This document shows, one piece after another, positions 1 through 44,007 of a stretch of DNA of 44,007 bases (position 1 is the first letter of the stretch; each line of letters begins with the position of its first letter). Under the pieces are notes generated by a model. That model saw only the letters and a list, made by a program, of their open reading frames with translations. It was not told the DNA's origin and made no database searches. The DNA is taken from the NCBI GenBank assembly GCA_013215505.1, contig JABSQZ010000019.1, positions 84,515 to 128,521 on the forward strand, given 5' to 3'. Origin of the DNA: Oceanospirillaceae bacterium. Its GTDB lineage: Bacteria > Pseudomonadota > Gammaproteobacteria > Pseudomonadales > Balneatricaceae. Position numbers and translations under genes: made by a program.

Positions 1-388
1 CCCCCCCCCCCCCGCGAGAATAACAGCTGTTCCCACCCATGCTAGTTTGCTCATCCTTTGCTCATCTCTTGGCAATAACTTGTTCACTGAAGTATAGGAT
101 AGTCATCAGGACTTCGCAGGCGTGTTGCATTGAAAATATTCTAAGGCATGTAGAGAGCGGGGAGAGTGTTACCGATAGATATACTTACAGCTTCCAATTG
201 AGAGGTTTGTCGCCTGTGATGTCCATAGCTGATTAGTACGGAGAGCATACTGCACTCAGGAGGCTACTGGCAGATCCGTGAAGACGCTTTAGTGTTGCTT
301 TCTTCTTGCTTTAATAGATATAAATTAACCAAGATACTACTATGGCTATTGTTGATACTACCCAAGCCTTTCTTTAATAGGACGTTCT
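1..388. other. Left edge without a convincing gene; starts with poly-C
   Basis: The first 13 bases are all C, which is unusual in this AT-rich DNA and may be a sequencing or assembly edge artefact. A 65-codon frame at 39-236 has no recognisable domain and no clear ribosome binding site, so it is not called. The rest holds only the upstream region of the gene at 389. Confidence 0.5.
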
Positions 389-916
389 ATGACTCAGGCA
401 CAATATAATATCGATAAAGAAAGAACTGCCGTTCGCCAACAATTACACGCTGAATCTAGTTTCTTGATGAAGATACTAAGAGGCCATTATCTGATCGAAC
501 AGAAGCTAAATGACCTACTTGATATTGCCGTTTTATACCCTGATGTACTTAATGCAAGTAATGCACCCCAGATTAATTTCCACACAAAATGCTTTTTAGT
601 TAAAGCATTAATACCTGAAGTATCCATTGCTCCATGGCTATGGCCCTCTATACATAAGTTAAATAGGGCTAGGAATAAAATGGCACATGGTCTTGAGTCG
701 GAAAAATTAGATGCGAGCATAGCTATATTTATCAAGTCTCACAGGGACAATGACCCAGTATACGTGGATTTGATTAAGAGAAGAGGGGCGCTTTCCGTTG
801 AGGAAGAATGTGAAGCATTGATTGAGTATATCTACGCATTTTTAACGTTATATCTTCAAAAGTATAAGTTACATGTTGCAAAGAATGAATCTCGTGATTT
901 CTCTTGGACAGAGTAA
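389..916 (+). CDS. HEPN-like hypothetical protein
   Basis: A 175-residue, mostly helical soluble protein that I do not recognise as a named family. Near residues 91-98 it has RARNKMAHG, which matches the R-x4-H signature (RNKMAH) of HEPN domains, many of which are RNases in toxin-antitoxin and defence systems. The surroundings of the motif (a long helix before it, a charged helix after it) fit a HEPN bundle. There is no neighbouring nucleotidyltransferase (MNT) antitoxin gene; the next gene converges on it. The ribosome binding site is weak (GGACG upstream). The HEPN assignment rests on this motif and helical character only, so a structural rather than catalytic role is possible. Confidence 0.55.
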   Translation: MTQAQYNIDKERTAVRQQLHAESSFLMKILRGHYLIEQKLNDLLDIAVLYPDVLNASNAPQINFHTKCFLVKALIPEVSIAPWLWPSIHKLNRARNKMAHGLESEKLDASIAIFIKSHRDNDPVYVDLIKRRGALSVEEECEALIEYIYAFLTLYLQKYKLHVAKNESRDFSWTE

Positions 917-961
917 CCTACCAGTCTCCACAGGTTAGCGGTTGATGCCCCGCTCATAGCA

Positions 962-1438
962 TTAGAATATGGTTTTTGGGTTAAGAGGTCTGTAGGTTTT
1001 CTTGGGATTAATATAGTAGGAGTTCTTACAGCCATCACATACAAACGAACCGTCAGGGCTTTTCTTGTCTTGTAGGAACTGTATTGATTTTATCTGGATA
1101 CAACTCGGACATGCATATCGCAGAGGAGACTCTTTGGATTTAAATACTAAACCTTCTCCTTCAGTTACCACCACTTCGTAGGCAGCGAGCATAGACTCCC
1201 ATTTTTCTACATCTGCGAGGCTTTGTTTTAATGCATGGTTCTCCTCTTGGAGCGTAAATAGAGTTTCTCGGATATTGAAAAAAGCCTCTTGGGCGTCATT
1301 TACTTGTTTAACAGCGCTATTGATTTTATCGATCACTTCGGACTCAGTACTTACCTTCCGCAAATATCGAAATGCATCTGAGGTTAGCTTTAGTCCCTCA
1401 ATCGCAGTTTTTATCATAACTAAGTCAGTCATTGCCAT
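962..1438 (-). CDS. Coiled-coil zinc-ribbon hypothetical protein
   Basis: About 158 residues. The start is placed at the ATG preceded by GGAGG seven bases upstream, not at the longer upstream ATG. The N-terminal half (KTAIEGLKLTSDAFRYL onward) is helical and charged, with a stretch around residues 40-85 that looks like a coiled coil. The C-terminal half has two cysteine pairs, CPSC and CDGC about 28 residues apart, the arrangement of a zinc ribbon. Proteins of this build are common as small accessory genes in phages and plasmids, without a known function. It converges on the HEPN-like gene with only about 45 bases between the stops. No function is assigned. Confidence 0.6.
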   Translation of the reverse strand: MAMTDLVMIKTAIEGLKLTSDAFRYLRKVSTESEVIDKINSAVKQVNDAQEAFFNIRETLFTLQEENHALKQSLADVEKWESMLAAYEVVVTEGEGLVFKSKESPLRYACPSCIQIKSIQFLQDKKSPDGSFVCDGCKNSYYINPKKTYRPLNPKTIF

Positions 1439-2139
1439 ACTACACCCTCCGTGGTTATTAATGGCGTACATTAAGCTACAGGCTAAATAGATTTGTCAAC
1501 TGATCCATTGATAACACTGGCTGTGCGACTACCCCTCAACTTGGATCATACCACGCTTAAAATGTAACTCCTTGTGATCCCTATGTAGTGTATCGCGCTT
1601 GGTAGCACTAAGAGATCTTTAGATTTGAGCCAAAAGCCTGTAATCACGTGAAGTTGATTTCTTGTTGTATCGTGGCGAGATGGGTATTGAGGAAACCTTA
1701 GAGATGCGAGCTGGGTAACAAAGCTGCGCCTACGCCATTGAGCTTATAGAATCATCGAACTAGGCGTTCGGCACATTGAGATAGAGACACTACTGCATAG
1801 ATGGGACTGTTTTTGGCAAAAATATGTCAGCCCCTATAACGGTATTACCTCGCCTGAACTTCCCCCCATAGGGGTGTCGATTTCCCTGTGATTTTAGCGA
1901 TAGTCCCCCTCATAAAAGCCCAAAACCCACTCAGTATAAATTCCTTTAAAATCAACTACTTCTCTAAACGTTGCATCCTAGGAATACCAGCGTCAAAATC
2001 CGGCATGATTTATGGTGTCAATAGGGTATACCTCTATGATAGGTATCAGATCAACCAATATAGACTCTCAATAGGGTTGTATTTGTGGTTATGATATGAA
2101 ACTATCGCTGAGTCTAAACTCTAATGATAGGTGTTTGTA
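1439..2139. other. Gene-free stretch upstream of the recombinase
   Basis: About 700 bases with no supported gene. It contains C-runs at 1861-1867 and 1905-1909, and at 1963-1988 one copy of a motif (TCTAAACGTTGCATCCTAGG) that recurs downstream of the recombinase. A 68-codon frame at 1888-2094 overlaps that motif and is not coding-like. Confidence 0.5.
1963..1988 (+). repeat. Copy 1 of a recombinase-flanking motif
   Basis: The 21 bases from 1963, beginning TCTAAACGTTGCATCCTAGG, are identical to bases 2936-2956, and nearly identical to 2823-2843, on the other side of the serine recombinase gene. A weaker match containing CCTAGGAATAC lies at 3044-3054. Copies on both sides suggest a binding or recombination site for the recombinase, or replication iterons. 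Confidence 0.6.
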
Positions 2140-2697
2140 ATGAAAGTATACGGTTATGCGCGGGTTAGTACTGAAGGTCAGGATTTGACTATTCAACGTG
2201 ATGCTCTATTCAAAGCAGGTTGTGATCATGTCCGCGAAGAGAAAGTCTCTGGTCAGGCTTCAACAGGTGATCGCAGGGAGTTATCTACGTTACTGGAGTT
2301 TCTCCGTGAAGGGGATTGCCTGGTCGTTACCCGTATAGATCGACTGGCACGTAACGTTAAGAATCTACAGGAGATTGTTCACCTACTCAAAGACAAAGGT
2401 GTATCACTGCGGGCTACAGAGCAGCATGTGGATACCAGTACAGCAGCCGGTAAAGCATTTTTTGACATGCTCGGTGTGTTTGCTGAGTTCGAAACTAACA
2501 TCAGGAAAGAGCGTCAGGCAGAGGGGATCGCCAAGGCTAAGTCCCAGGGTATCTACAAAGGCCGTAAACCTACAGCCCGTGAAAAGTCCGAACAAGTACT
2601 ACAATTGGCAGCTGATGGACTTAAAAGGCAACAGATAGCTGATCAGGCTGGGATTAGCATTGCTAGTGTCTACCGAATTCTGAAGGCTAGTAGTTAG
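2140..2697 (+). CDS. Serine recombinase, resolvase/invertase family
   Basis: About 185 residues, the usual length for a small resolvase/DNA invertase that cuts and rejoins DNA at paired sites through a covalent serine link. The start MKVYGYARVST carries the catalytic serine motif (YARVST). The conserved arginines follow in TRIDRLARN, then GVFAEFETNIRKERQAEGI, and a C-terminal helix-turn-helix (QQIADQAGISIASVYRIL) for DNA recognition. A GTG three codons upstream is a possible alternative start; the ATG was chosen because it begins the conserved domain. It stands alone between related direct repeats (1963, 2810, 2923) that are plausible crossover or res sites. It looks intact. Its partner sites would suit multimer resolution of a plasmid or inversion of a segment. 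Confidence 0.92.
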   Translation: MKVYGYARVSTEGQDLTIQRDALFKAGCDHVREEKVSGQASTGDRRELSTLLEFLREGDCLVVTRIDRLARNVKNLQEIVHLLKDKGVSLRATEQHVDTSTAAGKAFFDMLGVFAEFETNIRKERQAEGIAKAKSQGIYKGRKPTAREKSEQVLQLAADGLKRQQIADQAGISIASVYRILKASS

Positions 2698-2809
2698 GCA
2701 TGTGCTCTTATAACCCGTAGTCGTTGGCTTTGCGAGTACCGATGAGTGTGCGTGGGCAGTTGGGTATGAGCCACTTGTTGATCGAAAACGGTCAATAAGT
2801 TGGTGAGGG

Positions 2810-2881
2810 CTAACATGAAAAGTCTAAAGGTTACATCCTAGAAACACACAAACATCTCCTGATCGATACCTAATCAACACC
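2810..2881 (+). repeat. 72-bp direct repeat, copy A
   Basis: Begins CTAACATGAAAAGTCTAAAG and ends TACCTAATCAACACC. It aligns without gaps to 2923-2994 with only a handful of mismatches. It contains the motif also seen at 1963. It lies directly downstream of the serine recombinase. Confidence 0.8.
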
Positions 2882-2922
2882 GGCGCGATTCAATTACAGC
2901 TTGTAGTAATTAATAGCGGCTA

Positions 2923-2994
2923 CTAACGTGAAAAGTCTAAACGTTGCATCCTAGGACCACACAAACATTTCCTGACCGATACCTAATCAACACC
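2923..2994 (+). repeat. 72-bp direct repeat, copy B
   Basis: Begins CTAACGTGAAAAGTCTAAAC and ends TACCTAATCAACACC, 41 bases after copy A. Two ordered repeats of this length beside a serine recombinase fit accessory and crossover subsites, but iterons of a replication origin are equally possible from sequence alone. Confidence 0.8.
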
Positions 2995-3196
2995 TGACCT
3001 GACCTGATTCACTGAGAGCAGTTGATAAATCGAATTTGTTACGCCTAGGAATACAACCATCAATCGTTCGACTTAAAACCATCAAATCCACTTTTATACC
3101 TACAGCTCCGAGCTTGATGCTGCACTCCTGTATTCCACTTCCTGTCTCTCTCCATCCATTTCGGGGGGGAAGAGACTACTATTTATACACAACCAC

Positions 3197-3520
3197 ATGG
3201 TGAACTCACTGACTACCCAAAAACGATATTTGACCCGTAGAGCAATTACACAGCGCATAGGACTGACAGAAAGCTCTGTTCGTACTATAAGCGATATAAC
3301 CCGTGCACTGAGGAGTGTCGCTGAGATTGACTACAGCAGACCTATGGTTATCCGTAGAGCTGTCGAAGTGTATGCTGAGTACTTACTTGAGCTACACAAC
3401 AAAGGCCTACTGCACACTGAGATTGCAGATGTAGATGCTCTGCAAGGGCAGAGGGGGCGTAGAGCAACCCAGTCTAGCCGCTCGGCTACTGCCTGTAATC
3501 AATACGAAGGGGGGATATAG
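3197..3520 (+). CDS. Small hypothetical DNA-binding-like protein
   Basis: 107 residues, basic N-terminal half. The segment RRAITQRIGLTESSVRTISDIT (about residues 14-35) has the look of a helix-turn-helix. It is followed by RPMVIRRAVEVYAEYLLELHNKG, which resembles the helices of ribbon-helix-helix or copy-control proteins. I do not recognise the family. The ribosome binding site is not obvious; a G-run lies about 25 bases upstream. It precedes two other small genes in the same direction before the polymerase-like gene, so a role in maintenance or regulation of the module is possible. Its last codons run into the 5' arm of a long hairpin element (3509-3583). Confidence 0.5.
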   Translation: MVNSLTTQKRYLTRRAITQRIGLTESSVRTISDITRALRSVAEIDYSRPMVIRRAVEVYAEYLLELHNKGLLHTEIADVDALQGQRGRRATQSSRSATACNQYEGGI

Positions 3521-3583
3521 AGATACTACTTTAAGGCTAAACAATGATATTCCCTTGCCTATGAATCTACCCATATCCCCCTC
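3509..3583 (+). repeat. Long hairpin element H1
   Basis: Starts GGGGGGATATAGAG and ends CATATCCCCCTC, so the ends pair over about ten bases; an inner AAGGC can pair with GCCTT nearby. The outer arms match those of the elements at 9017 and 11552, while the middle differs. It overlaps the end of the preceding gene. Confidence 0.6.
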
Positions 3584-3656
3584 TAGATAAAGCCTCAATG
3601 GCACCAACACTCCCCCTGATTTCCCCACACACTTAATAACGAGAATAATAATACTT

Positions 3657-3950
3657 ATGCATACACCAACCGAATGCCCTCACTGGGACGGATGCTCTGC
3701 GCCCGTTTGCCCACTAAACCGAACAGGTAAGCATCTTAGAGATGAGCCTATTTGCTATTACGCAATTGAGCTTGTTAAGCCTGGAGCTGACCAAAGGTTC
3801 GCTGACAATGATGAGACATGGCTACTGAAGGCTATAGCCCCGAATTTAGATTGGCTACAGAAGCAGTCTAGAGATATCAAGAAACGCCTGGCTAAGTCTG
3901 CCAGAACTCCTTCCAGAATGACCCGTAAGCAATCAACCAATGAGACCTGA
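3657..3950 (+). CDS. Small cysteine-motif hypothetical protein
   Basis: 97 residues. Near the N-terminus is CPHWDGCSAPVCPLN, a compact Cys/His motif that probably binds a metal; a fourth cysteine (ICYYAIE) follows at about residue 33. The C-terminal third is basic (RDIKKRLAKSARTPSRMTRK). Small proteins with this CPHW..C..P.CPL pattern occur in phages and plasmids, with no function known to me. No strong ribosome binding site is visible. The next small gene starts just after its stop codon, suggesting co-transcription. Confidence 0.55.
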   Translation: MHTPTECPHWDGCSAPVCPLNRTGKHLRDEPICYYAIELVKPGADQRFADNDETWLLKAIAPNLDWLQKQSRDIKKRLAKSARTPSRMTRKQSTNET

Positions 3951-3951
3951 T

Positions 3952-4143
3952 ATGAACATTAAATTACTCCTAGTCGACCAAAGCAACAACTGTAATCTGC
4001 TAGATCAAAGCAATGGGAGTTGCTCAGACACATCTACTGACAAGTGTGGATTAACGACCGAAGAATACAGCTGTAGCCTTGCATTAGGCATGCTGAAAGA
4101 CCTTCTGTGTGAGGCACAGTTACTGAGACGGTGGATACCATAG
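3952..4143 (+). CDS. Small hypothetical protein
   Basis: 63 residues from the ATG one base after the preceding stop codon; an in-frame ATG at 3940 would overlap the upstream gene. The product is polar with several cysteines and a helical end (SLALGMLKDLLCEAQLLRRW). No family is recognised. It is called mainly because of its tight spacing with the upstream gene. Confidence 0.35.
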   Translation: MNIKLLLVDQSNNCNLLDQSNGSCSDTSTDKCGLTTEEYSCSLALGMLKDLLCEAQLLRRWIP

Positions 4144-4607
4144 CCTCTATCTACTGGTTGTCAGTTAATCTACAAAAAAGAGTTGATTTCTATTTTTGTT
4201 CCCGTAGTGAAGGATATCTATAGATAGACCATGGATCGCTAAAGCTATACCTAAGAATACCCAGTGTATGCCCTCCATAATCCATAAATCTCAGCAGAAT
4301 GAGCCTGAAAGAACTCTGCGTAGCCAATATGTATGTGAGGTACGAACATGCATAAAAGAATAAAGATCAACAGCGTTGCAGTTACTAAAAAGAAAAAGGG
4401 TTTTTAAATCTAGGGTAATAACCTAGGGAATCCTACAGTTCTACCTCACAGAATATCTTACAGCTCTATCCCACAGAGTATCCCTCAACCCCTCTCTCAC
4501 AATAACAATCTACACATACATCTACTGTAGGCCTTACCGGTCAATCCTAGATTGTTCCTGAGCTCGCTCCGATAGGGGCATTACAATAAATCACAATAAT
4601 AACTAAT
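4144..4607. other. Gene-free leader of the polymerase-like gene
   Basis: About 460 AT-rich bases with no supported gene. It contains a 25-bp tandem repeat at 4435-4484. The layout, repeats ahead of a polymerase-like gene, resembles a plasmid replication origin. Confidence 0.4.
4435..4484 (+). repeat. Two 25-bp tandem repeats, possible iterons
   Basis: Unit 1 (4435-4459) begins ACAGTTCTACCTCACAGAAT and unit 2 (4460-4484) begins ACAGCTCTATCCCACAGAGT. The units are contiguous, with differences at only a few positions. They lie about 120 bases before the polymerase-like gene. Confidence 0.65.
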
Positions 4608-5969
4608 ATGAAAAATACAACAAAACAACTCACTGAGGCTTGCTCTTCAGTGCTTTCTAAACAGGATCGTACAAGCTACATTCCTATTGATTACTCTCTA
4701 ATGTCTACCGGTCAATTAAGCAGTTTATCTCGGCAGATCACTGTAGATATAACTACAGACTGTTTCGAGACTATACGTTCACCAACACCTTCCAAGATTG
4801 CCAAGTTATACAGTAATGTAGATGTCCTGGTGTCTAACCTATTCGTTCTGTATATGGCCAGACATGTTAACGAACTTAGGGACTCTTCAGGCTATCTGGC
4901 CATAGATCGTAAACGTATAAACTACTCGTCAATTCCTAGAAGGTACAAGCCCATAGCCATCTCGTTTGATTACCTGATAGACAAGACTGTTGACCAGTTG
5001 ATTAAGCGAGGGTTAGTTCATCAGATTACTGGCTACAAGCCTAAAGATAAGAAGAGCAGAGGTGTTAAAACAAGGATTAAAGCTACAGGCTGGCTGATGG
5101 ATAGGTTTAAAGATATCTACAAGTCTAGCCAGTTGAGCGGCAGAGGTAGAGCCCTTGTGATACGTAATCCGGAAGCTGATGTTATCCGGTTAAAAGACAA
5201 TAATAAAAAGCTCATAGACTATCGCGAGACGGTAGAGACTGAAGCCATGCGTCAACGACTGGTTGCTTTCAATAGCTACCTGCAAGACTCCCCCAGGATC
5301 AGCTTGAATGGTAAACCTATAGTCGCGGGGTTATCCCTGTACAGAGTGTTCAGTAATGGATCTTTCGAACAGGGAGGTAGATTCTACGGTGGAATCTGGC
5401 AGTCTATACCATCAGAGCTTCGCTGTGGAATCACTATAGATGCCGAATCGACAGTCGAATTAGATTACTCAACGTTGAATCTTACGGTGCTGTACCACAA
5501 AGAATTACAGCAAGATGTTCCTGAAGGGGACCTCTACTGCCTGGCTGAATACGGTATAGGTGAAAAAGGTAATCCTGTGGCACGTAAGGCGTCAAAGCTA
5601 GCGGCCCTAATCATGCTTAATGCAGGATCTAGAGTAAAAGCACACTATGCGCTGACCGAGAAGTTATGCACCATGCGATCTAAAGGGGACGATGTACCTT
5701 GGAATGCTAAGGACATAATCAATGCCTTTGTAGATAAGCATCCACAGCTTGAACCGTACTTCTTTACCGGCCACGGCTTAGAGATGCAGCGTATGGACTC
5801 AGCGATTGCGGATCGAATTCTGGCGATATGTGTAGACCGGGATATCCCTGTTTTGCCTATACATGACTCTTACATTGTTAAACGTTCAGATGAAGATACT
5901 CTGCTTGGTATAATGATGTCGGAGTATTTGGCAGTCACGGGGTTTAAGCCAATTGTCCATGTAGCATAA
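4608..5969 (+). CDS. A-family DNA polymerase-like protein of unknown function
   Basis: 453 residues, complete. Three features recall family A polymerases. ELDYSTLNLTVLYH (about 284-297) resembles motif A (DYSxIxLRxxA). RKASKLAALIMLNA (about 326-340) resembles the O-helix basic motif. PVLPIHDSYIV (about 414-424) resembles motif C (VHDE), with serine in place of the glutamate. Before them is a conserved-looking block, NGSFEQGGRFYGGIWQSIP (about 249-267). I recall this layout (GGRFYGG, LDYS, LPVHDSFIV) in plasmid and phage proteins usually annotated as hypothetical. The N-terminal 240 residues are basic and helical, without a recognised exonuclease domain. Two decayed relatives follow at 7275 and 8490. 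Replication initiation or gap filling is an inference. No Shine-Dalgarno match is strong. Confidence 0.7.
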   Translation: MKNTTKQLTEACSSVLSKQDRTSYIPIDYSLMSTGQLSSLSRQITVDITTDCFETIRSPTPSKIAKLYSNVDVLVSNLFVLYMARHVNELRDSSGYLAIDRKRINYSSIPRRYKPIAISFDYLIDKTVDQLIKRGLVHQITGYKPKDKKSRGVKTRIKATGWLMDRFKDIYKSSQLSGRGRALVIRNPEADVIRLKDNNKKLIDYRETVETEAMRQRLVAFNSYLQDSPRISLNGKPIVAGLSLYRVFSNGSFEQGGRFYGGIWQSIPSELRCGITIDAESTVELDYSTLNLTVLYHKELQQDVPEGDLYCLAEYGIGEKGNPVARKASKLAALIMLNAGSRVKAHYALTEKLCTMRSKGDDVPWNAKDIINAFVDKHPQLEPYFFTGHGLEMQRMDSAIADRILAICVDRDIPVLPIHDSYIVKRSDEDTLLGIMMSEYLAVTGFKPIVHVA

Positions 5970-6282
5970 CTACTAGACAAGACCGATTCTAATAATGAAA
6001 TCAATGCGCTGCTAGCTAGATGGATGCGGCTTATACCCGGCTCTCAGGCTTTATTAGCCTTGTTTATGGCTTCTCTATACCATCGGTAAAGACAGAATAT
6101 CAGAGCCAACAGAGTGCTTGAGGAGGGGTTTGAATCTGCAAAGAATCCCTAGCTAACTCTACTGTGATCACGGGTGATGTGCTCGCTGTGTTCCAGCTAG
6201 TGACTGATGTTACATGAACTAAGTTGGGTGCTACGTCTAGCTCTTTGTGGTTCTTGGCTGGGTGGCGGAGTAGGTACTGTGT
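5970..6282. other. Gene-free stretch
   Basis: About 310 bases between the polymerase-like gene and the converging RES-domain gene. No gene, clear terminator or repeat was found. Confidence 0.5.
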
Positions 6283-7140
6283 TCAAGTGTTTGGGCGTAC
6301 CCACTCAATTCTTTGTTCGCCATCATATAACTCACCTACACCGACAAGGTTTATCGTGTATAGACCGTAACCATAGTTGCCTGTTATCTCATATGCGTAG
6401 AAGTTAGCCCATTCACAGTGTTCGTCAAAAGCTTCTGGTCTGATTGCGTAATTAATGCCTCCTCGGTGTGCGACACTAGGGTATGCAACTGCATCCACGT
6501 ACTTCTTTAGCTTAGTTGGGTCTAACAAATACTCTATTAACGCACTGGTGATTTTATACTCATTGTCTTTCGAAGCGGGCTTAGAGAATGCTTCTGCAAA
6601 AAACGCATCCACTAACAGAGCTCTTGTTGCATCTTCCCTGTTCAATTCTCCAAAGGAACTATAGATAGTCTCTCTAGTTTTGTTATCTTTAAACAATGAC
6701 CGGTCGTATCTCCGTATATGATCAAGTTCACCCACAGCAGTAAACGTTGCTTTATACGGTGCCAGGATCTTTGCTTTTCCTACGTAAACAACCTCACCGA
6801 TCTCTGGAGCTAGTTCAGATACCACAGTTTGTATATCAGAAGCTCCATAAAGCACTGTAGTACCTGGACTGTGACACCTACCATAACTCTTTGACTTCTC
6901 CTTTGGACAGTAGCTGTACTCCCCTGGGGTATCCAAGCTGACTGGCGAGATGCGACCTCGGTAGAACACTGCGTTATCGGCTACAGGGTTTACCCAATAG
7001 GGAACCTTGTGAATCAGCGAAGTAACAATCTTTGTTAGCTCCTCTCTGCTGCACCTCAATGACATACAACCATTTAGTTGTTCTACTATAGCTAGAACAT
7101 CATCCAGTTTGCTGTACTTATTAATTATAGCGTCATCCAT
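6283..7140 (-). CDS. RES-domain protein, putative NAD-degrading toxin
   Basis: About 285 residues. The RES fold is indicated by VFYRGRISP (about 60-68), then GRCHSPGTTVLYGASDIQT followed by VVSELAP (about 88-113), and near the end VAYPSVAHRGGINYAIRPE (about 232-250). RES proteins use a conserved Arg, Glu and Ser to degrade NAD+; the first Arg, the Glu in VVSELAP and the Ser in YPSVAHR are candidates. The N-terminal 55 residues are helical, so it is longer than classic RES toxins. Those are normally paired with an Xre-type antitoxin gene, and none lies next to this one. The start is uncertain: the ATG at 7140 is preferred over an upstream TTG. A role in abortive defence is inferred. Confidence 0.65.
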   Translation of the reverse strand: MDDAIINKYSKLDDVLAIVEQLNGCMSLRCSREELTKIVTSLIHKVPYWVNPVADNAVFYRGRISPVSLDTPGEYSYCPKEKSKSYGRCHSPGTTVLYGASDIQTVVSELAPEIGEVVYVGKAKILAPYKATFTAVGELDHIRRYDRSLFKDNKTRETIYSSFGELNREDATRALLVDAFFAEAFSKPASKDNEYKITSALIEYLLDPTKLKKYVDAVAYPSVAHRGGINYAIRPEAFDEHCEWANFYAYEITGNYGYGLYTINLVGVGELYDGEQRIEWVRPNT

Positions 7141-7274
7141 GCCTACTACATCCAATAGAAAGAAAGTCTAATACTTACATGTTGTTATGTAACGGGCAAG
7201 TATGATTCTGAGTGGGAGTAGTGTTTATCTGTGCTGTTACCACTTTACCTATTACTTATCCATCCCAATTGTTT

Positions 7275-7628
7275 ATGCAGTTGGTTCACCCCCGATTTGC
7301 TGGATACCTAGTTGAAGAGTATGAGCTCCTTGATTAGTCCATTGCTGAACACCGAGTCATAGAACATCGGTACTTCAATTCAGGCTGGAAGTAGCTACAG
7401 TACCTAGACAGTCAGCTGGTGGACGGTGTATTGGTTGAAGTAACAGCTGAAGGCATTCCAGTCCTACCAGCGCACGACGGCTCTATAGTTGCTACTAAGT
7501 GCGGCTTCTGGTTAAAGGAGCGTGTTGAGCCAGCTTACCGTGAACTTATGGGGTTTGATGTTGTTTATAATTGGGAGTCAATGCTGGACATGGATGAGTA
7601 TTTAGATGAAGAGAAGGAAGGCTACTGA
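7275..7628 (+). pseudogene. Decayed 3' end of a polymerase-like gene
   Basis: The frame ending at 7628 reads EHRYFNSGWK, a stop, then LQYLDSQLVDGVLVEV and IPVLPAHDGSIV. This matches the C-terminal part of the 4608-5969 protein (PYFFTGHGLEMQRMDSAIAD and IPVLPIHDSYIV). In-frame TAG codons at 7335-7337 and 7392-7394 break it, and the 5' two thirds are missing. The divergence from the intact copy and the Ser to Gly change in the HDS motif suggest an old remnant of a relative, not a recent duplication. Confidence 0.7.
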
Positions 7629-7887
7629 CGGTTATCTGAAGGTTTTCACTACCAACCCTAGTAACTGTTTCGCTTGGAAAGGGAGTTAACTGCTTTATCG
7701 ATTTCACAGGCTAGGTTGGATTAATCAAGTCTGAAAGAGAAAACCGATCACGCGCTTTGTGAAATTTAAGCGCGGAGACCGGCCAATTTGCTTTTTGGGC
7801 TTTGCTGTAAACTGGGATGATTATGTTCCGTAAAGATCATAATCGGATTATTCGCATTGCCTTTTATTTGTCAACTTACTACTGATC

Positions 7888-8091
7888 TTACTTTCTAGCA
7901 TTCTCATTTGCATTCTGGTTGCCGCCGTGGCCGTTATCCTTATCGTTGTTGCCGTGCGCATTTACATTGTCTGTCTTATGGCCTTTACCAGCACTTGGAG
8001 AATCCGGGTCATTTGGGTTATCAGCCATAACACCCGCACTCATGCCAATAGCTAATACCGCTGCAGCCACTATTGCGAAAAACTTTTTCAT
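7888..8091 (-). CDS. Small secreted Asn/Gly/His-rich protein, copy 1
   Basis: 67 residues from the ATG preceded by GGAG seven bases upstream. It opens with a classic signal peptide (MKKFFAIVAAAVLAIGMSAG, cut probably after VMA). The mature part is short, disordered and rich in Asn, Asp, His and Gly (NPNDPDSP, NAHGNNDKDNGHGGNQN). I recognise no family. A second copy with the same signal peptide and leader is at 11836-12108, on the other side of the autotransporter gene. Export to the periplasm or outside is likely; metal binding through the histidines is speculation. Confidence 0.75.
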   Translation of the reverse strand: MKKFFAIVAAAVLAIGMSAGVMADNPNDPDSPSAGKGHKTDNVNAHGNNDKDNGHGGNQNANENARK

Positions 8092-8330
8092 TATGTATCT
8101 CCATGCTCCCTTTTGGATCCTGGTTACACGATGAGAGCTGGCGTGTAGCAGATAGAGTAAGTATTTCGATTTGGCTATATCGTTGTTGGTGGCTATTCGA
8201 TAATGCGCCAATACAGTTTCAGGAACTGTTTCATTTGTCTGTTTTCAGACAGTGCAGGCTATAACATCACGTATAACCTGATTAGTAAATGAACATTGTC
8301 AAATTGCGTCTCAATATGCATGAAGTGGCT
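8092..8330 (-). promoter_or_regulatory. Conserved leader and promoter region, copy 1
   Basis: Upstream of the small secreted gene, ACGATGAGAGCTG followed by CGTGTAGCAGATAGAGTAAG is repeated almost exactly in the leader of its paralogue at 12109-12187. Further upstream TAAATGAACA and GTCTCAA.ATG are also shared. Conservation of untranslated DNA suggests a regulatory RNA structure or common regulator. Confidence 0.55.
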
Positions 8331-8489
8331 GGCCCAGAGTGACTTGATGCACCTGTAATCAAGGGCGAAAAGTGACTAAAATTAATGCCTTAGATACTCG
8401 ACACCGTAGGCTATTTATCAACGTGGGACTATGACCTATTTTGATGGCTACCCGTAGTTGAAGAGGCCTCAGAAAACTGCAGAGAATGA

Positions 8490-9005
8490 TTCAGGATTAC
8501 CTGGGCAGTAATGTATGCCTTGAACTGGTATAGAATGCTTCTTCAAGCTCCAGATATCACAGGAGATATCTACCAAGGGCTTTGTCCCTACGACTTTACT
8601 GAAGATGGATTCGAATATGACCTGTTCAGACCGTTCTTTAAAGGCGCAACACTTAAAGCTATCAACTGTAAAACCCCTAAGGCTGCCATGGGGGTAATAA
8701 ACATGTCGATCCGTGATCTGCCTGAAGATCAACGCAAGAGGGTTAGCGGTAAGAGAGTGCTGGCAATGATCCAGAAAAAACACGCACCGATTGCTGATAA
8801 GTTCGGTAGCGGCTTCGGGCTAGGCCTTCAATACGCTGACTCACAACTCGCTTCCTCCATACTGAGTCAGTGCATGCACGATGGTATCCCAGCTCTACCC
8901 GTCCATGATTCCTTTATCGTACCTGTAGAACATGATGGTTACATTCAGGAGTTGATGGGTAACGCCTTTAGAGAGCGCTACGGATGTAACATCGCTGTAG
9001 AGTAA
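8490..9005 (+). pseudogene. 5'-truncated polymerase-like gene
   Basis: The open frame (ATG at 8511, 164 codons) corresponds to the part of the 453-residue protein from just after motif A to the end. It keeps GDIYQGL, KTPKAAMGVINMSI (the basic O-helix-like block) and GIPALPVHDSFIV (motif C-like). The motif A aspartate and everything before it are gone, and a stop lies at 8487. It is more like the wider family I recall (LPVHDSFIV) than the intact copy is, so it is a separate lineage. It might still be translated, but cannot carry the full active site. Hairpin element H2 starts 12 bases after its stop. Confidence 0.65.
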
Positions 9006-9016
9006 AGTAGTTTGAT

Positions 9017-9091
9017 GGGGGGATATAGAGGTATAACACTCTAGTGGTAGTGCTAGTATTACTAGGTCGCTAAGTGTATCTACATCCCCCC
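9017..9091 (+). repeat. Long hairpin element H2
   Basis: Arms GGGGGGAT and ATCCCCCC, then ATAGA with TCTAC, ACACT with AGTGT, and CTAGT with ACTAG around a central GTGCTAGTATT. The partner element H3 at 11552 has different bases that keep the same pairs. There is no T-tract, so a simple terminator is not favoured. Confidence 0.75.
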
Positions 9092-9650
9092 TTACTAGGT
9101 ACTACAGGTCCTATACAAACTAGGTTTTCAGAATACGGTGCTGTGGTGATGTATATTTCTTCGCCAGGCATGACATAGGCAGGATGAATAGCAACTCCCC
9201 TCCATTCAACTTCTGTGTCAGTACTTATTGTTTAAAAGAAGTGAGTTAAAGAGGATGAACATAAGTGATGATAATCGAGTAGTTTTCTTCAACTAAAGAA
9301 ACGGCTAAAGGTTACTAGCTTTATTTATATTGAAATGCTTAATGGTAAGTTAATTTTTAGGTAACTATTTCAATAATATTATTAATAGTAAGTTAAGTTT
9401 TAAGCTACGTCTCTGTTCTATATATATTAATATAATTAATGTTGAGTTAAGGCTGATATACAATTGTTCTTCTCTGGTTTTATTAACTGTATATTACTTC
9501 TTGGCGCATTACTCGGAGTGAAAAGCCTTAACGTTTTTTATTAAATGACTTGCTGGATCTAATTGTAAATTGTAGTAATAAATGAAGTATACAATCTACT
9601 TTTTATGGTATTTTCTGAATTAGAACTTATTTATTTCAGGATTAACTATT
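9092..9650. promoter_or_regulatory. AT-rich upstream region of the autotransporter
   Basis: About 560 bases with no gene. It holds three direct repeats: TTAATGGTAAGTTAATTTTT at 9339, TTAATAGTAAGTTAAGTTTT at 9382 and the shorter TTAATGTTGAGTTAAGG at 9436. They are spaced 43 and 54 bases apart, which fits repeated binding of a regulator upstream of the autotransporter gene. Confidence 0.5.
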
Positions 9651-11429
9651 ATGTTGTTGCGGTCTGCCATTAAACGGGTATTAAACCTTAGAATTATTCT
9701 ACTATTATCAGTACCCGCTTATGCTGCTGATTTTACAATTGTTGATGGTCAAACAGAAACCACGACCCAAACGTTAACAGCTAATGAGAATGGCGTTATT
9801 GAAGCTGGCGGCACACTGACAACAGCTGGCGCTGGCATATCTGCTTCAGGCACAAATGTTACCATCAGCAATAGTGGTATCATTAAATCAACTGGCAATA
9901 AAGGTATTGAATCAAACGGGACTAATAGCGTTATCAGTAATAGCGGCGCAATTACAGCAGCTCAGGACGGTATTTATTCACAGGGCGCTGATGCCATCAT
10001 CACTAATAGCGGCACGATTGCAGCAGATTTTATCGGTATTGCTTCAATTGGCAGTAGTGCCGATGTCATCATCACTAATAGCGGCACTATTACCGCAAAT
10101 GAAGGTATTTATTCAGATGGCGCTGATGCCGTTATCACTAATAGCGGCACGATTACAGGAAATACTGTCGGTATTCGCGCAGACGGCGATGATGTCGTTA
10201 TCAACAATAGCGGGAAGATTACAGTAACGGGAGGCGGCGCGCTTGCTGTCCGAGGTGATGCTAGTGATAGTACCTTAAATCTATTAGCTGGCTCACAAAT
10301 CATTGGTGCGATTGATTTAGGTGATAATGGTGGTGATAACGATACTGTTAATATCTATGGGGGTAGCGTTTCGGCTAATTTAACCTTCATCAATGTTGAA
10401 AATATTAATCTCTTGACCGCTTCAGGCTTTGTTAATGGCAATAACGTAGTGACGGTTGACCCAACCGTTGAAGCGGCTCGCTCATCAGCCTTATCAGGTA
10501 TTACCTCATCCATTCATAACACGGTCAATCAACGGGCCTTGCACAAAAAACCTGTTAAACCCATACAATTGGTTGCAGCAACTGTGTCATCGGATATGTT
10601 TATTCAACAGCGTACACCAATAGCATGGGCTCAGACTTTTGGTGGCAGTACTAATAGAGATGCTGAAGCAGGGACACTGGCCTATGACTCAACTCACGTG
10701 GGTCTTGCCTTGGGTTACGAGTGGTATACTGATCAAATGCGTGTGGGCCTTTTTGGCGGTGTGGTCCACTCTAAAATTGATACAGATACGGCATCTTCAC
10801 AAACCGATGCTGATAGCTTTTATGTCGGAGGATATAGCTTATTTGATATAGGCTCAGTGACTTTTTCGACATCTATACTCGCCGGTTATGCTGACAATAA
10901 TAACGAGCGCTTAGTGATCGATAATGTTGAGGGACTTGAAGTGGCGAAGTCTGACTTTTCGAGCGTATTTATTAGCCCGTCCCTTAGCTTAAGTACGGCC
11001 TACAAGCTCAGCGATAATATAGAGTTTAGGCCATCCGCCACGATTAACTACTCTATGGCATGGTTAGATAGTTACCAGGAACAAGGCACTACTAATTCAA
11101 ATATCAAGGTCGATAATCGTACCTTACGTGTATTAACAACAAAAGCACAATTGGCAGCCGCCTACCAACTGAATAATAATAGTGAGGTTGAGTTTAGATT
11201 GGGTATGAGCTCAAGGCACAGTAATGACGATGATACGCAGGTCAATCTAGCCGGTAATCAGTTTAGTTATGCTAATGCCGGTGATGAAAATGTTAATAAC
11301 CGCTTTGCCGGTATAAACTTTCGCATGGCCGAGCAAGATAACTTAGCCCTTTTAGTTGATCTGGAGTTCGGTGACAGTAACAAAGAGAATTACCTTAATG
11401 GCCAAATCAGTTTGGAATATAGTTTTTGA
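9651..11429 (+). CDS. Autotransporter with beta-helix passenger
   Basis: 592 residues. The N-terminus is a signal peptide (basic start, hydrophobic LRIILLLSV, cleavage likely after AYA at about 25). Residues about 30-210 are a short right-handed beta-helix passenger built of about 20-residue repeats with the core ITNSGTI (SNSGIIKS, SNSGAITA, TNSGTIAA, TNSGTITA). A linker follows, then from about 325 a C-terminal autotransporter barrel (PIAWAQTFGGSTNRD, alternating aromatic strands) ending in ISLEYSF with the terminal Phe expected of outer membrane proteins. It is a type V secretion protein displayed on the outer membrane, perhaps an adhesin. The gene is monocistronic and flanked by hairpin elements and paralogous small secreted genes. 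Confidence 0.88.
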   Translation: MLLRSAIKRVLNLRIILLLSVPAYAADFTIVDGQTETTTQTLTANENGVIEAGGTLTTAGAGISASGTNVTISNSGIIKSTGNKGIESNGTNSVISNSGAITAAQDGIYSQGADAIITNSGTIAADFIGIASIGSSADVIITNSGTITANEGIYSDGADAVITNSGTITGNTVGIRADGDDVVINNSGKITVTGGGALAVRGDASDSTLNLLAGSQIIGAIDLGDNGGDNDTVNIYGGSVSANLTFINVENINLLTASGFVNGNNVVTVDPTVEAARSSALSGITSSIHNTVNQRALHKKPVKPIQLVAATVSSDMFIQQRTPIAWAQTFGGSTNRDAEAGTLAYDSTHVGLALGYEWYTDQMRVGLFGGVVHSKIDTDTASSQTDADSFYVGGYSLFDIGSVTFSTSILAGYADNNNERLVIDNVEGLEVAKSDFSSVFISPSLSLSTAYKLSDNIEFRPSATINYSMAWLDSYQEQGTTNSNIKVDNRTLRVLTTKAQLAAAYQLNNNSEVEFRLGMSSRHSNDDDTQVNLAGNQFSYANAGDENVNNRFAGINFRMAEQDNLALLVDLEFGDSNKENYLNGQISLEYSF

Positions 11430-11551
11430 GTTAGGCCGGAGCTAAAGCATTAAAGATAATACTAAGGGGAGTATACCTTGCACCAGAACCACATACACAC
11501 ATCAGAAAGAACTATGTGTGTAACAGAGGTGTAGCTTAAAGCTGGATATCA

Positions 11552-11627
11552 GGGGGATATAGAGATATAACGCTCTAGGAGTAGTGCTAGTATTCCTAGG
11601 TAGTGAAGTGTTTCTATATCCCCTCTT
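11552..11627 (+). repeat. Long hairpin element H3
   Basis: Arms GGGGGATATAGA and TCTATATCCCCC pair fully. Inside, ACGCT faces AGTGT and CTAGGA faces TCCTAG around GTAGTGCTAGTAT. Compared with H2 (CTAGT/ACTAG), both sides changed together, which supports selection on the folded form. It lies about 120 bases after the autotransporter stop. Confidence 0.75.
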
Positions 11628-11835
11628 TCAGGAGGTCACAGAAATACTTTAAATTAATAGAGTAAGTGGTGACCTATGGGGCTGGAATAGTTAATCCAAG
11701 TAGAAGTAAAACTGTAGTAACGAAAAACTATTACAGAGGCCTTGCGGCAGTTGATCGAATCCGTCCTGTTTCATATTACAGTTCTGAGATCGATTAACTG
11801 CCTATCAGAGCGCTAATGGATGCTGCGCTTATTTA

Positions 11836-12108
11836 TCATAAGTGCTTGCCACCATGTTTATCATCGTTGTCGCCGTGGCCATTTCCACCACTATTATTAC
11901 CAGGGCCTTTGTTAGGGTTATCGCCACCATTACCACCACCGCTATTATTCCCTGAGCCTTTGTTAGGATTGCCACCGTGGGCGTTAGTATTGTCAGCGTT
12001 ATTGTGACCGTTATCGGCGTTATCCCCATTTGGATTACCGGCCATAGTACCGGCGCTCAAACCTATAGCGAGTACAGCAGCTGAGACTATTGCGAAAAGC
12101 TTTTTCAT
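11836..12108 (-). CDS. Small secreted Asn/Gly-rich protein, copy 2
   Basis: 90 residues from the ATG preceded by GGAG seven bases upstream. Signal peptide MKKLFAIVSAAVLAIGLSAG, nearly identical to the copy at 7888-8091. The mature part is longer, with two tandem units built on NPNKGSGNNSGGG and NPNKGPGNNSGG, and a His-rich end (HGDNDDKHGGKHL). The region is low-complexity and probably disordered. Together with copy 1 it brackets the autotransporter gene, and both point away from it on the minus strand, so they may be products of a local duplication. No function is assigned. Confidence 0.75.
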   Translation of the reverse strand: MKKLFAIVSAAVLAIGLSAGTMAGNPNGDNADNGHNNADNTNAHGGNPNKGSGNNSGGGNGGDNPNKGPGNNSGGNGHGDNDDKHGGKHL

Positions 12109-12340
12109 AATATTTCTCCGTGCTCCCTTTGGCTTGTGCACTGCACGATGAGAGCTGTCGTGTAGCAGATAGAGTAAGTATTTTGACTGGAACGGTCTGC
12201 ATCTGTAAGCAGATCCAAGTTTGTATAAGTGCAGTTATAAAACTGCTTTTATTAGACAGGCTAATTACCTTAGAGAACATGACAACATAAATACTCTGTC
12301 CGGTAAATGAACAATATCAAAGTGTGTCTCAAAATGAGAC
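12109..12340 (-). promoter_or_regulatory. Conserved leader and promoter region, copy 2
   Basis: Matches the leader of the first small secreted gene: ACGATGAGAGCTG, CGTGTAGCAGATAGAGTAAG, and farther upstream TAAATGAACA and GTCTCAAAATG. The mature coding parts have diverged more than this leader. Confidence 0.55.
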
Positions 12341-12659
12341 GGTTTCTAGGTATGGGGTTAGCTATGGTATTCATTATCTACCATTAAAAGGTAATAAATC
12401 TAATGCTATAAAGCACAACTTGAGCAACAAGACATCTGGGGTAGGAATAGATCCTATTTAATAAATGCATCCATAGAGCTGTACCGTTTAACGTGAGCAC
12501 TTCAGTTCTGTTAAACCATTAAAGGCATTGTGGGTGTGCACATGTGTTATGAAATTGAGAATGCACGGACTGAGTGCTTTAGCTGTTGTGGGAGCTGGTG
12601 GCTTTGGCGTACAACTAACGATGCCTAAGAGTGCTAGCATTAGGCGTATTGTAGGTAGT

Positions 12660-12760
12660 CAAAATAGGGATCGGGTTCGAATCCCTCGTATCAATAACGG
12701 ACTGTCAACTTCGGCAGCGGTATCACAATTGGTATCACAAAGTTGTTGTTGGTGATTTTT
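12660..12760 (+). other. tRNA-like 3' end and arm repeats, candidate attL
   Basis: GGGTTCGAATCCCTC at 12674-12688 is the T-arm sequence of many tRNA genes, but no matching 5' tRNA part is present upstream and the stem is imperfect, so this is not a working tRNA. About 30 bases on, GGTATCACAA occurs twice in tandem (12719, 12731), like integrase arm sites. The integrase gene starts about 280 bases downstream. This arrangement is expected at the integration junction of a tRNA-targeting element. Confidence 0.4.
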
Positions 12761-12957
12761 GGTTATGATAATATTGTTATAATTCAGCTGTTTAAGCGGC
12801 CTAAAATTACCATGTGAGTCCCTCCAGGCGTACCACTTTCACTTCCCTATACACCCCCATAGTTCTCCCAAGCCTTGTAAACAAAAGCTTTTATTCGTAA
12901 TATGATCTCAGCGGTTCCCATGCATTTCACACAAATCCTGTGCAAAGTGGGGGCTTT

Positions 12958-13010
12958 ATTGGGGGCCTTTTACATTTTTCTGTTTTTTCACCCATAAAAA
13001 GGCCCCCAAT
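12958..13010 (+). promoter_or_regulatory. 14-bp perfect inverted repeat before the integrase
   Basis: ATTGGGGGCCTTTT at 12958 and AAAAGGCCCCCAAT at 12997 pair perfectly around a 25-base T-rich loop, ending 26 bases before the integrase start. A related GGGGGCTTT lies just upstream at 12949. It could be a terminator or attenuator, or a binding site for Int or AlpA. Confidence 0.55.
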
Positions 13011-13036
13011 TTAAAATTTCCATGGGAGGTAGGCTA

Positions 13037-14260
13037 ATGTCACTAAACGATCGGGAAATTAAAAGTGCTAAAGCACGTGAGAAAGACTACAAGCTTTCAG
13101 ATGAGAAAGGGTTATACCTTCTTGTCACCAAAGCTGGTGGAAAGCTCTTTCGTTTAAAGTACCGCTACCAAGGCAAAGAGAAGAAACTCTCTATTGGCTC
13201 CTACCCTGATATCAGTTTAAAAGTAGCTCGCGGAATACGCGATGATGCCCGGACAAAGTTAGCTGATGGCATCGACCCCTCCCTATTTAAGAAAATCTTG
13301 AAAGAGACTCAACGAAGCAATCTGGAAAATAGCTTTGAAGTGGTGGCTTTGGAATGGTTTTCGATAAAGCAAAAAGATAAAGCTACAGGCACTAAAGAAC
13401 GCGTCAACAACATATTTAATCGTTATCTCTTCCCCATGCTTGGCCCTTTAGCTATCAACGAAATTCCTACCTCTACTATATTAGCAACCCTTAAAGCTAT
13501 AGAAAAAAGAGGAGCGCTTGAAACCACCCGTCGAGCCAGACAGCTTGTTAGTCAAATCTACCGATACGCAATTGCCACAGGTCGAGCGGACAGGGATCCC
13601 ATCCCAGATCTAAAAGGTGCATTTGAGCCCCAGCGGGTTGAGCACCATTCAGCGATGACTGAGCCTAAAGACGTCGGGCATCTTATGGTTGCGATAGACA
13701 ATTTTCGAGGCACATTAGTTGTACAAACGGCTATGAAGCTATCCGCACTGTTCTTTTGCCGCCCTGGAGAAATACGCCACTTAAAATGGGAAAGTATAAA
13801 TTCAGAAGAACTGCGCATTGAAATAATATCTGACAAGACTAAGCAACCTCACATCATCCCCTTAAGCCGGCAGGCAATTACTTTATTAGATGAGCTTCAC
13901 CCTTTGACGGGCAGGAGTGAGTATATTTTGCCTTCGGCTAGAGGCAGAAGCCGCCCAATGTCAGAAAACGCAGTTAGAACGGCGTTAAGGACTATGGGCT
14001 ATGACAACGACACAATGACAGCTCACGGCTTTAGAGCTATGGCTAGAACGCTACTGGATGAAGTACTTGAATACCGGATTGAATGGATAGAGCAACAACT
14101 GGCCCATGCTGTAAAGGATCCTAACGGAAGGGCGTATAACCGCACTAAGCATTTAAAGCAACGTACTGAAATGATGCAACGCTGGGCTGACTACCTGGAC
14201 GAATTAAGAGAACAAGCATTAGCCAAAAACGTTGTTACAGGCAATTTCAGCCGAGCTTAA
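13037..14260 (+). CDS. P4-type tyrosine integrase
   Basis: 407 residues from the ATG that follows GGAGG seven bases upstream; an ATG 15 bases earlier lies before that site and is rejected. The N-terminus (LNDREIKSAKAREKDYKLSD, then YRYQGKEKKLSIGSYPDISL) is the DUF4102 arm-binding domain of P4-like integrases. A core-binding domain follows (about 100-190). The catalytic domain has Arg in FFCRPGEIRHLKWE, Lys in ISDKTKQPHIIPL, HGFRAMARTLL, the second His in QQLAHAVKD and a Tyr in GRAYNRTKHL. All five to six active residues are present. It would integrate the element through the attachment site upstream and is the first gene of the satellite module. Confidence 0.93.
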   Translation: MSLNDREIKSAKAREKDYKLSDEKGLYLLVTKAGGKLFRLKYRYQGKEKKLSIGSYPDISLKVARGIRDDARTKLADGIDPSLFKKILKETQRSNLENSFEVVALEWFSIKQKDKATGTKERVNNIFNRYLFPMLGPLAINEIPTSTILATLKAIEKRGALETTRRARQLVSQIYRYAIATGRADRDPIPDLKGAFEPQRVEHHSAMTEPKDVGHLMVAIDNFRGTLVVQTAMKLSALFFCRPGEIRHLKWESINSEELRIEIISDKTKQPHIIPLSRQAITLLDELHPLTGRSEYILPSARGRSRPMSENAVRTALRTMGYDNDTMTAHGFRAMARTLLDEVLEYRIEWIEQQLAHAVKDPNGRAYNRTKHLKQRTEMMQRWADYLDELREQALAKNVVTGNFSRA

Positions 14261-14334
14261 CCACCAGCTCTTACTAGTTTCTCCAGCCTAGGGTAGCTCC
14301 CGAATCAGCGGTATCCTCACCGCTTGGCTGGTGG
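14261..14334 (+). terminator. Inverted-repeat structure after the integrase
   Basis: CCACCAGC at 14261 pairs with GCTGGTGG at 14327, enclosing a second hairpin AGCGGT/ACCGCT. It begins at the integrase stop codon. No long T-run follows, so termination is uncertain; a processed RNA or protein site is possible. Confidence 0.45.
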
Positions 14335-14364
14335 ATTTAACGAGGGTTAGCATTAGGGAATGTT

Positions 14365-15183
14365 ATGAGCATAGTAAAAATAACGTCTACAAAAGACCTT
14401 CCTAGCTGGTTCAAGATTCAAAACTATTCGAGCTTATCTCTGGAAACCGAAATTGTTTTGTACAGACAAATAGTTTCAAGAGTCGCAATTTTAAGATCCT
14501 TGAATCTTGGGCGGGAGATGAATATTCACGATAAGCTAGAGTGGAAATTTATCCAACAATTTGGAGCTGTCACAGGTGAGAAAATCGAAAAATTGTATAG
14601 GGCCGAGAGTAATAAGCTTGGATTGAAAGAGTTTAAAAAAGATTTTAAGGATGATCCCGCTCTCAATTTAAGAAAAGGGGCTAGTGTAACCCCTTTAACA
14701 GCTAGACATATAGCCAGAATGATGATGGGAATGATGGCCTCAAAAGCAGAAGAAACTGGGGATCCCTTTGATGCTTTCGATTTGCGCGACCACAAATATC
14801 ACATTGAACAAGGAAGTGAGAATACAGTTAACATCACTATTAATCTTAGATATAGAGATCGTAAAATCCTCTCCGAGTTAGAAGATTTGCTGCCTATTTA
14901 CAGAAAATCTTTGGGCTCAGCTCCACCTAAAAAGAGCCCTCAGAAGAAAACCCCTCTTAAAATATTAAATAACAAAGTGATTCCTTTATTGGATTTATTG
15001 ATTTGGGCTAAGAACAATAATTCAGAAATATCCTATACAGTATTGGCCGTCACTTTGTTTCCAGATGGCACCAAAGGTGAGGAAGAATTAAGAAAAACTA
15101 TAGTCCCATTCACGCTAGCGATGACTGAAAACACATTTGTAGATGAATGGGAGGCCGATTTAGAGCCTTCGTTGGACGGATAA
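14365..15183 (+). CDS. Hypothetical protein, DUF6387-like
   Basis: 272 residues. It begins IVKITSTKDLPSWFKIQNYSSL; the DLP.WF...Y opening resembles DUF6387 proteins, which are often found next to integrases in gammaproteobacterial mobile elements. The body is helical with a basic linker near residues 189-203 (PPKKSPQKKTPLK), followed by a second folded segment. No catalytic motif is visible and no function is known. It lies about 100 bases after the integrase, separated by the inverted-repeat structure. The family assignment is from memory of the N-terminal motif only. Confidence 0.55.
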   Translation: MSIVKITSTKDLPSWFKIQNYSSLSLETEIVLYRQIVSRVAILRSLNLGREMNIHDKLEWKFIQQFGAVTGEKIEKLYRAESNKLGLKEFKKDFKDDPALNLRKGASVTPLTARHIARMMMGMMASKAEETGDPFDAFDLRDHKYHIEQGSENTVNITINLRYRDRKILSELEDLLPIYRKSLGSAPPKKSPQKKTPLKILNNKVIPLLDLLIWAKNNNSEISYTVLAVTLFPDGTKGEEELRKTIVPFTLAMTENTFVDEWEADLEPSLDG

Positions 15184-15380
15184 TGTTGAGTATTTTATCT
15201 ATCAACAGTTGTCGTATGGCATAGAATAATTAATTTTCTTGCGCAGCTTTTTTTAATATCTTTATCGGAGTCGAAATTTATAGTTTCTTCCGCGACTATT
15301 CTTTTTTTTTCGTCCCTTCAAGCAAGTTAAAATTTTAAGCAATATCCCCCTGTCTTCCAACGAATACACAGGGGTTTCAC

Positions 15381-15572
15381 ATGAATAGAATTATCAGGCG
15401 TCCAGAAGTTGAGCATTTAACCGGTATCGGCAGGTCTGCAATTTATCGAGGGATGCAAGATGGAAGCTTCCCAAAAAATATAAGCCTGGGAGGTAAAGCT
15501 GTAGGTTGGAAAGAAAGTGATATCCAAGGATGGATAACAAAGCAGATTGAAGCTGCTGGCATGGAGGCTTAA
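15381..15572 (+). CDS. AlpA-family transcriptional regulator
   Basis: 63 residues, the usual size of AlpA/excisionase-like regulators of P4-type satellites and prophages. The sequence RRPEVEHLTGIGRSAIYRGM is the MerR-like helix-turn-helix, followed by GSFPKNISLGGKAVGWKESDI and IQGWI, both typical of the family. AGGGG lies six bases before the start. AlpA proteins activate integrase or satellite genes and can direct excision. It is the first gene of a tightly packed run (spacing of 2 bases, then overlaps) that continues to repA, so it probably heads the satellite operon. Confidence 0.92.
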   Translation: MNRIIRRPEVEHLTGIGRSAIYRGMQDGSFPKNISLGGKAVGWKESDIQGWITKQIEAAGMEA

Positions 15573-15574
15573 CG

Positions 15575-15886
15575 ATGAATAAGCACTTACCAGCCGCTCC
15601 GACAGCGACCAGCAAGATAAAATGCCTTCCGAAGAAGATTGTATCACTCAAGCATTCAATAACAAGATCGCTTATCGAGCCTGAAGCCCTTGGGTTATAC
15701 GGTGATACCTGCCTCCATAGCACTATAAGCACCTTATGGAATACGCATGGTATAGCCTTTGACCGCAAGTCAGAGAAATACGGCGTTCACGGCGTCCAAT
15801 TTACTCGCTACACCCTTCAAGAAAGCAGTAGAGATAAAGCCCACCAGCTTATAGTTCATTATGAAGGGAGGCTAGCCAATGCGTAA
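15575..15886 (+). CDS. Small putative winged-helix protein of the satellite operon
   Basis: 103 residues, starting two bases after the AlpA stop. The segment CLHSTISTLWNTHGIAFDRK, then GVQFTRYTL, resembles the helix-turn-helix plus wing seen in small phage proteins where a motif like LR..HGI..DRK is followed by a beta turn. This is a weak resemblance. It overlaps the next gene by eight bases, so translation is probably coupled. A role in satellite regulation or replication is inferred from position. Confidence 0.55.
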   Translation: MNKHLPAAPTATSKIKCLPKKIVSLKHSITRSLIEPEALGLYGDTCLHSTISTLWNTHGIAFDRKSEKYGVHGVQFTRYTLQESSRDKAHQLIVHYEGRLANA

Positions 15887-16535
15887 TCAACCATCCCTCA
15901 TCAAGTTGCGGCAAGTAGGTTTTGAATTCAGAGTAGATAGCCGCGTTATTCCCGATCTGTTAAATAACCAGCATAAGAATGTTCTAGCGCTATTATTACG
16001 TTATCAATCTGACTTTGAAGAGTTTGGTACTTTCGCGTTTCAAACGCGGAAGTCTGGAGGCAGAGAAACAAAGTTTGTTCTGCTAAATAGATCCCAATCT
16101 GAATTACTACTAACCTATTCTTCGAACACACCTGAATCAAGGCGGTTAAAAATAGGCCTTATTAAGGCTTTCGATAAAGCTAGGAACACACTCGAGGCAA
16201 GTGGCAACTACATACCATTTTATCACGCTGCGCATGAGAGTTTACAAACAGTCATCGATGAATCAGGCAGTAGTACACCTGCAGCAATTCATCATATGAA
16301 CCTTGAAAAGCTGATAAACAAAACCTTTGGCTTACACCCTGGTACCCGAAAAGAGCAACCAATAGAGATCAGGCTAATGATTGGTTCTGCTATGGCCTTA
16401 GCATCTAGGGTATATAAGCAAGCACTTGCTAACGGGCAAGACCACAAGATAGCTTATCACTCGGTTAAAACTCAGCTTGAGGGGCATATATCACAGCTCA
16501 CAAGTCCCAAAGTGCTGAAGGGAGGTCTACAATGA
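15879..16535 (+). CDS. Rha-like phage regulatory protein
   Basis: 218 residues, with GGGAGG before the start. The N-terminal part has NNQHKNVLALLLRYQSDFEE (about 28-47), the HKNV core of the Rha family, then ETKFVLLNRSQSELLLTYS and a helix ending KIGLIKAFDKARNTLE, matching the Rha order of a beta pair and the AF helix. The C-terminal 120 residues are helical and not recognised, in the place where Rha proteins carry variable domains. Rha proteins act as antirepressor-like regulators in phages and satellites. It overlaps the upstream and downstream reading frames. Confidence 0.7.
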   Translation: MRNQPSLIKLRQVGFEFRVDSRVIPDLLNNQHKNVLALLLRYQSDFEEFGTFAFQTRKSGGRETKFVLLNRSQSELLLTYSSNTPESRRLKIGLIKAFDKARNTLEASGNYIPFYHAAHESLQTVIDESGSSTPAAIHHMNLEKLINKTFGLHPGTRKEQPIEIRLMIGSAMALASRVYKQALANGQDHKIAYHSVKTQLEGHISQLTSPKVLKGGLQ

Positions 16536-16912
16536 AAAGAGCCTTCCTATTGCTTCGCAGAATTTTGAGCTGTAGTATTAATCGTATCGAGCTAGTCACT
16601 CGGTATTGCTGGTGGATTAGTCATCCTCAAGCCTTTTCTAAGCTAGGGAAATCAAACTCCCTAAATTCTCAATCTATCAGCACCCCGCTGGTGGACGTTG
16701 TTATATTTGGGGGCATGGGTCGGGAGCCAAAGAAAACGCCCCCACTGCGCCTTCCTAGCTTGGCGCGGACTTGCGGCTACCCGATCCACCCTACTTTAAG
16801 TAAAGCTAGGGAAAACGTTATGCCTTATTCACCGTATCTTTTGATAGGCACTCATCTACTACTTGCAGCAGTTAACCTCCTTCGATACGGAGGGTTATCT
16901 AATGCTTACTGA
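16532..16912 (+). CDS. Possible Ash-like small protein / structured RNA region
   Basis: A 126-codon frame that overlaps the Rha-like stop by four bases (ATGA) and has GGAGG six bases before its ATG, so translation is plausible. The product is unusual: a basic hydrophobic start, then FGGMGREPKKTPPLRLPSLA, which faintly recalls the Ash proteins of P4-like elements (GRAGAPKG-type motifs). The DNA has strong structure: GCTGGTGG occurs twice (16607, 16689) and GGGGGC (16711) pairs with GCCCCC (16738). In P4 the ash region encodes the CI immunity RNA, so this segment may work mainly as RNA. The call is tentative. Confidence 0.35.
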   Translation: MKRAFLLLRRILSCSINRIELVTRYCWWISHPQAFSKLGKSNSLNSQSISTPLVDVVIFGGMGREPKKTPPLRLPSLARTCGYPIHPTLSKARENVMPYSPYLLIGTHLLLAAVNLLRYGGLSNAY

Positions 16913-17276
16913 TAATTACACTGCTTTTGCGCACCTTCTCACTCAAACAGCCGAAAAAGTCCCTCAGGAGCTGTTGCCTAGCCTGGTTAGTCATTCATTA
17001 GATGCTTTGGATGAGTTTATCTTGGTATCAGCCTGCCTAAACAAGATGGCCTCATATACCAACTTTGATGAGATGCCAGACGGCGCGAGAATGTTAAGTA
17101 CCGTTAACTGCGCTATTGCAGACTTAGGGCATGCTATAGGTTCACTAAACCGATACTGCGAAAACATTGACGCTATACAGAAAAACAAACTACGCCCCAA
17201 AAATCCTATTACCCCTATACAGGGTAAAAACACCCCCCAAATAGGGGTAAAGAGTAACGTGGGAGGCTGTAAATGA
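16902..17276 (+). CDS. Hypothetical satellite-operon protein
   Basis: 124 residues from the ATG preceded by GGAGG; a start 13 codons upstream is possible but lacks a site. Mostly helical (AFAHLLTQTAEKVPQELLPS, DALDEFILVSACLNKMASY), with a Pro-rich basic tail. No domain is recognised. It overlaps the next gene by four bases, which ties it to the primase-like and RepA-like genes; a small replication or regulatory partner is a reasonable guess. Confidence 0.55.
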   Translation: MLTDNYTAFAHLLTQTAEKVPQELLPSLVSHSLDALDEFILVSACLNKMASYTNFDEMPDGARMLSTVNCAIADLGHAIGSLNRYCENIDAIQKNKLRPKNPITPIQGKNTPQIGVKSNVGGCK

Positions 17277-17683
17277 TTACCAGCATTCTCTCCAGACTTA
17301 CAAAAGTCGTTACTCGCTCAAACGATAGGTGGATGGCTTGCTGTCCAGCACACGATGATAGCTCCCCCAGCTTATCTGTTACTCAATCTAGTGATGGAAA
17401 GATACTCTTGCATTGCTTTGCCGGCTGCTCAATAGAGGAGATTACAGGCGCCTTAGGTTTAAGCCTAAACAAACTATTCCCTGATAACGGGTTTACCCAT
17501 AGGGATTACCGTCATCAGCTCAAACAAAGCCAATATAAAGAAATACTTTCCAATGAGCAGTTGATAGTTGCTTTAGCTGAAGCAGAAATTAAGCGTAACC
17601 ACCGGCTAAACTCAGAGAATGTCGCCAGGCATTTATTAGCGCTTTCCAGAATCAAGAAATTGGAGGTGCTTATCTATGTCTAA
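17273..17683 (+). CDS. CHC2 zinc-finger primase-like protein
   Basis: 136 residues. The N-terminal half is a CHC2-type zinc-binding domain: WMACCPAHDDSSPSLSV (about 20-36) supplies Cys and His, and KILLHCFAGCSIEEI (about 43-57) the other two cysteines. The protein ends after about 80 further residues and has no TOPRIM catalytic domain, so it is not a full primase. Such a split zinc-finger gene upstream of a RepA-like ATPase is seen in some satellites and plasmids. The RepA-like gene overlaps it by eight bases. It likely helps load or prime replication at the iteron array. Confidence 0.75.
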   Translation: MITSILSRLTKVVTRSNDRWMACCPAHDDSSPSLSVTQSSDGKILLHCFAGCSIEEITGALGLSLNKLFPDNGFTHRDYRHQLKQSQYKEILSNEQLIVALAEAEIKRNHRLNSENVARHLLALSRIKKLEVLIYV

Positions 17684-18755
17684 TATTCGAAAACTAACCC
17701 CTATCATTGAAGAGATCGATAGTTTGCCTGATATTGGAGTTACATCCAGATTAGCATTGGCCGTTGGATCCGAGGGTTATGATGCGTCGCAATCTTGGCT
17801 TGTGAAAGGTCTTATACCTGGTGACTCATCAATTGGCTTATATGGCCCAAGTGGAAGTTTTAAAAGCTTTCTCGCGTTATCGCTGTGTTGCCATATATCG
17901 ATAGGTAAAGAATGGGATGGCCGCAAGGTGACACAAGGTAATGTACTGTATGTTGTGGGGGAGGGTGGTATAGGTGTTCCACGTAGAATCAGAGGCTGGG
18001 AAAAACACTTTAATAATGGTGAACCATTAACTGGTATGTATCGAGTTAAAGGCCCTGTATTCCCCGCAACGCGTGAGGCCGTGTTTGACGTGATTAATGA
18101 TTGCCAGTACATAGAGAATCAAACTGGTCAGCCGGTTAAGCTGGTGGTGTTTGATACTTTAGCTCGCTGCTTTGGTGGTAACGATGAAAACTCAGCTAAA
18201 GATATGGGGGCTTTTATCCAAGGCTGTGATGCTATTAAACAAGGCACTGGCGCAACTGTGATGGTAGTTCACCATTCAGGTAAGAATGAAGAGGCCGGCG
18301 CCCGTGGTTCTTCTGCTCTTAGAGGTGCGCTAGATGTCGAATTGATGGTTAAGCGTGATGGTAAAGAAACAGCTCTCACTCTCTCCTGTATGAAGATGAA
18401 AGACGCGGAAGCACCAGATACCTTCGCCTATGATCTAAAATCACTGACTACTCACTTTGATGAGGATGGGGACCCAGTAACGACTCTGGTACTGATACCA
18501 GAAGGCAGAGAGGCAACCACCAGCGAGAACAAGCCTAATGCTGGTAATGTATCAGGGAATCATCAGGCTGTATGGCAAGCAGTAAGAAGTCGCAGAAAGG
18601 TGGGGGAGTCTGTATCACAACAGGTTGTGAGAGGTGATTTAAAAGCACAAGGGATTGATACTAAAAACCTCGCGCGCTGGATAGCAAAATTGGTCGATGA
18701 TGGACAGCTAATTAAGGAGGGAGATTTGTTATTTATGCCTGACTCTTGCCTATGA
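17676..18755 (+). CDS. RepA-like AAA ATPase/helicase
   Basis: 359 residues, close to plasmid RSF1010-type RepA helicases (AAA_25/RecA fold). Walker A is GLYGPSGSFKSFLALSL (about 50-66), Walker B is KLVVFDTLARC (about 151-161), followed by GNDENSAKDMGAFI, then ATVMVVHHSGKN (about 193-204) and the arginine-finger-like GARGSSALRGALD. The C-terminal 90 residues form a separate domain, probably winged helix (VRGDLKAQGIDTKNLARWIAKLVDDG). The stop codon leads straight into the iteron array. Residues from about 225 to the end are closely matched by a decayed copy at 35071-35431 and 37567-37611. It probably unwinds the origin for element replication. Confidence 0.85.
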   Translation: MSNIRKLTPIIEEIDSLPDIGVTSRLALAVGSEGYDASQSWLVKGLIPGDSSIGLYGPSGSFKSFLALSLCCHISIGKEWDGRKVTQGNVLYVVGEGGIGVPRRIRGWEKHFNNGEPLTGMYRVKGPVFPATREAVFDVINDCQYIENQTGQPVKLVVFDTLARCFGGNDENSAKDMGAFIQGCDAIKQGTGATVMVVHHSGKNEEAGARGSSALRGALDVELMVKRDGKETALTLSCMKMKDAEAPDTFAYDLKSLTTHFDEDGDPVTTLVLIPEGREATTSENKPNAGNVSGNHQAVWQAVRSRRKVGESVSQQVVRGDLKAQGIDTKNLARWIAKLVDDGQLIKEGDLLFMPDSCL

Positions 18756-18960
18756 AAAGTGAGGCATGAAGTGAGGAAAAAGTGAGTCGACTCTAAAAAG
18801 TGAGTCGCCTCACTCACTTTTGGTGTATATACAAGAAAAGTGAGTGAGCCGTATGTTTTTTTCCCTAGATCGCCCGTATTTACTGGTCTCTTGTTCGCCT
18901 CACTTGCCTTTCTCAAAAATAAAAGTGAGGCGTAGAAAAGTGAGGCATAAAGTGAGGCGC
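18755..18960. repeat. Iteron array, candidate origin 1
   Basis: About ten copies of AAAAGTGAGGC or AAAAGTGAGTCG in both directions: forward at 18755, 18769, 18777, 18796, 18836, 18921, 18936 and 18949; inverted (CGCCTCACT) at about 18806 and 18897. Between them is an AT-rich stretch (GTATGTTTTTTTCCC). Direct and inverted iterons immediately after a RepA-like gene strongly suggest the element's replication origin. A second array with the same layout but a changed repeat is at 37613-37815. Confidence 0.8.
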
Positions 18961-18973
18961 TATTGCTAGAAAG

Positions 18974-21481
18974 TTAAGTAATAATTGATTCTGATTTTTC
19001 CCAATCATCATAGAGTTTTGAGGTGTTTTTTCCAGAAAAATCTAATCCATCAAACGGGCTTATATAATCTTCGTTTTCTGAAGATACTAATACTTTTAAG
19101 GAGATGTTTTGTTTAAATAACAACCTAAAGCGCACTTCAATCTCAGCAATTTTATGTCTAGTCTCCTCTAATTTACTATCATCATCCGATATTTTTTCAA
19201 AAATTAAGTAGGCCTCATCTGGATATGTTTCTTCTATTATATTTAAAAATGTTTCTATTGCACCCTCTTTGTCGCAAAAATAATCAGCACTCCGCTTAGC
19301 TTCACCAACAAAGAATTTTCCGTCATACACACCAATAAGATCAATTTCATTTTTGTTTTTATCCCTATAATCATATTTAAGCAATACTTCTGGGGCGTAA
19401 AAGAAAGAATCGTTTCTGCTAGATTTTTGTATTTCATTAAGCCCCCATATCACAGGTAGGGCGTGATTTACGTATACAGTCTTATGTATAAACTTGTTCA
19501 ATAGATACATCCAAGAAAATTCTGTCCCTATAAGCATGTCATGCTTATATGAACATATATCACACCAGTTCTTTGCTTGTAGAGTATCAACCGATTTCAA
19601 ATTTTTATGTCCACATTTATCGCAAGCCCAAATGTAAACTGGACTAATAACTTCCTTGCGGATCAATAACTCAAAAGAATCTTTGAAACTCGCGGCTATA
19701 AATTTTTTAGCATCATTTATAGAGCTTAACCGAAGTTCCTTCATTATATGGGCTTTTGTAATCTCATTTCCTAAGCTAAAATTTTTTATTTTGTCATATT
19801 TAAAGATATAATCGTAACTACCGTCTTGCTTAATAATATGATCATATACATCACGCCAAAGTTTATTTGTCAAAATTTTAGCAGCTTCACCAAGGCTGCC
19901 GAACACTGAAACTACACCAATAAAGTTCTTCCCCTTATCGGAATGAGTGATGTATTCAATATTGGTTTTAAATACACCGCATCTCATATCATTTTTCGGA
20001 TAATTTTTCTTACCAATTATCAGAAAGTTTATGATATCAATATCACCTGGTAATGTGAGTTTTATCGATAACGCTGAATTATCATCGATTCGACCAAAGG
20101 AAGCATTGCTCTTACCGACCAGAAAAGTAGGTAATTTATTTTTACTTACCCTTAAACAACGCGGTCCGAAAATCCCTGATACATACGCCCTTCTTGGCAA
20201 TAGCCAGCTATCTACAACATTGTTATATGCAGATAAATTATTATGTCTATCTATAGAGCACTCTACAAAAAACTCACCAGCAGCATGCGATTTGTATATT
20301 GCAGGAATATACTTTAAATGCTCGGGCCCATTGGTGACGGTGTCGGAAATATCTTCTGTTACAGTGAAGCTGACTTTATCAGTGATAAATCTATACATGT
20401 CTTCTAGTTGCTGCTTAGTTGGAGCAACTATTTTGTCATGTTCATGTGCAACTGAAATGATGTTATGGGTATATAACCGAAGGCCTTCGCTAATTTCAAT
20501 CAATTTGTTGTTTGTTACAGATTTTGATCGAAGCACTGCTTTATTGTGATTACTACCAGTGAAATTTAATTTGTTTAGGTATTCACCTAAGGCCTTTAAA
20601 AAATTATTATCAGAAAGTTGCTCTGCAGATAGAATTAAAGAACAAGCTGAATCATGCCTATCTGAATAAAACTTCCTTGAATTCCAAAAACAGATTCGAT
20701 CTTCGACACTTGAGCCAACAAAAATTGCAAACGAATCGCTAATCCCATCTGCTCTGGTAGAGCCAATAGATTCTGTATGAATTGAAGCCAACCTAGAAAT
20801 TGAAATAGCCTCTCTTCTTGCTAATTTTCCAATAATTTCAATGGTAGAATTCACTGTATACGTGCCGACACAATTGTATTCAAGAGTATTTTGAGCGGTC
20901 AAACAAATAGTTCCAAACAGATCTCGAACTTCATGCAAAACAGTGCCCATAGAATACTGGTTACCAAAATTATCAGTTATAAAACGATCACCTACAGCTG
21001 GTGAGTTTTGGCTAATAATATTTACCTTTTCTACAAGGTGAACAGGTCTTCGATGCGTAAAAACTAACGGGCTATGGATTGTGGATATAGAGCTTACAGG
21101 ATTGCAGTAGTGCTCAATTTTGACAGCTAAATATTTTCCCTCCCTTCCAAAATCATGCTCAATAAGATGCGCAGGTGAATTAGACTTCTCTATATTTTTG
21201 ACTAATGTCTCTTTTAATGGAATGAAACTATAAACAATGTCTGCATCATAAAAATCAAGCCAATCTAAAAACTTTTGATCTATGATGTCTCCATCCGATG
21301 TAGGAATAACAAGAAACTTGGCTCCCCCCCAGCAAGTATATGAATATTTGAAAATCGCATCTAGTACTGCGTGGTTCTCGTTATTTTCTTCATTCGAGGT
21401 TATGAACGCTATTTTAATCGGACGGTTATAACCTGTTACTTTAACGCTATTCTCTAATCGTTCTGGGCGTTTGAAGGGCAT
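18974..21481 (-). CDS. Unrecognised 835-aa protein with zinc ribbon and PD-(D/E)XK nuclease motif
   Basis: I do not recognise this protein as a named system. The N-terminus (KIAFITSNEENNENHAVLDA, then CWGGAKFLVIPT and DWLDFYDADIVYSF) looks like an alpha/beta fold; the WGG..xxIP...D.DIVY pattern occurs in uncharacterised large proteins. The middle (about 150-600) is mixed and unassigned. Near 625-655 two Cys pairs, WACDKCGHKN and WCDICSYK, form a zinc ribbon. Near 710-735 NEIDLIGVYDGKFFVGEAKR has the Asp and Glu-x-Lys of a PD-(D/E)XK nuclease. It is AT-rich, stands alone on the minus strand, and begins right beside the iteron array, in the cargo slot of the satellite. A single-gene nuclease defence effector is the best inference; a specialised restriction enzyme is an alternative. 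The ribosome binding site is weak. Confidence 0.7.
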   Translation of the reverse strand: MPFKRPERLENSVKVTGYNRPIKIAFITSNEENNENHAVLDAIFKYSYTCWGGAKFLVIPTSDGDIIDQKFLDWLDFYDADIVYSFIPLKETLVKNIEKSNSPAHLIEHDFGREGKYLAVKIEHYCNPVSSISTIHSPLVFTHRRPVHLVEKVNIISQNSPAVGDRFITDNFGNQYSMGTVLHEVRDLFGTICLTAQNTLEYNCVGTYTVNSTIEIIGKLARREAISISRLASIHTESIGSTRADGISDSFAIFVGSSVEDRICFWNSRKFYSDRHDSACSLILSAEQLSDNNFLKALGEYLNKLNFTGSNHNKAVLRSKSVTNNKLIEISEGLRLYTHNIISVAHEHDKIVAPTKQQLEDMYRFITDKVSFTVTEDISDTVTNGPEHLKYIPAIYKSHAAGEFFVECSIDRHNNLSAYNNVVDSWLLPRRAYVSGIFGPRCLRVSKNKLPTFLVGKSNASFGRIDDNSALSIKLTLPGDIDIINFLIIGKKNYPKNDMRCGVFKTNIEYITHSDKGKNFIGVVSVFGSLGEAAKILTNKLWRDVYDHIIKQDGSYDYIFKYDKIKNFSLGNEITKAHIMKELRLSSINDAKKFIAASFKDSFELLIRKEVISPVYIWACDKCGHKNLKSVDTLQAKNWCDICSYKHDMLIGTEFSWMYLLNKFIHKTVYVNHALPVIWGLNEIQKSSRNDSFFYAPEVLLKYDYRDKNKNEIDLIGVYDGKFFVGEAKRSADYFCDKEGAIETFLNIIEETYPDEAYLIFEKISDDDSKLEETRHKIAEIEVRFRLLFKQNISLKVLVSSENEDYISPFDGLDFSGKNTSKLYDDWEKSESIIT

Positions 21482-22260
21482 GAAATTATGATCCTATATT
21501 CCTTTATTTAAACCATTAGACTCACATTATTGCCAGTAAACTTAACGACTTTCTGTGCTAATTTACTACCAACTCATTGTTATGGCTTTGCGTTCATTTA
21601 TGCCCATATTACCCGTTTACTCTTTATAAAAATAGGCAGTGTGTCTAGTAGTATCTTCTTTCAATACAAAGGCTTAATGCTGCTGATAAATGATCACCAA
21701 AGAACCCAATAATTTTCCGGCAACCGCGAGTTTTAAATGGTCATGATTGCAGCGAAATAGCCAGTAACCGCGGGCCTGTCATGCACTTGGCTGTGCCCAT
21801 GTAGCCAGGTTGCCCGACAGAAATCAAAGGAAGATATCCCTAACCACCTAACATTCAGCTTTAATTTAAACTATGCGGATTTGCATAGTTAACTCCTCAG
21901 ATCTGAGGAGTTAACAGGCTGTTACTGGTGGACTTGCCAAGTTTCATTTTTATTCTCTGTCCATATAAAAATCTTTTTAAGGGTTGGTGTCCGCTATTAG
22001 CATAGGCTCCAGAGATTTATCCCCCCCTACCGGCCGATTATCATAGAGTAATTATCCGTTGGACAGAGCAGAAATGAGGTCTAACAGCAGCAGCTGAAAG
22101 TTAAGGGATAGGGGGATCAGATCCTTTGGGCTTATAGGTTAAGCGGACACTGCCACCTAATAAGATTTTCTATGGTCGAAATTAAAAAATAAAACGATCT
22201 CAATTCTGATCCCTCAGATCTTCGGAGTTAAAATGTGGAAGTAGTTACAATCTGTTGGGC
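21482..22260. other. Gene-free junction between satellite and catabolic cluster
   Basis: About 780 bases with no supported gene. A hairpin CTATGC-N6-GCATAG at 21871-21888 touches a perfect 28-bp palindrome at 21888-21915. A partial copy (CTCAGATCTTCGGAGTTAA) lies at 22214-22232. The base composition shifts near here toward the more GC-rich catabolic cluster. Confidence 0.6.
21888..21915. repeat. Perfect 28-bp palindrome
   Basis: The half-site GTTAACTCCTCAGA is followed directly by its exact reverse complement, with no spacer. It may be an operator for a dimeric regulator, a resolution site, or a trace of an insertion. There is no nearby gene start for it to control. Confidence 0.7.
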
Positions 22261-22380
22261 TTAACCAGTCCATCTATGTGCTGGTAATTCGATGTATAGA
22301 AAGAGCGATCTGATAGCCAGCTTAGAGTAGGTATACCCCCGGCCCATTTTCCCTGTGCCAATGAAAGCAATTTTCATCAT
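22261..22380 (-). pseudogene. N-terminal stub of a hydroxyisobutyrate-dehydrogenase-like gene
   Basis: From 22380 the minus strand reads MMKIAFIGTGKMGRGY, the start and dinucleotide-binding loop (GxGxMGRG) of the same family as the intact reductase at 33940-34842. Homology ends after about 16 codons and the frame stops at 22261. It lies just beyond the terminator of the binding-protein gene, so it appears to be what remains of a gene cut off at the left edge of the catabolic cluster. Confidence 0.6.
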
Positions 22381-22392
22381 TAGATTCATCAA

Positions 22393-22430
22393 TGGAAAAA
22401 TGCCTAATAGCCTGGTAAAGGCTATTAGGC
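22393..22430 (-). terminator. Rho-independent terminator after tctC
   Basis: Perfect 11-bp stem GCCTAATAGCC/GGCTATTAGGC with a 7-base loop. Read on the minus strand it is followed by ATTTTTCC, a short U-tract. It lies about 40 bases after the binding-protein stop codon. Confidence 0.8.
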
Positions 22431-22470
22431 AGGGGTACGTGCAGCTATTTTGAACGGTTTAGCTGTTCGG

Positions 22471-23430
22471 TTAATAGCCTAAGCTAAGCGCTATAGCGTT
22501 AACGTTAGCACGCTCTTCGTCGACCCACTTCATAAGTTTGTCGCCCGATTCGCAGCGCCAGATTACAGACAGATCGTCTAGTTTTTTACGCATTTCCTTG
22601 TTATCACCTAAGGCGCAGACAGCACTGGCTAATTTGCTTATTACCATTGGTGGTGTTCCCTTAGGAACAAAGAAGCCTTTCATTTGGAAAGCATTGAGAT
22701 CTACTCCCTGCTCAGTTGCAGTGGGTACATCAGGCATGCTGCTTAAACGATTGGGGCCAAATACCGCTAATACACGTAGATCACCAGAGCGGTGTAGACC
22801 TAATACTCCTGGAGGGGGATCGATCATACCTGCAGAGTGTCCACCTAAGACCGATGCTTTTTTCTTGGCACCGCCTCCGGCATTAATCAGCTTTAAATCA
22901 ACATCTAGTGCCTGCTCAGTTTTGATTGCAACGAAGTGTGCCAAGGTACCCACACCCATCGACAGACCTATTTCACCAGGGGCTTTTTTAGCTGCTGATT
23001 GATAGTCGCTGAGATTCTTGTAGGGGCTGTCACCTTTTACTGCCAAGGTCAGTGGCATAAATCCGATACTCACTGCTGGCAGATAGTCAGCGTTAGCATA
23101 ATTACCTAAACCAACGGCTTGAGCAATTAGCGTGTTGGTCTGTAGTGTCCCTATGGTATAACCGTCCGGCTTGGCATCAATAGCAGCCTGGGTACCGACG
23201 GCACCACCGGCACCTTTGATGTTAACGATAATAGAAGTTTGTCCTAACGTTTTTTCCAAGTAAGGAAGAATAGTACGGAAAACGACATCAGTTGTCCCGC
23301 CTGGTCCAAACGGAATAATAATTCTTACGGTTTTGTCTTCAGGGTATTCCGCATGAGCATTGGTGGCCAGTATCCCCAGTGAAAATGCCAGAATGGATGC
23401 GCCGATTAGGGTTTTCTTGATTGGTCTCAT
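22471..23430 (-). CDS. tctC: Tripartite tricarboxylate transporter substrate-binding protein (TctC/Bug family)
   Basis: 319 residues, the family's usual length. A signal peptide (KKTLIGASILAFSLGILATN, cleavage after AHA) sends it to the periplasm. The mature start YPEDKTVRIIIPFGPGGTTD is the Bug-family substrate loop, and GAGGAVGTQAAIDAKPDGYT is the second characteristic loop. A C-terminal cysteine pair (VCALGD, WRCESGD) may form a disulphide. It would deliver a carboxylate to the TctA/TctB membrane proteins encoded on the other strand at 26625-28638. It lies downstream of the LysR gene on the same strand, with a LysR-type site just upstream and a terminator after it, so it is probably its own transcription unit. 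Confidence 0.93.
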   Translation of the reverse strand: MRPIKKTLIGASILAFSLGILATNAHAEYPEDKTVRIIIPFGPGGTTDVVFRTILPYLEKTLGQTSIIVNIKGAGGAVGTQAAIDAKPDGYTIGTLQTNTLIAQAVGLGNYANADYLPAVSIGFMPLTLAVKGDSPYKNLSDYQSAAKKAPGEIGLSMGVGTLAHFVAIKTEQALDVDLKLINAGGGAKKKASVLGGHSAGMIDPPPGVLGLHRSGDLRVLAVFGPNRLSSMPDVPTATEQGVDLNAFQMKGFFVPKGTPPMVISKLASAVCALGDNKEMRKKLDDLSVIWRCESGDKLMKWVDEERANVNAIALSLGY

Positions 23431-23580
23431 TTGTAAACCTCATCTTTTTATTGTTTTCTATGAATGTATTTGTCTCTATGGCCGGAAAACCCAACAACAT
23501 TGATATTCGTTTAACCTGCCAATAGACATTACTATAAGTCGTTCAGGCTATGAAAAAAAATTCCATTTCAATGTGGGTGA

Positions 23581-23595
23581 ATTCCATAAAGGAAT
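23581..23595. promoter_or_regulatory. LysR-type box upstream of tctC
   Basis: ATTCC-ATAAA-GGAAT, a T-N11-A palindrome. It starts about 150 bases upstream of tctC and ends two bases from the LysR stop codon. The same half-sites occur at 24505-24519, so both are probably bound by the LysR protein between them. Confidence 0.65.
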
Positions 23596-23597
23596 AC

Positions 23598-24494
23598 CTA
23601 GAAATTTGCACGATCTTGAAGTTCTTTCATCCCTTTAACCAGAAAGCTCATAAAAGTCTGGATTAACCTGGATTGCTCTCCGTGTGGTAACAGCATCGCA
23701 TATTCTAAGTTTATTGCCGGATTAAAGGGGCGTATGGCCAGGCGGGACTCGAAAGCCGAGGCTATCAGCGGGTGCACTATTGATATACCGGCACCGGCCG
23801 CCACTAACTGACATACAAGTAAGGAGGTTTGAGAGTGTATTTTCAAGTTGCGTTTGACCCCCATTTCGCTAAACAGCAGATCGACGCGATGACGCAGTAG
23901 TGTCTCAGTGTCGACAGATATATAGGACTTGCCTTGCAAGTCTAATGCTGAAATTTCTTGTAAACGTGCCAGCTCATGGCCTACTGGCAAGATACAAACA
24001 GCTTCAGCATTCGCCAGATGCACCACTTTCAGGCGCTGGGTTTCCGCTGGCATAGTGATGAGGCCGATGTCGTAATGACCGATGGTCACTAATTCTTCAA
24101 TTTGCTCTCTGGGTTTGATATCCACCGAACACTGCACCCCCGGATACATCTCTGTGAATCGCCGCAGTACCGAGGGAATAAGGCCGTGACCCAATGCGGG
24201 CATTGCGCCTATTTTTAGAGCTCCGGCCTTGAGGGCACCCGTATCCTTTGACTTATTCTTGATAGCATCGACAGTATTTAAGACCAGTTCAATATCGGCA
24301 TACATCATTTTTCCTTCAGGAGTCATGATTAAGCGACCATGGCGCCGGTCAAAAATTTTGATATTGAGCTCATCTTCGAGTTGGCCAAGCAGTTTGCTGA
24401 CAGCTGACTGGGTCAGGCTTAGATACTCCGCCGCCTCACTGGTCGTTCCGGTACGCACTATTGCGCGCAAGGCTTCAAATTGTCTTAATTTCAT
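23598..24494 (-). CDS. LysR-family transcriptional regulator
   Basis: 298 residues, standard for LysR regulators. The N-terminal winged helix is clear: KLRQFEALRAIVRTGTTSEA, then EYLSLTQSAVSKLLGQLEDE and KIFDRRHGRLIMTPEG. The rest is the periplasmic-binding-like effector domain (KIGAMPALGHGLIPSVLRRF onward). It lies between tctC, on the same strand, and the divergent catabolic operon, the classic place for a LysR activator that responds to the substrate or an intermediate. A matching box overlaps the region just upstream of its own start, which suggests autoregulation. Confidence 0.93.
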   Translation of the reverse strand: MKLRQFEALRAIVRTGTTSEAAEYLSLTQSAVSKLLGQLEDELNIKIFDRRHGRLIMTPEGKMMYADIELVLNTVDAIKNKSKDTGALKAGALKIGAMPALGHGLIPSVLRRFTEMYPGVQCSVDIKPREQIEELVTIGHYDIGLITMPAETQRLKVVHLANAEAVCILPVGHELARLQEISALDLQGKSYISVDTETLLRHRVDLLFSEMGVKRNLKIHSQTSLLVCQLVAAGAGISIVHPLIASAFESRLAIRPFNPAINLEYAMLLPHGEQSRLIQTFMSFLVKGMKELQDRANF

Positions 24495-24504
24495 AGAAAT
24501 TGGT

Positions 24505-24519
24505 ATTCCTTTTTGGAAT
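24505..24519. promoter_or_regulatory. LysR-type box in the divergent promoter
   Basis: ATTCC-TTTTT-GGAAT, a T-N11-A palindrome, ten bases upstream of the LysR start and about 95 bases upstream of the aldolase gene. The half-sites are identical to those at 23581-23595. Confidence 0.65.
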
Positions 24520-24611
24520 TCTCTGTGTAGATATTATCATTTTAAATCATACCGTTTCAGGTATACAGTAGCTCCATGTACAAATCAAATAGATCTTGAT
24601 GAGGTTTTTTT

Positions 24612-25379
24612 ATGCGCAAAAATAATATCAAACGTATTTGGGCCGAAGGCGGAGTGGTGCTCAATTGCTTCCTGTCTATTGCGGATGCCTACAGTGCCGA
24701 GCTAATGGCTCACCAAGGTTTTGACTGCTTGACCGTCGATCTGCAGCACGGTCTTCAGGATATGGGAGATGCAGCTTTACAATTTCAGGCAATTTCAACC
24801 ACGGATACCGTACCAGTCGCTCGTGTCCCCTGGTTGGAGCCGGTCTCCATCATGAAAACGCTGGATTTGGGTGCCTCAGCGCTGATATGTCCGTTGGTTA
24901 ACAACCGCAAGGACGCCGAGACTCTGGTCCAATATGCCAAATATCCTCCTCTAGGGGAGCGCAGTTTCGGCCCTCACAGGCAGATGCTGTATGCCGGTGC
25001 CGATTACCCACAACATGCAAATGATGAAAGCGTGCTGATTGCGATGATCGAAACCCGCGAAGCTTTAGATAACCTTGAGGAGATCGCCTCTACCCCCGGC
25101 ATTGATGCTCTGTATATTGGGCCCGCTGACCTTTCCTTGAATTTGGGCTTTCCACCAGGTTTCGAGCCAGATCAGCCGGAGATGGTGGCAGCCTTCGATG
25201 CAGTGCTTAAAGCGGCCCGCGATGCAGGTATCATCGCCGGCATTCACTGTGGCAGCACCGCATTCGCCAATCGAATGATTGATCGTGGTTTTCGTCTAGT
25301 GACCGTGCTCAATGATGGCAAGTTGATGGCTCAGGCTTCACAACAGGTTATCCAGAACATTCAGAGGACAGCCAAGTGA
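24612..25379 (+). CDS. HpcH/HpaI-family class II aldolase
   Basis: 255 residues, the length of GarL and HpaI. Family signatures: FDCLTVDLQHGLQDMGDA (about 34-51) supplies the catalytic His, PVARVPWLEPVSIMKTLDLG (about 71-90), PLVNNRKDAETLVQYAKYPP then GERSFGPHR (about 97-124), MIETREALDNLEEI with the metal-binding Glu, and DALYIGPADLSLNLGF with the metal-binding Asp. The family cleaves 2-keto acids to pyruvate plus an aldehyde. With an enolase-superfamily gene next to it and a tartronate-semialdehyde-reductase-like gene in the cluster, a GarL-like role is plausible; the exact substrate cannot be told. It is the first gene of the plus-strand operon. Confidence 0.88.
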   Translation: MRKNNIKRIWAEGGVVLNCFLSIADAYSAELMAHQGFDCLTVDLQHGLQDMGDAALQFQAISTTDTVPVARVPWLEPVSIMKTLDLGASALICPLVNNRKDAETLVQYAKYPPLGERSFGPHRQMLYAGADYPQHANDESVLIAMIETREALDNLEEIASTPGIDALYIGPADLSLNLGFPPGFEPDQPEMVAAFDAVLKAARDAGIIAGIHCGSTAFANRMIDRGFRLVTVLNDGKLMAQASQQVIQNIQRTAK

Positions 25380-26587
25380 CCATTATTGAGCCGATCTATA
25401 AGCAGTCGGTGGACGCGCCTATTCGGCGTATTGAGGTCATCGAATTTAATTACCCGGTAGCTGATGTCGCTCGGGGCAAGAACAGTGCTAAACCGGTTTA
25501 TCAACCGGGTCAGAGCAGCTCGACCAGCAGTTTTGCACTGCGTATTGAGGCGTGGGACGGTCGGCTTGGTGAGTATGTCCCCCATATGGGTGGGCGTAAG
25601 GCTGTGCTGGCGCAAGTGTTGCAATTGGCGCCTACCTTGGTCGGCATGCTCTCCAGTGAGCGTCCGAAGTTTTTCGAACGCGGCAAGAGGCAACTGCAAA
25701 CGCTTGGTTTCCTGGGTGTCGGTCCATTGGATATCTGTCTTTGGGACCTAAGTGCCAAGCAGCTCAATACTTCAGTGCAGCAGTTAGTCGGTAGCTACCG
25801 CGATCGCCTGCCTGTATATGCCAGCCTGATTCACTGTGATGTAGATGGCGGACTGGCCACGCAAGATGACTTAGTTGCGGCAGGTCGTTATATGGTTGAT
25901 CAGGGCTTTAAGGGCTTTAAGTTTCGCGGTTGGTCCCATGGCTGTGTGGATGCTCATCGCTCGGCAGTATTTAGCATGGCGGAAAATGTCAATAACTCAA
26001 AGATAAAATTGATGCTCGACCCAGGCGGAGATCTGGTGACTTTCGCAGATGCACTCAGCGTCGGCAGGGCCTGTGATGAGGCTGGATTTTTTTGGCTCGA
26101 AGACCCGCTGCGTGATACCGGTAAATCTATGGCCGGTAATCGACGCCTGCGAGAAAAGCTAAAGACTTCACTGTTGGTGACAGAGCATGTGCGTGGGCTT
26201 GAAGCCAAAGCAGACTGGGTTGTCTCAGGTGCAACTGATTTTCTTCGCGCCGACCCGGAACTCGACTTAGGCATTACCGGCGCTCTCAAAATTGCCAGTC
26301 TTGGGGAAGCTTTCGGTATGGATGTTGAAATACATGGATCGGGCCCAGCTCACCGGATCTGCATGGCCGCTATTCGCAATACCAATTTTTATGAAATGGG
26401 TTTGTTAACTCCCAATGGCACCAATATCAACGCCCCGCCGGTATATAGCTGTGGCTACGACGACCACGTATCAGGACTGGGAGCAGATGGCTGTATTTCT
26501 CCCGCTAAAGGTCTGGGCTTGGGCGTCTCATATGACTGGGAATTTATTCGGCGCAACGCTTGTAACAGCTACCTATTTGAAGAGTAA
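25376..26587 (+). CDS. Enolase-superfamily enzyme (mandelate racemase/acid-sugar dehydratase type)
   Basis: 403 residues, starting with a GTG that overlaps the aldolase stop by four bases. The N-terminal capping domain is followed by the barrel: GFKGFKFRGWSHG (about 181-193; first catalytic Lys, the second position is Arg), LMLDPGGD (metal Asp), FFWLEDPLRD (metal Glu), LLVTEHVRG (third Glu), RADPELDLGITGALKIASLG and VEIHGSGPAH, which give the Asp-His dyad of the mandelate racemase subgroup. Such enzymes dehydrate or epimerise hydroxy acids. Dehydration of an aldarate-like substrate would feed the upstream aldolase. The substrate is not predictable from motifs alone. Confidence 0.88.
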   Translation: MTIIEPIYKQSVDAPIRRIEVIEFNYPVADVARGKNSAKPVYQPGQSSSTSSFALRIEAWDGRLGEYVPHMGGRKAVLAQVLQLAPTLVGMLSSERPKFFERGKRQLQTLGFLGVGPLDICLWDLSAKQLNTSVQQLVGSYRDRLPVYASLIHCDVDGGLATQDDLVAAGRYMVDQGFKGFKFRGWSHGCVDAHRSAVFSMAENVNNSKIKLMLDPGGDLVTFADALSVGRACDEAGFFWLEDPLRDTGKSMAGNRRLREKLKTSLLVTEHVRGLEAKADWVVSGATDFLRADPELDLGITGALKIASLGEAFGMDVEIHGSGPAHRICMAAIRNTNFYEMGLLTPNGTNINAPPVYSCGYDDHVSGLGADGCISPAKGLGLGVSYDWEFIRRNACNSYLFEE

Positions 26588-26624
26588 TTACGACTAAACA
26601 ATAACAATTAATGAGAGCATCCCT

Positions 26625-27086
26625 ATGTCTCAAGTCAATAAGAATAGTACCTACGACCGAACAGTCGGGTTATGCCTGCTGGTATTTTGTGCTCTGCTGT
26701 ACTGGAATACCTTCAGTTTTAAAACTCGGCTGTTTGTCGAGCTAAATACCACCTTCTGGCCCCGAACTATACTGGCCATTCTTGCCATTATCGGCCTCAT
26801 TTTGGTGATCCGCGGCAAACTCACGGATGAAGTGCGCGAACCTATTTCATGGAAGTCGCTATTAACGGCTGGGGTGGGACTATTTTATGTCGTACTGATC
26901 CCCGTACTTGGGTTTATCCCCCTGACGATAGTGTTTCTGACCCTCAGTTTTAGCGTTATTAAGCAAGATTTTAGTCGCCAGACTCTGGTTAAGGGAGTGA
27001 TTATTGCGGTGCTGGCGACGGTTGTGATTCACACACTGTTTGGCCAGGTTATGAAAGTACAGTTGCCAGGCGGCTTTTGGGAGTAA
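26625..27086 (+). CDS. tctB: Tripartite tricarboxylate transporter small membrane subunit (TctB)
   Basis: 153 residues with about four hydrophobic segments (VGLCLLVFCALLYW, FWPRTILAILAIIGLILVI, LLTAGVGLFYVVLIPVLGF, GVIIAVLATVVIHTLFG). The FWPR motif after the first helix is common in TctB. It is 37 bases after the enolase gene and 4 bases before tctA. With TctA and TctC it forms a secondary uptake system for a carboxylate. Confidence 0.88.
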   Translation: MSQVNKNSTYDRTVGLCLLVFCALLYWNTFSFKTRLFVELNTTFWPRTILAILAIIGLILVIRGKLTDEVREPISWKSLLTAGVGLFYVVLIPVLGFIPLTIVFLTLSFSVIKQDFSRQTLVKGVIIAVLATVVIHTLFGQVMKVQLPGGFWE

Positions 27087-27090
27087 TGCA

Positions 27091-28638
27091 ATGGATATTT
27101 TAGATTCGATTCTTGGTGGTTTGGAATTAATCGCCGACCCATCAACAGCGGCATTAATGGTATTTGGTACCCTCTGTGGCATTGTCGTCGGAATTATACC
27201 CGGCCTGAGTGCCACCATGGCCATCGCACTGCTGATACCTTTCACCTTCACTATGGATCCGGTGGTGGCGATGGCGCTGCTGGTGGTGGTCTACGTCGGC
27301 GGAATTTCTGGCGGGGCATTAACCGCCATTTTAATTCGGATGCCCGGTACGCCTTCATCAGTAGCCACCGTGCTCGATGGTTATCCAATGACACAGAACG
27401 GTCAGGCCGGAAAAGCGATTGGCAATGCCGTGGTGGCTTCCTTTGTCGGTACTGTGGTCAGTGGCTGTTTCTTGATGGCTTTCGCTCCTACCCTGGCCAG
27501 ATTCGCTGTGCAGTTCTTCTACTCTGAATACGTCGCGGTCTGCTTGTTTGCGCTGGCTGCAGTGGTCTCCGTCTCTGGAAAATCATTACTCCGCGGCTTG
27601 GTAACCATGACCTTGGGGATGCTGGCGGCTACCTTCGGCATGTCCGAAGTTGATGGTTTACCCCGATTTACCTTCGGTATCTCCGAGTTCAATGCAGGTT
27701 TTAGTTTGATCCCTGCGCTAATCGGTTTCTTCGCAATCTCGCAGATTATGAAGGAGTCAATGGCTGACAATAGAGATCGACTTAAGCCCGGGGCAATGGT
27801 GATTGGTCGGATGCTTCCCTCGTTTTCTGACATTTACTCTAACATTGGAAACTACATACGCTCTAGTCTGATCGGCACCCTTATCGGTGTACTGCCTGCG
27901 ATGGGAGGGGCTCCAGCCGCGCTGATCTCCTATGCCCAAGCTAAGAATGCCTCTAAGACCCCCGAGCGTTTTGGCAAAGGGGCCGTTGAGGGCATTATCG
28001 CCTCTGAAACGGCTAACAATGCGACGATTGGCGGGGCGTTGATCATCGCCCTGACACTGGGAATTCCAGGTGACCCTGCGACAGCTATTTTAATTGGCGG
28101 GTTGATGATCCATGGCCTGCAACCTGGACCGCAATTATTCACTCAAACACCTGAAGTGGTTTACGCCATCTACCTTGCGGTGTTCTTCGGTTCCATCGTG
28201 ATGATGATCGCGATGCTGACCTTGAGTCGCTATTTATGTCGACTGGTCGACCTTCCCAAGGAGTATTTCCTACCGATTTTGTTCATCGTGGCGGCTACCG
28301 GTGTCTACTCCATGAATAATCGCATGTTTGATGTTGGCGTGATGGTTGGCTTCGGTGTGTTAGGTTACTTGTTCGAGCGGATGCGCTACCCACTGGCTCC
28401 CTTTGTGCTCGGCATGTTACTGGGTCCGATAATCGAAGATAACTTCCGCCGTCTAGTCGAGGTGGATGGACATGCATGGGGGCTCTTTACCCGACCTATC
28501 TCCTTAGCCTTCTTAATCGCAGCGGCTTTATTTCTGGCCTTCTCGATATGGAAACACCACCAAGATCAGCAAAAGTCGCGAGACTCTGAGGATGCGCAAC
28601 TAGAGACTAATGTTGCCAAAGCAGAGAAAACTCTGTAA
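27091..28638 (+). CDS. tctA: Tripartite tricarboxylate transporter large membrane subunit (TctA)
   Basis: 515 residues with about 11-12 membrane segments. Signature stretches: GTLCGIVVGIIPGLSATMAI (about 28-47), VVYVGGISGGALTAILIRMP then GTPSSVATVLDGYPM (about 66-100), and ASETANNATIGGALIIALTL with GIPGDPATAILIGGLMIHGL later. These glycine- and proline-rich loops are typical of the family. The C-terminal tail is hydrophilic. The stop overlaps the next gene's start (TAATG), so the following permease is probably translated with it. Confidence 0.95.
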   Translation: MDILDSILGGLELIADPSTAALMVFGTLCGIVVGIIPGLSATMAIALLIPFTFTMDPVVAMALLVVVYVGGISGGALTAILIRMPGTPSSVATVLDGYPMTQNGQAGKAIGNAVVASFVGTVVSGCFLMAFAPTLARFAVQFFYSEYVAVCLFALAAVVSVSGKSLLRGLVTMTLGMLAATFGMSEVDGLPRFTFGISEFNAGFSLIPALIGFFAISQIMKESMADNRDRLKPGAMVIGRMLPSFSDIYSNIGNYIRSSLIGTLIGVLPAMGGAPAALISYAQAKNASKTPERFGKGAVEGIIASETANNATIGGALIIALTLGIPGDPATAILIGGLMIHGLQPGPQLFTQTPEVVYAIYLAVFFGSIVMMIAMLTLSRYLCRLVDLPKEYFLPILFIVAATGVYSMNNRMFDVGVMVGFGVLGYLFERMRYPLAPFVLGMLLGPIIEDNFRRLVEVDGHAWGLFTRPISLAFLIAAALFLAFSIWKHHQDQQKSRDSEDAQLETNVAKAEKTL

Positions 28639-30017
28639 TGCAGGAACTCCAATCCCAGACTCAGGCCAGCGACCTGCAGGGTCCGACTATCGCGGCCTTG
28701 TGTGCAGTCATTGCCATCATCGCCGCGCTGATAAGCCGCATCGTTGGAGATGATACCGCAACACAGATCGGGATCGGTGCGCTGCTATTGGCGGTTGGTT
28801 TGCAGGCGATGCAGCTGGCATTAATGCCGCGTATCCTGACTCTGCTGGCAGCCGTAGGTAGCGCAGTGGCGTTTATCATCGGTAAGTTGGAACCACAGCA
28901 GCTCAATGCTGCGCTTTTTATCGGGGCATTTATTTGCGCCTCGGGCATGCTACGAGCAACCGCCAGTCAATCGCCGGCGATCCGCGAAAGTGGCAAGTTT
29001 CTGGTGGCCCTGCCTCGAAGAATGCGCTTTTTTCTGCTTTCAATCGGCGCCAGCCTGTTGACGGTAGTGTTGTTGATAGGTGCCCTGCAGCTACTGGCGG
29101 GGCTGATAAGTGCCTCTGACAACGGCCAGCGCAGTGCCTCAAGAGAAGGGGCTGTGATCGCTGTGTTGCGCGGATTTCCAATCACGCCAATCATTTCCCC
29201 GATCGCTATTCCATTTATCGTCTTATCGTCCACTATCAGTGATCTGCAATGGAATGATATTGCCGTCACTGCGATCTGTATTGGGCTTTTTCTGTGGTTT
29301 TTTTCAGCCTTTCTGGAAGTATTGGCTGCCCGGCGCGCTACCGACACAGATAAGGTTAATCAGCGGGTTGCCATTCCGACCATGTCATTATTACGCTCCT
29401 CGGCGGCGATCGTCCTGTTGGTGTTATTGATCGTTGTGCTCTCACTGGTTTCAGGACAGCCGTTATCCAATGCCGCTCTGCTGGTCATTCCATTATTCTC
29501 CATTGCATGGAAACTAGGTCTGCGGCGCAAGGTAAAAGAAAACCAGCCGCTGTTTCCTGAACTCGCCAAAGCGGTGCTGAGTTCACGCAACGAAGCCGCT
29601 CTGATTTCGTCTTCAATCGTCCTTGGCACATTACTGGTCATGCTGGTGCCTGAAGGAGCGGTGCTCTCGCTGCTACAGTTCATCTCCATACCAGGGATAC
29701 TGGTACCCACAGCGACCGTGGCGCTGTTTGTATTAATGGGACAGCTTGGTGTGCAGCCCGCGCTCAGCTTTCTGATTTTCTTGCCGTTGATTAACCCCCT
29801 GTTGGAGTCTGGGATTCCCCAGGATGCATTAATCTGCGCTGTTATGTCGGGTTGGGCAATCAATTCTGCGACATCACCATTTTCAGTTCCGGTCAATATA
29901 CTTGCCCGTGCTGCCAACCTTTCTCCCTTTAAGGTGGCTTGGCAGTTGAATTGGCCCTACGCCCTGTTTAGTCCCCTAGTGGCGGGTGGCTCTATTATCT
30001 TCGCACAATTAATATGA
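28638..30017 (+). CDS. Polytopic membrane permease of unknown substrate
   Basis: 459 residues with about 12 predicted membrane helices, the first starting near residue 18 (TIAALCAVIAIIAALISRIV). The start overlaps the tctA stop. Symmetrical loops RGFPITPIISPIAIPFIVLS (about 175-194) and GWAINSATSPFSVPVNILAR (about 416-435) resemble the helix-breaking hairpins of ion-transporter-superfamily carriers (citrate/C4-dicarboxylate/Na+ symporters). I cannot match it to a named family. It may be an alternative uptake carrier or an exporter of an intermediate. It is an unusual addition to a TctCBA cluster. Confidence 0.7.
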   Translation: MQELQSQTQASDLQGPTIAALCAVIAIIAALISRIVGDDTATQIGIGALLLAVGLQAMQLALMPRILTLLAAVGSAVAFIIGKLEPQQLNAALFIGAFICASGMLRATASQSPAIRESGKFLVALPRRMRFFLLSIGASLLTVVLLIGALQLLAGLISASDNGQRSASREGAVIAVLRGFPITPIISPIAIPFIVLSSTISDLQWNDIAVTAICIGLFLWFFSAFLEVLAARRATDTDKVNQRVAIPTMSLLRSSAAIVLLVLLIVVLSLVSGQPLSNAALLVIPLFSIAWKLGLRRKVKENQPLFPELAKAVLSSRNEAALISSSIVLGTLLVMLVPEGAVLSLLQFISIPGILVPTATVALFVLMGQLGVQPALSFLIFLPLINPLLESGIPQDALICAVMSGWAINSATSPFSVPVNILARAANLSPFKVAWQLNWPYALFSPLVAGGSIIFAQLI

Positions 30018-30026
30018 GGTATAACA

Positions 30027-30830
30027 ATGTCTGATCCCTTTTCAAATGAGGCCGCAATAGAGTTGGCGGCACGTAAACTGTATGTAGCAACCGAGGAGCG
30101 TAACTCCTGCTCGCCGGTCAGGGATGAGCTTCCCGAGCTGGATCTAAACGCAGCCTATGCGGTGCAGGAACTCAACACTATCAAGGCACTTGAAAGTGGG
30201 CGTCGATTGGTCGGTCGTAAGATTGGCCTGACCTCTAAGGCCGTTCAAGCGCAGCTGGGTGTCGATCAACCTGATTTCGGCATGCTGTTTGCCGATATGG
30301 CCATGGCTGATGGTGAGGTGATAAGCATGGATTTGGTGCTGCAGCCAAAAATCGAGGCGGAAGTAGCTTTTATCCTCAGCCGCGATCTGTTGATGGACGA
30401 GCCTACAACTGCGGATGTTATCAGCGCCATTGATTACGTCCTTCCGGCACTTGAGATCGTCGGTTCGCGAATAAAGGACTGGGATATCAACATCGTCGAT
30501 ACCATCGCCGATAACGCTTCATCTGGGCTGTTTGTGCTCGGCAATGAAAAGCGCTCATTAACTGATTTTGATAGCCGGTTATGTGGCATGAGCATGGAAG
30601 TGCAAGGTGAAGTCGTCTCGACGGGGGCGGGCGCTGCGTGTCTCGGCAACCCTATTAACGCAGTGACTTGGCTGGCCCGTGAAATGGCACTGCGCAACCG
30701 CCACTTGCGAGCCGGAGACATCATCCTGTCGGGCGCGTTGGGACCTATGGTGCAGGTTCAGCCAGGGCAAACCTACACCGCCAGAATTTCTGGATTAGGT
30801 AGCGTTCGCGCCTCTTTTTCCGATGTTTGA
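30027..30830 (+). CDS. 2-keto-4-pentenoate hydratase (MhpD/DmpE family)
   Basis: 267 residues. It belongs to the fumarylacetoacetase-like hydratase/decarboxylase family: AAYAVQELNTIKALESGRRL, VGRKIGLTSKAVQAQLGVDQ then PDFGMLF, LQPKIEAEVAFILSRDL (metal Glu-x-Glu), DYVLPALEIVGSRIKDWDIN, TIADNASSGLFVLG. It should hydrate 2-hydroxypenta-2,4-dienoate to 4-hydroxy-2-oxovalerate. A paralogue with a decarboxylase signature lies three genes downstream at 32821, and the two usually form a hydratase-decarboxylase complex. The spacing to the aldehyde dehydrogenase gene is 12 bases. Confidence 0.9.
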   Translation: MSDPFSNEAAIELAARKLYVATEERNSCSPVRDELPELDLNAAYAVQELNTIKALESGRRLVGRKIGLTSKAVQAQLGVDQPDFGMLFADMAMADGEVISMDLVLQPKIEAEVAFILSRDLLMDEPTTADVISAIDYVLPALEIVGSRIKDWDINIVDTIADNASSGLFVLGNEKRSLTDFDSRLCGMSMEVQGEVVSTGAGAACLGNPINAVTWLAREMALRNRHLRAGDIILSGALGPMVQVQPGQTYTARISGLGSVRASFSDV

Positions 30831-30842
30831 AACCCAATCAAT

Positions 30843-31799
30843 ATGAAGAGTACAGCTGTTATGAGCAAAAAAAAGGTAGCCATCATCGGCTCAGGTAACA
30901 TTGGCACGGACCTGATGATTAAGGTTATTCGCAAGTCAGAGACGCTGGAGATGGGCGCGATGGTTGGTATCGATCCAGAGTCTGAAGGTCTGGCGCGGGC
31001 GCGGCGCCTCGGTGTTGTCACCACTCATTTAGGATTGGAGGGGCTGCGACAATTATCTATTTATCCCGAGATTGATATTGTCTTTGACGCTACATCAGCC
31101 AAGGCTCATGTAGAACATGACCGTGTGCTGCAACAGGACGGTAAACAGGTAGTGGACCTTACGCCGGCGGCGCTGGGCCCCTTTGTGATCCCCCCAGTTA
31201 ATCTTGAAAGCCACCTGGATGCCAAAAACATCAACATGGTCACCTGCGGTGGGCAGGCGACCATTCCTATTGTCGCCGCAATCAGTCGAGTAGCATCAGT
31301 ACCTTACGCGGAAATTGTCGCTTCCATCGCGTCGCGTTCTGCAGGTCCCGGTACCCGCGCAAATATCGATGAATTTACTGAAACCACTTCGCGGGCCATT
31401 GAAACCGTTGGTGGTGCTCAAAGAGGCAAGGCAATTATAATTCTCAATCCAGCTGAGCCACCGATGGTGATGCGGGACACTGTTTACGCTCTGGCAGAAA
31501 CCAATGATCGACAGGCAATTCGAGACTCAATTGCCGCGATGGTGGAGGAAGTTCGCAGTTATGTACCTGGATATCGCCTCAAGCAGGAAGTGCAGTTTGA
31601 AGATGTTGGTTTAGATAAGGCGATTCGCCTCCCAGGGAGTGATCAGTTGGCGACCGGGCTTAAGGTCACTGTGTTTCTCGAGGTTGAAGGCGCTGGGCAC
31701 TACCTGCCCGCTTACGCTGGCAACTTAGATATTATGACATCAGCAGCGCTTAAGGCGGCGGAGAGAATAGTGGCGTTGCGGACAGGGGAGCAAGAGTAA
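30843..31799 (+). CDS. mhpF: Acetaldehyde dehydrogenase, acylating (MhpF/DmpF family)
   Basis: 318 residues from this ATG; an ATG six codons on, just before [16 protein letters not shown], is an equally good start. The N-terminal Rossmann loop GSGNIG binds NAD. The catalytic cysteine is in [20 protein letters not shown] (about residue 137). [20 protein letters not shown] and [18 protein letters not shown] are family signatures. It converts acetaldehyde, NAD+ and CoA to acetyl-CoA. Its stop overlaps the aldolase start (TAATG), as expected for partners that form a substrate-channelling complex. Confidence 0.95.
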
Positions 31800-32818
31800 T
31801 GAATCAGAAAAAAATCTATATTCAGGATGTAACTTTGCGTGACGGGATGCACCCTATGGGTCATCAATACACGGTGCAACAAATGGTATCCATTGCCAAG
31901 GCCCTGGACGAGGCCAAGGTTGATGCCATCGAAGTCGCCCACGGTGATGGTCTGGCCGGCTCCAGTTTTAATTACGGCTTCGGGCTGCATACCGATGTGG
32001 AATGGATCTCGGCGGTGTCTGAGGTTCTTGAACACGCGGTATTGACGACTCTGCTGATTCCTGGCATTGGCACCATCGAAGATTTACAGCGGGCATATGC
32101 AGCAGGAGTTCGCTCGGTACGCGTGGCTACTCACTGTACCGAGGCGGATATTTCCAGGCAGCATATCGAACACGCCCGCAACATGGGTATGGATGTTAGC
32201 GGTTTTCTGATGATGGCGCATATGAATGACCATCAGTCGCTGGTCGAACAGGCCAAGTTAATGGAGTCTTATGGTGCGCACTGTGTTTATGTGACCGACT
32301 CTGGGGGCGCGCTGACCATGAACGGCGTCCGAGACCGCATTCGCAGTATGCGTGATGCTCTTGATCCGACAACCGGGGTGGGTATTCATGCGCACCATAA
32401 TCTGTCCCTGGGAGTAGCCAACTCAATCGTCGCAATCGAAGAGGGAGCGACTCGGGTTGACGCCTCACTGGCCGGAATGGGAGCGGGTGCTGGTAATGCT
32501 CCGTTAGAGGTATTCATCGCTGCAGCCGATCGCATGGGTTGGGACACCGGCTGTGATTTGTTCAAGTTAATGGATGCGGCGGAAGATTTAGTGCGACCCT
32601 TGCAAGACCGGCCGGTACGTGTTGACCGGGAAAGTCTGTCTCTGGGTTATGCGGGAGTGTACTCGAGTTTTCTGCGCCACGCTGAAAAAGCCTCGCAGAC
32701 CTACGGTGTTGATGTCCGGGACATACTGATGGAACTGGGGGCTCGACGCATGGTGGGAGGGCAGGAGGACATGATTGTAGATGTTGCCCTGGATATTCAA
32801 AAGAGCCAGGAGGCCTGA
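31799..32818 (+). CDS. mhpE: 4-hydroxy-2-oxovalerate aldolase (MhpE/DmpG family)
   Basis: 339 residues. [19 protein letters not shown] has the catalytic Arg and metal-binding Asp (RDG), [18 protein letters not shown] is a family signature, [17 protein letters not shown] gives the HxH metal ligands, and [20 protein letters not shown] follows; the C-terminal DRE-TIM communication domain ends near IVDVALDI. It splits 4-hydroxy-2-oxovalerate to pyruvate and acetaldehyde, which is channelled to the dehydrogenase encoded just upstream. It is complete and in the usual order for lower meta-cleavage clusters. Confidence 0.96.
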
Positions 32819-32820
32819 AA

Positions 32821-33600
32821 ATGAATAATTTAATGATTGAACAACTGTCCAGGAATCTGGATATAGCAGCGACTGAATGTGTCGCTATCGCGCAGCTTAG
32901 TCTTGAGCATAACTTTGATGAACAGCAAGCCTATATCATTCAAAATGCGTTAATTCAGCATCGAGTCGAGCGAGGCGATAGCATAACCGGTGTAAAAATG
33001 GGCTTTACCAGCCGTGAAAAAGCCGAACAGATGGGAGTGTTCGACCGCATTCTGGGGCGTCTGACCCAGAGCATGGCTATAGCTGACGGACAAGTGATCG
33101 ATCCCAACCGCTTTATCCACCCGAGGATAGAGCCAGAGATCGCTTTTCGCTTGTCGCGCTCTCTGTCGAGTAACTGTGATCTGAGTGAGGTGATGATGGC
33201 AGTAGATGGAATAGCTCCAGCACTGGAAATTATTGATTCTCGTTACAAAAACTTTAAATTTTCACTGGCAGATGTACTGGCCGACAACTGTTCATCATCT
33301 GGCTACATCATCGGTCAGTTTGTTGAGTTGCCAGCTAATATTGCCAATCTCGGGATGGTGATGTCAGTGAATGGTGTTCCTCACAGCTGCGCCTCCTCAG
33401 CGGCAATCATGGGCCATCCTGGGCGCAGTATCATTGATGCGGTGCGCTTGGCTCTGGCGAACGGGCATTCGTTGCAGGCTGGACAAGTATTACTTGCGGG
33501 TGCGGCGACCCCGGCGATCCCACTGGAGCCTGGCATGCATGTCAGTCTTGAAATAGAGTCTCTAGGATCGGTGAGTGTGACGACCTCTGCCGCTAAATAA
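32821..33600 (+). CDS. 4-oxalocrotonate decarboxylase (DmpH/XylI family)
   Basis: 259 residues, two bases after the aldolase stop. It resembles the hydratase at 30027 but with family features of the decarboxylase: GVKMGFTSREKAEQMGVFD, LTQSMAIADGQVIDPNRFIH, HPRIEPEIAFRLSRSL (Glu-x-Glu), DGIAPALEIIDSRYKNFKFS, ADNCSSSGYIIGQF. It should convert 2-oxo-3-hexenedioate to 2-hydroxypenta-2,4-dienoate. The distinction between hydratase and decarboxylase is by similarity of these segments and by the presence of two paralogues, so a swap of roles cannot be excluded. Confidence 0.88.
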   Translation: MNNLMIEQLSRNLDIAATECVAIAQLSLEHNFDEQQAYIIQNALIQHRVERGDSITGVKMGFTSREKAEQMGVFDRILGRLTQSMAIADGQVIDPNRFIHPRIEPEIAFRLSRSLSSNCDLSEVMMAVDGIAPALEIIDSRYKNFKFSLADVLADNCSSSGYIIGQFVELPANIANLGMVMSVNGVPHSCASSAAIMGHPGRSIIDAVRLALANGHSLQAGQVLLAGAATPAIPLEPGMHVSLEIESLGSVSVTTSAAK

Positions 33601-33613
33601 AACCAACTTAAGC

Positions 33614-33635
33614 GCAGCCGTAATAGTGCGGCTGC
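33614..33635 (+). terminator. Short hairpin between decarboxylase and tautomerase genes
   Basis: GCAGCCG and CGGCTGC pair perfectly around TAATAGTG. No T-tract follows, so it is more likely a partial terminator or RNA-processing site that lowers downstream expression than a full stop. Confidence 0.45.
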
Positions 33636-33680
33636 CTATTGTTAGCGGTAATGGGGCGATGCGCCCCTGAGGAGTAATTT

Positions 33681-33899
33681 ATGCCGATTATAAACGTATT
33701 GATGCTGGAGGGGCGCTCAATCGAGCAAAAGCAGGCACTTATCGCCAAAGTCACCGATGCTGTCTGCGAAACGATTGATGTGCCCAGTGCGGCCGTTAGA
33801 GTGATTATTCAGGACATACCACCGACTCAATGGGGAGTGGGTGGTGAGCCCAAACAGCGAAATAGCCCCAGCTGCTCAACGCAGGCTCCGAACGTGTAA
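33681..33899 (+). CDS. 4-oxalocrotonate tautomerase
   Basis: 72 residues, a typical small tautomerase. After removal of Met the protein begins with Pro (PIINVLMLEGRSIEQKQALI), the catalytic base. Arg in AAVRVIIQDIPPTQWGVGGE supplies the other active residues. GAGGAG lies upstream of the start. It interconverts 2-hydroxymuconate and 2-oxo-3-hexenedioate, the substrate of the decarboxylase encoded upstream. The last dozen residues are Ser/Cys-rich and slightly longer than usual. Confidence 0.93.
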   Translation: MPIINVLMLEGRSIEQKQALIAKVTDAVCETIDVPSAAVRVIIQDIPPTQWGVGGEPKQRNSPSCSTQAPNV

Positions 33900-33939
33900 G
33901 GATGGTTCGCAATAGCGATTGTCGCAGAGGAAAAACATC

Positions 33940-34842
33940 ATGAACAAAGAACAAAAAATTGGCCTGATCGGCGCCGGTCTTATGGGTAGGGGGATTGGCA
34001 AAACGCTACTTGAAAAAGGCTTTGAACTTTCTGTTGTTGCCCACCGAAACCGAGAAGGTATTGAGGATTTGGTCGAACGAGGGGCATCGGAATTTTCAAA
34101 CTGCAGGGAGCTTGCGGCTGCATCTGATGTGATTATAACTTGCCTGCCGAGTATGGCTGCTGTTCATTCTGTGTTTGAAGGGCCAGACGGAATTATTGAT
34201 AACGGGACCGCCGGATTAGTTATTATTGATACGACGACCAGCGACCCGGTGGTAACCCGCAACCTTCAGATAAAGGCAAAATCGAAAGGTATTCTGCTTG
34301 TTGATGCGCCGCTTCTCGGCGGCCCTAAAATGACATGGGAAGGTACAATCAGTATTGTTGTAGGTGGGGAAGATACGGCGATTGAAGCGGCGCGAGGCAT
34401 CCTCGAAGGATTCGCTAAAAACTTGTTTTTCACAGGTGGTCCGGGTACCGGGCATACGGTAAAGTTGATTAATAATGCTGTGACACTCACTAATTCGGCG
34501 ATCCTTTATGAAACATTCACCGTTGCACAAAAAATGGGCGTCAATCTGGATACGCTTTACCAGGCGATGGATGCAAGCATGGCATCCAGTAAGCGACTAC
34601 ACGCCATCGCTCCAGCCCTGATCGCTGACGAGCATCCAAAATCATTCGCCTTGGATACGGCAACCAAAGATCTGGTTCTCTATTCAGAAGTCGCTGGCGC
34701 TTCGGGCGTACCGGTATTGCTCGGTGAGGCTGCCAAGACACAATATCGACTTGCTCAGTCCTTGGGCTTTGGCGACCAAAGCGTGACCCGGATCGCTACC
34801 GCCCTAGCCGATATTGGCGGGACGTCATTCGGCGAAAAATAG
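33940..34842 (+). CDS. Hydroxyisobutyrate-dehydrogenase-family reductase
   Basis: 300 residues from the ATG preceded by AGAGGA; an upstream TTG is rejected. The NAD(P)-binding loop is KIGLIGAGLMGRGIGKTL. The substrate motif is VDAPLLGGPKMTWEGTISIV and the catalytic Lys is in GHTVKLINNAV (about 169-180). Members include 3-hydroxyisobutyrate dehydrogenase and tartronate semialdehyde reductase (GarR). Given the aldolase and enolase-superfamily genes, reduction of tartronate semialdehyde to glycerate is the most coherent role, but it is an inference. It is the last gene of the operon. A stub of a related gene is at the cluster's left edge (22261-22380). Confidence 0.9.
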   Translation: MNKEQKIGLIGAGLMGRGIGKTLLEKGFELSVVAHRNREGIEDLVERGASEFSNCRELAAASDVIITCLPSMAAVHSVFEGPDGIIDNGTAGLVIIDTTTSDPVVTRNLQIKAKSKGILLVDAPLLGGPKMTWEGTISIVVGGEDTAIEAARGILEGFAKNLFFTGGPGTGHTVKLINNAVTLTNSAILYETFTVAQKMGVNLDTLYQAMDASMASSKRLHAIAPALIADEHPKSFALDTATKDLVLYSEVAGASGVPVLLGEAAKTQYRLAQSLGFGDQSVTRIATALADIGGTSFGEK

Positions 34843-34868
34843 TATAAGCGAAAGCCCATCAGATATTG

Positions 34869-34892
34869 GACCGGGAAACCGCATTTCCGGTC
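34869..34892 (+). terminator. Hairpin after the catabolic operon
   Basis: GACCGGGAA pairs with TTTCCGGTC (one G-T pair) around ACCGCA, 27 bases after the reductase stop. No clear T-tract follows, so it is a weak terminator or a transcript-stabilising end. Confidence 0.5.
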
Positions 34893-35070
34893 ATTGTCAG
34901 AGTTGATTAGACAGTGTTGGATCTGTTCATTGCAGCGGAGGTATCGGCCACTAACGAAGTAATCCAATTAAACCCACTGTTGATACCAGAGCGGGAATAT
35001 CCGTTGAGAGTAAATATATGATTCGTGACATGACACAGCTTTTGGTGCTGCCGCAGAATGTTGCGGTAGC

Positions 35071-35431
35071 TTAAGCGTGATGGTAAAGAAACCGCGCCCA
35101 CTCTCTCCTATTTGAAGATGAAAGACGCGGAAGCACCTGATACCTTTGCCTATGATTTTCAGACATTAACAACTCACTTTGATGAAGATGGTGATCCTGT
35201 ATCTACTCTTGTACTTATACAGGAAGGTAGGCAAGCCACCAGCAGCGAAAACAAACCAAGTGCTAATAACCATCAGGCAATCTGGCAATCAGTGGGGAGC
35301 CCCAGGGCAATTGGTGAATCGGTGACCGTTCAGGTTGTTAGGGATGATTTAAAAGCGCAGGGGTTTGACAAAACTGCGCTTAAAAACTTCGGTAGGTGGG
35401 TTAATAAGCTGGTGGAAGATGGTCAGTTGAT
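35071..35431 (+). pseudogene. Second repA, internal fragment
   Basis: From 35073 the frame reads KRDGKETAPTLSYLKMKDAE and then APDTFAYDFQTLTTHFDEDGDP, very close to residues 225 onward of the RepA-like protein at 17676-18755. It continues through VVRDDLKAQGF and KLVEDGQLI. The ATPase part is missing; a stop precedes it at 35067. At 35431 the homology breaks off and resumes at 37567, so a segment carrying a SulP gene is inserted between GQLI and the C-terminal tail. Confidence 0.85.
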
Positions 35432-35561
35432 ATGTATTTTATTTGCTCAAGCTTCCCTAATAGTTTTTCGCATAGTGCGTTTGTTAGTAATAGTAGAAGT
35501 TAGTCCTGGATTGGTTTAGCTTTTTATAGTCGACGTAGTGGCAGTTTTATTTGGTGTATGG

Positions 35562-37283
35562 ATGAAGAATCATTTTTTCCCCTTTTTAGTCTGGTTTAAA
35601 TATCTTACCTTCAGTGATGTAAAAGCGGATTTTATTGCCGGTTTGACCGGTGCTGTGATTGTTTTGCCGCAGGGAGTCGCCTTTGCCACAATCGCCGGAT
35701 TGCCGCCGGAGTATGGCCTGTATACCGCGATGGTTACGCCTGTAATAGCGGCGCTGTTCGGATCATCAAAGCATTTAATATCAGGGCCAACCACCGCTAT
35801 CTCAATTGTTGTTTTCTCATCGATAAGTGGCTATGCCGAACCCGGGAGTGAGCAGTTTATTGCCATGACATTGACACTGACTTTAATGGCGGGGGTCTAT
35901 CAATTGGCTTTTGGTCTGGCGAGGCTGGGGAAGCTGGTCGATTTTGTATCGCACACAGTGGTGATTGGCTTTACTGCCGGTGCCGCGATATTGATAGCAA
36001 CCAGTCAAGTGCAACACATCACCGCAATTGACGCAGAAAATGGTCAGTCATTTATTCAGAGCTGGATAGCCACTTTAAGTCATCTGCAAGATCTGAACTG
36101 GTCGGTTTTGAGTGTAGGTCTGGGTACTTTGGCGGTCGCTATACTGATCAAACAATACTGGCCCAAGCTACCTAACTTGTTAGTCGCTATGGTTGCAGGC
36201 AGCCTGCTGGCGCTGACTATTGGCAGCGATTCCGGAATCGCCTTAGTGGGCGCAATACCTGCGGGATTACCACCTCTGTCGATGCCCGACTTATCTTTGC
36301 ATACTCTGCAGCAACTGGCACCTGAAGCATTCGCTATCGCATTGCTGGGGTTAATTGAAGCGGTTTCTATCAGTCGAGCTATCGCCATTAAATCCCATCA
36401 ACGTATCTATCCGAACCAAGAGTTTATTGGCCAGGGTCTGTCAAACATAGTGGGCAGTTTTTTCTCTTGCTACGCAGGGTCAGGCTCATTTACCCGCTCA
36501 GGGGTTAATTTTGCAGCAGGGGCAAAATCAGGATTGTCGGCTATTTTCGCCGCTATATTATTAATCTTTATTGTACTGCTAGTTGCGCCGCTGACCGCAT
36601 ATTTACCGGTCGCTGCGATGGGCGGCGTAATACTAATAGTCGCTTACAATTTAGTCGATTTTACCCATATAAAAAAGATTCTGAGTACCAGCAAAGCTGA
36701 GTCTTCGGTATTGCTGATAACTTTCTTCTCGACCTTGTTTCTGGAACTGGAATTCGCCATTTATCTAGGGGTGATGATGTCAATTATTTTATTTCTGGCT
36801 AAGACATCCACCCCAGAAATTACAGAAATGTCGCTTAATATTGAACAGCACCGCTTTGTTGAAGCAACTATCCACCCTGGATATCAGTGCCCGCAGTTAC
36901 GGGTACTGCGGATAGATATGTCGATTTACTTTGGTTCAGTTAACCATATCCAAAACAGAATAGAGAGCATCTTCAGCCAGCCGGGTGTCAGCCGAGTGCT
37001 GATTATTTGTGGAGGGATAAACTTTATCGATTTAAGTGGTACTGATTTACTGATCAGCTTAGATAAAAAGCTTCAAGCAAAAGGCGGCGGCTTATACTTT
37101 TTTGCGATGAAACCACTGGTAAAACAGCGCGCCGTTAAATTAGGCTTAATTCCGGCGATCGCTAAGGAGCGCTTTTACGATAGCAAGCGCAAGGCGATTG
37201 AAGATATCTTTCCGCATTTACAACCCAATATATGTGAGAATTGTCAGCAGCACGTGTTTAAAGAGTGCTCTAAATACGATTAG
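35562..37283 (+). CDS. SulP-family anion transporter with STAS domain
   Basis: 573 residues from the ATG at 35562; a GTG eight codons upstream is possible and neither has a clear ribosome binding site. The membrane part begins DVKADFIAGLTGAVIVLPQG then VAFATIAGLPPEYGLYTAMV, the SulP signature, with GSSKHLISGPTTAISIVVFS following. About 12-14 hydrophobic segments reach residue 410. The cytoplasmic C-terminus is a STAS domain (LRVLRIDMSIYFGSVNHIQN ... FIDLSGTDLLISLD). It ends in a Cys-rich tail (CENCQQHVFKECSKYD). It would carry sulphate, bicarbonate or another anion. It lies inside the inserted segment that splits the second repA. Confidence 0.92.
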   Translation: MKNHFFPFLVWFKYLTFSDVKADFIAGLTGAVIVLPQGVAFATIAGLPPEYGLYTAMVTPVIAALFGSSKHLISGPTTAISIVVFSSISGYAEPGSEQFIAMTLTLTLMAGVYQLAFGLARLGKLVDFVSHTVVIGFTAGAAILIATSQVQHITAIDAENGQSFIQSWIATLSHLQDLNWSVLSVGLGTLAVAILIKQYWPKLPNLLVAMVAGSLLALTIGSDSGIALVGAIPAGLPPLSMPDLSLHTLQQLAPEAFAIALLGLIEAVSISRAIAIKSHQRIYPNQEFIGQGLSNIVGSFFSCYAGSGSFTRSGVNFAAGAKSGLSAIFAAILLIFIVLLVAPLTAYLPVAAMGGVILIVAYNLVDFTHIKKILSTSKAESSVLLITFFSTLFLELEFAIYLGVMMSIILFLAKTSTPEITEMSLNIEQHRFVEATIHPGYQCPQLRVLRIDMSIYFGSVNHIQNRIESIFSQPGVSRVLIICGGINFIDLSGTDLLISLDKKLQAKGGGLYFFAMKPLVKQRAVKLGLIPAIAKERFYDSKRKAIEDIFPHLQPNICENCQQHVFKECSKYD

Positions 37284-37333
37284 TGCACCTTGCTTGTTTT
37301 AAATCTGTTGTCCGGGCATATTTTCAGGAATTA

Positions 37334-37566
37334 CTAGAGATCCGCTTCATCAGTCCAATGCAGTGCCTGCAAGATTTCAGAGACCTTAAAATGCTTGACT
37401 TGATCACTGCAAAAAGCATCGCTCCAACCTGACCAGTCGCCGTTAGAGACCACTGCTACTCTGGCTATCGGCACCTGGCAGTTTTTATAGAAGCGCTCTA
37501 CACACCAGCTTGAAAACTCCTCAATGACGCTGAGTTGGTGGTCAAAATACAACAGCACTCTTAGTT
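37334..37566 (-). pseudogene. 3' part of a SpoIIAA-like (STAS-related) gene
   Basis: The frame reads LRVLLYFDHQLSVIEEFSSW and then ARVAVVSNGDWSGWSDAF and QVKHFKVSEILQALHWTDEA, matching the second half of small SpoIIAA-like proteins (RVAVVGD..W ... VRYFD..E...A..W). Its 5' half is missing: homology starts at the edge of the inserted segment, where repA sequence resumes. It converges on the SulP gene. Confidence 0.5.
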
Positions 37567-37611
37567 TATAGAGAGGGAGATACGCTCTATATGCCAGATA
37601 CTTCTCATTGA
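37567..37611 (+). pseudogene. Second repA, C-terminal tail
   Basis: Reads YREGDTLYMPDTSH then stop, aligning with KEGDLLFMPDSCL at the end of the intact RepA-like protein. As in the intact copy, the iteron array follows at once. It shows that the 2.1-kb SulP segment lies inside the gene. Confidence 0.8.
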
Positions 37612-37612
37612 A

Positions 37613-37815
37613 TAAGTGAGGTAAAAAATGAGGGCAAAGTGAGGTGTTTTTCAAAAGTGAGGAATTATAGCGCTCCTCACTCACTTTTGGTCCCTATACA
37701 AGAAAAGTGAGGAGTTGGTACCTTTTTTTGACCGGATACTCCGTAACCACTGGCGCTCACTGCTCCTCACTTATCTTCTCAGAGAACAAAAGTGAGGAGT
37801 AGAAAAGTGAGGAGC
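37613..37815. repeat. Iteron array, candidate origin 2
   Basis: Repeats of AAAAGTGAGGAG and close forms: forward at about 37613, 37635, 37653, 37703, 37788 and 37803; inverted (GCTCCTCACT) at 37672 and 37762. The layout matches origin 1, including the shared stretches ACTCACTTTTGGT and TATACAAGAAAAGTGAG, but the word after GTGAG is GAG here and GCG there in almost every repeat of the distal part. Confidence 0.8.
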
Positions 37816-37915
37816 TATTGTGGAAACTACCGTACTTTTCCTACTCTAGTTATTCATAATATTTGTTTTTAAAAGCAGGTGAAGCTACTAGCTATGAACG
37901 ACTCCACCTTGTCTG

Positions 37916-38539
37916 TTAAATTTCGGTTTGCTCAGCTAACTCTAGAGCATCATCCAAATCGATGCCTAGATACCGAACTGTACTTTCTAGCTTGGTATGC
38001 CCAAGGAGTAATTGAACAGCACGTAAGTTTTTTGTTCTTTTATAAATAAGTGCTGCTTTTGTTCGCCGCATTGAATGGGTGCCGTAAGCGGTAGTATCGA
38101 GACCTATACTCCTAACCCAATTCTTGACGATACGTGAATATTGCCTGGAAGAGATATGTTTCTTTTTGTTCGAACAGCTCGGAAACAAATAATCGTTTGT
38201 GTGACTTCCTGAAACTAACACCCATTCGATAACCGATTGCTGTGTGCGGGGCATTATTTCAAACCTAACAGGAATTTGAGTTTTCTGCTGTAGCACTATC
38301 GCACGGGATTGTATTACGGAGCCAAGAAAAATATCTCGTACTTTTAGGCTAATAAAATCACATGACCGTAATTTACTATCAATAGCGAGATCGAACATTG
38401 CCAGTTCACGATATCGTTTATTGAGTTGTAACCTTATTCTGATTTCCCATATTTCTCGCAGTTTCAGTGGTTTTTTTTGCCCCACCAGTTTGCCTTTGTT
38501 CCATGGGATTTTCGAAGAATAATTGTGTATTGTAGACAT
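37916..38539 (-). CDS. Short tyrosine recombinase, catalytic domain only
   Basis: 207 residues from the ATG preceded by GGAGG five bases upstream. It lacks the N-terminal core-binding domain of Xer proteins. The catalytic set is complete: Arg in DSKLRSCDFISLKVRD, Lys in VLQQKTQIPVRFEI, THSMRRTKAALIYKRT (HxxR), LLLGHTKLESTVRYLG (His and nucleophilic Tyr). Proteins that begin KIPWNKGKLVGQKKPLKLRE are widespread in proteobacterial plasmids and mobile regions. Its sites are unknown. It lies 100 bases beyond origin 2 and may belong to the second satellite's right edge or to the repeat-separated gene array that follows. Confidence 0.9.
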   Translation of the reverse strand: MSTIHNYSSKIPWNKGKLVGQKKPLKLREIWEIRIRLQLNKRYRELAMFDLAIDSKLRSCDFISLKVRDIFLGSVIQSRAIVLQQKTQIPVRFEIMPRTQQSVIEWVLVSGSHTNDYLFPSCSNKKKHISSRQYSRIVKNWVRSIGLDTTAYGTHSMRRTKAALIYKRTKNLRAVQLLLGHTKLESTVRYLGIDLDDALELAEQTEI

Positions 38540-38819
38540 GATAGCCTCCATTTATGGTGATGGAAGCTCAAGTTTTACTGGGAAGCTTTTTGAATACAAG
38601 ACAGCAGTTAGGAAATGGACTAGTAGCAAAATCTGATGGCTACCTAGTGACGAAATTATTTAGGTTAGCTGTAGGATAAAGAGGATTTTCGTGACACCGG
38701 CCATGTCTGCAAATGACACATTGCAGACATTGCAGGCATTTTTAATACGAGGAATTATAACTATAAGATGCTTGGATTAAACTCTCTATTCTAAATAAAA
38801 CATACCGTGCCTACCTTTG

Positions 38820-39530
38820 CTATTGTCGGAGTAACTCTACAATGGCGGTCTTTTTAATCTCAAGTATACGTCCTTCTTTTTCCATTATTTTCAGAATACG
38901 TGTTAACTCAGGGATAAGCGCTTTGTTTTTCTTACGAACATAGTGATAAAGCTTAAGATTAACTATTGCAGGCTCTATTGGGTAGATATTAGCAAGGCCA
39001 AGTTTTTTTGAAGTAAGCAAGCCCTCGATTCGAGTACTAACGACAACTTCTGTACGCCCTCTATCAAGCATTTTGAAAACCAGATCATTAGTTGGAGCAG
39101 GAGATACATTCATGCCTTGAGTCCCAGCCTCAGCGAATTTGGCACCAATTCTTAATCCTATAGAAAAGTACTTTAAGTCATCCCAAGAATCAATTTTCAG
39201 TCCCTTAGTTTTTGAAAAAACCATCCCTTCGATTGCATTTATTGGAACTGGCACTCGAATTAGATTTAGGTATAGATTCTCTAATCCAATTATTCTATGA
39301 ATATCTCCATCCAATAAACCAGAGTTCGCATTCAAAAGTGCTCTTTCCGAAGGCAATACCTCAGTTGATATATGAATATTCAAGCGGCCATAAGCTTCTT
39401 TAAGTATCGTTTCTGAAATATCAGCGGAATAATCGAGTGGGCCCGATTTTGCAAACACTAAACTTTCTGCGTAGCTAGAACCACAGAAAACGAAATACAG
39501 GCTAGCTGTGAAAAAATAGAGAAATTTCAT
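38820..39530 (-). CDS. Periplasmic solute-binding-like protein (family 3 type)
   Basis: 236 residues. A signal peptide (FLYFFTASLYFVFCGSSYA) precedes a fold typical of amino-acid-type binding proteins: LVFAKSGPLDYSADISETIL, LKEAYGRLNIHISTEVLPSE, SWDDLKYFSIGLRIG (start of the second lobe), then MLDRGRTEVVVSTRIEGL. There is no transporter gene nearby, so it may be an orphan sensor or binding protein, as often seen in marine gammaproteobacteria. The gene stands alone. Confidence 0.8.
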   Translation of the reverse strand: MKFLYFFTASLYFVFCGSSYAESLVFAKSGPLDYSADISETILKEAYGRLNIHISTEVLPSERALLNANSGLLDGDIHRIIGLENLYLNLIRVPVPINAIEGMVFSKTKGLKIDSWDDLKYFSIGLRIGAKFAEAGTQGMNVSPAPTNDLVFKMLDRGRTEVVVSTRIEGLLTSKKLGLANIYPIEPAIVNLKLYHYVRKKNKALIPELTRILKIMEKEGRILEIKKTAIVELLRQ

Positions 39531-39735
39531 TTATTAGCTCCAAGTACAACGAGTATCATTAATCAGTGTATGTATATTAATACATAACTAATCAACTGAT
39601 AAGCTTCTACTAAGAAATACCTAACAGATAGTCTCTATAAATTGAGAAGTACCACAATAGTTTATTGGTAAAACGCTTGAATAAGAAAAACACTATTTTT
39701 AATATGCTGATTCTGACTCATGTATTTTAACCAAG

Positions 39736-39762
39736 AATGTCTGCAATTGGCCGACAGCCGTC
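39736..39762. repeat. Interspersed repeat R0
   Basis: AATGTCTGCAATTGGCCGAC, first of seven copies that separate the genes of the right-hand array. This copy diverges after the GGCCGA core. Confidence 0.6.
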
Positions 39763-39798
39763 CTATAGGGCCAACGTCCATGAGTGCAAGCTGGCTTG

Positions 39799-40242
39799 TT
39801 AGTCATCACAGGACTGAATCGTAATCATACGCAATTTTGAGTCTACGTACTCATAGTGAATTGAATAGCTGCCATACTCAAAGCGAACCCAATCCTTTAC
39901 CTCACCCATAAAGTCAGAACTACCCTTAGATATTCGCTTACCAGTATTACTTGAATATTGGAGGGCCTCAGATTTAGACTCAAATTTCTTCAGGCTATTG
40001 TCATCACCATCAAATGGATTGAAGGTATTTATATCTACTTGTTCTATGAAAAGAGTCTTGAAGAGCTGACTCTCATTAAAAATAAACTCTAAGCCTAAAT
40101 CAGGTATTTTCGCATGGTACTCATCAGGGAAACCTTCATGGGTACGGTCATACTCATATATTACCGACACATCATAGGTCTCGAAAAGATCGCATAAAAC
40201 TTCATTCCTGAGATCAATACCAAGCAGGTCGAGATATTTCAT
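39799..40242 (-). CDS. Hypothetical acidic protein
   Basis: 147 residues, acidic and soluble, with no signal peptide or recognised motif. The pattern of alternating strands (VSVIYEYDRTHEGFPDEYHA, DWVRFEYGSYSIHYEYVDSK) suggests a beta-rich fold of the kind seen in immunity or small accessory proteins. It lies between repeats R0 and R1, like a one-gene cassette. Confidence 0.6.
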   Translation of the reverse strand: MKYLDLLGIDLRNEVLCDLFETYDVSVIYEYDRTHEGFPDEYHAKIPDLGLEFIFNESQLFKTLFIEQVDINTFNPFDGDDNSLKKFESKSEALQYSSNTGKRISKGSSDFMGEVKDWVRFEYGSYSIHYEYVDSKLRMITIQSCDD

Positions 40243-40309
40243 GTTCGTTACCTAGATTATGAAAAAGCGGATAGCGATACCGCGTAATATCTAAATTTTG
40301 TTTTGGAAC

Positions 40310-40335
40310 AATGTCCGGTTTTGGCCGATACCGAC
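40310..40335. repeat. Interspersed repeat R1
   Basis: AATGTCCGGTTTTGGCCGAT followed by ACCGAC. Confidence 0.7.
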
Positions 40336-40419
40336 TAACAGCAATCATTAATTAAGAGCTGATAAACCATAGGAACTGATGTAAATCGGAAGTTCGAAAA
40401 GGTTTTAAACAACTTTCTA

Positions 40420-41385
40420 TTATGCTGATGTTGCACTTAGAATACGTCTCGTACCATCTTGATCTTCTGCCTCATAATACATTCGGCAACGGCCATCATT
40501 GAGATTAATGACACAAGGTTCAGAGAGCATGCGGGAGTCCAGCGACCTATCAAGGTCCAAAACCGGCCCTGCATCTTTGATAAAGTTCAGCCCATCTAGT
40601 GAAGAGGCGCTAAATATCCCACCACGAATTTTGTCGCTCCAGCCTGAATAGTACATACGATAGCTACTATCTGCCAAGCGAATTATCTCTGGTGCGTAGA
40701 CCGCGTATGATTCACGTTCCTGACTCTCTTGAGCAATACGAATACCGGGCTCTATCTCAAATTTCAGTCCATCTTTAGAAACGGCGCTAATTATATGGTT
40801 ATGTGCACCTAGCCCCGTCCGCATAGGGAAAGAGTAATGATGAAAGTATAATCTGTATTCCAACTCCTCCAGTTTTTCAGAAGATCCTACATGTATGCAT
40901 CTCGGTGAACCAAACGACCATTCAGAGTGTGCTATCCGAACTCCCTCTTCTGGTGCCCATTGTAGTCCGTCCGTCGATACTGCGCTGAGGATTGATGTCG
41001 GTCTATCACATTCACTAGCCTCAAAATACATTCGCCATCGTCCATCGGGTAATGGTATTACATCAGGACAGAGTACCCGATGCGTGGCGTTGGGTCCGTG
41101 AACATCAATTCTGATACCAGGCTCTTTCGACCAATTAAGTCCGTCTTTCGAAACAGCGCTAAGAATGTAACCATATGATGCCTCTATCGTACGGCCAGGA
41201 CCATGACCCGTATAATACATACGAAAACCTCCTTCCGGCAACCGCACAACATTGGGGGTCAAAATACTCATTGAGTCGAGTGGAGTGTCGGGTTCTATGG
41301 AAACTTCTGGATCCTTTACCCATGCCAACCCAGGATCAGAATTAATGCAATGAACAGCTCCAATCCCTACATAATCAGTGCTCAT
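40420..41385 (-). CDS. Five-bladed beta-propeller protein, glycosidase-like
   Basis: 321 residues from the ATG after GGAGG six bases upstream. At least five repeats share the form V.RLPDG.FRMYY.G......ILSAVSKDGL.W...PGIRI (for example PNVVRLPEGGFRMYYTGHGP, PDVIPLPDGRWRMYFEASEC, PEIIRLADSSYRMYYSGWSD, PCVINLNDGRCRMYYEAEDQ). This is the propeller seen in glycoside hydrolase family 43-like and sialidase-like proteins. No signal peptide is visible, and the acidic catalytic residues cannot be assigned by eye, so activity is unproven. It lies between repeats R1 and R2. Confidence 0.75.
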   Translation of the reverse strand: MSTDYVGIGAVHCINSDPGLAWVKDPEVSIEPDTPLDSMSILTPNVVRLPEGGFRMYYTGHGPGRTIEASYGYILSAVSKDGLNWSKEPGIRIDVHGPNATHRVLCPDVIPLPDGRWRMYFEASECDRPTSILSAVSTDGLQWAPEEGVRIAHSEWSFGSPRCIHVGSSEKLEELEYRLYFHHYSFPMRTGLGAHNHIISAVSKDGLKFEIEPGIRIAQESQERESYAVYAPEIIRLADSSYRMYYSGWSDKIRGGIFSASSLDGLNFIKDAGPVLDLDRSLDSRMLSEPCVINLNDGRCRMYYEAEDQDGTRRILSATSA

Positions 41386-41432
41386 GACGAGCCTCCTTCC
41401 ATTCAATCTCGAATTGCGTTTTTCATGTACTA

Positions 41433-41461
41433 AATGTCCGGAATTGGCCGATACCGTCAAT
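41433..41461. repeat. Interspersed repeat R2
   Basis: AATGTCCGGAATTGGCCGAT followed by ACCGTCAATTG. Confidence 0.7.
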
Positions 41462-41523
41462 TGACAACCACAGTATAATGGTACAGTGTTAAGTCCTTCT
41501 GTTAATGGAATTTTTCCTAGAAC

Positions 41524-41961
41524 ATGTATAAATATTATAAGTACCTACTGATTGCATCGGCACCTTTTTTTGCATGGACCGCATTTGAAATGTATGGGCT
41601 AACAGTATTTGGACCTCAAATGCTGTTCTATTCTATCTTACATACAATGCCAATTCTGATTGTCATTGTTTTCCTATCAGCAATGTTCTATCTGGTACTG
41701 TTCATCCTAAATATACACTCCAAACTGTTCTCCAATATAAAATGGCTTGAAGAATCTCATTTGATGGCATTAATATTGATGCAATTTTTACACGTGACTC
41801 TTTTAGTTAGTTACGATTTTTGGGCTTATTCGATTTTACGTATACCGATATGTATAGCTGGGTTAATCATGCTGTTTTATGGTAGTTACAAAATTAAAAT
41901 GAATGCATTTAAGTCTAACAAAATCACGGGCCTAAGCAGTGGCACAAATCAGCAGTTATAA
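41524..41961 (+). CDS. Small integral membrane protein
   Basis: 145 residues with four hydrophobic segments (LLIASAPFFAWTAFEMYGLT, ILIVIVFLSAMFYLVLFIL, LMALILMQFLHVTLLVSYDF, IPICIAGLIMLFYGSYKI). No family is recognised. It is the only plus-strand gene of the array and lies between R2 and R3. Confidence 0.65.
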   Translation: MYKYYKYLLIASAPFFAWTAFEMYGLTVFGPQMLFYSILHTMPILIVIVFLSAMFYLVLFILNIHSKLFSNIKWLEESHLMALILMQFLHVTLLVSYDFWAYSILRIPICIAGLIMLFYGSYKIKMNAFKSNKITGLSSGTNQQL

Positions 41962-41990
41962 GTAGCTGTCACGCTCATGATGCCTAGTAA

Positions 41991-42020
41991 AATGACCGCT
42001 TATGGCCGATACCGTCAATT
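41991..42020. repeat. Interspersed repeat R3
   Basis: AATGACCGCTTATGGCCGAT followed by ACCGTCAATT; TGACCG and CCGTCA at the ends form an imperfect inverted repeat. Confidence 0.7.
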
Positions 42021-42145
42021 GCCACTCACCGTTTCAACGCTATCAAATCAGCCAGAATTGGCGCAGGACTGGACACATCGCAGACATTTCGTAAATTTGG
42101 TTTAAGGTCTTAAACACACCTTTATCAAGTCCGTATGCTGAATTA

Positions 42146-42523
42146 TTAAAGCCCTTGGCACGACTGCTTGATTACTATTGTCACTTCATTGAGGAAAGCA
42201 TCATTGTTGTCTAACCGACGTTCCATAAATGGACACGGGCATGATTGCATGTAACTATATGAAATATTTAACGTATGCTCAGGTTCAAAATTCTCTGTGA
42301 CTAACACCCTTAAATTATCTTTTCTGAAAAGGTATGTTGGAGTTTGTGCCCCCTCATATTGGTGAGAGGTAAACTCATCTAGTCCCTCAATATTACTTGC
42401 CGCATGCTCTAAACAAGCAGAAGTAATATTCCTATTCATAGGTAGCTGCTTCTGATCGTGGAACCCAATTTCACCACACGCTGATATCAGTAAAGTTAGA
42501 ATCAAAAAATGCAGCTTTATCAT
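42146..42523 (-). CDS. Predicted small lipoprotein
   Basis: 125 residues. The N-terminus IKLHFLILTLLISACGEIG has a lipobox (LISAC), so the mature protein is probably lipid-anchored at Cys16. The mature part has a C-x-C pair (SCPCPF) and further cysteines. No family is recognised. It lies between R3 and R4. Confidence 0.7.
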   Translation of the reverse strand: MIKLHFLILTLLISACGEIGFHDQKQLPMNRNITSACLEHAASNIEGLDEFTSHQYEGAQTPTYLFRKDNLRVLVTENFEPEHTLNISYSYMQSCPCPFMERRLDNNDAFLNEVTIVIKQSCQGL

Positions 42524-42660
42524 GTGCTCAATTTTCCTGTTTTTAGCTTAATTTAGTAACACTAGTAAGTCCCTATCATTCTGGGCACTTTAAATATTAT
42601 TAAATGAAAATGACAACTAAGTGGCAAAGTACGATCATGGACCTAGTGCAAGCTCATTAA

Positions 42661-42690
42661 AATGGCTGCTATTGGCCGATACCGTCGATT
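42661..42690. repeat. Interspersed repeat R4
   Basis: AATGGCTGCTATTGGCCGAT followed by ACCGTCGATT. Confidence 0.7.
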
Positions 42691-42758
42691 ACGAATCATA
42701 GTTACACTTTTTCTTTTGCAGCTTTCTTGTTACTTCAGAGTGCTATATACATAATGTA

Positions 42759-42950
42759 TCATTCAGAATTCAAATAAGACTCTAGCTCTTTACCAGATAA
42801 GTCTTTGACTGAATCATCTATCATCTCTAAAGCTATATAACTTAGCCTAGACTCAATAAATATCCTTTCTTCATACGATAATAATCTACAAAGCTTTCTT
42901 TCAGCCAATGTAACAATGGCTTTGTGCCAATTGACGGTTAATTTATCCAT
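42759..42950 (-). CDS. Small hypothetical protein
   Basis: 63 residues, helical and soluble (DKLTVNWHKAIVTLAERKLC). The ATG after TAAGGTGATA is preferred; an ATG five codons upstream is possible. No family is recognised. It lies between R4 and R5. Confidence 0.5.
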   Translation of the reverse strand: MDKLTVNWHKAIVTLAERKLCRLLSYEERIFIESRLSYIALEMIDDSVKDLSGKELESYLNSE

Positions 42951-43053
42951 TATCACCTTAGGCATTTAACGCCGCAATAACTGTCGCAGTTTCTCTGCGC
43001 AAGAGCCGAAGCCTCGAAGTTGATTAAATTGTAGTGTGCTTTAGTCTATTCCT

Positions 43054-43080
43054 CATGACCGCTTTTGGCCGTTACCGACT
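43054..43080. repeat. Interspersed repeat R5
   Basis: CATGACCGCTTTTGGCCGTT followed by ACCGACT. Confidence 0.7.
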
Positions 43081-43187
43081 GTAGCCAACCATAAGTGAAA
43101 TTATGGCTAACCTCAGGACCTGACACACATAGCTGCCGTTGTAGCGGACCTGGTAAAAGGCATTTTGATAACTTAATCGCTGTTCCT

Positions 43188-43631
43188 CTAAACAATATTT
43201 AGTAACACAGCGCCTAAAACCCCGACTATTACAAAAGCAACAGTTGTAAAGGTTTTAAAATTATAATCTGTGAAATATGCAAGCATAAACACACTAGATA
43301 TGAATACAATCGAACCTAGAGATACATTTCTAATGCTGGGGCCTCCTGCTTCTACTGTAATAGGACCATACATCAATTCTGCTAATATCGGTAATCCTGA
43401 AAATCCTATATAAAAAGCTGAAATCATGACTCCGAGCAAGTTATAACTTTTATATTTCAAACAAGTAATAAATATAACAATATAAAACATAGATACTATA
43501 GATATTATTTTCTTTTGATCTCCTCCCCATGTTAGGAAAAAATATACTTCACTTGGGTAATTTAGTGAAATGACAGTAATTATAGATATACTGCAAAAAA
43601 CAATGATATTCTTGAATATATTTAATTTCAT
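43188..43631 (-). CDS. Small integral membrane protein
   Basis: 147 residues with about five hydrophobic segments (IIVFCSISIITVISLNYP, ISIVSMFYIVIFITCLKY, LLGVMISAFYIGFSGLPILA, SIVFISSVFMLAYFTDY, TVAFVIVGVLGAVLLNIV). No family is recognised. It lies between R5 and R6. Confidence 0.65.
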   Translation of the reverse strand: MKLNIFKNIIVFCSISIITVISLNYPSEVYFFLTWGGDQKKIISIVSMFYIVIFITCLKYKSYNLLGVMISAFYIGFSGLPILAELMYGPITVEAGGPSIRNVSLGSIVFISSVFMLAYFTDYNFKTFTTVAFVIVGVLGAVLLNIV

Positions 43632-44007
43632 TTATTTCACCAGATTAGGTATGTTGTTTTGATTATTACTATTAAACATACCTATAAAAGATTGATCTAT
43701 ACCGCTCCACTAACGGCTTATTGATGGTCGCCAACCAGATCCGAGTACAACTATAAATAATTCAACAGAATGTGTTAAACCTAGTGGTTCATCCCCGAAA
43801 TAAACCACTTTATCACTAACTAGTATGTACTTAGAACAGTAGTCACTTCAAAGAGTTATTAAACGTTAATCGTTGATGAATGACAAGGGAAGATCCCAGG
43901 GCAATACAAACTTAGAAAATGTCTCCTTTTGGCCCAGACTGTGTAAAAACACAAAATCCTGTGTATTGGCGTCATTTTCCCGGATACATCAACTTCTAGA
44001 GCTTTGC
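43632..44007. other. Right edge, no gene seen
   Basis: About 375 AT-rich bases without a supported gene. It includes repeat R6, after which the next array gene would be expected beyond the window. Confidence 0.5.
43919..43944. repeat. Interspersed repeat R6
   Basis: AATGTCTCCTTTTGGCCCAG followed by ACTGTG; the most divergent copy. Confidence 0.5.

Follow-up and report, generated by a model that had tools for sequence, protein, structure and literature searches.

The window, that is, the whole 44,007-nucleotide stretch of DNA that was analysed, carries a large minus-strand gene, P0001, next to a group of integrase, regulator and replication genes. A large open reading frame had been claimed at 18974-21481 by a model that saw only the letters (the sequence-only reading), and an intact gene for an 835-aa protein could be confirmed there. 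The features of the locus were as follows.

13022..14260, plus strand, tyrosine integrase of the element (Pfam)
14365..15183, plus strand, DUF6387 protein (Pfam)
15381..15572, plus strand, AlpA-type regulator
15879..16535, plus strand, Rha-family regulator (Pfam)
17273..17683, plus strand, CHC2 zinc-finger primase piece (Pfam, PHROGs)
17676..18755, plus strand, AAA_25 replicative helicase (Pfam, PHROGs)
18759..18958, no strand, iteron-like cluster and putative origin (8 GTGAG(T/G)C-type heptamers; direct repeats)
18974..21481, minus strand, nuclease-family gene P0001 (ATG start, 835 aa, without internal stop)
21888..22263, no strand, repeated intergenic stretch upstream of the gene (perfect 28-nt palindrome at 21888-21915)

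The gene had been placed beside the replication origin of an integrative satellite, and both parts of this description were strengthened. The upstream genes for integrase, AlpA, Rha, CHC2 primase and AAA_25 helicase support an element, and the gene set of a P4-like integrative satellite (integrase, AlpA, primase/helicase and iterons) was present. An origin is plausible: of the 16 heptamers of GTGAG(T/G)C type that the window has on its two strands, 8 started at 18759-18952, compared with about 0.04 per 218 bases elsewhere. This cluster lies between the helicase gene and P0001. The G+C content was 34.6% for the gene, 42.9% for the element genes and 49.8% for the stretch 22471-37300. P0001 is AT-rich cargo and lies at one end of an element of the integrase-AlpA-primase-helicase type. 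A same-genus genome was collinear with the window only from 22338 rightwards, so the gene lies outside the stretch shared with that genome. No convincing candidates for att repeats were found at the element ends.

A match to the helicase was present in 18 of 116 genomes of the bacterial family, the own genome included. For related elements, stretches of 12.7-14.0 kb were taken around those three full-length helicases that were closest by tblastn (L083, L084 and L085; 50-52% identical). Primase and helicase matches occurred at all three loci and AlpA in L083 and L085 only; a tblastn integrase match was obtained in L083 and L085, and L084 carried an integrase relative at E 1e-12. The nuclease gene was absent by tblastn from all three. 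This absence, the G+C content below that of the element genes and the occurrence of relatives on several unrelated plasmids make it improbable that P0001 serves the element itself in replication, resolution or the exclusion of rival elements, a function that its position adjoining the iteron cluster and the recombinases near some relatives would fit.

Further observations concern the surroundings of the element. A second, partial copy of the 3' end of the element helicase (71% protein identity) lay at 35071-35368, and a stretch 71% like the iteron region, with the heptamers absent, at 37573-37812; a SulP-type sulphate permease gene separates the two, and an integrase fragment follows at 37916-38551. 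An autotransporter-type protein with internal repeats was encoded to the left of the element, at 9651-11429.

The product of P0001 had been called unrecognised, and this was borne out by all searches, which gave no convincing match: the best E values were 0.12 in Pfam and 0.083 in NCBIfam (both under the cut-off), 0.029 in PHROGs and 0.58 against PDB sequences, and PADLOC returned no match at E 1 or better. The family is unnamed in all four profile libraries searched (Pfam, PADLOC, PHROGs and NCBIfam). Among 17 members, weak Pfam hints could be seen to PDDEXK_10 in two (best E 0.057) and to zf-Sec23_Sec24 in four (best E 0.0072). No description of the family was found in the literature searched at abstract level, one passage of the DefensePredictor paper (PMC13092281) included, and no publications mentioning the accessions of four relatives were found.

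Relatives were seen at about 31 places besides the window, in Pseudomonadota, on Actinomycetota plasmids and in a Marinimicrobia MAG, where two near-identical Burkholderia glumae plasmids (L003 and L004) were counted separately. A tblastn search of 72,556 plasmid records revealed near full-length relatives on three, one of Piscirickettsia salmonis (28% identity) and two of B. glumae (23%). A three-sequence profile added 17 loci in genome contigs, one of them (L020) a fragment and the nearest in Acinetobacter pittii (L005, 45% identity). Further relatives were found in the genomes G923 (L046), G905 (L045), G918 (L061), G822 (L062), G864 (L063) and G825 (in two pieces), and on plasmids of Photobacterium, Bradyrhizobium, Streptomyces and, initially as a weak hit (E 0.2), Rhodococcus. 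The same-genus copy, L043, was 60% identical over 604 residues and was cut by a contig end. A distant group of four could be joined to the main group through its C half (hhalign probability 98.9, E 2.2e-17), while the first N-terminal unit matched three of the four (probability 88, E 3e-6).

The distribution of the family is sparse and sporadic. In genome draws that overlap one another, it was present in 1 of 390 genomes at the order level and 1 of 369 at the class level (in both cases the own genome), in 4 of 398 at the phylum level (the own genome, G825, G905 and G923) and in 2 of 7 in the genus (the own genome and G1103); another class draw gave 2 of 240, namely G905, one of the sequences of the query alignment, and G1236, with a weak match. 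Two queries against 50,697 phage records found no relative, and neither did five viral-contig scans resting on short exact patterns.

The motifs named in the sequence-only reading were all located in the protein: WGG at residues 51-53, IP at 59-60, D79-x-D81-IVY, C620-x2-C623...C640-x2-C643, NEIDLIGVYDG at 711-721 and GEAK at 726-729. Residue conservation was tallied on the 26 near-complete rows of a 29-sequence alignment, whose incomplete rows (L043, L062 and L063) were left out and which did not contain L004, L020 and L026. The relatives in the tally were 14-45% identical to the window protein. Each of the four cysteines, D714 and E727 were kept in 26 of 26 rows, so the motifs exceed what chance would give. 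K729 was kept in all rows but L046 (25 of 26, T in L046) and E712 in all but L061, which has D (25 of 26). All 25 rows reaching R20 and D81 kept both, D261, W266 and N267 were kept in 24 of 26 each, and R262 in 20 of 26. WGG was loosely kept, being I-D-G in L061 and carrying H or D for W in several rows. The L046 homologue (8220-10817) has T at the position of the catalytic Lys, where the other 25 rows have Lys; it may be a natural variant that lacks activity, or the rows may be misaligned locally.

The dN/dS ratio against the same-genus homologue was 0.18 over 604 codons (dS 1.55, near saturation), and selection on the gene, as estimated from these codons, is purifying. PD-(D/E)XK nucleases also serve repair, and purifying selection would suit a cellular repair or housekeeping nuclease as well; set against the sporadic presence of the family, such a role is very improbable.

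The following regions could be distinguished in the protein by modelling and conservation.

21152..21445, minus strand, predicted Rossmann-like unit 1, residues 13-110 (R20-P21, WGG 51-53, D81; models and conservation)
20447..20734, minus strand, predicted Rossmann-like unit 2, residues about 250-345 (motif G-x4-D-R-x3-W-N; models and conservation)
19658..20404, minus strand, predicted beta region and helical region, residues 360-608 (model, partly low confidence)
19553..19630, minus strand, four-Cys Zn ribbon, W618-x-C620-x2-C623-x3-N627...C640-x2-C643 (conservation)
19082..19519, minus strand, predicted PD-(D/E)XK nuclease domain, residues 655-800 (model, Foldseek, hhalign)
19295..19351, minus strand, predicted catalytic motif E712-x-D714...D720-G...E727-x-K729, residues 711-729 (alignment)

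The full-length AlphaFold2 model, built on 17 sequences, had a mean pLDDT of 71.9 and a pTM of 0.74. In its secondary structure the first Rossmann-like unit was read at about 24-110, the beta region runs to about residue 475, helices occupy 480-608 and the Zn ribbon spans 612-650. The "long unassigned middle" described earlier has predicted features, namely a second Rossmann-like unit, a region of beta structure and a region of helices. The order of helices and strands at 655-800 may be read as a restriction-endonuclease core, in which the predicted strands 710-719 and 722-731 carry D714, E727 and K729; this agrees with the superfamily layout of an acid followed by (D/E)-x-K on central strands. 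The invariant residues and the model together support the Zn ribbon and the predicted nuclease of the sequence-only reading, whose proposed structure check gave a C-terminus modelled as nuclease-like, with best matches of the Can2 type.

When the full model was compared with the PDB by Foldseek, the matches that reached E 0.001 were two, each to Can2 (5.9e-4 and 9.1e-4). Ranks 1-9 were all Can2, Cdn1 or VC1899 (E 5.9e-4 to 7.4e-3), and unrelated enzymes or folds appeared from rank 10 on. The TM-scores by query were at most 0.18 with large rmsd, and therefore the domains were not superposed as one body. Among viral models, one match reached E 0.001, Gp146 of Bacillus phage G (5.5e-4, function unnamed); the best 50 included eight with nuclease names, all at E above 0.001, beside unnamed proteins and other enzymes. 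A model of the N half, built for the L012 homologue, had a mean pLDDT of 86.9 and a pTM of 0.89; searched alone, it gave a mixed list in which no PDB fold reached E 0.001.

These matches raise the question of a Card1/Can2-type effector, in which a signalling system would supply a cyclic oligonucleotide, and a CARF-like N half would bind it and switch the nuclease on. The predicted architecture is like that of Card1/Can2 (PF09002, DUF1887, CARF-nuclease) in having a Rossmann-like N part and a C-terminal PD-(D/E)XK domain in one chain, and the Can2, Cdn1 and VC1899 ranks of the whole model speak for such an effector. A DUF1887 protein (8bao) also aligned with the nuclease segment in a search of the C-terminal profile against the PDB, at a non-significant E of 0.11; an NZF-type finger was found at E 0.039, likewise not significant. 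However, a two-sequence Card1 profile aligned with the nuclease core alone (hhalign probability 4.7 for the full profile and 11.8 for the C-terminal part), and the N half reached a probability of only 0.5 against it, with no useful alignment. Together with the lack of a PDB fold match for the N half at E 0.001 and of a PF09002 match at E 1 or better in Pfam, this does not support the CARF or second-messenger membership suggested by the whole-model search. Unlike Card1/Can2 proteins, which have about 410-450 aa, P0001 has 835 aa with two predicted Rossmann-like units and an extra Zn ribbon, it gave no CARF profile signal, and no CRISPR genes were found among the window genes scanned.

Signalling genes were sought in five relative-carrying genomes. 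Cas10-palm matches exceeded the family cut-off in two (G1103 and G918), and the model is not specific here because an E. coli control also exceeded it; in the own genome the matches stayed below the cut-off. A SMODS cyclase (CD-NTase), as expected for a CBASS effector, was found in 0 of 5. A cyclic-nucleotide cue is less likely, and membership of the Card1/Can2 type is rather unlikely.

Direct restriction of the type IV kind, in which the N half would read a modified base or DNA structure and the nuclease would cut without a separate signal, is unlikely too, but deserves somewhat more credence. One chain with a predicted nuclease, a Zn ribbon and an uncharacterised N half would suit it, and the relatives L006 and L018 lie near type IIG restriction enzymes; against it, profile scans (of the window protein with Pfam and NCBIfam, and of 17 members with Pfam) found no known modification-reader or NTPase domain, and the N half is read from the models as Rossmann-like.

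Joining of the same N half to other effectors was also considered. An N-half profile matched 6 of 279 genomes (G905, G923, G918, G822, G864 and G825). The matches in G905, G918 and G923, the last of which has T for K729, extend to the nuclease motif in the alignment, the frame in G822 keeps the Zn cysteines before its contig ends ahead of the nuclease, the G864 frame runs off its contig, and the G825 frame of 498 aa stops before the C half, with a separate Zn-ribbon-nuclease piece on another contig. No swap was thus seen among the six.

The neighbourhoods of the relatives were compared by clustering ORFs of at least 60 aa within 7 kb of 22 loci, the near-identical plasmids L003 and L004 among them. 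No non-family gene occurred in more than 4 of the 22, and the largest non-family cluster (four loci) joined the window's integrase with L006, L010 and L019. The suggestion that no partner gene is adjacent therefore agrees with the absence of a recurrent partner, and no housekeeping neighbour recurs around these loci. The description of the gene as standing alone held for the window and not for all relatives, as L046 and L045 have same-strand ORFs ending 9 and 18 nt upstream of the homologue.

The closer of these, a 1226-aa ORF at 4530-8210 of L046, lies between an integrase and the homologue on the same strand and ends 9 nt upstream of the homologue. It had no Pfam or PADLOC match, a P-loop-like motif could be read in it by eye, and it is a candidate partner or second defence gene. 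At L045, a 208-aa same-strand ORF (8214-8840) without a Pfam match lies 18 nt upstream of the distant homologue.

Recombinases and defence genes were found near some relatives. An integrase adjoins the relative in L046, a resolvase lies near that in L006 and tyrosine recombinases near those in L003/L004. In L061 (7446-10917), an integrase 32% identical to that of the window (E 2e-68) and the homologue lie 28 nt apart as a two-gene unit, with no further gene between the pair and the flanking ORFs in a list of ORFs of at least 120 aa. In a bulk scan of 95 ORFs from L005-L021, out of 163 listed for L002, L004-L021 and L023, Phage_integrase was matched by 4 and Resolvase by 3. The same 95 ORFs matched 145 PADLOC families; among the best 25 of the 145, each was found in at most 2 of 95, and 22 were type I specificity models, the others being mad5, mad2 and PbeA. 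The mad2 and PbeA matches of L006 fall on its type IIG enzyme. Type IIG restriction enzymes near L006 and L018 accounted for 2 of 10 neighbour proteins scanned, the other 8 having no PADLOC match. A second scan of 10 neighbour proteins gave 5 with and 5 without a match, including IetS and AbiJ at L051, a partial MkoA match at L002 and, at L052, a type I methyltransferase together with a weak match to a type II enzyme. Location near other defence genes was thus seen for some relatives (L006, L018, L051 and L052), and several loci, such as A. pittii L005, had no assigned defence neighbour.

The family is rare, and some members have mobile or phage-defence genes nearby, so the protein may be a one-gene bacterial immune nuclease. 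We consider it somewhat probable that P0001 encodes a nuclease which acts as a single protein against phages (or mobile elements) and is cargo of an integrative satellite-like element. Counted for this were the conservation of the Zn and active-site residues in the 26 proteins and of R20 and D81 in 25 of 25, the Can2/Cdn1/VC1899 best folds, the weak Pfam hints, the sporadic spread, the cargo status and the dN/dS of 0.18, as well as the L061 integrase-homologue unit, the defence and recombinase neighbours and the lack of any gene recurring in more than 4 of 22 loci. Counted against it were the few bulk neighbour matches, the lack of a PADLOC match of P0001 and of relatives in phage records, the loci without a defence neighbour, T729 in L046, the close same-strand ORFs of L046 and L045, the low Foldseek TM-scores and the unrelated folds from rank 10. 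The earlier interpretation as a defence gene was thus supported in part: the Zn ribbon with the predicted nuclease, the cargo position and the lack of a recurrent partner agree with it, and the defence role is suggested by neighbour context.

For such an anti-phage nuclease, the N half with its two Rossmann-like units, together with the middle region, would form the sensor and switch; this sensor role is suggested by the layout of the model. The Zn ribbon would hold nucleic acid beside the C-terminal PD-(D/E)XK core. Once the sensor met an infection cue, the core would cut DNA, perhaps RNA, so that the invader would be destroyed or the cell stopped. The gene, its family, the invariant Zn and catalytic residues, the predicted fold, the cargo position and purifying selection are results of the analysis; nuclease activity, activation, substrate and defence role of P0001 are inferred.

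P0001 is best called a putative single-chain sensor plus PD-(D/E)XK effector. On this view it would work like Shedu (SduA, DUF4263), a defence system of one gene whose product combines a PD-(D/E)XK nuclease with an N part that varies; unlike Shedu, it had no DUF4263 match in Pfam and no match in PADLOC, both at E 1 or better. According to one account, P4-like satellites carry defence cargo (PMC9122126), and the element is like these in its gene content, namely the integrase, AlpA, primase/helicase, origin-like iterons and an accessory gene.

More broadly, the relatives might form a rare, widespread family of one-protein immune nucleases, in which a two-Rossmann N half is an unrecognised infection sensor coupled by the Zn ribbon to a PD-(D/E)XK effector, and which has spread through Pseudomonadota and Actinomycetota either by itself or accompanied by no more than an integrase; to this view we give slightly less than even credence. 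If true, it would add a compact single-gene immune nuclease family that none of the four profile libraries contains and whose N half gave no significant solved match. Its residues (the four Cys, D714, E727, K729, R20, D81 and W266) would then allow infection sensing and cutting by a single protein to be tested directly.

Some minor observations concern the flanks and signals of the gene. Promoter-like sites numbered 11, compared with 12.9 in shuffles, and terminator-like sites 6, compared with 2.6. The palindrome stretch at 21888-22263 had a DNA fold z of -6.4, and pieces similar to it were present elsewhere in the own genome and upstream of the same-genus homologue.
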